NCBI GenBank assembly: GCA_013420905.1 | Contig: JAAXNY010000001.1 | Coordinates: forward strand, 372,001 to 436,000 | Length of the DNA stretch: 64,000 nt | DNA from: Collybia mongolica | Lineage: Eukaryota > Basidiomycota > Agaricomycetes > Agaricales > Clitocybaceae | Reading direction: 5' to 3' | Part shown: positions 1 to 64,000 of the stretch, in pieces | Layout of the letters: each line of letters opens with the position of its first letter | How positions within the stretch are numbered: the first letter of the stretch is position 1 | Made by a program: the position numbers and the translations under genes | The notes under the pieces: generated by a model | Databases searched by the model: none | Seen by the model: the letters and a program-made list of their open reading frames with translations, nothing else | Told to the model about the DNA's origin: nothing

Positions 1-3000
1 GCACTTCTGTAAGGGGTCATGTTGCCAAGAGGCTCAGACAGGGAGCAGTATACACAGTATGAACAACCACACAGGGAAGGGATGAGCATAGAGCACTAGA
101 GGCTTGACTATGAGTAGAGAACCCAGCCCAAGTCTATTGCAAAGGTGCCCTTCCATGGAGAGGAAGGGGCACCTTATATGCAGTACATTATGCCTATGTC
201 TCAAATAACAACAGAATCTGATATTAGTAACTCTACTGATGTAACAATTCATCTGTGATATGTCAACTATTTATCAAGGGGTTAAAGCAGTGTGTGTCAG
301 AATAATATGTATAACAGTGAGGCTATGCAAGCTGTGCAATGGTGATCCTGATGGCTAGATGTGGACAAACAAGTGATGCCCTTACAACTTCACCCATATC
401 CATAGTGTATGATATAAGCAACTGCATATGAATTGCCAATAGAAGTTGGTGTTTATAGATCCTATACAAATATCCACCAATAAAAGGTAACAATATATGT
501 ATATCTAGACATTTTCCTTAAAAACAAGTCAGCTGGTAAAGTGGGGACTCAGACTCTCTGAGATGGACTGTGTTAAAAAATTAACAAACTTGAAAATGTA
601 GATCTATATTTGTATATATTCCAAATACACAACCAACTCAGTAGCTTCTCTGGAGACTTTACACTGAGCAACATGAGGCGCACAGACCACACAGACAAAT
701 GCAGATGTTTGCAAACTAAGCTCAGACCTCATTTTGCAGTCTGCATCTGAACCAAGTCAAAGCTGAGTCCATAAATCCACACTGTTACTTGGATGCTCAG
801 ACCCAGCTGGGAACAACTCCTCATGAAGTCCATGCAGACTGTCCAGATTGCTTACTTATTCATAGTTACCATTTCTTATTTAATGTATAAAAATGCAATA
901 TTTTGGAGAGTCAAATACAAGGCCTCAAGGTTACATGTCATGTGCATAAAGCATGCAGATTAACCATTTGGTAATATGAGCTTGTCAGTCCAAGGTGCTT
1001 GTTTTTATAATGACCCCTGCTGCCTACTCTTGGCCATTACTGGCAGTGGCTGAATGTTGTTGATAGGTACTACATCACCTGTCAGCCTTGTTGTCGACCA
1101 CCACCACCACTACATCCCCTGCTGCCCCTCCCATCACCTCCCTGCCTCATGATTGTGTACATACTGCCAAATACAATACCAGGTCCCACTGCCATGGATA
1201 CCACCACCCTCTCTCATACCCACCCCTCTCAGTGAAAATAACAACTGCAAAATCACAACAATAAGAGCTGCAGGAAGAACTACAGAGGCACCTGTCACTG
1301 CCTGCCCACTTCTGCTAGTGAGCAGCTAGCATGGTGGACATGGGTGGTGCAGTGGTGTATTCCATATGGTAGAACCATCACCTGGTGGGTGGGTGTGCAC
1401 CCCTGGATGTGCTGTCTAGACCAAGTAGTGCCAATCACCCCTGTGCCCTAACCAGATGTGTGTAAGGTGAGTGCATATGTGCCCCACATCTAGTTGCTCA
1501 GATATACTTTGTTCTATTGTATATGTACCTATATGCTGCTGTATACCTTGAGACTACCTTGGTATAATTCTATCTACCTTGTGATATGTTCTTATTCCTT
1601 TTACAAAGAATATACCAAATAGTTAAATCACTAAGGAAGTAATATTGATCCAAATGCCTACTTGGGTGGAGTGGTCCAACACACTGTGTGGCAGGTACTC
1701 ATTCTTTATTTCTTTTCTTAGGAGAAATAAGTCCATTCCACATTCAGGAAGTTGTAAATGACTAGAAACAATGTAGATGATAGTTTATAGAGGTCATGTG
1801 ACCATGGGAAAATGTTACAAAGTAAACAAGCAATGCCTGTGCACAAAGCCCAATGCCATAGCTTGCCTGGTTATGGAGAAAACACAAAAACCATCAGAAC
1901 TAACTTTTACCAGGATCATGTATACTAAATAATTATTCAGATTGTTGTCATGTATTTGGTATACTTATATGGTGGAATAGATCATGTGACATATGTCAAT
2001 AAATAGAGAAATCAATTTTATTTGTATTTCAGGTAAATATAGTAGTTGTTGTTGATTATTCCAATGTTTAGTATAATTTCCCACAGGGGTCATGTTTGGT
2101 CATGGTCATTGTTGTTATAAGATGTTTGTTCACCCCTGGCATAACACACAGACCTTCAAAACTAGCTGAATCTGGACATTTCTGATATTTCGCTCAAAAT
2201 AGACCGTGGGAAAAATATACTCAACAAGGCAATTGTAGAGCCATGTTTGTACATTCCAAACATATAAAAACATAGTTAATAGCTTTACTGGTGATAGAGA
2301 AAAACACAAAATAAATTTTGAAACACAACACTTTGAAATATTAGATATGTGTAATTTTGATGGCATCATCAAAAGCATTATATAAGCATCCCAAATACAT
2401 GCAAATTATGTCACAATACTTGGTATTTGTGGAGAAATGCTGTAAGAAAATTGTTGTTAATAATGTGATTTGGAAGGGTACAAACAACTACAAACACATA
2501 TAAATAAACACATCATGTATTCCTTTACAATATCTAGTAGTAGCACGTCCATCAGCTTTGTATTTGCTGAGATAAGTATCATCTATATTGTGGGAAATTT
2601 CTTTAGTATTATTGTTTGTTTGGCCAGATGTGTGGTGAAATGATATACAGACAGTATTCATTTACAATATGTAGCAAGAAATTTGTTGTTGATGAGGTTT
2701 AGAAAAATAAAAACAAATACAAACACCTACAAATATATACATAAGGTACTACTTCACCATATCTGATACTAGCAATTTAAATTACATCCATAGGCCTTGT
2801 TGTTGTTGAGATATGCAATGAATGATTTATATTGTGGGAACTTTGATGTTATTGTTTGTTTGGCTAGCTGTGTGGCAAAGTCATATACTTGATATTGATT
2901 TGTAACATGCTTGTAGTGAGAGAGCTGCTTTTGATCATGATGTTTGAAGGTGTACAAACAAATACAAATACATAGAAACATCTACATTGCATAGCCCCTC

Positions 3001-3085
3001 ACCATATCTAGTAGTAGCAATTTAAATTGCATCCATAGGTCTTGTCATTCTTGAGATATGCAATGTTTTGTATTGTGGGAAAAGT
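1..3085. other. Gene-free, AT-rich, CpG-poor repeat-derived DNA
   Basis: No reading frame longer than about 80 codons and no recognisable protein is present on either strand. CG dinucleotides are very rare while TG and CA are common, which is the signature of old methylated DNA that has lost cytosines by deamination. The word at 1032-1046 (GGCCATTACTGGCAG) recurs at about 30022-30036 on the far side of the element nest. I infer that both flanks belong to the same old repeat landscape into which gypsy-1 inserted. Confidence 0.6.
2440..3085. repeat. Degenerate tandem repeat, about 240-bp units
   Basis: Three diverged units can be aligned. Each has a stretch like CATATCTAGTAGTAGCA (near 2527, 2757 and 3003), followed by a CATCCATAGG-type word, then TTGAGATA, then TATTGTGGGAA. 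The first two units continue with TATTGTTTGTTTGGC. Spacing is about 230-246 bp. No coding potential is seen. Confidence 0.55.
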
Positions 3086-3112
3086 TTGACCCAAAGCGGA
3101 ACAAGTGTCTTG

Positions 3113-3182
3113 TAATCGTGCTTACGTTTGTCAACTACGCTGTTAGAGCTAACAGCGTAGTTGACAAACGTAAGCATGATTA
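3113..3182. repeat. Near-perfect 34-bp inverted repeat (hairpin)
   Basis: Positions 3119-3146 and 3149-3176 are exact reverse complements (28 bp) separated by only 2 bases. The arms continue to 3113 and 3182 with one mismatch. The palindrome lies where the CpG-poor DNA ends and before gypsy-1 begins. It could be a cruciform-forming end of an unrecognised transposon. No function can be assigned. Confidence 0.85.
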
Positions 3183-3498
3183 TGCAGTGGACAGTTATTA
3201 ATTAATTCTTGAGATATCCCAAGAAAAAGACCAATTAACTCGAATTTATATTATTAAATGCAGCTTGTGTTAGCAGTTGCCTTTTTCGCTCGAAATCCGC
3301 GCGTCGGCTAATTTTGATTCCCACAGTCAGAAAAATATTTCCACGACTACAAAGTCTTACTGATGTACTTCAAAAACTTTACTGATCATGTTCTAATGAA
3401 ATCTCGGAACACTTCAAACTTACTAACCGTGGGAAAAACAACACTGGATCTTGTTGGGTACGCTGAATTTTCCCCGCAAACCCAGGATGATGAACGAG

Positions 3499-4338
3499 TT
3501 ACTTATGTAAACATAAGGACTCGTAACAAATTGGACAGTATTGTTTTTCGCAGTGTATTGATGAGTGCCCAAAGTTGAGGCATCTAGAACATAATACATT
3601 CTTGTTCATGAGCACTCTTTCGACTTGAGTGAGGTCGATAGGGTTTTCTTGACTTCCGGCATAGTTGAGCGGGTTCAATGTGTATTTAATAGGTTTGGGC
3701 AATTTCTTCTTTTTGATAACAGATTTTGTGGCTTTTTGTCCTTTTAAATATTTAAATACTTCTTTGTTTGGAACCATGTCTGCTGGATCAGGAGTGGAAT
3801 GTTCCGATGATGCAGGGGATGGTTCATGAAAGGGCGGGATTGGAAGTGGTTTGGTCTGATAAATAGGGGAATTTGTAGTCGATGGTGTTGGAGTTCTAGG
3901 AGGGGATGTCTGTATTTCTTTGTCGACTGTAGATTCTGTCGGTGTCGAGGGAGTAGATGTGGGTAATCAAATTCCATCTTGTAGTAATGGGATTAGATCT
4001 TCTAAAATTCAGAATTCTTGTGTGTCTACTAGCTCTTCAGTGGTTTGGTTGAGAATCTGACTGATGTCTGCTGTTTGATTATACAACATGTTTGTGATCT
4101 CCAGATATTTTTCAACTAATTTGATGAGTTGGTTGTATGGTGGGTTGTTGAATGCTTGAATCATTTGTTCATGGTGTTCTTCATGCATGAACCACGATAA
4201 AAATTTCTGACGATGTATGATTTTTGTAGCCAGTTCAAGTCGTTCTTGGGATGCAATGTTTACAATCGGGGTGTTGGGAGGAGTGGTGAGGGGAGCGGCA
4301 GTGGCGATGTAGAAGTTGTTGGTAGTGGGAGACGACAT
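3499..4338 (-). pseudogene. Gypsy-1 extra ORF downstream of pol, with C-terminal Cys/His knuckle
   Basis: It starts 51 bp after the pol stop and reads in one frame for about 279 codons. Two in-frame TGA codons (4009-4011 and 3967-3969) break it. The first 109 residues are probably helical. The middle is rich in Pro, Thr and Ser, then comes a Lys-rich patch (IKKKKLPK). The end carries a C-x2-C-x3-GH-x3-HC-x4-C-x2-C-x4-C-x-H cluster typical of zinc knuckles. The position corresponds to env or accessory genes in other LTR elements. There is no signal peptide or membrane segment, so it is not an envelope. A nucleic-acid-binding accessory protein is inferred. I do not recognise the family. Confidence 0.6.
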
Positions 4339-4389
4339 GTTTGTGAGAAGGTTTGAAACTTGTTGAGAGCGATAAAAGACGATAGTTGG

Positions 4390-6126
4390 TTAGGGGCAAT
4401 GTAGCTTCTGGTAGGATTGGAGTATCGTTTGAGCTCTTTTTAAGTGTTTTTCAGGTTCCCACATGTTGTGTGCGGATGAGTAATCTTTCCACTTCATGAG
4501 GTATTAGAAGCCTCAGCCTCGTTGTTGGTGATTTATAATCCCTTCTACTTTGTATTCTTCATCTTGGTTCACAAGATCCGGTGAGGGTTCTAAGAAGTTA
4601 GGTCTGTGAGTATTGGTTTCTTTATACGGTGTGAGAAGAGATGCATGAAACACAGGGTGAATTCTCCATTGAGATGGAAGTTTCAATTTGTATGTCACTG
4701 GTCCGAGGACTTCTTGAATTTCGAAAGGTCCTTCTCTTTTTGGTGCTAGTTTCCTTGAGGGATAAGGAATTCGAAGATTTGTTCCTTCTAACCAAACATG
4801 TTCTCCTTGTTTGAATGGATTGAAGCCTCGTGTTGTTCTTTCCACTACTTTTCTTCTTGCCAGATTGTGTGCTGCTATTGCTTCCTCTCGTGCTCTGTTT
4901 AGTTCAATCATCCGTTGTTCTACACTTGGAATGTTCGTCTTCTGGAATGCTGATGGAATTGCTTGTGGTTCGTATCCCATCATGAGGAAGAATGGGGATT
5001 TCTTTGTTGTAGAATGCATTCTTTGATTATGTGCGAATTCTGCTATTGGATTTAGATCTTTCCATATCGCCAGGTTGTTCTGACAGAACATGTGAAAGTA
5101 GATTTTGAGTTCTTGATTTAATCTTTCTGTTTCCCCATCTGTTTGTGGATGATACGCTGTGCTCATTACAAGCTTTATTCCAAGGAGTTTTCCTAATTCT
5201 TTGAAGACTTTGGCTGCGAATTGAGGACCTCAATCGGATAAAAAGGTGTCAGGTAATCCGAATCTTTTGTAAATGTGTTCCAGGTAAAGATTTGCCGTTC
5301 CTAAAGCGTCGATTGTTTTGGTACAAGGGATAGAAATTACCCCCTTTGTAAGGCCATGGTCTACCATGACCATGAGGCTGTCTTTTCCATCATTTTCTGG
5401 TAAATCTGTGACGAAATCTGCTGTGATGAATGAGAAAGGACGTGGTTTTCCATTTGTTGCAATTGGTATTAGTCCCGGTCTTGTTGGGTGTGTGTTCACC
5501 TTCATTTGTTGACAAGTGGTGCAACCGTCAATGTAATTTTTAATAAACACTCCCATACCTGGCCACCAGTATTCTCGACTGATCAATTCTTGTGTTTTAT
5601 ATTGACCTGGGTGTCCTCCTGGTTTCGTGTCATGGTATCTTCGCACTATTTCTCGTCGCAGTTTTGCATCTGGTCCTATATAACATCTGTTTTTGAAAAA
5701 CAGAAGTCCGTCTTTGAATTTCCAATCAAATAAATTTGATTTAATCGGTGGTGTTCCTGTTTCCTTCAATGCTTCGATTGACTTTGCAAATAATTCGTCT
5801 TCTTCAACCAATTTCTTCAAATCTTCTTGTAAACCTATGTCGATCATTTTAATGAAAATGTCGTCTGGTAACAGAATTTGATCTTCATTGTCTGTATCTT
5901 CTGTGTTGACATAATCTGATCTTCTTGATAAGGCATCAGATTGTATCATCCGTGTTCTGGGTGTGTGTACCAGTTTGAGATCAAATTGTGATAGGAATAA
6001 ACTCCATCCCACTTGTCGTCGGTTTAGTTTCTGTGCCGTTCAGAAATATGTTAAGTTTTTATGATCTGAGAGAATTACTGTTGGGAATTGAGATCCTTTG
6101 AGATAATGTCTCCATGTCTTTAAGGC
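4390..6126 (-). pseudogene. pol: Gypsy-1 pol: end of RNase H, integrase and chromodomain
   Basis: After the RNase H tail comes an integrase with an H-H-C-C zinc domain (YHD...GGHPG then CTTCQQ), a DDE core (D in ITADFVTD, D in FLSD, E in TDGETERLN) and a GPFEI/HPVFHASLL C-terminal region. A chromodomain follows at about 4530-4390 (YLMKWKDYSS, MWEPEKHL). In-frame stops are at 6040-6042, 5230-5232, 4513-4515 and 4504-4506. The stop at 5230 falls at the near-invariant Arg of the SDRG motif, so CGA to TGA is the simplest change. No frameshift is needed to read through the region. Confidence 0.85.
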
Positions 6127-7268
6127 TCAAATAATGCCTAGTAATTCTCTGTCGTAGATCTCGTAGTTCCGTTCAGTTCCTGTGAATGAATGTGAAATGT
6201 ATCCACATGGGTGCCATTCTCCATTGTCATTCTGTTGTCGTAATACTGCTCCTGTAGCCCATTTTGACGCATCTGATTCGATATGGAATGGTTTGTTCTT
6301 GTCTGGCATCATAAGAACGGGTGATTTCAGGAATTTCCGTTTTAATCCATTGAATGCTTCCTGACATTCTTGAGTCCATTTCCATTTGATGTCTTTTCTT
6401 GTCAAATTTGTTAATGGTTTGCTAATTTCGGCATAATGTCCAATGAATTTTCGGTAGAAGTTTGCAAATCTGAGGAATGATCGGACTTGTTTCACTGTTG
6501 TTGGGATTGGCCAATCTGCAATTCCTGCCAATTTGGTTGGTTCCATGCCTATCTGATTTTCTTTGATGATTAATCCCAAGTATTTGATTTCTGTGGCTTC
6601 GAATACACATTTGTCCAAATTCAGGTATAGGTTGTTTTCCTTTAGTTTGTCCAAGACTTTCAAGGTTTTTCTTTGTAGATCATCGATGTTGTCGGAATAA
6701 ATGAGGATGTTGTCCATATAAATTAGAATCCATCCTTCATCAATCTCTATCGCGTATATGTCGTTCATCATATTTTGAAATGTTGCTGGCGAGTTGCATA
6801 AGCCAAAAAACATAACAAGTGGTTCGAATAAACCCCTGTTTGTTTTAAATGCCACTTTCCATTCATCACCTTCTTTGATTCGGACGTTGTTATATCCCCA
6901 TCGTAAATCCAGTTTTGTGAAGTATTTTGCCCCTTTCAGTTTGTCAAGAAGCTCCCCTACTAGTGGTAAAGGGTATGCGTTCTTTATTGTTCCTTCGTTT
7001 AGTCTTCTGTAATCCTGTGTTGGTCGAAGTTTCGCTGAATCTTTCTTTGATACAAAGAAGAAGGGTGATGCTTGTGGAGATTTTGATGGTTGGATATATC
7101 CTTTTCGCATGTTTTCATCAATGAATTCGTTGAGTTTTCCTTGTTCCACTGGGCTAATGGGATAGATTTTACAATCTTTTGGAATGAAATTGGGTTTTAA
7201 ATCTATTGCATGATCCCATGGCCGTCATATCGGCATTCTTTCTGAATCTGTTTTGTCAAATAATGACA
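6127..7268 (-). pseudogene. pol: Gypsy-1 pol: reverse transcriptase and start of RNase H
   Basis: The sequence just upstream of the first ATG reads RPWDHAIDL, the conserved lead-in to a Ty3/gypsy RT. It is separated from the preceding codons by a TGA at 7225-7227. RT blocks include [22 protein letters not shown] and [15 protein letters not shown]. The catalytic YxDD box reads YMDN, so the second catalytic Asp is lost. The chain continues into RNase H ([26 protein letters not shown]) and stops at 6127-6129, at the usual Arg of an IIRAL motif. The upstream end is cut by the hAT-like element. Confidence 0.88.
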
Positions 7269-7300
7269 CATATTCTCTGTACTTTACACTCCCCCACATG

Positions 7301-7450
7301 TCCTTGCGGACTCCGCGCGGACTGCAAAAGTCCGTGCGGACTCCGCACGGACTCCGTACGGACTCCGCAAGGACAGCACAAAGTCCACACGGACTCTGCA
7401 CGGACTCCGCGCGGACTCCGTGTGGACTCCACAGAGTCCGCGCGGACTCA
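7301..7450. repeat. Left subterminal repeat cluster of the hAT-like element
   Basis: At least eight copies of an 11-bp unit close to GCACGGACTCC follow one another, with variable bases at positions 2-4. The right end of the element (8500-8690) carries the same unit in inverse orientation (GGAGTCCGTGC). Confidence 0.8.
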
Positions 7451-7572
7451 CTTACTTTCTTTTATTATGAAGCACTTACTTACTCTTTTACTTACTAACA
7501 ATCTATATAATTAATAGAATAAAACATATATTATTACTAAGTATAATACATATATGATAAAATAATTTAATA

Positions 7573-7930
7573 TAGGCGGGGGCGGAGGCCCCCGCCCCCC
7601 CGTCGTCCTCGTCGGCCCCCGCGACGTCGTCAGCGGCCTGGGTTTCAGCGGCGGCGGCACTGGCCGCTTGTCTTGTCGTTGTCCCCGTTGTCCTTAGTCG
7701 TCGTTGTCGTCGTCGTCCTCGTTGTCCTTAGTCGTCGTCGTCCTCGTGGTGGTGGTGGTCGTCTTTGTTGTAGTTGTCGTCGTCGTCGTCGCGCCGTTGT
7801 TAGTGCCGCCGCTGCCGCTGCTGTTGCCGTCGTTGCCGCAGGCCTCGTCGGCACTGTTGCTGCTGTTGCTGTTGCTGTCTTCGTCGTTGTCGTTGTCGTT
7901 GCCGCCTTCCTCCTGTTGCTGTTGGCGGCC
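7573..7930. repeat. GC-rich triplet (CGT/CTG-type) low-complexity core
   Basis: The core of the hAT-like element is dominated by GTCGTC, GTTGTC and GCTGTT triplets, which keep several frames open on both strands. The resulting Val-, Ala- or Thr-only translations are composition artefacts and are not called as genes. Confidence 0.7.
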
Positions 7931-8715
7931 GTATCCTTCGTTTCGAGTTCCTGAAGTGGGGAGGGGGGGACGCGCTGCGTGGTGAGCGTGTGGGTGAGCG
8001 GCGGTGTACGACTCACCTGGTTCTGCCCCTCGGGGCGCCCTTTCCTCGTCGTCCCCTCGTTCCGCGTCCGTTTCTATCCTTCTCCCCACACCGTCTTGTG
8101 CGTCGTCATGTTGATGTCGGTTGGCGTTCGATGCGTTGGCATTGGCGGCGTGGGTGCGTTGGCGTTGGTGTCGGCGTTGGCGGTTTTGGCGGGCGTCGTT
8201 GATGTGGTTGAAAAGAACCAACGAAGACGTGGCAACGGTAATGTGACCATTGCACGTGCCTCGTAATCATGTGACCTAAGTCCGTTGACTTGAGGCCAGT
8301 GATTCCGTAGCTAGAAATGCCCGCCTTGCCCAACGGTTATGAACGCCAAACATATGACGTAATGTTCGTGCCTTTACGCGTTCGAACCTAGTCGGATGCA
8401 AGTTTTTCACCGCCGTTATGTTATGTTATTAATAACAAATAGTATATATAATTTGTGTAAATAAAATTTATATTACTAATCCGATTAGTAATCGACTGGC
8501 CGCGCGGACTCTGCGAGCTGTCCGTCCGTGCTAGTCCGCGTGTCCGCGTAAAATTACGCGGATTGATGCGGACTCGGTGCGGACACGGATTCTTGTCTGG
8601 CTGACGGTCCTGCCAAATGAGTCCGTGCGGAGTCCGTGCGGAGTCCGTGTGTCCGCGCGGAGTCCGCACGGAGTCCGCACGGGTTATGTGGCTTAGTGTA
8701 AAGACCTCCATATTC

Positions 8716-9475
8716 TTAATAGAATTTTGGTAGCGTCTTCTTTGGTTTCTGATCTTTGGTTTCTGCCTTGTGCTCTAATTCCTGTGATATCGATGTTTTT
8801 GCCCTTATCCAAATGGATTCTTCTTCGTTATCTTCTGGGTAGATGTATGTCCTGAGTAGATTGACTTCAAGTTCATCATCTTCTTCGTTGATTTCTAAAA
8901 GAATCGGTTGCCAATCTTTGAGGGGTTGATTCTTTGGGATTTCTTCCAGGTATTCTTCCTGTACTTCTGTTGCCGTTGCCTTGGGGTATTGCCGTGTCGA
9001 TTTCATTTGTCGGATTTCCAGATTTCTTTGGATTGGTTCTGAAAGAACTCCTTTTTTGATTCCTGATTCAAAGTCGAGTGTTCCTTTTTCCCAATCAATC
9101 TTAGGATTGTGTCGTTTTAACCATGGTAATCCAAGGATGATGTTTTCCTTTCCTACTCCGCTAACTAGCAGTCGGATTCGGATTTCTTCATCTCCAATTT
9201 GAATCTTGGTCCATATGCAATCTGTAATGTTTCCTGATTGGTTTTTTGTTCCATCTACGTTTCTGACCAAGTATGATTTCCTCAAAGGGGTTGTCTGTAT
9301 GTTGTTTTCTTCGATAAATGTTTTGTTGATAAAAATTCCTCCAGCTCCACAATCAATAAGTCCGATTGCTTGGGTTTCGACGTTTTTCCATTCTTCAATC
9401 ACCATAATTGGAATAGATAGAGATTGTCAATTCATTTCTCCTAATATTACAGGTGACAGCGTAATGGAATAGTTT
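8716..9475 (-). pseudogene. pol: Gypsy-1 pol: aspartic protease region
   Basis: The retroviral-type protease motif reads LIDCGAGGIFINKTF, with the catalytic Asp in a D-C-G-A box, and a later IILGLPWL flap/hydrophobic block. The frame is offset from gag, which ends at 9510. A TGA at 9427-9429 and a TAA at 8716-8718 interrupt it. The TAA overlaps the right target duplication of the hAT-like element. Past that point the frame joins the RT-leading sequence on the other side of the insertion. Confidence 0.8.
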
Positions 9476-9509
9476 TTGGCAGGTACTGACATCGATTCAG
9501 TCCGCCTCT

Positions 9510-10297
9510 TTAAAAACCCTTGTCCTCCATATTCTTTAGAGCGACTTCTTTCTCTTCCTCATCTAGCTCTGCCATAAGTGCTCAAATCTTCATGTAGGTG
9601 TCTTTGCCTTTCATTGGTGTCTTTGGTTCTTCTTTTCGTTGAGTTTGAGGGATTGATCCTCCTGCTTTATGATCTGATGCTCGATGTCCATATTTATGGC
9701 ATTTGAAGCATAGTCCTCGTTTCATGTGTTCATCCCTTTCTTGGATGGTTAATCGATCAATATCCATTGCGTTTGGATTTCTACTGTTGTTTGGGATGTA
9801 TTTGGGATTGTTTTGTTGGAAATTGTACTTTTTTCCACTGTTTCCTCCTGTAGTTTTTCCTGTGTTTCCTTTAAAGTGTGTTACAATCGATTTTGCATGT
9901 CTGTATTGAGTATTGAATATGGATGCTTTTTCATACCAACCCTTGATGGTGGTCGGTGGGTTGTCCATTGTTAGAATCTTCTGCATCAGAGAAGGAGGTA
10001 TTCCTTCCTTGAAATATTTGACAAGTGCTTCACTCTTGGTGATCTTGCTTTCCGATGCAGCTGATTTAAATTCTGCAATGTAATCATCTGCTGTCATGTT
10101 TCCTGTCATGCACAGCATCTTCAAGATTTGTCTAGCATCTCCCGCCTCATCTGGGGTAGAGAACACTTCTTCAATTGTTGTCATGAACATTGTAAAAGTT
10201 CCTGGGTGATCACTATTCTCTCCATACCAGGACTTCTTCCATGGTCCTGCTGTTCCTCCTTTCATGTATGAGAGCACATAAAGGATTTTTTTCCAAT
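9510..10297 (-). pseudogene. gag: Gypsy-1 gag, 3' part
   Basis: It encodes the capsid-like region (VLSYMKGGTAGPW is the conserved gypsy gag core) and a zinc knuckle CFKCHKYGHRASDH, in which the last Cys is His. The frame ends at a TAA at 9510-9512 after an acidic tail. One TGA at 9582-9584 precedes that tail. The upstream end at about 10297 is a junction with gypsy-2. The codons there continue exactly into the gag fragment ending at 28984, so this is one gene split by an 18.7-kb insertion. Confidence 0.85.
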
Positions 10298-10299
10298 CC

Positions 10300-11398
10300 G
10301 TTGAGAATCCCTCCTGTCATAACCCACATGCCGTCTATATTCCAAGTATTGCATGCGGACACCATGTATATGAGCCCATCGTCTAACGGTTATAAATACA
10401 TTGTCCAAGGAAGATGTGCGCTGTCTTCGTGGATGGAAGGCGCGCCCCTCAAATCTGAGGATGGCAAGACCTTGGGAAGGTGGCTGTTCGAAGAAGTAAT
10501 TTGTAGATGGGGTTCCCTAACGGAAATTGTAACGGATAATGGTCCTGCCTTTGTCGCAGCCAAAGCGTGGCTGGAATCCAAGTATGGTATTACAGGAATA
10601 AGTATATCACCATACAATTCCAAAGGAAATGGGATCGCCGAGCGCGCACATTGGGATGTGCGTCAAGCTGTCTTCAAAGCTACAGGTGGTGATGTAAAGA
10701 AGTGGTACTACTTCTTCCACCATGTAATGTGGGCTGACAGGATTACTATACGGAAAGGGACGGGTTGCTCCCCCTATTTTATGATTACGGGCGCGCACCC
10801 AACCTTGCCGTTAGATATTATTGAAGCCACTTGAGCGCAGGCTCTAGCTAAGCACGTCCAGCATGTGGCCGATATGAGGAAACGTATCAATATAGAAAAA
10901 TGAAGGAGACTATTACAGTATGAGAAGGATCACAGCGCGACCATCAGAGACTATGATTTCAAACCAGGAAGTTTAGTACTAGTTAGAAATACCGAGGTCG
11001 AAAGTTCGCTCGATAAAAAGCTGAAGCCACGGTACCTGGGACCAATGATAGTCCTGAGACGAAACCGCGGGGGAGCCTATATTGTTTGCGAAATGGATGG
11101 ATCGGTGTGGCAACATAAAGTGGGGGCGTTTAGGGTTATTCCCTATTTTGCTAGGAGTACAATTGAACTGCCGGATAATCTGCAAGATCTAATAGACATC
11201 TCTAGCGAAACACTAAATGCTTTAGTGGAATCGAAAGATCCCGCTAATAGGCAAGTTTACAAGGAGCGTGACTATACTTTTGACAGAGTCCAATTGGATC
11301 AGTCCGATTCAGAGTCAAGCTCTAGTGAGAACACTGAGGAGGGGATAGCGCCGGCGCTACCACAAACTACTATGTCACACCGGAAGTTGCATAGGTGA
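10300..11398 (+). pseudogene. pol: Gypsy-2 integrase, 5'-truncated second copy
   Basis: It begins inside the integrase core, just before the first catalytic Asp (LHADTMYMSP). It includes the second Asp (VTDNGPAF) and the Glu (GNGIAERAHW). A TGA stop is at 10832-10834 and another at 10901-10903. The C-terminal part continues to a stop at 11398 ([18 protein letters not shown]). The sequence appears identical to 20826-21924, including both nonsense codons. It lacks the zinc-binding N-terminus, RNase H and RT. Confidence 0.88.
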
Positions 11399-11544
11399 TA
11401 AATCAGTATGGAAACAGAAGCAGTAAAGACAGTATAAGCAACTAAGCGAAGTAGTAAGGACAGTGTTAAGCCGAGTAAAGACAGTAATACAAAGGAGCGT
11501 GGGGAGGGACACCATAACTCAGGAGGAAGTTAATTGGACTGTCC
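11399..11544. other. Gypsy-2 3' untranslated spacer, second copy
   Basis: Short spacer between the end of integrase and the end of the antisense gene. It contains AGTAAAGACAGTA-like repeats and matches 21925-22070. Confidence 0.5.
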
Positions 11545-11786
11545 TCAAGCAGATATGAAGTCGTCTTCAACCTTGGGCAAGGGCAAGTCAGCCGGAGCTA
11601 CCTCCTCCTTATCATTGTCATCCTGGTCATGGACTTCCGTAGCGCTCGCAGTGGCAGCCTCGTCAGAGCCTCCCTCCAGAGCGGCCTCGTTCATTAGATC
11701 GTTGAGGCGAGTAACCTCGTCCATAGTGGCATCACGACGCTTCAATAAGAAGGACACTGTATGACTGATCTCCTCCAACTCAGCGC
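11545..11786 (-). pseudogene. 3' fragment of antisense gene 2 (second copy)
   Basis: It encodes the last 79 codons of the protein described at 22071-24673 (ELEEISHTVSFLLKRRD to an acidic tail ending DDFISA). It is cut at 11786 by LTR A, at the same base where LTR B cuts the other copy. The remaining exons are absent here. Confidence 0.85.
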
Positions 11787-12438
11787 TGATAGGGCCCGAA
11801 ATTGTTTGCACTTATAAAGTCGACAAGTAAGGCTATTAGTGTCATTTCTAATAACCAAGTAAGCGGTAATAAAGGATTAGAGTCGAGCTCCAAGACGGCT
11901 AATCAGAGTGAACTAGTCTAATGGATAATACACTATCAGTACAGAGGACTATGAGTACGGTCTATTATTAGTCCTATTCACCATGCCCGGTTACAACCTT
12001 GGTGTCTTAGTTCATAAGTAACCGTTGTAGTATGATATCATTAGTCTGGGGATCATCATTAATAGGAGAAGTAATTATAAATTCGGGACTTGCACAACCC
12101 GATCCTAGTCAGGGGTACTTGGTGTTAGATCCTAGTCAGGGGTACTTGGTGTTAACTACCGGAAGCGACGGGACCCCGTGAATAGCAACCGGGACAATCA
12201 GGAGGAGTAAATGACAGTGCCGCGCTGTTTTAAATAACGGAGCGCGCGGTCGCGACTTGATAAGAGTTTAGCCCGCTCTTTCAATATTTGATAAGTAACC
12301 AGTAAACGGCATAATTGGCACGCATGGCGCGCGCGCCAAGTTGTAGAGGACGCATCAGCATTGAATACAGATCCTTGGCGCGCGGGAGCGCGGTTCCGTG
12401 TAAAATTTACAATTCCGTATGATATTTAGTTTGTACAC

Positions 12439-12446
12439 TATAAATA
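12439..12446 (+). promoter_or_regulatory. TATA box in LTR A
   Basis: TATAAATA lies about two thirds into the LTR and is conserved at 22938-22945 in LTR B and 28394-28401 in LTR C. It probably sets the transcription start and hence the U3/R boundary. Confidence 0.55.
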
Positions 12447-12615
12447 GACTGTAGATAAGTAGCGCTAAGGAAGGAATCTTGCCCCCACTTCGCGCGACTA
12501 TAGAGTATACAAATCACATTTGTTAAAACACTATTGCGTGCCCGAATTAAGGATCAGATTGCTTCAACGTGTCTTGATTGGAATTGATTGGAGAACCACA
12601 GAATTAAAGAAACTT

Positions 12616-12759
12616 AGTTCACTTGGAACTTAGTACCGTATTGTCCGTTGGAATTACTAGGCACTTGGCCTTAGTGCACTTGGCACTGTATTGTTTGATA
12701 AGTCGCTTGGACTTATAGATCCGCTTGGGATCACTAATAATTGAACGTACACTTGGTAC
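12616..12759 (+). promoter_or_regulatory. Array of six hairpins with common RCTTG loop, LTR A
   Basis: Six short palindromes lie in 144 bp, each with loop ACTTG or GCTTG closed by C-G but with unrelated stems. They are AGTTC/GAACT (12616), AGGC/GCCT (12659), AGTGC/GCACT (12673), ATAAGTC/GACTTAT (12698), GATCC/GGATC (12718) and GTAC/GTAC (12747). A further hairpin CAGGTT-TTTG-AACCTG is at 12799-12814. Different stems with one loop indicate selection for folded RNA rather than for primary sequence. The array is downstream of the TATA box, hence probably in the 5' leader of the element RNA. Function is unknown. Confidence 0.8.
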
Positions 12760-13030
12760 TCAGTCTATTGGATCGAGAGATATTATAAATATACCTAGCA
12801 GGTTTTTGAACCTGTGTTGAAGCTTTTGTCTAAATCAAACCCATTGAGAGATCATTGGAAAGGGCTTTGGCTAGTACTATTCAAAGCTTAGTGCTTCTAA
12901 GCACTTGAACCCGAACTCAAAACAGGCGATTCCTACTGTTCGTGTGTTGATTGTTAGGTTTGGTGTGTGTGTGTGAGGGATTACATTTCATAGCATCAGC
13001 GCACTTATAGCCCAGGAGCCCCCTTTCATC

Positions 13031-13048
13031 TGGAGCCCACCGCGAGGG
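13031..13048 (+). other. Primer binding site of gypsy-2
   Basis: TGGAGCCCACCGCGAGGG starts 2 bases after LTR A. It is complementary to a tRNA 3' end of the form ...CGCGGTGGGCTCCA: CCA, discriminator U, and a 7-nt acceptor strand. Which tRNA this is cannot be fixed from the sequence alone. Confidence 0.75.
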
Positions 13049-13132
13049 TTCAGAGTTTTGAATAGTCTAAAGAGAGCATCTTTCTTTGAAAAATATTATA
13101 CCAAGACGAGTAACGTCGTCTACAAATTGAAG

Positions 13133-14995
13133 TAGAGCGGAGAAAGTTTAGTCAATCTGTCTCAAGAGCCACGCCCACAAGCCAGCTCGTCAAACAGACT
13201 AACTAATCAGCCACTTGCAAGACAAGTAGCTACAAAAACGCGGCAGACTAAAAATTCGCAAAACGCTGGAGTAACAGAGTCGTTACCACCTCCTAGGCAA
13301 GCGCGCACACGAGGATCTTCACAACCAGCCTTTGGATCTTCAGGACCAAGGCAAGTATTTAGAACTCCAGAGCCCTTAGGAAACATATCGACTACTAGTA
13401 AACCAGTAGCGCGCGGAAGATCGTCCGTAGTAAACCCAGTAGCAAACCCGAACTCGTTAGCTACTCAGAACCGTTCAGTAATCATGACTGAACCCCCTCG
13501 TAAATATATGCCCCAACCAGGCGTCCGTGATGCACCAGTATTCAAAGGAAAAGAGCCCACGGGTTTAATCCGGTTTCTGGAGCGAATGGAGGTCCTATGG
13601 AAGGAGTGTAACATTACAAATGATGAAGAAAAGAAGTTAATGTTAGGAAAATATGCAGACCTACAATCAGAGAATGAGTGGAGGGCATTAGACCACTATA
13701 AGACAGGCACTTGGACGGATTTCAAGACAGAGTTGATCTCTAGTTATCCGGAAGCACTCGATCAAGTAGAAGGATCAGTAGCCAAGTTAGAAGCAGTGTG
13801 TCGCGCCAACCCACGTATTGGAGTAACCGATGAGGCCGCGCTGAAAAAGCTGAAGTGTGAATTCAAAGCAGAATCTATTAAACTCTTGGGAGTTAGGCCA
13901 CCTATTATCTCTAACCGAGAATTAGTTACCAAGTTCTTGGGATGTCTAGACGAAGTCTTCAGATCCCAAGTACAAGGAAGGCTAACCCTGCTAGGGAATA
14001 ATCAGTCTAATGCTACACAGGCAGGACAAGCCATTGCTACAAACAACCGAGCAGATCCTAATACTATTGCCGAAGCCGCTGCGCTCACGCGACAAAAAGG
14101 GGATCAGTACGATCTGGAGGAAGTTATAGCAACTGCAATCAGCATTTCTGAAGGTGTAGCCAACATGAATATTCCAGACACAAATAGATCGTTTATAACG
14201 TCCATAACAGCAACAGCAGCGCCCAAAATCAAAGTAGAGATGGATGAAATAAAACAACAAATAGTTAATTTGTTAGACCGTCTCCAAGTAAATGAGAAGA
14301 ATACAAGGAGTGGATTCGAGGATGTAATGAAAGCGCTTCAACAAGCAACTGTTCAGAACCATGCCACGAATAGCGCACCCCAGCAGCATCAGTATCAGAA
14401 TCAGTACGGAAAGCCTAAAGAAGGACAACCGCAAAGACCAAATGCGTATAAATGTCACTACTGTTTTACACCCGGACACTTCATAATGGCCTGTCCCGAG
14501 AAACAGAAACATTTTGAGGAAGGGAAAATAAAAACCAACGCAAATGGAGGAGTATGCTTACCAGACGGATCATATATTCCAAGAGAACCAGAAACGGTAT
14601 CATTGAAAGATAAAGTGGAACACTTCCATTCAAAGAAGGTAGCGGCCCTTTATTACGGAGATGTCACAGAAGGACCCGCTCCAGGAGTATTGTCCGTTAT
14701 GCAGTCACATAATGCAGTAGACAATAGTAACAACATTGGAACCTTGAAAGCCATAATGGCACAAATGGCACAATTTCAAGCGCAACAAATGTTAGGACAA
14801 CAGAGCACGCAAACTGCGTTGCCAGTACCGCCTCAGATGCAGAAACAGGAATATATAAATAATAACTATAATCCTACGGCAAAGAGCGCGCCGAATCCTG
14901 ACATAGTAGCCTTACAAGCACAAATGAGTACTTTATTAGGGCAGGTAGCAGAACTCAATAACCAAAACAAGGTTAAAGAGTCGGGTTTCAATTAG
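13133..14995 (+). CDS. gag: Gypsy-2 gag (nucleocapsid/capsid)
   Basis: The first ATG is at 13484, giving 503 aa. The same frame is open and protein-like back to a TAG ending at 13132, so the real start may lie upstream or behind a mutated codon. Residues 1-150 (from the ATG) resemble a retrotransposon gag helical region (VFKGKEPTGLIRFLERME). A CCHC zinc knuckle CHYCFTPGHFIMAC lies near residue 325, after a Gln-rich stretch. The C-terminus is Gln-rich. It precedes the protease, which is in the -1 frame. Codons are otherwise undamaged. Confidence 0.8.
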
Positions 14996-15000
14996 GTCCG

Positions 15001-16206
15001 ATGAAGGAGGCTAAGGAACACGCTAGACCTACGACTAGGTCGCGTTCCAAGAGACAGCCAGAGGACCGAAATAAAAACAGAAATAGTCGTCAAGAAAGTA
15101 ACGATTCGGAGAGTAGTCGGGATAGTAGCGAAGAGGAGTTGGTAGCGCCATCTCCTAGGAAAAAGAAAGTAAAATTTGTTGAACCATCAGTAAAGTCTCC
15201 AGTATGAAAAGAATTACCCTACATCGATGTGCCCGTGGTACCCTACATACCCCGGAGAACGGAACGCAACCCTGAACCAGTTGATCCGCTACCTAATTTT
15301 AACACTAAGCGCGGTCCGACTTATGAAACTAAGTCCCTGATAGAAGTAAAATTAAAAGGTGGCGATATAATTGCTAAAGTGTTAGACAACCCTATCACAT
15401 TGACCACGGGAGAGTTAATGGGCTCGTCAAAAACCATTAGAGATGGGATAAAGAATATTGTAACTGCCAGACGTAAGTCCCTCACCCAAAGGGACGCTAA
15501 CTTGCAAATAAACGGAATAGATGAGGAAGACGTCTTACCCTTTGGAGGGGACTGGGAACTTGATGATAACTACTTACGGCATGACGCGCTACCAGTAGAG
15601 TCAATCCCATTCCAGTCTTTCTTCATCTCGGAGTATGACCGCGGCGGAATACCTAAGGGATCTATAATATGCGGAGACCCAGTCCTACAGTATTTAGAAT
15701 CTTTACCAGCTGGGGAAGAGCCCAAACAGTTGTATGTAGCAAAAGAATCGGCCTCTTTGCGCGCAGTATATCCAGTAATAAATGGGGTAGGAACGGAGGA
15801 ATCTTTATTAGATGGGGGATCCCAAATAGTATCAATGGCTAAACAAACGGCTTTAGACTTAGATATTTCATGGGATCCGGACGTTGTCATACACATGCAG
15901 AGTGCTAATAAACAAGTTGAGAAAACAGCGGGATTAGCGCGCAATGTTCCTTTCTTGTTTAATGACATGGCCATCTACCTCCAAGTACATATCATAAATT
16001 CACCCGCATACAAAGTATTGCTCGGGAGACCGTTTGATACACTCACGGAAAGTCAGATCAAAAATGCTCGGGACGGGGGACAAGTAGTCACTATCACGGA
16101 CCCTAACACGGGAAAAAGGTGTACTATCCCTACCCATGCAAAGGGATCACCACCTAAGCTGTTGAAAAGACAACCGGAGCAGGATTTTCGGCCTTCGATA
16201 AATTAA
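15001..16206 (+). pseudogene. pol: Gypsy-2 pol: linker and protease region
   Basis: The frame is -1 relative to gag. A charged, Arg/Ser-rich linker (15001-15207) ends in a TGA (15205-15207). The same frame then resumes from 15208 to 16206. The aspartic-protease-like motif LLDGGSQIVSM is at about 15809-15840 and a VLLGRPF block follows at about 16017. The next domain (RT) is in another frame, so an indel lies near 16190-16206. Gag-pol expression in the living ancestor may have used a -1 frameshift near 14995, but this cannot be shown here. Confidence 0.75.
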
Positions 16207-17737
16207 TCCAAAGTGATCAAGGAGAGCTAGCCGTAGAAATTGCTGAAGATGAGAACGGAAACTTTATTATAACAGGTTATAGACACCCTACTGATAAACG
16301 GAATTTTGGTCACAAAGAACTTAGAGATGTCTTTTTGTCTAGAAGTGATGTGAACATGAATAGTACAGTACCTGAACGCGAATTACTAGCCACGTACTTG
16401 GCTTCCGTAGATGAGCGCGATGGACCAGTAATAAACTACGAGCAGAACAGCAGCGACCCAGCAAGTACACCCACTAGACCTATGACATACGCTCAAGAAC
16501 AGCCCATGATCAATAAAGCTTTAAGTAAATTAAAGCAGTGGCAAATTGGCACCAACAAGCGCGGTCTTGGACCGGCAACAAGTGAAAAGTGTAAGACTGA
16601 GCCCATGGATCAGCTAGTAGGAAAGAAGTATAAACCAGTACATTTGAAAACAAAACCAACACTGGCGGACCTGCCTGATAAATTTAGAATTATCAGAGAT
16701 ATAAAGGGTGACCCTTTAGCGGCCCTACCAGTTCTAACGCCTAACCCACCTCCGTTTAAACCAACTGGAAGGTATACTGAGGAAAGGCGCGCGGAATTCC
16801 AAAGGGTACACGAAGAAGAGAGCTTCTTAAAACCTAAAGAGATGGATATAATCCACGACTTTATGTGCAAACATAATGATGGTTTTGCTTGGAATGATAG
16901 TGAGCGCGGTAGCTTTAAGAAGGAATATTTTCCTCCCGTCGAGATACCAGTAGTCCCACATACGCCGTGGACAGAAAGGAACATTAGAATCCCACCAAGG
17001 ATCTATGAAGATGTTTGTAAAATCATCAAAACTAAAATTGATGCAGGAGTCTATGAGAGATCCAATTCATCATATAGGTCTAGATGGTTTACCGTATTAA
17101 AGAAAGGCCCAGGAAAGAAGCTTAGAATTGTACATAGTCTAGAACCGCTGAATGCAGTCACAATAGCGCACTCGGGCTTACCACCCGCTACCGAAGAACT
17201 AGCAGAACACTTCGCAGGGCGCGCTTGTGGCGGAATGATGGATCTATATGTAGGATACGATGAGAGGCCTTTAGCGGAAACCTCGCGCGATCTAACCACG
17301 TTCCAAACACCGTTTGGCACGCTGAGACTAGTAACACTTCCTATGGGATGGACGAATTCAGTTCCAATATTTCATGATGATGTCACATACATCCTACAGG
17401 ATGAGGTACCACATGTCACAATACCCTACATTGATGATGTACCTGTGCGCGGTCCAGCAACGCACTATGAACTGCCGGACGGAACAGAAGAAGAGCTACC
17501 TGGTGCTCCAGGTGTTAGGCGCTTCTTCTGGGAACATATGCAAAATGTAAATCGCGTCATACAGAGAATGAAGTATTCTGGAGGAACGTTTTCAGGATAT
17601 AAGTCTATGTTATGCGCAAGTGAAATTCTAGTGGTAGGACATAGATGTACCTATGAAGGACGAAAACCTACTACAGATAGAATCGGTGTAGTTGAAAGAT
17701 GGGGACCATGCAAAGATGTCAGTGAAGTACGCGCTTA
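16207..17737 (+). pseudogene. pol: Gypsy-2 pol: reverse transcriptase, 5' part
   Basis: RT blocks include WFTVLKKGPGKKLRIVHSLEPLN, split here as WFTVLKK and LRIVHSLEPLN. They also include GMMDLYVGYDERPL, FGTLRLVTLPMGWTNS and the catalytic YIDDVPV box with both Asp intact. The frame is open from about 16207 to the insertion point of a Tc1-type transposon at the TA at 17736-17737. Downstream of the transposon the chain continues in register with MGTIGVCRNFIKDFARIGQPI, the usual RT thumb/connection motif, at 19514. Without the transposon, RT to integrase would be one long frame. Confidence 0.88.
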
Positions 17738-18071
17738 CAGTGGCTCAAAAAACTGCCCCAATGTTTGTACATTTTTGAAAGATCAATATGGTATGAAGTG
17801 CTGACATAAGCAGGGGACCTGGGGTAATTATGTAAGATACTATGACATCGTGGCTTTCCAATGGACCCTGGATCATGTGATTTGGATCAATATCCATTAA
17901 GCTACAGTGGCTCAAAAAACTGCCCCAATGTTTGTACATTTTTGAAAGATCAATATGGTATGAAGTGCTGACATAAGCAGGGGACCTGGGGTAGTTATGT
18001 AAGATACTATGACATTGTGGCTTTCCAATGGACCCTGGATCATGTGATTTGGATCAAAACCCATTAAGCTA
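17738..18071. repeat. Tandem duplication of the left TIR
   Basis: The 167-bp unit 17738-17904 is repeated at 17905-18071 with only a few substitutions. The second unit starts at a TA (17903-17904). This suggests either self-insertion into a TA within the TIR followed by loss, or slippage. Confidence 0.9.
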
Positions 18072-18131
18072 TAGGCCAAACAAAATGATTACTCATTGGG
18101 GCAGTTTTTTGACCCTCTATTAATTTTCTAT

Positions 18132-19151
18132 CTAATACTTTGTATGACCACCTTTTGCCTTTATAACTGCTTGTATCCGCCTGGGCATACTTTCTATCAG
18201 GTTTTGGCATACCTCTGGTGGAATTTCACCCCACTCTTCAGCCAATCTATCCCACAACTCATGTACTCCTTTGGGTGGTGTCGGATATTCTTTAAGACGG
18301 CGCTTGAGATGTTCCCAAAGGTGTTCTATTGGATTCATGTCAGGGGATTGGGCAGGCCAGCCAAGGACTTGAATGTTGTTGTCTTCAAACCACTGTGTGG
18401 CCAGTCCAGATGTGTGTTTGGGGTCGTTATCTTGCTGAAAGTAGCGCTCGCCATCCACCATTTCCAACTTCTCAAAACTTTCCTGAACTCCACTCTCCAA
18501 AATTTCACAGTATTGAACCTTGTCCATGTTCCCCTGCACCTCTATGAGCTTTCCCACTCCATTCCACCCCATACAACCCCATACCATGAGGTTTCCTCCT
18601 CCTCCATGTTTGACAGTAGGTGATGTTGTTCTATCAGATGGTGGTTCTCCCCTTTGTTTCCAGACATAAACCTTTCCATCTGACCCAATCCTATTGATTT
18701 TGGTCTCATCTGTCCATAGAACCCTTTTCCAGTCCTCCACAGTCCAGCTTTCATGATATTTTGCAAACTGGAGACGCCGGATGCGATGGGCTCGTTTGAG
18801 AAGAGGAGCTTTCCTCTTTGTAGCAGCATAAAATTGATTTTCCTTGAGTGCATTTCTGACTGTCTGGGGTGTGACAGGATTGGGGATGATGCCATTGATG
18901 AATTGGGTAGCCTGAACTGCATTATCAAGCTTCCCTGACTTGATTTGACGAATAATTGACTGTTTGTCACGAACAGACAGCTTGGAGGGGCGGCCACCAA
19001 GGTTGTTTTCTTTGTTTCCATCCACATCTTTGCTGATCCTACTGATGGTACCCTTCCCTAGACCAGTTTTCTCCTTGATTTGATGCTGAGAATAGCCCTC
19101 ATTGAGGAGAGAAACAACAGTATTGTGCTGAGCAGTAGAAATGGCTTTCAT
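18132..19151 (-). CDS. Tc1-type DD34E transposase
   Basis: It is 339 aa with no interruption. The N-terminus has a bipartite helix-turn-helix (residues about 6-40, LLNEGYSQHQIKEKTGLGKG) and a GRPSK motif between the two DNA-binding subdomains. The catalytic triad is visible: D in LWTDETK, D in FQQDNDPKHTS, and E in SPDMNPIEHLWE, with 34 residues between the second D and the E. This is the cut-and-paste enzyme of the surrounding transposon. Length is typical of the family (about 340 aa). It ends 14 bp from the inner edge of the left TIR. Confidence 0.95.
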   Translation of the reverse strand: MKAISTAQHNTVVSLLNEGYSQHQIKEKTGLGKGTISRISKDVDGNKENNLGGRPSKLSVRDKQSIIRQIKSGKLDNAVQATQFINGIIPNPVTPQTVRNALKENQFYAATKRKAPLLKRAHRIRRLQFAKYHESWTVEDWKRVLWTDETKINRIGSDGKVYVWKQRGEPPSDRTTSPTVKHGGGGNLMVWGCMGWNGVGKLIEVQGNMDKVQYCEILESGVQESFEKLEMVDGERYFQQDNDPKHTSGLATQWFEDNNIQVLGWPAQSPDMNPIEHLWEHLKRRLKEYPTPPKGVHELWDRLAEEWGEIPPEVCQNLIESMPRRIQAVIKAKGGHTKY

Positions 19152-19512
19152 GATGGTGGTAAGAGGTCAAGAAGATGATTGAACCAATTCCAACATGTCA
19201 AATTGATACAAATAAAGTCACATGACATTGTTTATTCTTCCCACAGTCCATAATGTTCTTGCATTGGATCATAAATGCCAGAATAATGGAAAATAAGATA
19301 AGGGTCAAAAAACTGCCCCAATGAGTAGCCATTTTGTTTGGCTTATAGCTTAATGGATATTGATCCAAATCACATGATCCAGGGTCCATTGGAAAGCCAC
19401 GATGTCATAGTATCTTACATAATTACCCCAGGTCCCCTGCTTATGTCAGCACTTCATACCATATTGATCTTTCAAAAATGTACAAACATTGGGGCAGTTT
19501 TTTGAGCCACTG

Positions 19513-21924
19513 TACATGGGAACTATTGGTGTATGCAGGAATTTCATTAAAGACTTCGCCCGTATAGGCCAACCAATTCAAAAGTTAACTAGAAGTAGTG
19601 AACCTTGGATATGGGGGCCTGAGCAAGAAGAAGCGCAGCAGCTATTGTTAGACGCACTTAAAAATAGCCCCGCGCTCCGTCCAATTAATTACACCTGGAA
19701 TACGCCAGTGGTATTGTCAGTAGATACGTCATGGAAAGCCGTAGGCTACTATATCTATCAGGAAGACCCTGATATACCTGGAAGAAAGCACTATGCTAGA
19801 TTTGACTCGATAACTCTGAGTGAGCGCGAAGCGCGCTTCTCACAACCCAAACGAGAGCTATTCGGATTGATGAGAGTTCTAATGGCATGTTATTATTGGT
19901 TTATTGGAGTACGAAATTTGGTAGTGGAAACGGATGCAAAGTACATTAAGGGGATGTTATCAAACCCAAGTCTAGGACCTAATGCAACAGTAAATAGGTG
20001 GATTGATAGGATACTTATGTTCCACTTTACTCTGGTTCATAAAGCTGGTAAAGGCTTTGGCCCAGATGGTCTGTCAAGACGAGACGCGCGGCTAGGGGAT
20101 CCTGTCTACCCGGACCCAGACGATGGTTACGACGAACCCTCAGGTCCTTTAAGGTTTATCAACCCAACGGAAGGATTGGATGACCCTTTGGAGCTGTCAG
20201 ATTTTAAAGAGGAGATCGACACGCGCGGCGGATATTTATTCCAACTTGCGAAGGAAATCTCTGATTTTGAAGTTGAAGTAAACAATGCCTGGGCTGGTGA
20301 AGCAGCATTTATTGGAGAAGTAAAACAGCACTTAGGTTTAGGACGGTTCGGTATTCAAAGAGAAGCTTATCTAAAGCAACTTGTAAATACTACTGTCATA
20401 CCCGATGAAAAGTTTAAATATGACCCTAATGTAAGGGAAGTATATGACGAGTCTAAACGAACACCTACGGCGCAGGAACAGGATAAAAACCTACCTTTAA
20501 TAAAAGAATGGTTAAAAAGACCACAAAAGAGACCAAAAGGAATGACAGATCGCGCCTACCTAAAGTTTGCAAGGCAGGCGTCTAATTTCTTTTTGGATCC
20601 AGAAGGCAGGATGTATAGGAAAAATATTGATAGCGCGCACCAGCTTGTTGTTGATAAAAATCACCGAACATATATGATGAAGGCATCTCACGATTCTGTT
20701 GGACATAGGGGTTTCTATGCAACAAAATCCTTAATAGATAAAAGATTTTGGTGGCCAGAAATGGAACGCGATGTATCATGGTATGTGAAGTCATGTCACA
20801 TCTGTCAGACAAGGCTCTTAACTTTGTTGAGAATCCCTCCTGTCATAACCCACATGCCGTCTATATTCCAAGTATTGCATGCGGACACCATGTATATGAG
20901 CCCATCGTCTAACGGTTATAAATACATTGTCCAAGGAAGATGTGCGCTGTCTTCGTGGATGGAAGGCGCGCCCCTCAAATCTGAGGATGGCAAGACCTTG
21001 GGAAGGTGGCTGTTCGAAGAAGTAATTTGTAGATGGGGTTCCCTAACGGAAATTGTAACGGATAATGGTCCTGCCTTTGTCGCAGCCAAAGCGTGGCTGG
21101 AATCCAAGTATGGTATTACAGGAATAAGTATATCACCATACAATTCCAAAGGAAATGGGATCGCCGAGCGCGCACATTGGGATGTGCGTCAAGCTGTCTT
21201 CAAAGCTACAGGTGGTGATGTAAAGAAGTGGTACTACTTCTTCCACCATGTAATGTGGGCTGACAGGATTACTATACGGAAAGGGACGGGTTGCTCCCCC
21301 TATTTTATGATTACGGGCGCGCACCCAACCTTGCCGTTAGATATTATTGAAGCCACTTGAGCGCAGGCTCTAGCTAAGCACGTCCAGCATGTGGCCGATA
21401 TGAGGAAACGTATCAATATAGAAAAATGAAGGAGACTATTACAGTATGAGAAGGATCACAGCGCGACCATCAGAGACTATGATTTCAAACCAGGAAGTTT
21501 AGTACTAGTTAGAAATACCGAGGTCGAAAGTTCGCTCGATAAAAAGCTGAAGCCACGGTACCTGGGACCAATGATAGTCCTGAGACGAAACCGCGGGGGA
21601 GCCTATATTGTTTGCGAAATGGATGGATCGGTGTGGCAACATAAAGTGGGGGCGTTTAGGGTTATTCCCTATTTTGCTAGGAGTACAATTGAACTGCCGG
21701 ATAATCTGCAAGATCTAATAGACATCTCTAGCGAAACACTAAATGCTTTAGTGGAATCGAAAGATCCCGCTAATAGGCAAGTTTACAAGGAGCGTGACTA
21801 TACTTTTGACAGAGTCCAATTGGATCAGTCCGATTCAGAGTCAAGCTCTAGTGAGAACACTGAGGAGGGGATAGCGCCGGCGCTACCACAAACTACTATG
21901 TCACACCGGAAGTTGCATAGGTGA
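19513..21924 (+). pseudogene. pol: Gypsy-2 pol: RT end, RNase H and integrase
   Basis: The frame runs from the transposon edge through the RT connection, RNase H (VVLSVDTSWKAVGYYIY, VVETDAKYIKGML, HKAGKGFGPDGLSR) and integrase. The integrase zinc domain has H-x3-H (SHDSVGH) and C-x2-C (CHICQ). The DDE core has D in LHADTMY, D in VTDNGPAF and E in GNGIAERAHW. A TGA at 21358-21360 (probably from Trp or Arg) and a second at 21427-21429 break the C-terminus, which continues to 21924 ([21 protein letters not shown]). The acidic tail has no chromodomain that I can see. Confidence 0.9.
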
Positions 21925-22070
21925 TAAATCAGTATGGAAACAGAAGCAGTAAAGACAGTATAAGCAACTAAGCGAAGTAGTAAGGACAGTGTTAAGCCGA
22001 GTAAAGACAGTAATACAAAGGAGCGTGGGGAGGGACACCATAACTCAGGAGGAAGTTAATTGGACTGTCC
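21925..22070. other. Spacer between pol end and antisense gene 2
   Basis: It holds short AGTAAAGACAGTA-type repeats and GGAGGAAG. It probably contains the converging 3' UTRs of pol and of the antisense gene. Confidence 0.4.
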
Positions 22071-22312
22071 TCAAGCAGATATGAAGTCGTCTTCAACCTT
22101 GGGCAAGGGCAAGTCAGCCGGAGCTACCTCCTCCTTATCATTGTCATCCTGGTCATGGACTTCCGTAGCGCTCGCAGTGGCAGCCTCGTCAGAGCCTCCC
22201 TCCAGAGCGGCCTCGTTCATTAGATCGTTGAGGCGAGTAACCTCGTCCATAGTGGCATCACGACGCTTCAATAAGAAGGACACTGTATGACTGATCTCCT
22301 CCAACTCAGCGC

Positions 22313-23528
22313 TGATAGGGCCCGAAATTGTTTGCACTTATAAAGTCGACAAGTAAGGCTATTAGTGTCATTTCTAATAACCAAGTAAGCGGTAATAAAG
22401 GATTAGAGTCGAGCTCCAAGACGGCTAATCAGAGTGAACTAGTCTAATGGATAATACACTATCAGTACAGAGGACTATGAGTACGGTCTATTATTAGTCC
22501 TATTCACCATGCCCGGTTACAACCTTGGTGTCTTAGTTCATAAGTAACCGTTGTAGTATGATATCATTAGTCTGGGGATCATCATTAATAGGAGAAGTAA
22601 TTATAAATTCGGGACTTGCACAACCCGATCCTAGTCAGGGGTACTTGGTGTTAACTACCGGAAGCGACGGGACACCGTGAATAACAACAGGGACAATCAG
22701 GGGGAGTAAACGACAGTGCCGCGCTGTTTTAAATAACAAAGCGCGCGGTTGGGACTTGATAAGAGTTTAGCCCGCTCTTTCAATATTTGATAAGTAACCA
22801 GTAAACGACATAATTGGCACGCGTGGCGCGCGCGCCAAGCTGTAGTAGACGCGTCGGTATTGAATACAGATCCTTGGCGCGCGGGAGCGCGGTTCCGTGT
22901 AAAATTTACAATTCCGTATGATATTTAGTTTGTACATTATAAATAGACTGTAGATGAGTAGCGCTAAGGTAAGGAATCTTGCCCCCACTTCGCGCGACTA
23001 TAGAGTATACAAATCACATTTGTTAAAACACTATTGCGTGCCCGAATTAAGGATCAGATTGCTTCAACGTGTCTTGATTGGAATTGATTGGAGAACCACA
23101 GAATTAAAGAAACTTAGTTCACTTGGAACTTAGTACCGTATTGTCTGTTGGAATTACTAGGCACTTGGCCTTAGTGCACTTGGCACTGTATTGTTTGATA
23201 AGTCGCTTGGACTTATAGATCCGCTTGGGATCACTAATAATTGAACGTACACTTGGTACTCAGTCTATTGGATCGAGAGATATTATAAATATACCTAGCA
23301 GGTTTTTGAACCTGTGTTGAAGCTTTTGTCTAAATCGAACCCGTCGAGAGATCATTGGAAAGGGCTTTGGCTAGTACTATTCAAAGCTTAGTGCTTCTAA
23401 GCACTTGAACCCGAACTCAAAACAGGCGATTCCTACTGTTCGTGTGTTGATTGTTAGGTTTGGTGTGTGTGTGAGAGAGATTACATTTCATAGCATCAGC
23501 GCACTTATAGCCCAGGAGCCCCCTTTCA
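22313..23528 (+). repeat. Gypsy-2 LTR B, solo LTR inside antisense gene 2
   Basis: It is 1216 bp with TG...CA ends, flanked on the left by GCGC (22309-22312) and on the right by GCGC (23529-23532), a 4-bp target duplication. It has neither a PBS after it nor a polypurine tract before it, so it is a solo LTR left by LTR-LTR recombination. The TATA box is at 22938-22945 and the hairpin array at 23116-23259. Confidence 0.9.
23116..23259 (+). promoter_or_regulatory. Six-hairpin RCTTG array, LTR B
   Basis: All six stem-loops seen at 12616-12759 are conserved base for base in stems and loops. The nearby substitution (GTCTGTTGG for GTCCGTTGG) falls between hairpins. Confidence 0.75.
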
Positions 23529-24673
23529 GCGCGGTAGTTTAAAAGCATCCTACCAAGGGCTTGCTTGGTGTGCGACATGGGATCGCCCGCGTCTGCAATC
23601 AAGCGCGCCCGCGCTAAGACTACATCGTGCTCCTTGGAGGGACGGAAGTCAATAAAGACACGAGTATCTGATGCACAGTCGGTATAAATTTAGAACCATC
23701 TATTATTAGAAAACGTACCCTCAGCAGATACCTTTGGATCTTCATCCGGGGTGTCCTGCCTCGTACGCTTTTTGGGACGAAGAGTGCTGCCGCGATTGAG
23801 CTCGGAACGCTTACCGTCCTGTAGGAATAAGAAACAAAGTAATAGACAGAGCAAAAACAAGAATGGGTACCTTGATGGCAGCCTTTTCAGCCTTAGTCCT
23901 TTTGACACGGGGAACCTTAATGTTCTCCTTCTCCTTGCGGCTACGGGTGATTGGTCCTTCACTAAGGAGACGACTAGTCACTGATCCAGAGACAGCAGCA
24001 CTAGCCGTAGCGCCGGAATCAATGACCATATTCTTGAGTAAAGAAGAGACGCCATTGAGTATGTCGCGCACTGACAGCGCGGTAGCTAAAAAGAAACATA
24101 CCGAGTCAGTACCAGACATTTCAATGTCACCGTCATATTCACCGCCAGCAATGACCTCGCCTGGAATAGTGGTACCATCCGCTTCACCACCAGTAGCAGG
24201 GACCTAGTACCAGAAAACCATGGTTTAAAGAGCAGTACAGTACGAGATGAGGTAAAAAGCACGCACCGCGGTTTGAGACAGGTGCTCAGTGCGGACCTTT
24301 TCACGGTGACGGTGAATAGCGGCAGTCAGAGTCACAATGTTACGGTAAACAGGCTCTTGAAGTAACTCGGGGTATACATGTTGTAGTCCCTGGAATGCCT
24401 TACGGACGCCAAAAATAACATTCTGCCAGGACCGCTCCGTCAAAACCAATTTGGACTCAGTCAGGAGTAGCTGTAAATTGTAAGAGTTGGTTACAAAAAC
24501 GGTGTTTTAAAAAGTGTAATTGGTAAAAAGTGTACCACGGTTTCGCCTAACTTCCGGACGCTGACCCTTTGTTCAACAAGGGTGTCCATCGATAAATGAG
24601 CTTGAAAGGTGTGCCACTGAGCTTGGACCATCTTGAAGTTCTCGATGTCTTGATAGTTGGGGGGGCTAGTCAT

Positions 24674-25365
24674 AATAATGCAGAGGAAATTGATTCTTCG
24701 AACCAGAACGTTGTAAAGAGAGTATAATAGAGTCGGGCGATGTCTTGGGACAAAAAGCACAGCCAGTGCCCTTTTTTATACCTCTACGACTAGAGAAGCG
24801 CTACCCAGTCTCTCATTCGTTGCGCGCGTTCTATCCCCAGAAAAATCTATACATTTCAACTGAACAGGTCCGAGACGCGTGCCTAATTGAAATGCTGGGC
24901 CCAATTGAAAAAGGAGCTCCATAAAAATTCATGTGGAGCGCGGCAGTGTCCGCATGACAACTGGGACAGTTGTTGTCAGTGTTGAGGGGGAGATGGGTAT
25001 AAGCAAAATCGATTTGGAAAAACCTACCAAGGTTACAAGGATTGAAATAGATTGTCTATAAAAAGTCAGTGATCGCGCCACGGTCTTAATGATCGAGAGA
25101 ATTGCACCACAATTAAACTGTACTATTTATAACTTAAGTAGCCGGTGCAAGGGCGGAAGCTTTCTTATGAAGACAATAGAACAACGGGTAAACCAATTGT
25201 ATTGTTTATAGTCCAGGGGACTGTATGTAGAAACATGTGTTGGACTTCAATTAATAAAATTGAAGCCCAACAAAAGGCGGGGGAATAAGTAGTATGTAAG
25301 GGCACAGGGGCCCGGGAAAACACAAGTAGATAAAAAAAAAAAAAACATAGGGGGGCGCGGCGCGG
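24674..25365. other. Spacer between the two antisense genes
   Basis: About 690 bp without a convincing frame. It separates the stop of antisense gene 1 from the start of antisense gene 2, which run head to tail. A run of 16 A near 25331-25346 lies on the plus strand. The promoter of antisense gene 2 should lie in the left part. Confidence 0.5.
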
Positions 25366-27320
25366 CTACTCCTCCTCGCTGTCAGGCACGGACAAAGAGG
25401 AACTTGACGACGAAGAACCGTCATCAACCTCTGCTTCTTCCTCCAAGGGCGGCCATGGGAGGTTCTGGAAATCCGCATAGAAGAGGAGAGCGCTCTCCGT
25501 GGCTGGCGTAGTCAGCAAGAGGTTTTGAAGGCCCTCCAGGCCTTCCTCCTCGTACAACTTACCGATGGTGCCAACTATGCGCGCCAACAAGGAGTTGCGC
25601 ATTTCAAGCGCGCGGTTAGCGGCCTGAATGACCTCCGCGGCAAGAGAGTCCGCGTCGCCTAGCTGAGCATAGGCTTCAGCAACCGCTAGTAGAATAAGTA
25701 AAATCATTAGTAAACAAAAAGACAGAAAGAAAATGGCTTACTAGAAATGCCCGCACCAAGCATCGGCCCCAGATCCTCACGAAGCCTAGCGCGCTTCTGG
25801 GGAGTGAGACTGAAGCTGCACTTCCCCTTCTTGGCGGTGGCGCATTCAACGCACGGTTTACCCCAACCATTGAAGGAGCACTTGATGTCGCCGCGGGTGG
25901 CGCACATCGTGCAAGGATAGCCCACCTAGTAAGAATGATCAGTAACAAGAAATAAAAGAGTAATGAACATACGGTAGAGCGCCGAGGCGCAAGGTCAGCC
26001 AGCAGGGAGGTAATAGGGGATTGTAGCGGCGTCAGCTCCCAGTTGGGAACCAGCGCGTGCTTGCGGCGTGTCGCCTGAACCCTATCCCTAGAACGAGTGG
26101 TCTTACGTGACCGGCGAGGAGAAGGGGCCGCGGGAGGTAACAACTCCGCGAACCCCTCTTGAGCCAACTGGCGCACGATCTCTTCATCAAAGAGCCGGAG
26201 CTCGGGGACCTCAACCTTTACCGGCGGCTGCCCAGAGGACTAAGGAGATAAAAATGAGTAAAAGTAAATGAGTTCAAAAGAGAAAAGAGACATACCGGAC
26301 CTGCTTCCGAGGGACGCAGCGCGGCATCACGGCCAGCCCCCTGGGCGCGCGACATGTCGGACTAGAATTTTGAAAGCAAGTCAGGAATAATGTGAAACCC
26401 GTAAAGTAAAGGATGGTATATACCTGGGGAACCGTGCGGCCTTTGCCCTTGGACCCTTCGTTACGCTTCCGCTTGAGGGGCTATTGAAATAAGTCAACCA
26501 CAGAAGAAAAGTAATAAAAAGCAGTATTAGACGAACCGCTGGTACCAAGACCGGGGAGTGCGCTGGCAAGGGCGTGGCGGACCAACTGTCCCGGTACTGA
26601 TGGTAACGGCACGGTGCGCCAACCATGCGAGGAGGGACGAGGAAAGTATCCTGAAAGATACTTTCACCATTGTCGCGCTCGAAGCGCGACCCCACCTGGT
26701 CCAGGACTTGCTCCACAGTGGGAGCCTGGCCCTAAAGTAAAAGGTAGTCAGCTTGACAAGGGCAGGCAGAGTAAAGAAGTAAACAAGTCACTTACCAGAA
26801 GAATGGAATTGTGGCCCAGGTCAGTTGATATGACCATGCGCCAGGAAGACCACGAAGCCTCGCGCGCGTCAACAGGGATGCGCATCACTTGAAGGTGAAG
26901 CGCGCGCAGGAGGAGAATAGCCGGATATGGCAGCGAAAAACGCACGCCACGGACCACACCAGTGATGGCATCCTGAGACCAGTAAATAAGTAAAAGGTTT
27001 TAATAAGTAAAAGATGGGCGTACGATAAGCATGGAGCAGTGATCGACGAAGTCAATCAACTCGTCGAGGTCAAGGGGGCCCTGATGGTCCATACGGGGCG
27101 CGAGCTCCTCGGCCATAATAATCCACCCTTGCTCCATGGCGACGAAGACATCGCCCTCGGCATCTTCAAGGAGGTCGGAAAACGAGGGGACCGGCTGGTC
27201 CACATAGACCATAGTGGGGGAACGGCCCTCAGTCGGTAAAATCGCGGCAGAGAGCGAGAGGGACAGCGCGGAAGGCGAGCGCAGGGCACGAGCCATGGCA
27301 GAGGTGGAAGTAGAAGACAT
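25366..27320 (-). CDS. Antisense gene 1 of gypsy-2: intact eight-exon gene, Cys-rich Zn-cluster-like protein
   Basis: Exons on the minus strand are 27320-27024, 26972-26796, 26731-26537, 26480-26424, 26361-26296, 26239-25973, 25925-25742 and 25685-25366. All introns are 45-65 bp with GT and AG ends. The exons total 1563 nt in a single frame, about 520 aa, with no stop. Exon 4 encodes a basic NLS-like segment (PLKRKRNEGSKGKGR). Exon 6 is Arg/Lys-rich. Exon 7 has a cysteine cluster C-x2-C-x7-C-x8-C-x2-C-x7-C resembling a fungal Zn-cluster DNA-binding motif. The C-terminus is helical, then acidic and Ser-rich. It lies between integrase and the 3' LTR, opposite to the element. A nuclear, perhaps DNA-binding role is inferred. 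Confidence 0.82.
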
Positions 27321-27768
27321 TTGGTTTAGAAAAGTTGGAGCGTTTGAGCGATGCGAATAGCAAAGAAATTTAGAAATGGGCTATAAAGTCCAAATTGTCT
27401 AAAACTTAGCAAGGGCGTGAGCTTTTAAAACGCACAACCCTGCATTGCGAAGTTCTAAAGGACAAGCAGGAGTACCAATCTCTTGCTGAAGTGTCAGAAA
27501 CGTAATGAGAGAAAGGTTCAGATGACTGAAATATCTGTAAAGCGATGTCCGAATGTCAAGTATTCTCTCAGGAGCTGTATATAACTGTCACGATCCTGAT
27601 GGGAAGTAAACCTCTGGGCTCGATCCCAACCTCGCGCGCCTACCTGTCTAAAAGCGGAACCGTTGTAACCTTGTACTGAAAGATTAGACGCATGCAGACC
27701 CGAAGTATTGGACCAACATGCCGGCAAAGAGAGACTGAGGACAGTCTACATTTGTGGTATGGGGGAGA
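27321..27768. promoter_or_regulatory. Antisense gene 1 upstream region and gypsy-2 polypurine tract
   Basis: The last bases before LTR C, GGGGGAGA at 27761-27768, form the polypurine tract that primes plus-strand DNA synthesis. The rest is noncoding and must hold the promoter of antisense gene 1, which starts at 27320 and reads away from the LTR. LTR A and LTR B lack such a tract on their left. Confidence 0.65.
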
Positions 27769-28983
27769 TGATAGGGCCCGAAATTGTTTGCACTTATAAA
27801 GTCGACAAGTAAGGCTATTAGTATCATTTCTAATAACCAAGTAAACGGTAATAAAGGATTAGAGTCGAGCTCCAAGACGGCTAATCAGAGTGAACTAGTC
27901 TAATGGATAATACACTATCAGTACAGAGGACTATGAGTACGGTCTATTATTAGTCCTATTCACCATGCCCGGTTACAACCTCGGTGTCTTAGTTCATAAG
28001 TAACCGTTGTAGTATGATATCATTAGTCTGGGGATCATCATTAATAGGAGAAGTAATTATAAATTCGGGACTTGCACAACCCGATCCTAGTCAGGGGTAC
28101 TTGGTGTTAACTACCGGAAGCGACGGGACACCGTGAATAACAACAGGGACAATCAGGGGGAGTAAACGACAGTGCCGCGCTGTTTTAAATAACAAAGCGC
28201 GCGGTTGGGACTTGATAAGAGTTTAGCCCGCTCTTTCAATATTTGATAAGTAACCAGTAAACGACATAATTGGCACGCGTGGCGCGCGCGCCAAGCTGTA
28301 GTAGACGCGTCGGTATTGAATACAGATCCTTGGCGCGCGGGAGCGCGGTTCCGTGTAAAATTTACAATTCCGTATGATATTTAGTTTGTACACTATAAAT
28401 AGACTGTAGATAAGTAGCGCTAAGGAAGGAATCTTGCCCCCACTTCGCACGACTATAGAGTATACAAATCACATTTGTTAAAACACTATTGCGTGCCCGA
28501 ATTAAGGATCAGATTGCTTCAACGTGTCTTGATTGGAATTGATTGGAGAACCACAGAATTAAAGAAACTTAGTTCACTTGGAACTTAGTACCGTATTGTC
28601 CGTTGGAATTACTAGGCACTTGGCCTTAGTGCACTTGGCACTGTATTGTTTGATAAGTCGCTTGGACTTATAGATCTGCTTGGGATCACTAATAATTGAA
28701 CGTACACTTGGTACTCAGTCTATTGGATCGAGAGATATTATAAATATACCTAGCAGGTTTTTGAACCTGTGTTGAAGCTTTTGTCTAAATCAAACCCATT
28801 GAGAGATCATTGGAAAGGGCTTTGGCTAGTACTATTCAAAGCTTAGTGCTTCTAAGCACTTGAACCCGAACTCAAAACAGGCGATTCCTACTGTTCGTGT
28901 GTTGATTGTTAGGTTTGGTGTGTGTGTGTGAGGGATTACATTTCATAGCATCAGCGCACTTATAGCCCAGGAGCCCCCTTTCA
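27769..28983 (+). repeat. Gypsy-2 LTR C (3' LTR)
   Basis: It is 1215 bp with TG...CA ends, preceded by the polypurine tract and followed directly by gypsy-1 gag sequence (CTGTG...). The TATA box is at 28394-28401 and the hairpin array at 28571-28714. Hairpin 5 has GATCT in place of GATCC, turning one C-G pair into a U-G pair. It differs from A and B at several early positions, but agrees with A against B in its last half. Confidence 0.92.
28571..28714 (+). promoter_or_regulatory. Six-hairpin RCTTG array, LTR C
   Basis: Same six hairpins as in LTRs A and B. The only stem change is a C to T in hairpin 5 that keeps pairing as U-G in RNA. Confidence 0.75.
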
Positions 28984-29359
28984 CTGTGTCATAAATTCTG
29001 TCATTTGCTTGCAAATACATTTTGCAATCAAGGACAAAGTCCTTTGTCATTTTTTGATTTCCATCGAAGATGTTTGGTGAGCTAAGTTTAATTTTGGTGG
29101 GTCTTCATTCATCTGCCATTTCTACATCAGAGTCGGGTGGTATTGGGGAGTCTGGTGATTCAGGTTTCAGTGGTTTCTCTGGTTCCTTTCCTTTGGAACT
29201 TTCTACCTTTGGTTTCGGCGTGTTGGGCATTTCTACTGTTTGTATGACTACTGAGAGTCTCGGTTGCTCTTCTGCGTCTTGGAAATCTTTGCTGCTAATA
29301 ACGCTTTGCCTGCTGCTGCTTCTGCTGCTTGCAGGTTTCAATCCGTATCGTGGTGCCAT
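28984..29359 (-). pseudogene. gag: Gypsy-1 gag, 5' part
   Basis: It starts with [18 protein letters not shown] at 29359 and has a charged Pro/Glu/Lys-rich N-terminal region. A TGA at 29105-29107 follows (VEMADE then stop). The same frame continues with PNIFDGNQKMTKDF and QANDRIYDT, the typical gag lead-in. At 28984 the reading joins in phase, without loss or gain of bases, to the fragment ending at about 10297 (TDWKKILYVLSYM). Gypsy-2 therefore inserted in this codon region. Confidence 0.85.
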
Positions 29360-29380
29360 TGCGTCTGAACCTTAATAGGT

Positions 29381-29882
29381 TGACAGTTCTGATCAGCTTG
29401 ACCTTTTGTTACGGCTGTTAGGCCTTATCCTCTAAGTCAATCCAATGTATCGTTCATTTGTTCTTAGACCATTGACTTCTGTAAGTCCAATGTCTATTGA
29501 CTCCCTCAATAGGGCTAAAGTCAAGTTTGTCAAGTTATCTGATCAAAGATGCACTACCCCCTTTGTAAGGCAGATAGGATCGAGTTCGCGTCGAAAAGAT
29601 AGATGAATAAGGTGGATTCAGCTAGGTCAAGCTAAAGAGCTAGCTAAGCTAAAGTATCCCTATATATACATAATAGTCCAATAAGCATTGTTTACGCTAT
29701 TTGTTATAGATAAAGATGAGTAAGCTATTGAAGAGGATGAGTAAGAAAGCTGAGTAAGTATGAGAGAAGAAATGCATATGGAGATGTTGAAGGATAAGGT
29801 TGATAAGTGTCTGATAATCAATAATAGGTAAGAGGAAGAAGAAAAGAAGTGATAGGTTGAACAGATAAGGGAATTTGTAACA
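29381..29882 (-). repeat. Probable 5' LTR of gypsy-1
   Basis: On the minus strand it begins TGTTACAAATTCCC and ends AACTGTCA, 502 bp, placed just upstream of the gag start. The TG and CA limits are a judgement because no second copy is present to align. A short palindrome AACCT-TAAT-AGGTT (29368-29381) spans its gag-side edge. No standard TGG-type PBS follows. Confidence 0.5.
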
Positions 29883-32560
29883 CTGACTACTGTTTATAAG
29901 TTGTGTTTTAAGTTGGTTAATTGGCCTTGCTTGTTAAACCCTACTTACCAAATGCAATTTATATACCAAATACTGTTTGTAAGTTGCATTGTAAGATGGT
30001 TTATCTTACTTGAGGTAGAGGGCCATTACTGGCAGGAGTGGGTGCTAACAGGCCTGTCATCATCTCCACAACAATGATGCCAACACCAATGCCAATGCAG
30101 GGCATGACAACAACATGGACAAGGGGGAGATGACAATGCCCATGGCACCAGACCCCTCCCCTACAAGCAACTGCTCATAGGGAGGAAGACTGGTGCATAC
30201 AGGTGATGACAGGGAGGGGACCAACAACAAGTGTCAACAGCAATGGCAGCACCCCTACCACTGCTGCAAGCAACTGCTCACACAGTGCCCATGGGGTGCC
30301 AAGGGGGCAACACAATGGGGTGCAGACTTACAGCACAATGCAAAGGGAGGAGCCACCATGACATGGAAAAGAGGGCACATGTGGCTGTTTATTTTGTTCA
30401 TTCTTTTTTCATAGTTATTTTTGTCATAGCACAAAGGAGTATAAATGAATATATATTTTTGCTAAACACTACATCAAGTTTGAAGACAATGAGGAGATAC
30501 TACCAACTTTAGTAACTAGCTCATGAAAGAAATTTCACCAAGTTGTCTGAGGGGGAGTTTGAATATGCTGAGCACTTGCCAGCACTGCCAAGGACCATGT
30601 AAAATGCATTTTTGCTTCATTTTTCTTATCTTTCCAGGGTGTTCATGGTAGCCATTTTTCATGTCATTTTTCATTTCATTTTTCATTCCATTCTGATCAT
30701 TCTTCAGCCAAACACCCGAAAATGATCCAAAAATGAAGCCAAAAATGGCTACCATGAACAACTCTAATGGCCCATAACCTGTTGAAATGAGACCTATAGT
30801 AGAGTGTGATCTAGTCACCTCAGTCTGTGTATAAATGACTGTATTAGCACTGTCCCTATACTAGAGTGCAATTTAGTAACTACATTGTACAGCAAGTAAT
30901 GGTCTGAATAATATGTAAGAAGTGGCTCACCCTCAGTCCGCGTATAAGTGACTGAGGGTGCTCTTATGGTATGGTATGCTATATATAAGTATGTAGGACA
31001 AAGGACATTCATGGTGAATGGGATGATAAAAGGATTATATTTGATGCAGCCTAGGACAAAGGGTGTCCACGTTACCGGATCAATTCTTGAGCAATGCGAC
31101 CTAGGACAAAGGAGGTCCACGGTGTCAGATCAAACCCTAACATGCTAAACTGTACGGGATTTTCGTCTTATATGAAAGAATGGATTTGTTTGTTCCTGGT
31201 ACCTCGTCTAAATTCAGAAATTCTACTGCATTTATAAAGATTATTCTCAAGAAATTCGATTTCAAGCGTGGCACTTAGTGTCATATAGATGTTACGACGA
31301 CAGCAACGCTTCCCTTTTCCTTACCCTTGCTGGAGGGTGAGTTTTATGGTTAAGTTGGCGGGCATGCATGCACTTGTGATGCTACTTATACTAACTACTA
31401 TTATGCGAGTTTCGTCGTTTGATGGTATATACGTCAATAAAAGGATGGCGTTTATCAGTTCCACGAGACGATCGAGGGCGGTGGATTTGTCAGGGAAAAA
31501 GGGAGAAGAGCATACCGGCTTTATTGATGTTTTTGTTTGGGAGTGGAATGGCATGCGTCTAAGGCCAAACCTTCAAATCTTCAACGCGAAGGGCCTAGTT
31601 CCCAAAATTAACTCGGATAATCGAAATAAAAGAGAATATAACTTATATAGGTCATGCCCCTCGCAAGAATTTGGACCGATCCATTGACGTCGACGCCATT
31701 GGGGCAGGGTGGCTACAGGTTGTACCAGTTTGTTTGCTGATGAGGTTGAGGCCTGGCATTTGACAGGCCTAGTTTTGGAGGGTCGGTCAGTCACAAGATG
31801 CGCCAAATTTTTAAGTGAGGGCTGGGCATTCAAGAGAGGGGTTATGAGTGATGTTAGTCATGTTGATAACACAATCAGGGTAGACATTGTCCGTATAGGA
31901 GTTGATTTAAATAACTCGTTGGAGACAAATGTATCGGGCGACTAGACACGTTTTGGTTGTAGTTATCAGGCGGCAACATTACCAAATTACCTCCCAGGAG
32001 ATCAGGACGAAGACCGTTGTCTGGGATTCAGCCACAAACTGATGGCGGCGCCATCCTGTGTTGCTATCATCATCATCAGTCAGTTCCATTTTCGATGCGG
32101 GATACGAAGGCGATAACGTACCTAGGGGTCCAGGGGGACGGGGTTTGTCGCCGTCTTCATACGGAAAGCCATTCTCAAAGATGACTAGGAAAGCAGAACG
32201 GATTAGCCAGTATTACCTTACTTTTCAGATTTTTCACCGTGATCCGGTGGAGTAGATTTGAAAGCACAACGAAGTATCTGAAAATGAATAGTGTAACAAA
32301 CACGAAGGATTTAACAAATGCGACTCGGGTTATCTGTATCAAGCGTCGTTGGGCTGCCCCGAATGTTTCTTGTATTAGATTGAGAACCGGCCCCTGGGTG
32401 GCTGATGTGTCAGTATTTAGCTGTAGATAATATATTATGGGGTGAGACAGAGATTTTGAACCTTCATAGGGCTACCTTCTATGCTTCCGGTTAGGAGTGT
32501 TTGTGTTACCATCGTTGTTGTGTCGATGGAGGCGTGACAACTTGACCACTTCCATGAGCT
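29883..32560. other. Gene-free region, CpG-poor at left, with small inverted repeats
   Basis: Up to about 30.9 kb CG is rare, as in 1-3085. An inverted repeat pairs GTTCATGGTAGCCATTTTT (about 30632-30650) with its complement at about 30740-30758, like a small MITE. Frames at 31289-31687 and 31709-31945 have no recognisable content and are not called. From about 31.1 kb CpG content is normal. Confidence 0.45.
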
Positions 32561-32772
32561 TCCAATGAGCGGTCACGTGAGGGATTGTTGACGCGTTGTT
32601 TATACGGCTTGGCCTTGTTCGCGGTGCTGCGACTCTTCCCGAAACGTCGAACTTGTGGTTCAAGCTTCAACGCTATTGCGCCATCTAGACCTCGGTAACC
32701 TGATACAGTGCTCAGAAATACAAGAACGCACAACGTCCCGGACTCACGGAATAACGCCACAGAAGTGAAAAA

Positions 32773-35700
32773 ATGGTCAAGAACGACATCTCCGACAGAA
32801 GCCTACGTCTTGCGAAAACCGAGGATTTTCTGACCAGGCTATTTCCTGTTGGTGCCTCCGTCATTGACAGAGCATACGAAAAACTAGTTGCTAACGGTGG
32901 TTATGACGTCGCAGAAAAGAAGTGGAAGGATCTACCAGAGGCCATAAAGAAAAAAAGCCTTTACAATGGGCCGTTTGTGAAAACGGCGGAATCCATCAGA
33001 GTGGCGAACACATCATTTGACAAGATCACACTCAGGTGCAGATGGATCGACAGGAACACCAAGGCTCCAAAATCGCGCGACCAAGATACATCGCCAGCCA
33101 TACGGCCTGATATTCTATGCATCCTTGAAATGGGAAAAGAAGAGCAAGAGAAATGGGAAGCACTCCTAAGTACCGATTCGAAAAAAAGGGAAGAGGTGGA
33201 GGAAGAGGAAGAGAGGAAGACAGAAGACAAAGAGGAGACAGAAAGAAATGAGGAGACGGAAAGGGCAGCAATGGAAAATGAAGAGACGGAAAGGGCAGCG
33301 ATGGAAAATGAAGAGACGGAAAGCAAAGAGGAGGGGGAAGGCGAAGACGGGCAAGAAGACAAGGAAAAAAAGCATAAGGTTAATATGACCTTTCTTTGCC
33401 CAAACCACGCTCACATCTCCACAGAGCAATCAAGATAAAGAAATAACCGTATGGTGGCTTCGAGTCAATGTCCCTATCGAAATCAAGCCGATCCGGGGTA
33501 AAGACACACTGAAGTATGTTGAACGGCTGCTTGGTTATATGCGGCAAGTTCTCAGGAAGCAGGCTGATCGACGTTTCGTCCCGGGGCTCCTGCTATCTAG
33601 CACTGGGCTCCAAGTGTGGCTTTGTGATAGATCGGGTGTACTCGGAACGCATAAGACAATCGATATACACAAGGTATGAGTAATTCAACTTTCAACACCA
33701 TACAAGGCTGACTTGATTGATCAAGGACCCGAAAAGTTTCATCCGAATCATCTTAGCATGCTCGCTCCTGCCACCGGAACGCCTCGGTTGGGACCCAACG
33801 ATGAGGCTTTGTCGCCAACCAATTAATCCTCAGTCTCCGGAATTCATACATTCCTACGATCCATCCGTCAAATTATCTGACTATCACAACTCCGTCTACG
33901 ACACGAATTGGGTCATTGAGATGCCTTCAAAGGCTGAACCTAATAAGCGCGAGGAATACATCACTGTCCGCGCACTCAGTATTGAGAGCGCCGAATGTAT
34001 GTCTGGACGCGCGACGATTGTCTGGGCTGTAATCAAAGTCGATGATATGAAGTTCAGAGCTCCTCCTCACAAAGTAAGTCATTTTTGGAACCGCACCGGC
34101 ATAGATCCTTACTTTTCTTGGAGATCTACGTGTTAAAGCAATGTTGGCGTCCCACAACAGGAGCTAATGAAGGGGATTTCTTTCCAGACGAGTCCAAAAC
34201 ACGGGGCGTTCATCTTGGGAGGATCCATTCGTACGAGGATGTTGAGCACAATGGGGATGTGATTGATACGAAGAATTTTGTTCGCCAAGGCCTGGATCAT
34301 TGCCTACCCGTTGTAGCCAATGTCAACACTAATGGCAAGAGAACGAATAAGGCTCTTGAAAACGCAGAAGAGCAAGAAGTACACCTAGATATTTCCTTGA
34401 CCAGAGATCAAATTTGCGCGGCTGCGTGCACTTTAGATATAAATCCTACCTGGCGGACTTTTGCACGACTTTTGCTAGACGACTACGGATGGCCACTGGA
34501 AGGCTTTAGGGACCTGCCTGAGCTAATGACTGTGTCAGAACAACTCCTTGCCAGTGAGTTTCTGTTTTTTCACTACGCACTCGTGATATTGACAAGATGG
34601 TTCCATTCCCAGCACATCGATTACTTTATTTTCTCGGCACACTACATCGGGACATCAGTTCAGGGAATGTACTCATTTGCCTGTCAAACGTTGATGGTGT
34701 CATAACTACCGAAGGACGATTGATTGACCTGGACTATGCCAAACATGTTGATCGCTTCGTCCCTTCTTTACTTCGCCAGGTTAAACAGCTGGACGACATA
34801 CCATCCAAGGACCCTCAAATGTTAGATTATACACGAAAGTTTTTTGAGAAGCATGCTAAAGCAAAGATGTCTGATGAAGTTATCGATGCACTCAGTAGCT
34901 GCTGCATTGACCAAAAATTGGTGGCCGCAGTATTAAAATACAACCCATGCTTACGAAGTACAACGGTTCGGGTCGTCTTGTCACCGATTATGCACTATGT
35001 TCACGGTTCGCTAGCTCTCCGGACGCGACATTGGTATGCTAGACGAGGTAAATGCTATACACCTAATCATGGGTTACACTAGCTCACTATAATTTCAGGA
35101 TCAATACCTGCCTGATTTTTCCGAGAGAGTCGCTCAGAACCGTCAGCGAAGTGTAAGTCCTATCTTATCCGTTTGTGTAACAATTAATCATGGACTAATC
35201 TCAGGCAACCCTTCCGTATGCGAGCGCAGAAATTCTAAGAGGGTTTCGCATGTTCTGCACGGAAGAAAATGCAATCACCGTTCACAATGCTGTCCACGAT
35301 CTAGAGGCATTCTTTTGGGTTCTAGTGTCCATCTGCATAACAAGGGGCGGCCCAGGCGGAAAGCGTCGTGAGGAGTTAAAACCTGGCACCTTATCCACCC
35401 CGGAAACCCAGAAACTCTTCCTCATCGTTGACTGCTTCTTCTATACAGAGAAAGTCACCCGCTTGATATATAACAAGCAGCAACTGTTCTTCAAAGACCA
35501 ATTCGAGGAGTATGTTCTACCACATGTCCACCCCTACTTTGAACCCTTGAAGCCTTTACTCCTGAGGTGGTGGAATATTCTTCTAATTGCATATGAATAT
35601 CCTGCATTTGAGGCGATACACGATTGGTTCCTGGATGCTCTGAGGGATACTATCTCAGTGTTGAAGGAGCACCCGCCTGAGACAGACCCAAGATCTGCGG

Positions 35701-35924
35701 ATGTCGATGCATTCCGCGAAAGGGATCTCAGGTCTCTCCAATATTTCCCCAATCAGGACAATACCAATCGAAAATCCCAAGGCATGACACAAGATTTACC
35801 ATCCAACAGAGATATGTCGTCACACATCTCACGCAATTACAGTGGCAACGTGGTGGAGCAATCATCATCCGGTGACCCTCCATCCCCGACACCACTGTTG
35901 AAGAAGCGGAAGATGGGAACATGA
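32773..35924 (+). pseudogene. FunK1-type protein kinase, copy 1 (5' end damaged)
   Basis: Exons follow the pattern of copy 2: 32773 to about 33379, then exons near 33430-33674, 33723-34072, 34131-34557 and 34620-35050. Two further exons follow near 35101-35152 and 35206-35924. The N-terminal half matches other FunK1 proteins and ends in a Glu-rich stretch. Kinase signatures are YVLKQCWR (Lys of subdomain II), LHRDISSGN (catalytic loop) and LIDLDYAK (metal-binding Asp). The C-lobe reads LPYASAEIL and HDLEAFFWVL. Compared with copy 2, about 100 bp holding the start codon is missing and one base is deleted near 32766. Only the internal ATG at 32773 could start an in-frame, shortened protein. Confidence 0.72.
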
Positions 35925-36966
35925 TACCTACTTTAACCTCGTATATGCATTCGTTCTGTATGTAACCGTTACCAGACCAGATGTTCTATCTAGATTTTAT
36001 CTGATGTCAGACGCTTCATTTGCCAGACTACGCTGCTTAACCTTCACAACTTTAGAGAATGTCAGACAAATGAATAGCAGTATGACGGTCTGTCTATAGG
36101 TGAATAATCGGTACGGTCCTCTAAATAGTTTTATTGAGTTGAAGACAGCGACGCACATAAGTTGTCTCCCCGCGAGACAGGCGCTTAATGCATTTTTAGA
36201 GGTCACTCTTTGAGGGTCTTTACGCTGAGTGGGATTGCTCGAAATGCCTGAAGATTCCCACTGAACGCAACAAATGCACTCATAGAATAAATGGGGCTAT
36301 CGTTGTCAGGGCCTCATTACCATCCATCCACTTAATATGAATTATTGACCTTTCAGTATTATGCTGTGTTGCGCCACATCAATTTCACGAACCCCTGAGC
36401 GTCTAGGATCAAGTGTATTTCAGCAGATAATTGCGAGTGAAAATTTTTCATTACGGACAGAAATGTGATTTACTCTATTGAAAGCACAAGGAAAGGTGAC
36501 TACTACCAGCTGTTCGCACAGGCACAAGATTATATATTGATAAAATAACGCATGTACACCCCAATCTTTTGTAACATATAGGGATTTAACTTAAATCCTT
36601 CTTGCTCTCCAGGTAGTCTGTCTCCACGAGTGAATCAATATACTCTTGAGCACAACCGCATGAAGGACGAAGTAGATCTTGACACCGTCAATTGCGACTG
36701 CCTTCAGTCACTCATGTGTCATAAATCAGTTGAGCAGTGCTAGCGAGGCCTTGATCACCTGGAGCTAAATTGATGTTGGTCTGCGGTCACGTGTTGGAGA
36801 GTTGATGCGTTGTTTACGTGCTTGGCCTCTTGGCTTTGTTCGCGGTCCTGTAACTCGAAATTCTTCTCAAAACGTCAAACTCGTGGTTCCAGCATTTCTC
36901 GTAGTTTGCCGGTATCTGGAAATCCATCGATATAACCAATGTAAGTCGTTCTTATGAGCATCCACC
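35925..36966. other. Spacer between the two kinase genes
   Basis: No gene is supported. Its last 200 bp (from about 36780, GCGGTCACGTG then GTTGTTTACGTGCTTGGCC) resembles the region just upstream of copy 1 (from about 32568). The duplicated unit therefore includes the promoter. Confidence 0.5.
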
Positions 36967-39900
36967 ATGACTGATGAAATATACGATCGTCCCTTCAACG
37001 ACAATGCGCCTTTTCAGCACCCCGATACAGCGCCCAGGAAGGGAAGAACATACAACCTCACAGGCTCACGAACTAGCGCCGCAGAAGTCGAAAAAATGGT
37101 CAGGAACGATATCTCCGATGGAAACCTACATCTCGCGAGAACCGAGGAATTTCTGGCCAGGCTGTTTCCTGTTGACGCTTCAATCATTGATAAAGCATAT
37201 GAAAAGTTAGTTGCTAGTAATCACTACGATGTCGCAAAAAAAAAGTGGAAGGGTCTGCCGAAAGCCGCAAAGAAAGAAAGGCTATACTATAAGCCATTTG
37301 TGAACACTGCGGAATCCATCAGAGTGGCAAACACAGCTTCCGATAATATTACACTCAGCTGCAGATGGATCGACAGGAATAGCAAGGCTCCAAAGTCGCG
37401 CGACAAAGATGCATCAATTATACGGCCCGATATTTTATGCATCCTTGAAATGGGGAAAGGGGAGCAAGAGAAATGGGAGGCACTCACAAATACCAAGCAG
37501 GAAGAAAGGGAGGAGGCGAAAGAGGGAGGCAGGGAGACAGAAGGCGAAGAGGAGACGAAAAGCAAAGAAGAGGAAGGCGAAGAGGAGGAAGACGAAGAGG
37601 AGGAAAGCGAAGAGGAGGAAAGCGAAGAGGAGGAAAGAGAAGAGGAGCAACAAGACAAAGAAAAAAAGGATAAAGTTAATATGACCTTTTCTTTGTCCAA
37701 ACTACGCTCACATCTTCACAGAAAAAGCAAGAAAAAGCAATGACCGCATGGTGGCTTCGAGTCAATGTCCCTATCGAAATCAAGCCAAAACAGAGTAAAG
37801 ATTCATTGAAGCATGTTGAACAGCTGCTTGGTTATATGCGGCAAGTTCTCAGAGAACAAGCTGATCGACGTTTCGTCCCAGGGCTTCTGCTATCTCGCAC
37901 GGGGCTTCAAGTCTGGCTTTGTGATAGATCGGGTGTGCTCGGAACGCAGAAGACAATCGATATACACAAGGTACGAGTAATTCGGCTTTCAACAACATGC
38001 AATATTGAATCGATTGATCCAGGACCCGAAAAGTTTCATCCGGATTATTCTAGCATGCTCGCTTTTGCCACCGGAACGCCTGGGCTGGGATCCAACGATG
38101 AGGCTCTGTCGCCAACCGATCAATCCTCGGTCTCCAGAATTCATACATTCCTACGATCCATCTATCAAATTATCTGACTATCACAATTCCCTCTACGACA
38201 CGAATTGGGTCATTGAGATGCCTTCCAAGGCTGAACCTAATAAACGCGAGGAATACATCACTGTCCGCGCACTCAGTATTGTGAGGGCTGAATGTATGTC
38301 TGGACGTGCGACGATTGTATGGGCTGTAATCAAAGTCGATGATATGAAATTCAGAGCTCCTCCTCATAAAGTACGTCTTTGTGGGACAACACCGGCATAG
38401 ATGCTTACCATGCCCGAAGATCTATGTTTTAAAGCAATGTTGGCGTCCCACAGCAGGAAAACATGAAGGAGATTTCTTTCCAGATGAGTCTAAAACACGG
38501 GACGTTCATCTTGGGAGGATCCATTCATACGAGGACGTTAAGCGCAACGGGGATGTGATTGATACGCAAAATTTTATTCGCCAAGGCCTGGATCATTTCC
38601 TGCCCGTTGTGGCTGATGTCAATCCCAATGGCAAAAGGATGAATGAGGCTCTTGAAGAAGCCGAAAAGAAGGAAGTATATTTAGACATTGCCTTGACCAG
38701 CGATCAGGTGCGCGTCGTTGCAAGCACCCGAGATTCGAGTCCTACCTGGCGAACGTTTGCACGAATGTTATTAGAAGATTATGGCTGGCCGATGAAAAAT
38801 TTTAGGGACTTACCTGAGTTAATGACTGTATCAGAGCAACTTCTCACCAGTGAGTTTCCGATTGCTCACTACCCACTTGTAACATTAATAAGATGTTTTA
38901 TATCACCAGCACATCGATTGCTTCATTTCCTCGGCACACTCCATCGGGATATCAGTTCAGGGAATGCACTCATCTGCCTGTCAAACATCGACGGCGTCAT
39001 TAAAATTGAAGGACGATTGATCGATCTGGACTATGCCAAACATGTTGATCACTTCATCCCTCCTTTACTTCGCCAGGTCAAACAGGTGGACAAATTACTA
39101 TCCAAGAACCCTCTAAAACTAGATTTGGCACGGGAAATTTTTGAGGAGCAGGCTGAAGTAAAGATGTCCGATGAAGTCATCGATGCACTCGGTAGCAACT
39201 ACATTAGCTCCATATACGTAGCTAAAATATTAAACTACAAACCACACTTACGAGGCACAAAGGTTCGGATCATCTTGTGGCCGATTATGCGCTATGCTCA
39301 CAGTTCACTAGCTATCTGGACGTAACATTGGTATGCTAGACGAGGTAAATGCAACACACCTAACTATGTGTTACACTAGCTCACTATAATTTCAGGACCA
39401 ATACCTGCCTGATTTTTCCGAGAGAGTCGCTCAGAACCGTCAGCGAAGTGTAAGTCCTATCTTATCCGTTTGTGTTACAATTAATCGTGGACTATCCTCA
39501 GGCAACCCTTCCGTATGCGAGCGCAGAAATTCTAAGAGGGTTTCGCATGTTCTGCACGGATGAAAATGCAATCACCGTCCACAATGCTGTTCACGATCTA
39601 GAGGCATTCTTTTGGGTTCTAGTGTCCATCTGCATAACAAGGGGCGGCCCAGGCGGAAAGCGTCGTGAGGAGTTAAAACCTGGCACCTTATCCACCCCGG
39701 AAACCCAGAAACTCTTCCTCATCGTTGACTGCTTCTTCTATACAGAGAAAGTCACCCGCTTGATATATAACAAGCAACAACTGTTCTTCAGAGACCAATT
39801 CGAGGAGTATGTTCTACCACATGTCCACCCCTACTTTGAACCCTTGAAGCCTTTACTCCTGAGGTGGTGGAAGATTCTCCGAATTGCATATCAATATCCT

Positions 39901-40221
39901 AAATTCGAGGCGATACATGATTGGTTCCTGGATGCTCTGAGGGATACTATCTCAGTGTTGAAGGAGCACCCGCCTGAGACAGACCCAAGATCTGCGGATG
40001 TCGATGCATTCCGCGAAAGGGATCTCAGGTCTCTCCAATATTTCCCCAATCAGGACAATACCAATCGAAACTCCCAAGGCGCAATGTGGGATTTATCGCC
40101 CAGCAAAGACATGTCATCACGTACTTCACATGATTACCTCGGCAACATGGTGGAACAATTGCCACCCCAAGAGCCTTCGTCACCAACACCCGCCTCGAAG
40201 AAGCAGAGGATGAAATTATGA
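36967..40221 (+). CDS. FunK1-type protein kinase, copy 2
   Basis: Exons are 36967-37674, 37722-37970, 38023-38370, 38420-38849, 38910 to about 39325, a short exon near 39398-39449, and about 39503-40221. The start MTDEIYDRPFND has a clear ATG. An acidic repeat (EEESEEEES) lies at residues about 190-235. Kinase motifs are YVLKQCWR, LHRDISSGN, LIDLDYAK and HDLEAFFWVL. The HRD, Asn and metal-binding Asp are all present, so catalysis is possible. A TAA at 39323-39325 replaces the CGA of copy 1, just before an intron whose donor I cannot fix. It is either a true stop or avoided by an earlier donor (GTAACA). FunK1 kinases are fungal-specific; substrates are unknown. Confidence 0.75.
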
Positions 40222-40636
40222 TACCCATTCCAAATTTCGTTCATTCCGTAGGAGGTCAATAGTAAACAATATTCTATACGGTGTAATCCAGTACATAACA
40301 CCTTATCGAAGTACACCACATGGTCCCTCTCAGCGTCAGGCGAAAGGCAGTTAAGTAGCAGCGTAACGTTCTGCGCATAGGTAACTATTTAATGACTCTG
40401 TACAGTTACTCAGTTAAAAGGAGATGCTCGCAAGTGCTTCAGAAGAATACGTCTTCGAATGACCCTGTCGGAACTCGCAACAAGAAATCTAAGGAGGATC
40501 ATAGTCATGCATAAGAGAGTAGGACAACGTGCTCCCCCTCATTATGACTTTAGCAAAATTTCCAAAATAGGTAGAGTCTGAAGGATTAAGAGCGTAATCA
40601 GAGAATATTCCATTTGAACAGCTGCTTCACTACCTC
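40222..40636. other. Noncoding spacer
   Basis: Convergent 3' ends of FunK1 copy 2 (plus strand) and the nucleotidyltransferase-like gene (minus strand). No other feature is seen. Confidence 0.5.
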
Positions 40637-41383
40637 TCAAACCGCAAACCCAATCTCGTTCCACAGCTCGCTTGATTCAGGGAAATCTTCAACATACTCC
40701 TCTATACGCTCCCTGGCCTCCTGCACGAACCAAGCTGGCAACCAATTCTCCGATCTAAGATGTACCTCATATTCTTCCACCGCGAGGGCAAGAAGTTCCT
40801 CGATGTCTTCTTCGTCAATAGGGACCTTGTCCCGCATATATCGTCTATTGTCTGCTCGGTGATCGGTCCATCCTCGCAATTTCAACAGAAGTAATGGCAA
40901 AAGCGGTAGCACGGGTATATCAGGAAACGGGTCCTGGTAGACGATGCGGCGAACTGGGACTCTAGGTATGCTGAGGAGTCTGGGAACCAGGATATCGACT
41001 TTACAGGCACGCCCCCTTGGAAGTGAGTACCACAGGATGCGATAGGTGTTAGCGGGGTTTGCCGATGGTACGAGTGAAAAGTTATCATCGTAGGACTCGA
41101 TTATGTCCTTGATATCTTCTGGATCTTTGTTCGATAAGACGACGATATCGACATCCTAGTAAAATTAATTGTAGATTGTGGTCCTTGACTAAATAGGACC
41201 ACGATATCTGGGTGTTGATCGACTCACATTCGGTTCACGTTCCATACCATAGATTGCACATGCTGCGCTGCCAAAGAGGCAGCAATTAAGATTATTCTCC
41301 TCAAGAGCCAATACAGCTGCTCGAGCTGCTTTGCGTATCTCGCGGCCTGTCAATGGGACGAACCCACGTGTGAAGCGCGGCAT
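40637..41383 (-). CDS. Nucleotidyltransferase-fold protein
   Basis: Two exons, 41383-41228 and 41155-40637, with a 72-bp GT-AG intron give 224 aa in one frame. The start was chosen at MPRFTRGFVPL because upstream codons are unlike protein. The motif LFGSAACAIYG (Gly-Ser of the nucleotidyltransferase fold) is followed across the intron by DVDIVVLS (the DxD pair), and KVDILVP supplies the third acidic residue. The C-terminal half is Glu-rich and helical. Related small proteins occur widely in basidiomycetes. The substrate is unknown. Confidence 0.7.
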
Positions 41384-41633
41384 GGTTGTGGTCAAGAACC
41401 ACAAGAATGGGCCTTATAGGCGCCCAACGCCTTCTAATATATATTGCAGGCCTCATTGAACCTGCCGTGCTATTTATAACCTTAGTGATCTTAGATAATG
41501 ATCTGCAATTTGCCGGCCTAAATATACAATCAATACAATTCACAATGATCCCTTTGAGGCTTTCTTCTCAGCGCGGAGGAAAGCAAATCTCTTCGAGGCC
41601 GTGTCTTTCAAATAGTCCTGGTTAAATTTGATT

Positions 41634-42513
41634 TTAGCGTAACTCCGTCGTGTGTTGAGTGAAGGAACAGCGAACCTCGTCAAATGTTTTCTTGAAACTA
41701 TCCCTTACCTTCAGATCTGCTAAATATTTCCGGTACCTGGAAAACTTTGGATCCGTTTGCAACACCTCATATACCTTGACACCTTCACCCTCCTCATATG
41801 CTCCAAGATCATTCTTCAAGACAAGTTCGAAGCGTCCAAGGAATGGGGCAACTGCAGCGTCTGCGATGGTAAATTCGGGCCCCACAGCGAACCCCTCCTC
41901 CGGAAGCAACGACTGGAGGACTTCAAATCCTTTGTACAGCTTCTCTGGTGATTCCCCGCGCACAGTGATGTCGTAGAACAACGGAACCACCGAGTTGGAA
42001 ATGGCATCGATGAAGAAACGGACTCTGGCACGCTGGACAGGATCCTTGGGAAGAAGTTTGCCGGAGATGTCTGCGACGAATTCAAGCAGGACAAGAGATT
42101 CCGCAATTTTCTGAGATTCAGGTGATGGCTGATCAGCGGGTACTCTCGGCCCGCCGTATGTTATGGCTGGAACCTGAGCGTAGGATACGAATGCATTTAG
42201 TTTTTAAGATTCCGTGTCTGTAAGAATGTCTGGCGTACCTTGCTGGCTGGATTGACTTTCGGGGCATACCACTCCGGTTTCTTCTGAAGATCGACTTCGA
42301 ATCGAGTGTAGTTAACCTTGCATTCCTCCAGAGCTATCCCCACCTATAAAGGCTCGCCGAATGAGCAACTGGTAGTCTATTTAAAGAAAGCCATACTCTT
42401 TGGGCATACGGGCAGACCTGATCATGAATGGTAAATGTTAGACAGTGCAAGCTCTACTGGTCCTCAGACGGAAGCCGTACCTTCGCTGAGTACAATGTGA
42501 GTTGTTCTGTCAT
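41634..42513 (-). CDS. Glutathione S-transferase, omega-like
   Basis: Four exons (42513-42481, 42417-42397, 42343-42239, 42173-41634) with GT-AG introns encode 232 aa. Exon 2 is a 21-nt micro-exon encoding exactly VCPYAQR, the active-site Cys motif of omega-class GSTs. The thioredoxin-fold half continues with ALEECKVNYTRFEVDL and KVPAITYGG (the cis-Pro). The C-terminal helical domain includes EFTIADAAVAPFLGRFEL. Enzymes of this class carry out glutathione-dependent thiol transfer and detoxification. No targeting signal is seen, so it is probably cytosolic. Confidence 0.85.
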
Positions 42514-44239
42514 AGTAGGCGAGTCGTAATGGTGGCACAAGTTAAACATTCGAGACGATGTACCTTATATACATACCCCCACATATCCCTAGATCAGTAG
42601 TCGCAGTGATCAGTAAGCGTAGTGCCAAGTGGCTGAAAGATTATATGTCAGCACTGACGACCATCTCTGGGTGAAACAGCGACGATCGTGACAGGATCTC
42701 GACTGACACAATCGCGTGCAATCCATCGCGGCAACAGTTACTAACAAATGTAAGGTTCCGCATAACGCGGTAGAATTGCGGCGTGTAAACACACTGATTT
42801 GTGAGCGAGCTTCCCACGGAAAGACATTTCTACCGAACTTTGGAGAACGGGTGACCTCCCGTCAGGATCTATGGAAATCAATAGGCCGTAGATTCCATCA
42901 GCCGGAGCTTCAAACTGTCTTGATATTGGGTGACTTCCCGTAAGGATCTACAGAAATCTACAGGCCGTAGGTTCCATCAGCCGGAGCTTAAAATTTTCTG
43001 AAAGTGTATGACGTAGATTTCTGTAGACCGTAAGCCTTGTTTGTGCATAATAATCCTACAGAATTGCCAAGCCACAGCCAAAAAGTGGGTGAACTGAGAT
43101 TTGAAAACAAAGAATTAAACAATTCATTGATAATGCTACCTGCTGGTCCCCACGGTGGTGATGATGAATTCTTTCTTAACATGAAGATAGAGGAGGGTGA
43201 AGAGATTCGTTTTTCATCAACAGCAATCGAAGTTGGACGCGGCATCTCGGCTGATGGAAATAGATTGCCCGACGACCTTACGGGGGTCACCCAATGTTAC
43301 AATGTTACGTAGACGGGAGAAAGGCCAGGAAAACCGGGCTGAAACGTACTCACGACCCACGACTGTCACATCCAGTCAAGATCTATCCAAAACCGGTGTT
43401 CGTTGGGTGTTTGTGGTGTTGGTACACTTACTTCGATACACTATCAGAATCTAGGGCCTGAGCATTGTTAGGCGCATGCCGACCTAAGGTTTGATGTCTC
43501 GCGTAACAACAAACAATTTTTATTGATGGCAGACATTTGTGATTTATTCCGATCATGATTTGGATGGTAAAATTCAAAATATCCTATGAAAATATCAATA
43601 AGCCTGCGGTGCTGCAGGCATCTGCGGATTTATCCGCATCCGTATCTGGCGGATGGCTGATCCGCGGGTCGGGTGACGGGCCGGATATGGATAGACCCGT
43701 GCTAGGGCTTAGTCTATCAGAATTTCCACGCTCTTATTTGGTCTGGTCCCAGCAACCGACAGAATTTTGAATTTCCTCTTCAATACACTCTTGGGATGTT
43801 TCCACTCTATCATGGTACTGCCTTCACTCAAATTGCCACAAAAAAAACAAGTACCTACCCCTTGTTCTCTTACTAAAACTTCAGTGACTTTTACTAGCAA
43901 GAATAACAAAGTAATTTGATCAAATTTCGTGTAGATCTCACTCAAACTATCTGTCTGCTTAAACAACCTATGATCGTTCATCAAATACACTAAAACTGTG
44001 TGAAAACAGGACATGTATATGTAGGTTAGAAAACACGCTTTGATACTCAATATCTTCAAGTGAACTTGCGTACGTTTCTCCGGACTGGACACCTTTTCGA
44101 CAATCTGACTTCGCCGAATCTTTCCAGTTCTAGCGTAAATATACTGGAGGTACTTACAAATATTACAGAGTGTTAACATTACGAGCGCACACATTATTAA
44201 TATAGACAGCTGGCAAGCTTACAGAGGCGTATCCAGAGC
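42514..44239. other. Intergenic region with small tandem repeat
   Basis: At about 42849-43008 an 80-bp unit occurs twice in tandem (GGGTGACCTCCCGTCAGGAT... and GGGTGACTTCCCGTAAGGAT..., both with CATCAGCCGGAGCTT). At 43605-43700 there is a GC-rich patch of GCGGAT/ATCCGC words. Several open frames have no recognisable content. Confidence 0.45.
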
Positions 44240-47200
44240 CTACCAAGCACCACTAAGCCCGATCCAATCATGAAGGACGGTCGTTCGTTCTGTTCCGATT
44301 TGACGCGTCACCTCGACTTGCCGACCGATAGGAAGACTTTCATAATGAGCAAGGAGACTCCCATCCAAGATGCCCTTTGACAGTGGCTTAGAAACCAAGT
44401 CATTTCGGACAATTCTAGAAGAAGGTCAATAAACGAAAGATTTAAATCAAAATGGTTGTGCTTACCTGAATGCTTTAGGGTTTAGTCCAGCTACATGTTG
44501 GATATTACGTGTCAGCTGGCCCTGTAAGAGCTGTAGTCTCTTGAAGGCATGCTCGTCGACGGGCGTGAGGCAAGACAAAGATCCATCGGTAGATCCTGTG
44601 ATCGATCAGTAGGTAAAGCGCTAGGATGCTCTAAAGTTTGACTTACCACACATAAGTTTTGCTTGGGGTATCACTGGGTCATCTTTAGTTCTCCTCGCAA
44701 TCAAGGCCGACGCGTGATATTCGCTTTGACCGTGAAATTCCGTACGTAGCAATAAATGCCGCCCGTCCCTCGAATCAGGATCTGGATTTCCCTTGGATTT
44801 GATATCACAACTTATATCAAAAGTAACAAACGAACCATTTGGGTTATACTCGTACACCCTCAGTATACCTTCTTCGTCTCCTGTAACGATTGACAGTTCT
44901 CCATCCGTGAAAAAGAAGTCGGCGCTCGTAACACAGACACGACTAATGTCTTTCGCAAGCAATGTTAGTTTGTATGGGTCCTCCTAGAGTGGTATATAAG
45001 GTCAGCTTGTGTTGCTGTGACGAGTAGGGTAGGTTTGACCTGGAATGCGACGAAAATTACACTTTTCACAGCGTCACCAACAAGTAGAAGGTTCTTAAGA
45101 GTTCGTAGCGAGGTGACATAGACTCCAACGTCTAAAAATGCAACGCCGACGAGACGCTCGTCGGAGTCAAAGGCTCGAACGAAAATCTGAACCCAAGTTA
45201 ATACTTTGGGATATTTAGAGATGAGAGCGTCATACCTTCTGACCCATGGACGATACCAAGTAGCCATGGAACCCACAGATCGCTGTGACTGGACCCTTGG
45301 CTTCGTCCCGACAACGGAGTCGTAATCTGTACCAACGTTTGGGAGAGACAGCTGGGTCGGGAACAACTTCAACAATCTCAAATATGTATGTCTCAATTCA
45401 AGGATTAGTTTGATATCGATCAGTGTTGATATTTGATCAGGCTCACAGATCCTTTTGCAGCCAAGTCCTCGCCTCGATCAACTGTTGTTCCCACAGCGAT
45501 GAACTCTTTACTCCCAGTCTCTGTGCTCGACGTCTCGAGGGTGACGCAAGATATGTCATTTACAAATTCGTTTGTGGCAAACTCATAACTGTGAAGAAGG
45601 TCAGACTGAATCGAGCGGAAGTTTGTAAACATACCCATCCATAGTCATCCACCCCTCAGGTGAGATGAGTTCCAATGTCGAGCAATCACATAAGGGGTCT
45701 GACACATTCGGGACTAATCGAGGGGACAAAAATAAGCGGAGTGCTGGCCAATGGAACCTCATTCACTTACCATCAGGTTCCCAGACCTTGTTTCCATCTT
45801 CGTCAAAGGAAGCAAACTTGGCTCGGAGGGAGGATGCAGCAACAATCAATGACGTAGAGGGTTCGAAGAGAATGCTGGAATACGATCGTCCACGAGGTAC
45901 CGCACGCGAGGGTAAGGGCCCGTTGAGTTGGAATTCGGGTATCCACTCCATTAGGCTTGGGCCCTATGAGGGGGCATCAAACTTTAAGTTACCATTTCAC
46001 GACAATGTCACGAACCTCGTCTGAGTAAAGTAGGAAGTCGCCCTTGGAGTCCCACAACGAACACGGTGTAAAAGCATGTACCACACTGTGCCCAGATGGG
46101 TATAATTGCAGTCCGCCTTTATCGCTTGCGAGGATCCAACTCGGACGATCGCCGGTGAAAAACACCCCAGAAAAAGTTGTTCCCACAGCAGGCGTCGTGA
46201 CGAACGGAATGAACATGCGTAAAACGCGTTTCTGCTCCGCCATGATCCCCTTTTCGTTCTCCTCCGCTCGTTGTATCTCGAAAGCCTTCGATAGGATCTT
46301 CACAAACTGGATTTTGAGACTTGATGCCCGAGTGAGTGCTGGCGGATCAACCTGCTCGCCGGCGGGAAGTGTCTCGTAGATAGCAAGTTGCCCTGATCGC
46401 AAGAAAATCTTCCGCGGATCAAAACAGCATAAGCGAATAAGAATTATCAGTACATGCGCAAAACATACTAGTAAGTGAGGCTGGGGTGATGATTCGCCAA
46501 TCGGTGCCAGTAAAATTTGTTCAATATCTAGTTCCTGCGGTTTGCGGGGTGGATCTTGGGGTAACGATGAAGCAGGGGGATCATGTGAGTCAGTGAGGAC
46601 ATTTTGGAGGGTGGCCAACATAGAAGTGGAGAAAACCAATGCTAGCTTCGGAAGGTTCCACACCTGGAAAATGCTATTTAGACACCGGAAAAATCGCAAT
46701 TAAACCATGCAGACCTCCATCACACCCTGGGGCCGCACCAAAATTAAGGATTGACCTTTGCTTCCAGCATTGACAGCAGCTTGAAGAGTTGAGGTTGCGC
46801 CAGCCATCGCCACCGTGGTCTCGAGGCTGTTTTCAAATAAGCCGGTCGAATCGACGTAAAAGCAGCCGGCCAAATATCGGGAGGTCTACAAGGAGTCAAC
46901 CAATGTAGATCGCAACGTAGATTATAAGTTCACCTTATCACCCATGGGTGACATATCCTTGCGCCTGATTTTTCCACGTTCGGTCTCCCCAATGAACAGT
47001 CCGATAGAATCGTCTTCTCTTAGAATGAGGACAAACGGATCAGAAATACTACAGGCCCTGATTTTGGGCCGCGGCATGTTGCCATCCATATCTTTGATTA
47101 TCTGCCTTTCCGTACCGTCTTCACAAATATATTCTTAGCAGTTGTTGAAAAACATAACGAGTGAAGACCCACCAGGCTCAAGAACACGAATAGCATTAGT

Positions 47201-49731
47201 CATGACGTGAAGGATCGCTGTTCTCTGGAAGAATGGGGCGGCTCCAATGGTTGTTCCTGGTATCCGGGTTGTGATTGTTATATCAGACCTAGCAGTACGT
47301 GTGGCAATCTATGACCCGTAATGAGCTCCAATTCGAAGAATGACTGGAAAAGGCATACACGAGAGAGCCCAGGGGAGGGATTTGCATCCGTGCTAAGGAT
47401 GATTGAGTCATTCTCGGTTTGATGAGGATTGACTGGGCGCTCGTAGGATATACCGTTGGTTTTGATTGGTTGTCGGATCGGCAGCGACCACATTCCCCGC
47501 GCACCACCTATAGCGTGAAGCTTGCGTTTTGTGCGAACGGGTAGATCGCGCTGTCAAAACTACATTCAGATCATAAATTCCTGAATGAGGGAGCAAGGAA
47601 CTACCTGGAAGAGGGTAAATCCTCCGAGAGGGCCAGAGCCCGTGGCAGCAACGAGTTCTGGAACTGGCCGGTCCTAGCCCGTGGGGTCAGTGACCCACAT
47701 CACATTCAAACGAAAACGACGTACCCCATTGCGGGCAAGTGAGAATGTCATATCAGCGATAGGGCCGTATGCAGGCAGTGCGTCGCAGAGGGACAGTTGG
47801 ATCACATTGCGTGTCTTTTTCGCACTTTTCCCATTGAGTTGGCCACCAGTAGATGGCTCAGAGGCTTTGGAGTCACCATAGATGTCTGGATTGAAATGAG
47901 ATAAGGCAGTGGAGGCAAAATTGGTATTACTCACCGTCATCATCAGAATCAAGATCCATATCATTGTTCATCTGAACAACTGCCGTGGGTGCGTCCATTT
48001 CGTGATCTTCCTCAATTTCCTCCTCCACATGCACGGTCTTTAATAATACTGACGGACCGACAGAACTACCCACAAATAGGTGTTCGTCAGTGATTCTCCT
48101 TACGACGGAGGGAACCGTCGTTTGAGCTAGAGTTGTTGACATCGTGAGTTTGGAAACGGTCTTTCCGTCGATTACTATGTCGATGGGGTAGACAGTCCCA
48201 TCTCTGAGAATCACAAATAATGTCTTGTCGTCCACAAATGATACACGGCTCCCCTCCAGTTCTAGGTTCCGGGATTGGTTCTCAGGTGCAATCGGGAGTA
48301 ACGGGAGGTCGCTGATGCGAGCCGGCCAACCATTGACGGGAAGGGCTACACGCCGGGACGACTGATCGACGTAGACGATCGAGTTGCTCGTGATGATGAC
48401 TACACCGCCGAGAGAAGTTGAGCAGGCTAGGAGTGAGAGGCAGTCATGCGGAAGGCCTTCTACGGACGTAATGATGGGATAGTTTTGGGTGACAAGGTCA
48501 AGAGTGAAAATGAACAGCTTTACGGTGTCCTTGTATTCCTTCAACCGACTGGATATTATGTTAATAAGAGAATTCTGCTCGAAGAAGATAGGCGCTTACC
48601 CAGTCCAGGTTTGTTGCGTTTGGAAGAGAATGGCTATTGTCGGGTTATTGAACCCAGGCAGGAACACGAAGTCGATGACATTTCGGATATTTTGCTCCAC
48701 ATCCGCCGGGAGATCGAGTATAAAGCTCGGAGAATATGGGACGTCCCTGTTTCAGATTTAGAAAAGACGTACGCATGCCTCGTGGGACAGACGCACCTAA
48801 TTTGCATCTGGTCCTGGTCCATCACGTCCAGTTCGGCTTGCGACTGATAGAATGGAAGGATCGCGATGGCGTCTCGAGGCAGCGACAACGCGGCGCAGCG
48901 GGAAAGAGGGTCAACGCGAAGTTCGGCTCGGAATAAGGGTGAATCCAGTGACATCTGTGTGTCCGTTTTATCAGCATCATGAAAAAGGGGGATATGCAGA
49001 CGTTACGTGCCAGCTGCGGCGCTCTCTCGTAGGTATGAATTGACACGGTCACTAGATCATGCACAGCGGTAGACCACTCTAGGAGGGCAATCTAATGAGA
49101 GGTTTGAGCTTGAACAAGGTTGGTCCAACTACGGCAATGTTCACACCTTGGCGTCCTTGAACGAAACCACCAGTCGATCGAGTTTATCTTCAAGAGAAGC
49201 CATGATTTTCACTCCCTCCAATCCAGTCACAATCCCATGTAAACGGTGCTCGCGAATAAGGTAGAATTTCGTGACTGTCGGTTGATTTACCGCGTCTTTC
49301 TGCATAACAGACTACGGATAAAGATGATTAGCATCGCTCAAGCTGAATGTATGTTCGCAACGACAAGGTAGTATTGCTGAATTTGAATAATACACGCTAG
49401 TCACCTTGGCTATGTTGACAAAACCTTCCCCTTGCTCATCCATTATTACCTCCCCCTCTACGGCCTCTGTCCCTTTTCTGACCCTCGACCTTCTCTCCCG
49501 GTCGTCCTCAGCCTGCATTACTATGGGTGCCAGTTCCTCGCGAACCTCGAAGATGCGAAGCAAGTTTGTTCGCGCAACAACCACATTGCATAAAGCTCGC
49601 GCTGCAAACTCGTGGCGAATTGTGGCATTCGGAGGCGTGTTCACTTCACTAAGAGTCGAGGGTGTTAACCTTAGACTTGTCGCAAACTCCACACCACTTG
49701 GGGGAAGTATATCTTGACGCAAAGCATGCAT
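44240..49731 (-). CDS. CFT1: CFT1/CPSF160, cleavage and polyadenylation factor large subunit
   Basis: Large multi-exon gene, start MHALRQDILPPSGVEF. Exon 1 includes NVVVARTNLLRIFEVREE, a CPSF160 N-terminal hallmark. Middle exons give beta-propeller-like sequence (for example GGFTLFQRD region, VSFVDDKTLFVIL). The C-terminal CPSF-A domain shows TDGELSIVTGDEEGILRVYEYNP, GSTDGSLSCLTPVDEHAFKR split by an intron near 44640, GLNPKAFR, and LSKGILDGSLLAHYESL. The stop is at 44240-44242 after LSGAW. CFT1 binds pre-mRNA near the poly(A) site as part of the 3' end processing complex in the nucleus. Exact exon limits in the middle were not all worked out. Confidence 0.9.
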
Positions 49732-50744
49732 ATCCGACGTTCCCCGATTTTCCTTCCTCTGTCAAGCCTAGAATACACTTTCTAGTCTTCTTGTAGACTC
49801 CAGGAATTCTAAAAGATGTAACAAACAATTCGATGGTAGTGGGGTTTCGAACTTGGATTGAATTCCCGCTACTTTAGTAGTAGGTCTTGTGTTCCGTCAC
49901 AGCACTTACGATGTTGGAGAGGAAAATCTACAATGGGGGTTTTGTTACGTAATATTCAGGGTCACATGATATGGCAGTATACTACACATTTTGAATGATT
50001 AAAAAACCCCTCAAAACAATGTTCCAGTCTGAGTTTGTGCCAACTCATGATGCCAATACATCACTTATTTACTCAGTTGTGTAATGGGAAGGCAGCCCTT
50101 AGGTATGTAAGGTATCGTTTCATACACTAGCCACTGACAATAACCGTACACGCTTTTGGGTTGAAATTAATGCAACGTTTCGTCTTGCTTTCACTATAGT
50201 CGACCATACTAACGCTGGCCTAACATCTCCTTCAGTTAGCCTTGAACTTATCCAGGCTCAAGCGCTGCACCACCCTATAATCACCCTGTGTGTATTACAA
50301 ACCCGCAGGGTGTGAAATATGGTTTCGGGATTCGGGATGAAGGGCCTTGCTCCGAAACCTCATCAACCCGCCCAGGCCTGAGCTCGTTGGAACATTACGG
50401 CCTTAGAGACAGAAAATGAGCCAGACTCCAATGTCGCAGACTCGCAGCTGCATGTCAGGTGGCGGTTCGATTTGTGTTCCGGCTGATGCTAGTTGGAAAT
50501 TAATTGAAATGGGCCACTCGACAGACAAGCCCCAGAGTGGCAACGTCAAAATCTCGATACTGGAGTCGATCGTTTTTATGCCCTTTCACCTCGGACAAAC
50601 CGGTGCAGCTCACCAGACGATTGACTGCCACATGCATCACCTCAAGTCTTACTCGTGTCGTAGGCGTGATGTTCGCGTACCTACTACATATATCCCTGCA
50701 GACTCAAGGAGTCGTACGCCGATGCTTGGTTTCTTTAGCGCATT
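49732..50744. promoter_or_regulatory. Divergent intergenic region
   Basis: It lies between the start of CFT1 (minus) and the start of the disordered-protein gene (plus), about 1 kb, and must contain both promoters. The open frames at 50416-50811 have no recognisable content and may belong to the 5' leader. Confidence 0.45.
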
Positions 50745-53700
50745 ATGTTCGCTTCAATGGGTACCACAGCTCTTCCGAATTCAAGGCATAGTCAAGCGTT
50801 TGGGAAGGTAATCATGAATGTGAGCCTATCCGACGCCTTAACTCATTCATTTCACAGAATTACGCCGCACAACTTCCCAAGGGATTTTCTGTCCGAGTTT
50901 TCAAAGGTCCTACTCTTTCGTCTTTCCCTCACACGGCCACCGCCAAGTTCGACATTGGGTACCACTCCTTCCCGACGACCGAGCCTCACTCGAACCAAAA
51001 CCACTATCCTGCGAGGCCACAGAGTACCGCAAAATCATACTCTGGATCCAACGAACAGTCTAAATCGTCTCGTTTACACACCAACGATACTTCGACTACT
51101 ACTAGCCGGAGTTATGACTTGAATTCGAGACCACCAGTCACAAATTATTCTATCTACCCAGGTGTATCCAAAGACACTTATATCTATGAACGCTCGCATT
51201 CTTCCAAGTCCGATATCTATTCAAATTCTGAATATGATGCTTTGACCCAGTCGCCCTCGTCCATATTCTCCCCGGCCATGTCCACTGATAGCCTCACGAC
51301 ATTTAAAAGTCCCATGACACCCTCTGCCACTTTGCCAGACCGGGATCCTCGTTCGTCAACACCAAGTAATCCGACTCCATCGCGAAACTCGTTCGCAATG
51401 CATATTCCTGTCTTGTCTCAAGCACAGTGTGCTATCAGGGGGATCTTTCGGGGACAGGCTCCTCACGAGGACCTGCCCCCTCGCATGGATAACTCATTCA
51501 TGGGGCCCCATAACAGATCGTCGGCAATCCCCGAATCCGCCCATTCAAGGGTTGAGACACCTGGTGTGCAGGGCCGGTCGACCACACCTGTTCGGCTCTC
51601 TAGCCAATCTTCGGGATCTGAATATCGGAGCACTACAACAAGCCCCGGTCCCTATTCAACGCCAAACTCTGGGTATCTCAACCACAACGGGGCGAACTAT
51701 GGTGAGGATTCCGAAGAAAGTGATTTAGATCGAATCGCCAGAGCAAACGCCGAGTATAACGCAGCGTCGTCCACACAATTTCACACTCGAAGGCAGTTCG
51801 CCGATGAAACTTCGAACGGTTTCGTGGCACCTTCAACGCATGGCCAAATATTCCCCGATTTTCCCATTCGTAGCAGCCCTGAACAAAGAGGTTTGCAGCA
51901 CAGTGTTACCTCATCATATATTGGAGAGTCGGTTCGTGAGGCTGCCTCCTCTTATTTTTCTACGGCAGATACAACAGCCGATATAGATCGCTCGCGGGCT
52001 CGCTCCGCTCCACCGCGCAATTATACGCAGTCCCGATTTGACGATCATCATTCAGATCATTCCGAAGAGTTTTTACCACCTCTGGCACATCGAGAGTGGC
52101 CAGACCCGATCATGGGTGGTCAGCCACACGCCCGAAGGCAGTCGGAACCTGAGGGTGCTATCCCAATCCCTCAGATTTTGAACGAGGGTCCCCAAAATCG
52201 GTATGTGCCTGTGTCCCGGACAATGACGCCTCACCTAGGTGCAAGTGCTCCAGCTCGACCAGAGAGTGCAACCACCGTTGGAGACTACGAACATGTTAAC
52301 GAGCGCCCGCTGCCCATCCCTCCACCGCCCCAGCAGAGGGGACCCAGGGAGCGTAGGTCGTCAATGTCACAACCACCAAATGGCACAACTGCATATTCCC
52401 CCACGTCACCCAACGACACCCGTGAAGGTTCAAGGGTTGAGCAGGAAGTGGAATATTCCCGGGTACCCGCCCAGTCGTTCAATAGCACAGCCCCGTATGT
52501 TTCAAGGGATAGTACGATGGCGCAGGGTCTCGGGTCCACATCGACTCGGGGCGTTCAGAGTGAGCCTTCTTACCGACGAGACTTTATGAATGCGCGAATT
52601 GATCGAGACCTGGAGCCTACGAGGGGACCTGTACCGCCAATTCACCCCTCCAGCTCGTATGTCCCGAAGGACAATACAATGTCTCGGGATCCCGTCCCGA
52701 ACTCGCCTCAAGATCCCGTTCTACAGTCGTCGGAGATGGTTGGATCTATCCAAAATCCTCGAGTAGGAATATATGATCATGTCAGAAGGAGCCCGCCAGG
52801 ACGGCGTCCAGCTACAACAGCTCCTTACTCTGCCCGAGATACTGCCGCCCCACGGGATATCCCCCCTGCCGCTCCGCCCACGCGCGCACGAGAACCAATT
52901 ATACCCCCTATTGAGCGTACGGCGCGCTCATCGAGGAATTCTCCGGAAGAAACCCGTGATGGTTCAGGCTGGAGGGAGGCATCTCAATCGGGTCGTGTCG
53001 ACCCCCCTAATATATATTCCACCCGAGACCAAAATGCACCACCAGCACCCGCCCAGCGAGAACAGACATTGGATAACTCACCCAGCGATCGTAACTCACG
53101 TCCCCAGAGACATTCCCCCGAAGAGACTCGAGACAGTTTTGCACGGCGAGCTCCCCAACCAGAGATCTCCCGAAATCATCCCCAGATGGAGCCCCGTCAG
53201 CATAGTTCTGAACCCGCCAGCGCCTCCTCTCGTTTTCCCCCACCCCCTGCAAGCATGGTAGGAGGTGGACCACGTAATATGAGCCCTCCACGCACTGTCG
53301 CTCTCCCGACTGTTAGTAATCCCAGGGGACAAGGGATAGACGCCGTTGACAGGGAAAGAGTCAGTGGGCGTAATCCTCACTCCGTACCCGATCCTAAACC
53401 CAGTACAACTAGGTCATTCCCAGCGATAGTTCCGACCACGTCACGTTCAGGGTTGGGAGCAATGGGACAAGCGGGACGTTCTCCGGACATGGTGGAACTT
53501 TCTCACACCGGCGCAACCAATATCCCAAACCTCTCTGATGGTGGACAAAGAAGTAGCCAGCGACCCCGAAGGCCCTCCTTCGCCATTGATCCCCAGCACG
53601 AGGGGGTCAGTAATCCGACAGGTAGTCGCGATCGGAACGTCGAAAGGACGCCCTTCTCTCCCCTCGAGCCGTCTAGTGAAAGACCTACAGCAGCCTCGAC

Positions 53701-54335
53701 GTCCCCGAAGTCTGATGCCGGTCCTCGTACTCAGGCTGCAGATGTTCGTCGGCACATTGCCGAGCCGCAAAGAAGACACTCAGACGGAGATCGATCTGTC
53801 AATAACGACATCCCTCCGCCTCGAAACACGACGCCATATGTATCCCAATCTGTTCCAGAACGTTCGTTTCATACTCCAGCTCCCGTCGAACCTCAAAGGC
53901 GCTTCTCCGACGGAGACCAGGCTGTCCCGTCGTACGCCTCTGGCGGGAATGCCTTAGTGTTGTCTCGAAATGTTCGATGGAATGAGAATCTCGTCTGCCC
54001 TTCTCCCATCTTCGCTAGTCAACGAAGGAAAGGTTGGTTCAATCGCCGAGGGTACGTAGTAAACCTTGCTTCCATGGGAGGGGTATTTCCACTAACAGGC
54101 AACACGCAGGGATCAATTATGGACCAACACAGGGTCTTACAAACCATTACCGCCGGACCAACAGTATCCTCCCGACCTGGACGGTTACCCGGAATTCGGG
54201 GAGGGTTGGATGAATGAAGAGGGCGTTCGCATTGATATGCAACATCGTCTCATTCCAAAGCAGCCGCTACGATCTGCTTTGAAGCAGACTCGAGCTCAGC
54301 TCCCACAGCCTAACGCTACAGTCCCATTGACGTAG
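50745..54335 (+). CDS. Large disordered Ser/Pro/Arg-rich protein, unknown function
   Basis: Three exons: 50745-50807 (MFASMGTTALPNSRHSQAFGK), 50858 to about 54049, and about 54110-54335, joined by short introns (GTAATC...CACAG and GTACGT...ACGCAG). This gives about 1160 aa. The start ATG was chosen because its exon splices in phase into the long frame. The protein is dominated by Ser, Pro and Arg with many RRSP/RRHS-type sites, and lacks a recognisable domain, signal peptide or membrane segment. The C-terminus (EEGVRIDMQHRLIPKQPL) is more ordered. It could be a phosphorylated scaffold. The family is not recognised. Confidence 0.75.
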
Positions 54336-54476
54336 TTATGTTGGACACTTTGATTTATCTAATTCCTTTCGTTCGCCTTATACTTATCGCATCTTCACAT
54401 TCAACGTACCGTACTTATTTGGAGCCTCTGGGAGCTGGATTTCCCAAAGCCCGTCAAAGCATGAATTCCATAATAA
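54336..54476. other. Short convergent intergenic spacer
   Basis: 141 bp between convergent stop codons; it must contain both 3' UTRs and poly(A) signals. An AATAATTAAT stretch lies near 54471. Confidence 0.5.
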
Positions 54477-57400
54477 TTAATCCGATAGTACCAATACTTC
54501 CTTATTGTTTTCCGTGATCAATGTACCAATGCGCCCATCCGATTTGTTTGTCACAACCGATTTCCTCCGTGAGCGCTTGGCAGGGGGAGGGACGTCCCGC
54601 ATGGTGTGCGTCCAATCATCAATGATATCATCCTCCTCGTCTTCACTTCCGGCATAATGCCCCGCCGCGGTGCCTCGGTATGCTCTGACTTCTTCTTCGT
54701 TGACTTCATCTTCCTCATCATCGGAAATTATGACAATTTCTTCGTCTTCTTCACCTTCAGATAGAGAAGCGGCTCGCTTTCGCTTCCCAGCCTCCACCTT
54801 ACTCAAAGGCTTCGATACTCCTTTCACCTTGCTAGCACTAGATCCCACCCCCGTCCCAGACCTCTTTGCCTTCCTACGGAATACACACTCTATTCGTACC
54901 CCCTGAGCGCTGGCAACCGTCTCTTGTGTGTGACGGGTAATCTGACGGGCCAGTGGTCCCAGAGTCAAGTACACGTTCGTCGAGTACGCCGTTTGGTGAT
55001 ACTTCTCCATCAGATACTTTTGAAGTAGGAGGTGCACCAAGAGATATTCGATGTCCTAATTCATACTCGTGAGTAGACTGGGAGCGAATAGCAAATGGCA
55101 TACATCTTTCGAGAGATCAACTTTCCCCCCAGCGACTCCATCGAGATCCAAACCTAATTTTTCCTTCGTCTTTCCTTTGCCTTTCCTGCCACGACCACCC
55201 TGAGTCACTTCGTAGGCTCCCCCGCCGTTGCCCCTCGCCAGAGTAGCCAACATATTTAGCGTCAAATTCCCTCCATCCCTCTCTACCGCGGAAACGATTT
55301 TCAACAACCGCCAAGTCTCCAACGCCACATTTCGCCGATCAATTTCTTCCGGGCGTCGCGTACAGTTATCGCAGTGCCCGCAGCGCGTCAGGGCGTCCGA
55401 ATCATCTGTTGTCCACGAGGACATGGAGATCTGTGAAGAGTGGGAAAAGTACCTCCACAGTACGTGAGTACATTGTCTCCGCGAATGGCCAGAATATATC
55501 GTACTTTGCAAACTGCGTCTTGCGACACTCGTCCCAGTTCTGAGCGAACCCCAGCATTGCGTGTACTTCATTAATAAGAGTGGCTTCAGTCAGGTGCCTC
55601 TCTCGTTAGATCGATCGCTCACTCTTCGCCTCCCCTTCTTTCTCGCCTGAAACCATGGAAGTCAACGTCGTCCCGTCTTGGGGACGGTAGTACAGTACAC
55701 AGTCCGAATCTTTCCCATCTCGCCCAGCACGACCAGACTCCTGATAAAAGCCCTCCACAGATTTCTGCGGTATTAATCATGAGACCATTATTTAATCCAA
55801 AGGGAACCTGCTAATACACACCGAGATCTAGCACATCCACCGTAAGTCAGGGGAAAGATGATACAGGTACGGAACCTACGGAATGATGCAGGACAAACCG
55901 TACATCCCCTTTGTCAATCCCCAAACCGAATGCTGCGACAACGCTCTCAGTTCGGTTCAGCGATTGAGCAGAAATGAATAACCTATCGTTGCGCACACCA
56001 CCTTGATATCACCTCGACGCCAGGACCTATGAAGGTTTTCTTTCTCGTTGTCATGTCGATCGGCATGGTATACACCTGTTTTAATCTTGCCACCACTGAG
56101 TTTCCTTAAGTCCTCGGCGACACTCTCCGTATCCTTCAAGAAAATTATTCAGAAGTTCATACAAACTGGGGTGCTGCGAATAAGATCACCTTTTTACTTA
56201 AACAATAAACAATGCCACTGTCGTTCGGGTGGTGCTTCAGGATGTAATCATTCATCATTTTAACAACATCCGATCCTTTTGACGGCTTGGGTTGTACTGT
56301 GTAATGAAGGTTCTTCCGATACAGTGGCGAAGAAAAATACACCGTCCCTTGAGTGTCAGCACCTGGAGATTGTAAGGGTTCATCCTGTACATGGGGATCT
56401 TTCGAACTGACTGTTTCCATTCACAACAGCTCTGAGCTGCAGAGTTTTGATTAAATCTTCTAAAACTTTGGGTGGGCAAGTTGCGGACAATGCCATAATT
56501 GGTACACGTGGAAAGAGCTGACGAAGTGTATGCAGCTTTTGATAATCAGGTCTAGATGTATAATATCAGAAGATTATCGCATAATCATGGAATAACACCA
56601 TGCCTAAAATCATGACCGAGTTGAGAAACACAATGCGCTTCGTCGATCACAATTCGTGCTGCAGAAATGTTAACCAGATATCCCATATTGCGCTTCAAAA
56701 GATCCACCTAGTTTTCCTCCAGTCACCAATTTCCCCAGTAAACTTACGAAGACCTTACTCTTCGCAATCCTTTCTGGCTGCGGTATATGAGCAAAAGAAG
56801 GCGTGTGTTTGTTAGCACTTACAGTAACATAACACAGCTTTATTTCCTCGTCCACAGACTCGATTCTATGATTAGCGAGAGCGGTCAGTCTTTGAGTGAT
56901 ATCCTGCTTTTCTGCCTTGGATGATCCTCCAGTTAATTTAACAGCTTGCACTATGCACAACTCAGCGATTGGCGATATTATATATAAAAGGACTCACCGC
57001 CAGCATCGAGAAGGTGCAATATTTGGTCCGTAATGAGCGATATCAGAGGAGAGATAACCAATGTGCAGCCAGGTTGAAGAAGGGCAGGGAGCTGATACGT
57101 GAGAGACTTTCCGCCACCTGTAAGTTGTAACACGGAGTTAGACGCGTCCTAAGAGAGACAAGAGCCAATATCGATACCTGTGGGCATAACACAGACAATA
57201 TCTCGCCCATCCATGTTGGCATTACAGGCCCTGGAATGCCGCACTTAGACAGCACGAATATTTGGTTGGTTTAGGACACACCCTTGTTGACACAGCCTGA
57301 AATTGTCAATTCCGAACACTTCTTTCATCTTCACCTTCAAGCCACGCGTCCACTCGAACTCTTCCTTTCCGTAATTTATGCCCGTGCCCATCTTGCTCTT

Positions 57401-57679
57401 GCCTCTATTTGTATAATGCATAGCCTCCAGCTCCTCCGTCACCCTCTCCCTATCCCCCTTGCGCAAAAGAATCAGAGCACGTGTTGACTTCACCTCGGCC
57501 TCGTAGTTCTCGATTTCCGCATCAAGTTCCGCGATTCTTGCACGCAGGGCTTGCTTTCTGGATAGTTGAGGCATGTCGAGCGTCGAGGACGAGCTTGGAC
57601 GTGGTTGGGAGATTATATCTTTGTGTGCCATTCGAGACATTTCAAGTACTGCGTCAAGCTGCTTTTTTCGTTCAATCAC
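54477..57679 (-). CDS. RecQ-family ATP-dependent DNA helicase, RecQ1-like
   Basis: The N-terminus ([11 protein letters not shown]) leads into a coiled coil ([17 protein letters not shown]), as in RecQ1. The helicase lead-in [17 protein letters not shown] and Walker [15 protein letters not shown] (split by an intron after PTG) follow. Then come [15 protein letters not shown], the DEAH box [14 protein letters not shown] near 56630, and [13 protein letters not shown] motif III. The second RecA domain includes [17 protein letters not shown]. The RecQ zinc-binding Cys set shows [10 protein letters not shown] near 55375. The C-terminal tail (54477-55030) is acidic and has a bipartite NLS (KRSRRKS). 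RecQ enzymes unwind DNA 3' to 5' in recombination and repair. Confidence 0.88.
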
Positions 57680-58172
57680 AAAGCCTCAGACACGAAAAAG
57701 GACACCGACATCGTCGGAACAGTCGGCGAATGTTGGCGGCATTATACCCTAGGTTCCGTAGAAATTAGTGGATTTGACGCGTTGGGAGCCATAGACGCGT
57801 TTGTGAGTGGGAAAAGTGAAAGTGACCGAATATCATGTGGTGTTGTTTACCTTTCCTAATCCCACCTTCCAATTCTGACTTCTATCAATGTATGTGTGGT
57901 TCGAAGAACATGCGATTCAGAGCTTATTATTGATATACTCTCCATTTTGAACACTTCAGTACTATACTCAACCTGGACTAAGGCCTGTACTAATGGATAG
58001 ATTGGCAAGGACTGACACCCATCCAAATTCGCACCTCCACGAATCTCATTAACCTGATCATGATGAGCCAGGAATAAAGTGCAAATTGGCGTGCCCACTT
58101 CCATTCCCAGTCCCTGCTGGTACTTTAACGGATAACGTCACAACCCTCGCCAGCACTAGGTCAACACACCAG
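57680..58172. other. Intergenic region
   Basis: Between the start of the RecQ gene and the stop of GPN2, both on the minus strand, about 490 bp. It should hold the RecQ promoter. No other feature is seen. Confidence 0.45.
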
Positions 58173-59401
58173 CTACATCTCCATATTGCCCGTCGGCTCA
58201 GGCGGTTGTTTTCGCTCTCTAATTGTGCTTGCGCGCGTGGCCTCCTCTCGAACGAGTTCACCCTCTTTTCTCCACTGAGTTTTCTCATAGGCATCCCATT
58301 CCTCCCGAGATTCTATCCATCTTTCTTGGACATCCCTTACATCACTCCTGTCCCCTTTGAGCGGCCCGGCAGCAGTAGAGAAAAGCGCGTATGTATTTGG
58401 TCGTCTCGAAGAGGGCGTGCCGCTTTCATCAATCGTTCCTGGAGGAACATTGGATTCTGAAGGTGGTACGAACACGTATCCGGTTGCGCGATCGATGGCC
58501 CGTGTGAGATTGATCATAGAGCTTTTGTCCTAAAATAATTTCGGGTAAAAGAAAGCCACGCAAGCTGTGAAGCCGCACTCACTTCGACGGCGAGGGTCTC
58601 AAACCCAACCAGGCTGTAATCCTCGATTAAGGAGATCATTGACATGTTGAGGGCCGCAAACCGCGGTGGGAGCGACGATGTTAACGAGTTTTCCAGGTAC
58701 GATAGATCCTGGACCTCAGTGTAAAAATCGAGATTGAAGTCTACGGACGTAGGCACCATCCATTAGAACGCTCTCAAGAATTCCCAGATAACATTCTTGT
58801 ACCCAAATCGCCATACTGCGATATCAAATCCACTTTGGAGAGCACGTTTACATGGGGGAGTTCCAAGTGAAGCATCGTTCGGAGGGAAAGCAGAAGGACA
58901 GATATGTATTTAGACGCATCTGTGACATAGTGCGCATCGCAGAGATGTACGGCAGCTAGCTGTGAGACTATTAGATTGCAATGATACCAGAAAGGAGCAC
59001 ACACATACCCGGAAACCGGTTTTCGTGAGCTTCTCTACGATCCTCTTCAAACTTTCGTGGTTGGTGCTCAATTCGACTTGACCGGGGAGGTCAAATATAA
59101 CGTATGCATCGCTGCCGAGTATCTTCAGACGTTCCTCGAGCCAATCGAAATTCGCTTCGAGATACTCCATACAATACAACATACCGCCGTTCGGTCCAAG
59201 GCCATGTTCATTCATGACGTCTTGCAGTGTTATTAGGGACGAGATGTCAACGGCGCATGGGTAAGGTATTGAGTCGTTTGCAGGGTCCAGATTAACCACT
59301 GAGATTGGTCGATTGAGGGCGGTTAGAAGCTGATATTTTCCATAGCAGTAAGTCGATTTCCCGCTACCTGGAGAGCCACAGACGATCTCTCCGAAGGGCA
59401 T
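58173..59401 (-). CDS. GPN2: GPN-loop GTPase 2
   Basis: The start [17 protein letters not shown] carries the G1 P-loop. The Gly-Pro-Asn loop follows in [18 protein letters not shown]3 is [10 protein letters not shown], and the G4-like motif is LSKVDLI. Introns fall near 59010, 58955, 58760 and 58530. The C-terminus ([20 protein letters not shown]) is charged and helical and ends GNMEM. GPN2 acts with GPN1/GPN3 in cytosolic assembly and nuclear import of RNA polymerase II. The ATG at 59399-59401 was preferred over the longer upstream frame because family members begin two or three residues before the P-loop. Confidence 0.92.
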
Positions 59402-59659
59402 AGTAGTTAGAAAGGTGGTGTTAACTGTACCTGCCCTCGCTCCCCTCTTAGATTTACCGAGTCCGATCTTGAGTGATAGTCGAAGAGTGTATGTTTTCAG
59501 CGCGGTACCAGTGGTGAGCAAACATGACCATACGAAACCCAAGCTCGAGGTTGCCTGAAAGGTGAATATCACGTGTCACTTAAGGGCAAGCGTGTCATCT
59601 GAACTCGACGTGTCAATTGCATTCTCGCATTTTATACCTACGACACGACGTAATTTCCG
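59402..59659. promoter_or_regulatory. Bidirectional promoter region GPN2/SEC31
   Basis: Only 258 bp separate the divergent start codons of GPN2 and SEC31, so both promoters share this interval. A CACGTG-like word (ATCACGTGTCAC) is at 59569-59580. Confidence 0.5.
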
Positions 59660-62600
59660 ATGAAGCTGAAGGAAATCCACAGGACATCGACATTTGCATG
59701 GTCGCCGACAGCATCTCTTCCTTTGCTGGCCACGGGAACCGTTGCAGGGGCCCTGGATGAATCGTTCAGTAATGAGAGTCAGCTCGAAATCTGGGCACCC
59801 AACTTTCTCGACAGGAATGAGTATGACCTAGGCGGAGAGGGTCAAAATGGTCCAAAGGGCCATGTAAAAGATAATGCGAGGTACGTGTGGTAACCATATA
59901 GGTTTTGCGATCTCAAGAACGCCCACTTACAGATTCAATCGCATTGCTTGGGGTGCTGCCTACGACAATCGTCCACGCGGTGTCATTGCAGCGGGCATGG
60001 AAAACGGTGAACTCGTATTGTGGGATCCTGCCAAGATTTTAGCTGGTGCAGAGTATGTGAAACATCGTCGTCAACTGATTGGGAAAGCTAAATTACTTTC
60101 ACAGTGCATCAGAATCACTTATTCTAAGGAACACCACGCACACCGGGCCTGTACGCGGGCTAGATTTCAACCCTATTCAGACAAGCCTTCTTGCGTCAGG
60201 TGGGGTCAACGGCGAAGTACGAATTCCGAGCCTCTTGTTGACCTGATTAGCACTTACCATTCAGTTTAGGTGTATATCTGGGATCTGAAAGATCCAAGTA
60301 AGCCGTACACTCCCACTCCCGGAGCCCGCAGCACCAAGCTTGACGAAATTACGTCTGTGGCTTGGAATCAGCAAGTTCAGTATGTGCTTGCAGGTGCCAG
60401 CAGTACAGGGTACACAGTTGTGTGGGATCTGCGAGGGAAACGAGAAGTTGTTGCTTTGGCGTATGGCGGTGGAGCAGGCACGCTCGCGGGGCAAGGTGGG
60501 ACAGGGAGCGGACTTGCTGTCGGTGGACGGAGGGGAATGAGCGATATTGCCTGGCATCCGGACAACGTATGTTGCACTGTGCTTTCGGGCGACGACAGCG
60601 CTTTTGACCAATTCTATCCAGGCTACGAGGGTTGTTACCGCCTCCGAAGATGACTCGTCTCCCATCATAATGGTTTGGGATCTTCGAAATGCTCGTGCCC
60701 CAGAGAAGGTATAATTGTCCAGACGTTGATTCAGCTCTAGTTGACTTTTTTGGCGTTGACAGATTTTGACTGGGCACGAAAAGGGCGTGCTGTCTCTATC
60801 GTGGTGCAAACAGGACGCCGATTTATTATTATCATGCGGAAAGGATAATCGTGCTTTGTGCTGGAACCCTCAAACATCGGAGGTTATCGGCGAGGTACGT
60901 CGCATTATGTTAGACACTGGAACCGTATTCAAATCCTTGTACAGCTTCCGTCCGCGGACAACTGGGCATTCCAGGTTGATTGGTGTCCGCGCAACCCCGA
61001 TCTCCTTGCTACGGCGTTTTTCGATGGAACGGTCGGTATCCATTCCATTCAGTCGACCAACGACACACCATCCGAAGCCAAGACGGCACAACCTGCTGAT
61101 GGTGCTGACCTTTTCGACGGGCCCGGTTTTTCGAGGTCGTCGCATGGTGGAACCCTGTCTTTGAAACAACCTCCAAAGTGGCTCCGTCGCCCGGCAAACA
61201 GTTCGTTTGGGTTTGGAGGTCAGTTGGTCACTGTGTCGAACCTCCCCTCGGCGCAGGGCAAGAATCAGAGTAGCGTCGTTCATATTCGCAAAGTTGTCAC
61301 GGAGCAGAGTTTGGTCGAGCGTGCCACGAAGCTGCAGACTGCCATCGATGGTGGTTCGGATTCTTTGAAGGCATTTGCGGAGGAGAGGACTGATCAAGAG
61401 CCCGAGACCAAGCCAGGCTGGAAAGCCCTGTTGAGCTTGTTCAAGGCTGATACACGCGATGAGCTTGTCACTCTGCTGGGGTTCTCGAAATCGGAGATTG
61501 CATCACGTGTGGCAGAGGCAGTGGAAACCCTGAAAGCGACGGCTGCACAAGGCTTGGCACATAAGGCGGCCTCTGAGGACTTGGACGTCAGCGATGGCAG
61601 AGTACACGAGCCTGTAGTCTCATTCGCAGAACCCGAACGCCGAGAGGCGTCATATGAGAGCAGTGACGGAGAACGAGACGAGAAAACGCCTTCAGAGGTC
61701 AGCGCCAGCGTTGCCTCGGATGCAACCAGTGGTAACCACGAATCAACAACTACTGTCCCTAGCCTATTTGGTGACGACGGCCCTGGAACACCTCAGCTTG
61801 ACCCTGGCGCTGATTTTTTTAGCACCATTTCTCAAGAGAACCTCGTACCACACACCAACTACGGGATCGACTCTTCGGTAGCTGCTACTGTCGGCTCTGG
61901 CCCTTCGTCTGTGACATCAGAATCATTGAAGAGCAACAACTTCAGGATCTACCCGACTGATGAGTCGGATACGGATCGACTTGTCACCAAGGCCCTTGTC
62001 CTTGGGGACTTTGAATCCGCTGTGACTTTGTGTCTCTCCTCTGAGCGCTATGCTGATGCTATCCTGCTTGCTGTCCGTGGCGGATCCGATCTTCTGCAAT
62101 GCACACAGAAAGCTTACTTCGAGCGTCGCACGACAGAGCTGCCCTACTTACGCCTCTTCCAATCCATTGTCACCAACGATCTCTCCGATATTGTGCAGAA
62201 TGCGGATCTCCAGGAATGGCGTGAGATATTTGTGGTACTTTGCACATTCGCCAGTCAGGATGAATTTGCGGGTCTTGCAGAGGGGCTCGGAAGACGGCTG
62301 GAGTTCCAATACACGATTTCTGAATCATCCGAGAATTCAGATACCAAGAGTGGGGCAGCGGAGTATCGGAAAAATGCCACCTTGACTTACCTTGCTGCGG
62401 CTCGCTTGGAACGATTGATCAACATCTGGATTGATGAATTGGCAGAAGAAGAACAGGCTCTGGTTTCAAAAGATAAACCATCGGGTGGTTCGTATTACTC
62501 CGCCCACGCCCACGCCTTACAGTCTTTCGTCGAGAAGGTCACTGTGTTTAGGTCCGCGACGAAGTATGAGGATACTGATCTTACTCGGGCTCCGACGTCC

Positions 62601-64000
62601 GATGGTCCAGTGGAAACTTTCAAGCTTGCAAGTCTGTACGACCACTACTTGGAATACGCCGAGCTTCTCACGACACAAGGCCTCGTCAAAGAAGCAATCG
62701 CCTTCTTGAAATTGACACCAGGGGAATACAAGGGTTCAAACGGCTTCGACTTCGGTGCGGAACGTGATCGTCTCATGGCGGCCACAAGCGCAACTCCCAT
62801 TGCCCCGGCACCTGCTACACGGTCCGTGGCACCTGCCGCCGCCCCTGCTGCCCAATATGTCGGTTATCCGAACTATCCTACCGCCACACAGCCTGTCTTG
62901 CCAGCCCAACCTTCTCATGTAACTCAAGCTCAGCCTCATTACCAACCTTACAATCCCACGGGCTCATCAGGACCCTCTTATGCCCCCAACCCGCCCGTGC
63001 AATCATCCCAGTACCCTTCTGTGTCCTCATATACAAATCCACCTTACAATCCACAGAACTCTCTCACCCAGCCTCCTCATCTCAGGCCCCAAAACCCTCC
63101 CCAACCCACGACCATGGTGCCGCCGCCGCCTCAGCGCAACCCTACGCCTGGTGGAAACATACCGCCTCCGCCACCGCTCAAGAGGTCAGAGAATGGCCAT
63201 TATAATGACCCCCCAATCATGAGAGCAGCATCTCGTGGTCCCCAGCCCTTGAACTTGAACAAGCCTGCCGCTATCACTAGTCCCTTCCCCAACCAAGTCG
63301 CGTCTCCCGGTATCTCTCCAGGAGCACCGTACAACCAAAGCCAGGGACAAGTAGCGAACCCTCCTCCGCCCCCAAGGCCAGGGAGTGTCCAAGCCCAGCA
63401 TCAAGTCGGTCCTCCTCCCCAAGGCCCACGAATGGGAGGCCCACCTCCCCCTGGCCGACCAGCTTCTCGCACAGGCGCAATGCTGCCTCCTGCGCGTATG
63501 ATGTCACCCCCGCAGGTCCCGCCACCTCAAGGACAACCCGCACCTGGGCAGTACGCCGCACCGCATTCCCGGGGACCCATCCCTGGGCAAACACCACCTC
63601 CCCCCGGCCCATATGCCCGTCCTCCTGGACAACAAATGGGGCAACCACCCGCTCCTAATTATGGTGCGCCACCACAAGGTCAGCCGGGGCCTTATGCACA
63701 CGGACAATTGCCTCCCCAGCATGTGCCTCAGCAACAGCAGCCAGGGCCATACGGCCCCCCGCCCGGTGCTCAACAACGGGGAGGACCTCCCCAACCTTCG
63801 GGTGTTCCACAAATGGGAGGTCCTCCCGGTGGCCCTCCGGGGGGTCCCGCTGGTGGTCCTCCCCGAACAAGTTCCAGGGTCGCCGCTCGTCAAACCGGCC
63901 CACCTCCCCCAAAATATCGTGCGTTATATAATGATCCATACATTCTTACTCGACTAACGATATTTCAGCTGCTGGTGACCGAAGTCATATCCCAGAAGCC
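59660..64000 (+). CDS. SEC31: SEC31, COPII outer coat subunit (3' end beyond window)
   Basis: The N-terminus [16 protein letters not shown] is typical. A seven-bladed WD40 domain follows over short exons (59660-59880, from 59933, and on to about 61030), with [43 protein letters not shown] and ALCWNP. After an acidic linker comes the helical ACE1-type region ([25 protein letters not shown] split here, [13 protein letters not shown]). Then follows a long Pro/Gly/Gln-rich segment (about 62800-63930). A last intron starts at about 63920 and splices into SHIPE before the window ends. SEC31 with SEC13 forms the outer cage of COPII vesicles at ER exit sites. Confidence 0.93.

Follow-up and report, generated by a model that had tools for sequence, protein, structure and literature searches.

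The locus analysed here raises the question of how an LTR retrotransposon, copied through RNA, can hold genes full of introns, and of whether such genes belong to the element or were trapped in it. In the window, a stretch of 64,000 nucleotides from Collybia mongolica, an earlier note made from the sequence alone had described two spliced genes reading antisense between the integrase and the 3′ LTR of one retrotransposon. Antisense accessory genes of LTR elements have so far mostly been orphan ORFs of unknown meaning. In the present case, dozens of copies lie in a 46-Mb genome and the introns provide a built-in neutral yardstick, which allows a direct measurement of selection on the proteins. 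Our results establish that gene 1 and gene 2 are the element's accessory genes, not trapped host genes.

The element family and the damaged copy in the window

The window element is a Ty3/gypsy-type LTR retrotransposon (Metaviridae) with LTRs of ~1.22 kb and the order LTR, primer binding site (PBS), gag-pol, antisense gene 2, antisense gene 1, polypurine tract (PPT), LTR. Its parts outside the two antisense genes are as follows.

11787..13028 (+): LTR 1 (5′ LTR), from blastn self-comparison; begins TGATAGGGCCCG
13029..13048 (+): primer binding site region, immediately 3′ of LTR 1
13136..14995 (+): gag-like ORF with a CCHC zinc knuckle (Pfam zf-CCHC_2, E 8.4e-6, slightly below cut-off)
15208..16206 (+): protease-region ORF (weak Pfam gag-asp_proteas match, E 0.009, below cut-off)
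16158..17735 (+): reverse transcriptase, split by a DNA transposon (weak Pfam RVT_1 match, E 0.003, below cut-off)
17736..19514 (−): Tc1/mariner-like DNA transposon within pol, with terminal inverted repeats; transposase frame 18132-19166 (−)
19515..21924 (+): RNase H and integrase (Pfam RT_RNaseH, RT_RNaseH_2 and Integrase_H2C2 above cut-off; rve below)
22313..23528 (+): LTR 2, solo-type, in the last exon of gene 2; GCGC duplications on both sides
27321..27768 (no strand): 448-bp interval from the gene 1 start to the 3′ LTR, ending in the polypurine tract GGGGGAGA
27769..28983 (+): LTR 3 (3′ LTR)

A Pfam search returned the order protease, reverse transcriptase, RNase H and integrase expected for Ty3/gypsy, with the RNase H and Integrase_H2C2 matches above the cut-off and those to protease, RVT_1 and rve weak only. 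Parts of the reverse transcriptase region are 96.7-98.6% identical to four other copies. Relatives of the integrase were named from Armillaria, Galerina, Candolleomyces, Cyclocybe and Mycena, and a viral-contig scan with the integrase as query gave no relative. No chromodomain (chromovirus clade, as in Boty) was matched in 21430-21921 at E up to 1; this region gave weak, below-cut-off Pfam matches to SH3_Tf2-1 and CBP_BcsF.

The window copy is broken: gene 2 contains an LTR, pol a Tc1-like element, and the integrase has lost 54 nt. The damage to pol that had been noted earlier can be traced to the insertion at 17736-19514, whose transposase matches Pfam DDE_3 (E 1.5e-12) and HTH_Tnp_Tc3_2, and to the 54-nt loss, which has GT...AG ends and creates the integrase stop at 21358-21360, as seen by comparison with copy L031. 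The LTR said to interrupt gene 2 is likewise a real insertion, missing from the four other long copies compared (L031-L034). LTR 1 probably arose by a tandem rearrangement.

The family has 283 exact LTR starts in the host genome. An LTR pair, PBS and PPT are present in all four elements compared; the sequence following the 5′ LTR is common to all four, with small changes in one. Matching 4-bp target duplications flank three of them, and the fourth (C1:1694311-1708522) has unlike flanks. Insertions are recent, because the LTR pairs of these four elements differ at only 1, 2, 5 and 13 of ~1216 sites. In two of four other copies pol is open for 1192-1193 codons up to its end, and in the remaining two it has one stop or an upstream break. 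The polypurine tract that had been placed at the 3′ LTR is secure: the PPT-LTR junction is invariant across all 24 aligned loci. Target sites show an N-CG-N preference: CGN precedes 151 of the 199 LTR starts that lack an exact PPT before them, compared with a window frequency of 4.6% for CG.

Two antisense genes with conserved layout and selected proteins

Gene models and a candidate promoter in the window are given below, all on the minus strand.

25366..27320 (−): gene 1; 8 exons, 1563 nt, 520 aa, GT-AG introns
27320-27024, 26972-26796, 26731-26537, 26480-26424 (−): gene 1 exons 1-4
26361-26296, 26239-25973, 25925-25742, 25685-25366 (−): gene 1 exons 5-8
25742..25925 (−): gene 1 exon 7, with the six-cysteine motif C-x2-C-x7-C-x8-C-x2-C-x7-C
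22071..24673 (−): gene 2, its last exon split by the inserted LTR 2
24673-24536, 24470-24267, 24203-23871, 23818-23719 (−): gene 2 exons, first part; optional in-frame intron 24101-24033
23667-23529 + 22312-22071 (−): gene 2 last exon around LTR 2
24769..24782 (−): TATA-like motif 5′ of gene 2 and candidate promoter for it; TATAAAAA(A)GGG

The layout recurs throughout the family. Antisense gene 1 starts 449-871 bp inside 62 of the 84 exact PPT+LTR starts (60 of them at 449-501 bp), and at three further junctions DNA matching gene 1 begins 449-451 bp inside, so that at least 65 of 84 have gene 1 in the position first described from the window alone. In at least 28 places (counted by eye), antisense gene 2 lies 385-391 bp beyond the integrase, and the spacing from integrase through gene 2 and gene 1 to the LTR is constant between copies. 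Gene 1 DNA was found at 40 scored places. Taken together with the codon-position asymmetry in both genes described below, these 40 places and the constant spacing put the layout beyond chance. A chance ORF is ruled out by the copy survey and the codon statistics.

For gene 1, the splice sites and exon sum of the original eight-exon, 1563-nt GT-AG model were checked, and exact exon lengths with no internal stop were found in 28 of 30 fetched copies; 19 of the 30 also have every one of the 14 splice sites intact, together with the start and the stop. Automatic models of 1503 nt and 1518 nt were set aside because the eight-exon frame holds in those 28 copies. The lengths of the seven introns differ between copies. 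Outside CpG, 5.0% of sites vary at codon positions 1+2, as against 13.1% at position 3 and 11.9% in introns (Fisher p = 1.4e-6 for the codon-position asymmetry). The comparison across copies that the earlier note had called for thus gives evidence of selection on the encoded protein, with a pN/pS of 0.33 for gene 1 and the same value for gene 2. Among the fetched copies of gene 1, the two that have diverged furthest are both broken.

The structure of gene 2 had been given as six exons totalling 1083 nt. This model was reproduced exactly on an intact copy, rather than on the interrupted one, but the 69-nt "intron 3" that it removes is in frame and open, and the full-length Collybia nuda relative (BDZ94DRAFT_1234893, 63% identity) aligns through part of it, so a five-exon form of 1152 nt is probably the better model. 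Automatic splice prediction for gene 2 gave models that differed from copy to copy and contained errors, and intron 4 was corrected by homology. No internal stop occurs in 12 of 14 fetched copies. Across these 14, pN/pS is 0.334 on the revised model and 0.336 on the early one, and the codon-position asymmetry is again significant (Fisher p = 3.8e-4).

That both antisense genes must have promoters of their own, as the earlier note concluded, is an inference rather than a necessity. The motif TATAAAAA(A)GGG, ~100 bp before gene 2 begins, is retained in all 24 aligned loci, 20 of which have one A fewer than the window, and 27 of 427 non-CpG sites vary in the ~477 bp upstream of the gene 2 start. 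The 225 bp directly before gene 1 show no special conservation (31 of 201 non-CpG sites variable), which speaks against a specially conserved promoter there and does not locate the one that gene 1 uses; transcription of gene 1 could start from the 3′ LTR, if that carries an antisense promoter.

Proposed working and rival explanations

Both proteins have a basic central stretch, an acidic C-terminal tail and no strongly hydrophobic segment, the best 19-residue hydropathy being 1.43 and 1.23. An env-like role, as in an errantivirus-like element, was rejected on this ground and because the genes are antisense. All 28 copies counted keep the six cysteines of gene 1 exon 7 unchanged. In Zn2Cys6 clusters the second and third cysteines are usually separated by x6; here they are separated by x7, and a Pfam search with exon 7 returned nothing at E up to 10, Zn_clus (the Zn2Cys6 fungal transcription factors) included, so that any likeness to a zinc cluster is one of cysteine spacing only. 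The whole gene 1 protein matched no Pfam family at E up to 1, and a search of 5.8 billion proteins, in which 7,996 candidates were scored, gave no relative of it at E 0.001. The gene 2 protein, in its early model with a mis-set intron 4, matched no Pfam family at E up to 10. PDB searches with both proteins gave no relative of note, and AlphaFold models of gene 1 exon 7 (mean pLDDT 45.7) and of the Collybia nuda gene 2 relative (40.4) were too poor to use.

We consider it probable, at about 0.72, that the family keeps two antisense accessory protein genes that are expressed from antisense transcripts and act as nuclear regulators of the element. Under established splicing rules, the introns would read CT...AC in the sense genomic RNA, so the spliceosome should leave them in and they would pass through reverse transcription; each new copy would then inherit genes that can be spliced only from antisense transcripts, which would be the source of expression of both. 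An RNA-copied element can thus retain many-intron genes over many rounds of copying if they are antisense. Less certainly, both proteins would act in the nucleus to regulate the element, as suggested by their charge pattern, the lack of a strongly hydrophobic segment and the six-cysteine motif of gene 1. The likeliest role of gene 1 would be DNA binding, perhaps to the element's own LTR, with control of its transcription, and gene 2 would most likely be a helical partner of gene 1; this assignment is drawn from composition and motif. Antisense placement, by letting intron-containing genes survive retrotransposition with protein made from the antisense transcript only, could also make splicing act as a switch. 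We advance only tentatively the fuller model in which an agaricomycete lineage permanently encodes a two-protein nuclear module with this switch, gene 1 being a zinc-cluster-like activator or repressor of the LTR.

Other readings fit parts of these data. The proteins may instead serve nuclear entry or the choice of integration sites (for example N-CG-N sites or methylated chromatin) rather than transcription, and both the target preference seen at 151 of 199 LTR starts and the basic stretches in the two proteins could be read in this way. However, nothing ties either protein to target choice, and single-base target choice is usually a property of the integrase itself; we regard this reading as unlikely. 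It is improbable that the transcripts matter and the proteins do not, with double-stranded RNA formed on the genomic RNA tuning or silencing the element, as has been proposed for plant elements with antisense ORFs (PMC7264820). Such an effect could operate alongside the proteins, but in both genes codon positions 1+2 are held far tighter than position 3 or introns and the gene 2 protein is conserved in Collybia nuda, so RNA pairing alone is insufficient and disfavoured as the sole function.

The remaining alternatives concern the origin of the genes. Their discrete position between integrase and PPT might suggest a separate transposon that inserted into an ancestral element and was then carried along, but the only inverted repeats found for the block in L031 are short and imperfect (14-17 nt, 82-88%) and do not delimit it, and neither protein has a detected transposase-like domain, which makes this explanation very improbable. 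Chance capture of host genes or gene fragments, or their trapping between LTRs that do not belong together, would account for an intron-rich structure like that of an ordinary fungal gene, and the ultimate origin may well be a host gene acquired long ago. Nonetheless, the earlier note had named ordinary chromosomal homologues only, or the lack of a shared layout, as the outcome that would refute its reading, and neither occurred: the 40 scored places, the fixed PPT+LTR neighbourhood and the selection across copies leave chance capture or trapping scarcely credible. No copy has been shown to be an ordinary gene; among the matches listed, 12 of 74 to exon 1 have no exact PPT+LTR neighbour, and the one inspected lies 453 bp from an LTR.

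Relation to known antisense genes

An accessory role for two spliced antisense genes has parallels of differing closeness. HTLV-1 HBZ is spliced. It is an antisense gene of an LTR retroelement and encodes a nuclear regulator (PMC11963269), and its likeness to the genes described here would be one of working. In plants, Retand, Grande, RIRE2 and PvRetro13 elements carry antisense aORFs; of their products, Retand TRP28 is predicted to bind DNA and the Grande gene 23 protein is nuclear (PMC7264820, PMC11963269). TRP28 (PF04195, Retand lineage) had no match in gene 1 or in the early model of gene 2 in the Pfam search. Text searches of both papers, which call the plant frames ORFs, did not return the word "intron", in contrast to the seven introns of gene 1 and the four or five of gene 2.

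That no fungal element with two intron-bearing antisense genes had been described, as the earlier note supposed, agrees with the literature on basidiomycetes as far as titles and abstract openings indicate, and "antisense" is absent from the text of papers on Laccaria (PMC3411680), fungal chromoviruses (PMC2864245) and Coniophora (PMC5689174). However, a one-gene fungal precedent exists. By the descriptions in the papers that cite it, Boty of Botrytis is a gypsy element with an extra antisense gene, brtn, between pol and the 3′ LTR (PMC7264820, PMC8365987, PMC4227169). It differs from the present family in having a single antisense gene, an ascomycete host and a chromodomain in pol (PMC4227169), none being detected in the Collybia mongolica element. 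Single antisense accessory genes were therefore already known from plants and from Boty, and what is new is the presence of two multi-intron antisense accessory genes in one element of a probable agaricomycete host.

The antisense genes and their element

Our results show that two antisense genes belong to a Ty3/gypsy-type element, whose copy in the window is arranged as follows.

11787-13028: LTR (LTR 1)
from there to 21924: gag-pol, ending with integrase
22071-24673, antisense: gene 2
22313-23528, inside gene 2: third LTR copy (LTR 2)
25366-27320, antisense: gene 1, eight exons
beyond gene 1: polypurine tract (PPT)
27769-28983: LTR (LTR 3)

The genome (45,972,033 bases in 26 contigs) contains 283 exact LTR starts, 84 of them preceded by an exact PPT. 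At 62 of these 84, gene 1 starts inside on the opposite strand at a distance of 449-871 bp (449-501 bp in 60 cases), and three of the remaining 22 have gene 1 DNA matches at 449, 451 and 451 bp, placing gene 1 next to at least 65 of the 84. Seen from the gene, 62 of the 74 exon-1 matches listed (part of 250 matches) pair with a PPT and LTR, and the one inspected of the 12 unpaired matches sits 453 bp from an LTR. Among the best 40 places per feature, compared by eye, antisense gene 2 lies a constant 385-391 bp past integrase in at least 28 clusters, and gene 1 lies 666-705 bp beyond gene 2 in at least 23. The layout read by the earlier note from a single copy, with antisense genes between integrase and the 3' LTR, is shared by many elements of the family.

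Four long stretches of other copies (L031-L034) show the same arrangement from the RT end through to the 3' LTR, in each case without LTR 2. Pol is open for 1192-1193 codons up to its end in two of these stretches and for 1051 codons downstream of a break in a third, and a single stop interrupts it in the fourth. In four elements, the two LTRs differ from each other at 2, 13, 5 and 1 of about 1216 sites, respectively; some insertions are therefore recent. Among 120 listed relatives of pol, those bearing species names are agaricomycete (for example, Candolleomyces, Galerina, Armillaria, Moniliophthora, Cyclocybe and Mycena), and the host is accordingly regarded as an agaricomycete. In L031, a partial inverted LTR copy (9426-9934) directly adjoins the 3' LTR.

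Coding constraint and candidate promoters

The eight gene 1 exons proposed from the window alone were borne out, in both their splice sites and their sum of 1563 nt. A genome search (40 of 130 first-look candidates scored) placed gene 1 in at least 40 places with 42 matches, of which 30 were fetched (L001-L030). In 28 of the 30, the exons total exactly 1563 nt without an internal stop, the exceptions being L023 (9 nt longer, one stop) and L025 (35 nt shorter, 11 stops); the two lowest-identity copies picked for fetching (86-87%) are both broken. Nine of the 28 have other defects: a lost start codon (L009), a lost stop (L014) or, in seven, AT in place of GT at one or more donor sites. This leaves 19 of the 30 with an intact start, an intact stop and the full set of 14 splice sites. 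All seven introns are kept in all 30 copies and in both diverged copies, with lengths that differ among copies (for example, 51, 59 or 34 nt for intron 1).

Across the 28 copies (without L023 and L025), 275 of 329 CpG sites vary (77/99, 78/94 and 108/123 at codon positions 1, 2 and 3; 12/13 in introns), possibly reflecting strong cytosine methylation and deamination, with decay of methylated copies. Since most CpG sites vary in this family, non-CpG sites were tallied separately. Variable sites then number 22/421, 20/427 and 52/397 at positions 1, 2 and 3 and 45/379 in introns. The combined rate at positions 1 and 2 is distinct from that at position 3 (Fisher p = 1.4e-6) and from the intron rate (p = 3e-5); these p values serve as guides because the copies share kinship. 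Position 3 does not differ from introns (p = 0.66), although introns look neutral only once CpG sites, which are scarce in them, are excluded: counting all sites, 3.1% of intron sites vary, below position 3 (6.5%) and not above position 1 (3.2%). The dN/dS-type comparison of copies suggested earlier gave a pooled pN/pS of 0.33 for gene 1 and, under a revised model, 0.33 for gene 2.

The gene 2 alignment holds 14 copies, four of them taken from the long stretches and the other ten chosen among 40 listed places. Twelve lack an internal stop and two (L037 and L040) contain a single one; in-frame deletions occur in L040 and L044, and splice sites are GT-AG throughout. Under the revised model, variable non-CpG sites number 14/325, 8/340 and 29/330 at positions 1-3 and 27/217 in introns. 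Among 7,998 candidates scored, the protein search found a single relative, a Collybia nuda hypothetical protein (BDZ94DRAFT_1234893), with 55% identity to an early model and 63% over the full length of a five-exon model. This relative backs intron 4 and the junction of exons 1 and 2 in the form implied by the earlier note's exon sum; its alignment also extends through the latter half of intron 3 (69 nt, in frame).

Neither whole protein matched a Pfam family or had a match of note in PDB; single exons gave just two weak Pfam matches (CRF-BP_N and HTH_32), far under cut-off, and structure predictions for gene 1 exon 7 and the Collybia nuda relative yielded no usable model. Six gene 1 cysteines (C-x2-C-x7-C-x8-C-x2-C-x7-C) are invariant in 28 of 28 copies, an arrangement that we take, on spacing alone, to resemble Zn2Cys6. 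The gene 1 protein has basic stretches near residues 224-238 and 306-324 and 11 acidic residues among its last 40; the gene 2 protein is basic over residues 201-245 or so and ends in an acidic tail.

Upstream regions were compared in the 24 of 30 gene 1 loci that are sufficiently colinear. All 24 retain a TATA motif about 100 bp upstream of where gene 2 starts. Over the roughly 477 bp preceding gene 2, 27 of 427 non-CpG sites are variable, a rate almost as low as that of coding positions 1 and 2. In the 448-bp gene 1 leader, the LTR-side half is conserved (12/196 vary) and the half beside the start codon is not (31/201), a pattern suggesting that the gene 1 promoter may lie in or near the 3' LTR.

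Insertion sites and damage to the window copy

Insertions of this element favour sites with CG central in a 4-bp target (N-CG-N), including window 22309-22312 and 23529-23532. Of the 199 exact LTR starts without an exact PPT, 151 are preceded by CGN; for comparison, the window's CG frequency is 4.6%. NCG follows 169 of 376 exact LTR ends, the others including 5' LTR ends that adjoin the primer binding site.

Given the GCGC on both its flanks and its absence from the four long stretches, LTR 2 was inserted into the window's gene 2. Window 10300-13028 and 20826-23528 form a tandem repeat of 98% identity (integrase end, part of gene 2 and LTR), with identical integrase portions, an arrangement that unequal recombination of the element's 5' LTR with LTR 2 could have produced. 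At 21355-21360, and in the tandem copy upstream near 10830, the window integrase has lost 54 nt present in L031, and the loss creates a stop. The missing piece starts with GT and ends with AG, and was most likely spliced from sense RNA as a cryptic intron ahead of reverse transcription. Full-length integrase matches without the 54 nt occur in three places: both window tandem copies and contig C13 at 1989570, the last by match length.

Elsewhere in the window, a Tc1/mariner-like element with inverted repeats and an open transposase frame of 344 aa lies in RT (17736-19514), one of its ends duplicated in tandem. Upstream, on the minus strand (4513-9426), ORFs identified by eye make up the fragments of another gypsy-like pol, distinct from that of this element. 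A tandem pair of host-like gene copies (32699-35928 and 37021-40225; 85% identity) presumably resembles FunK1-type kinases of fungi.

Relation to known elements

The word "antisense" is absent from the texts of PMC3411680, PMC2864245 and PMC5689174, which deal with basidiomycete or fungal transposons. Judged by titles and abstract openings, the papers listed describe neither antisense genes in a basidiomycete element nor any element that carries two multi-intron ones, which is weak evidence because most subscription journals fall outside the search. Among known systems, brtn, the antisense gene of the Boty element of Botrytis, has an intron.
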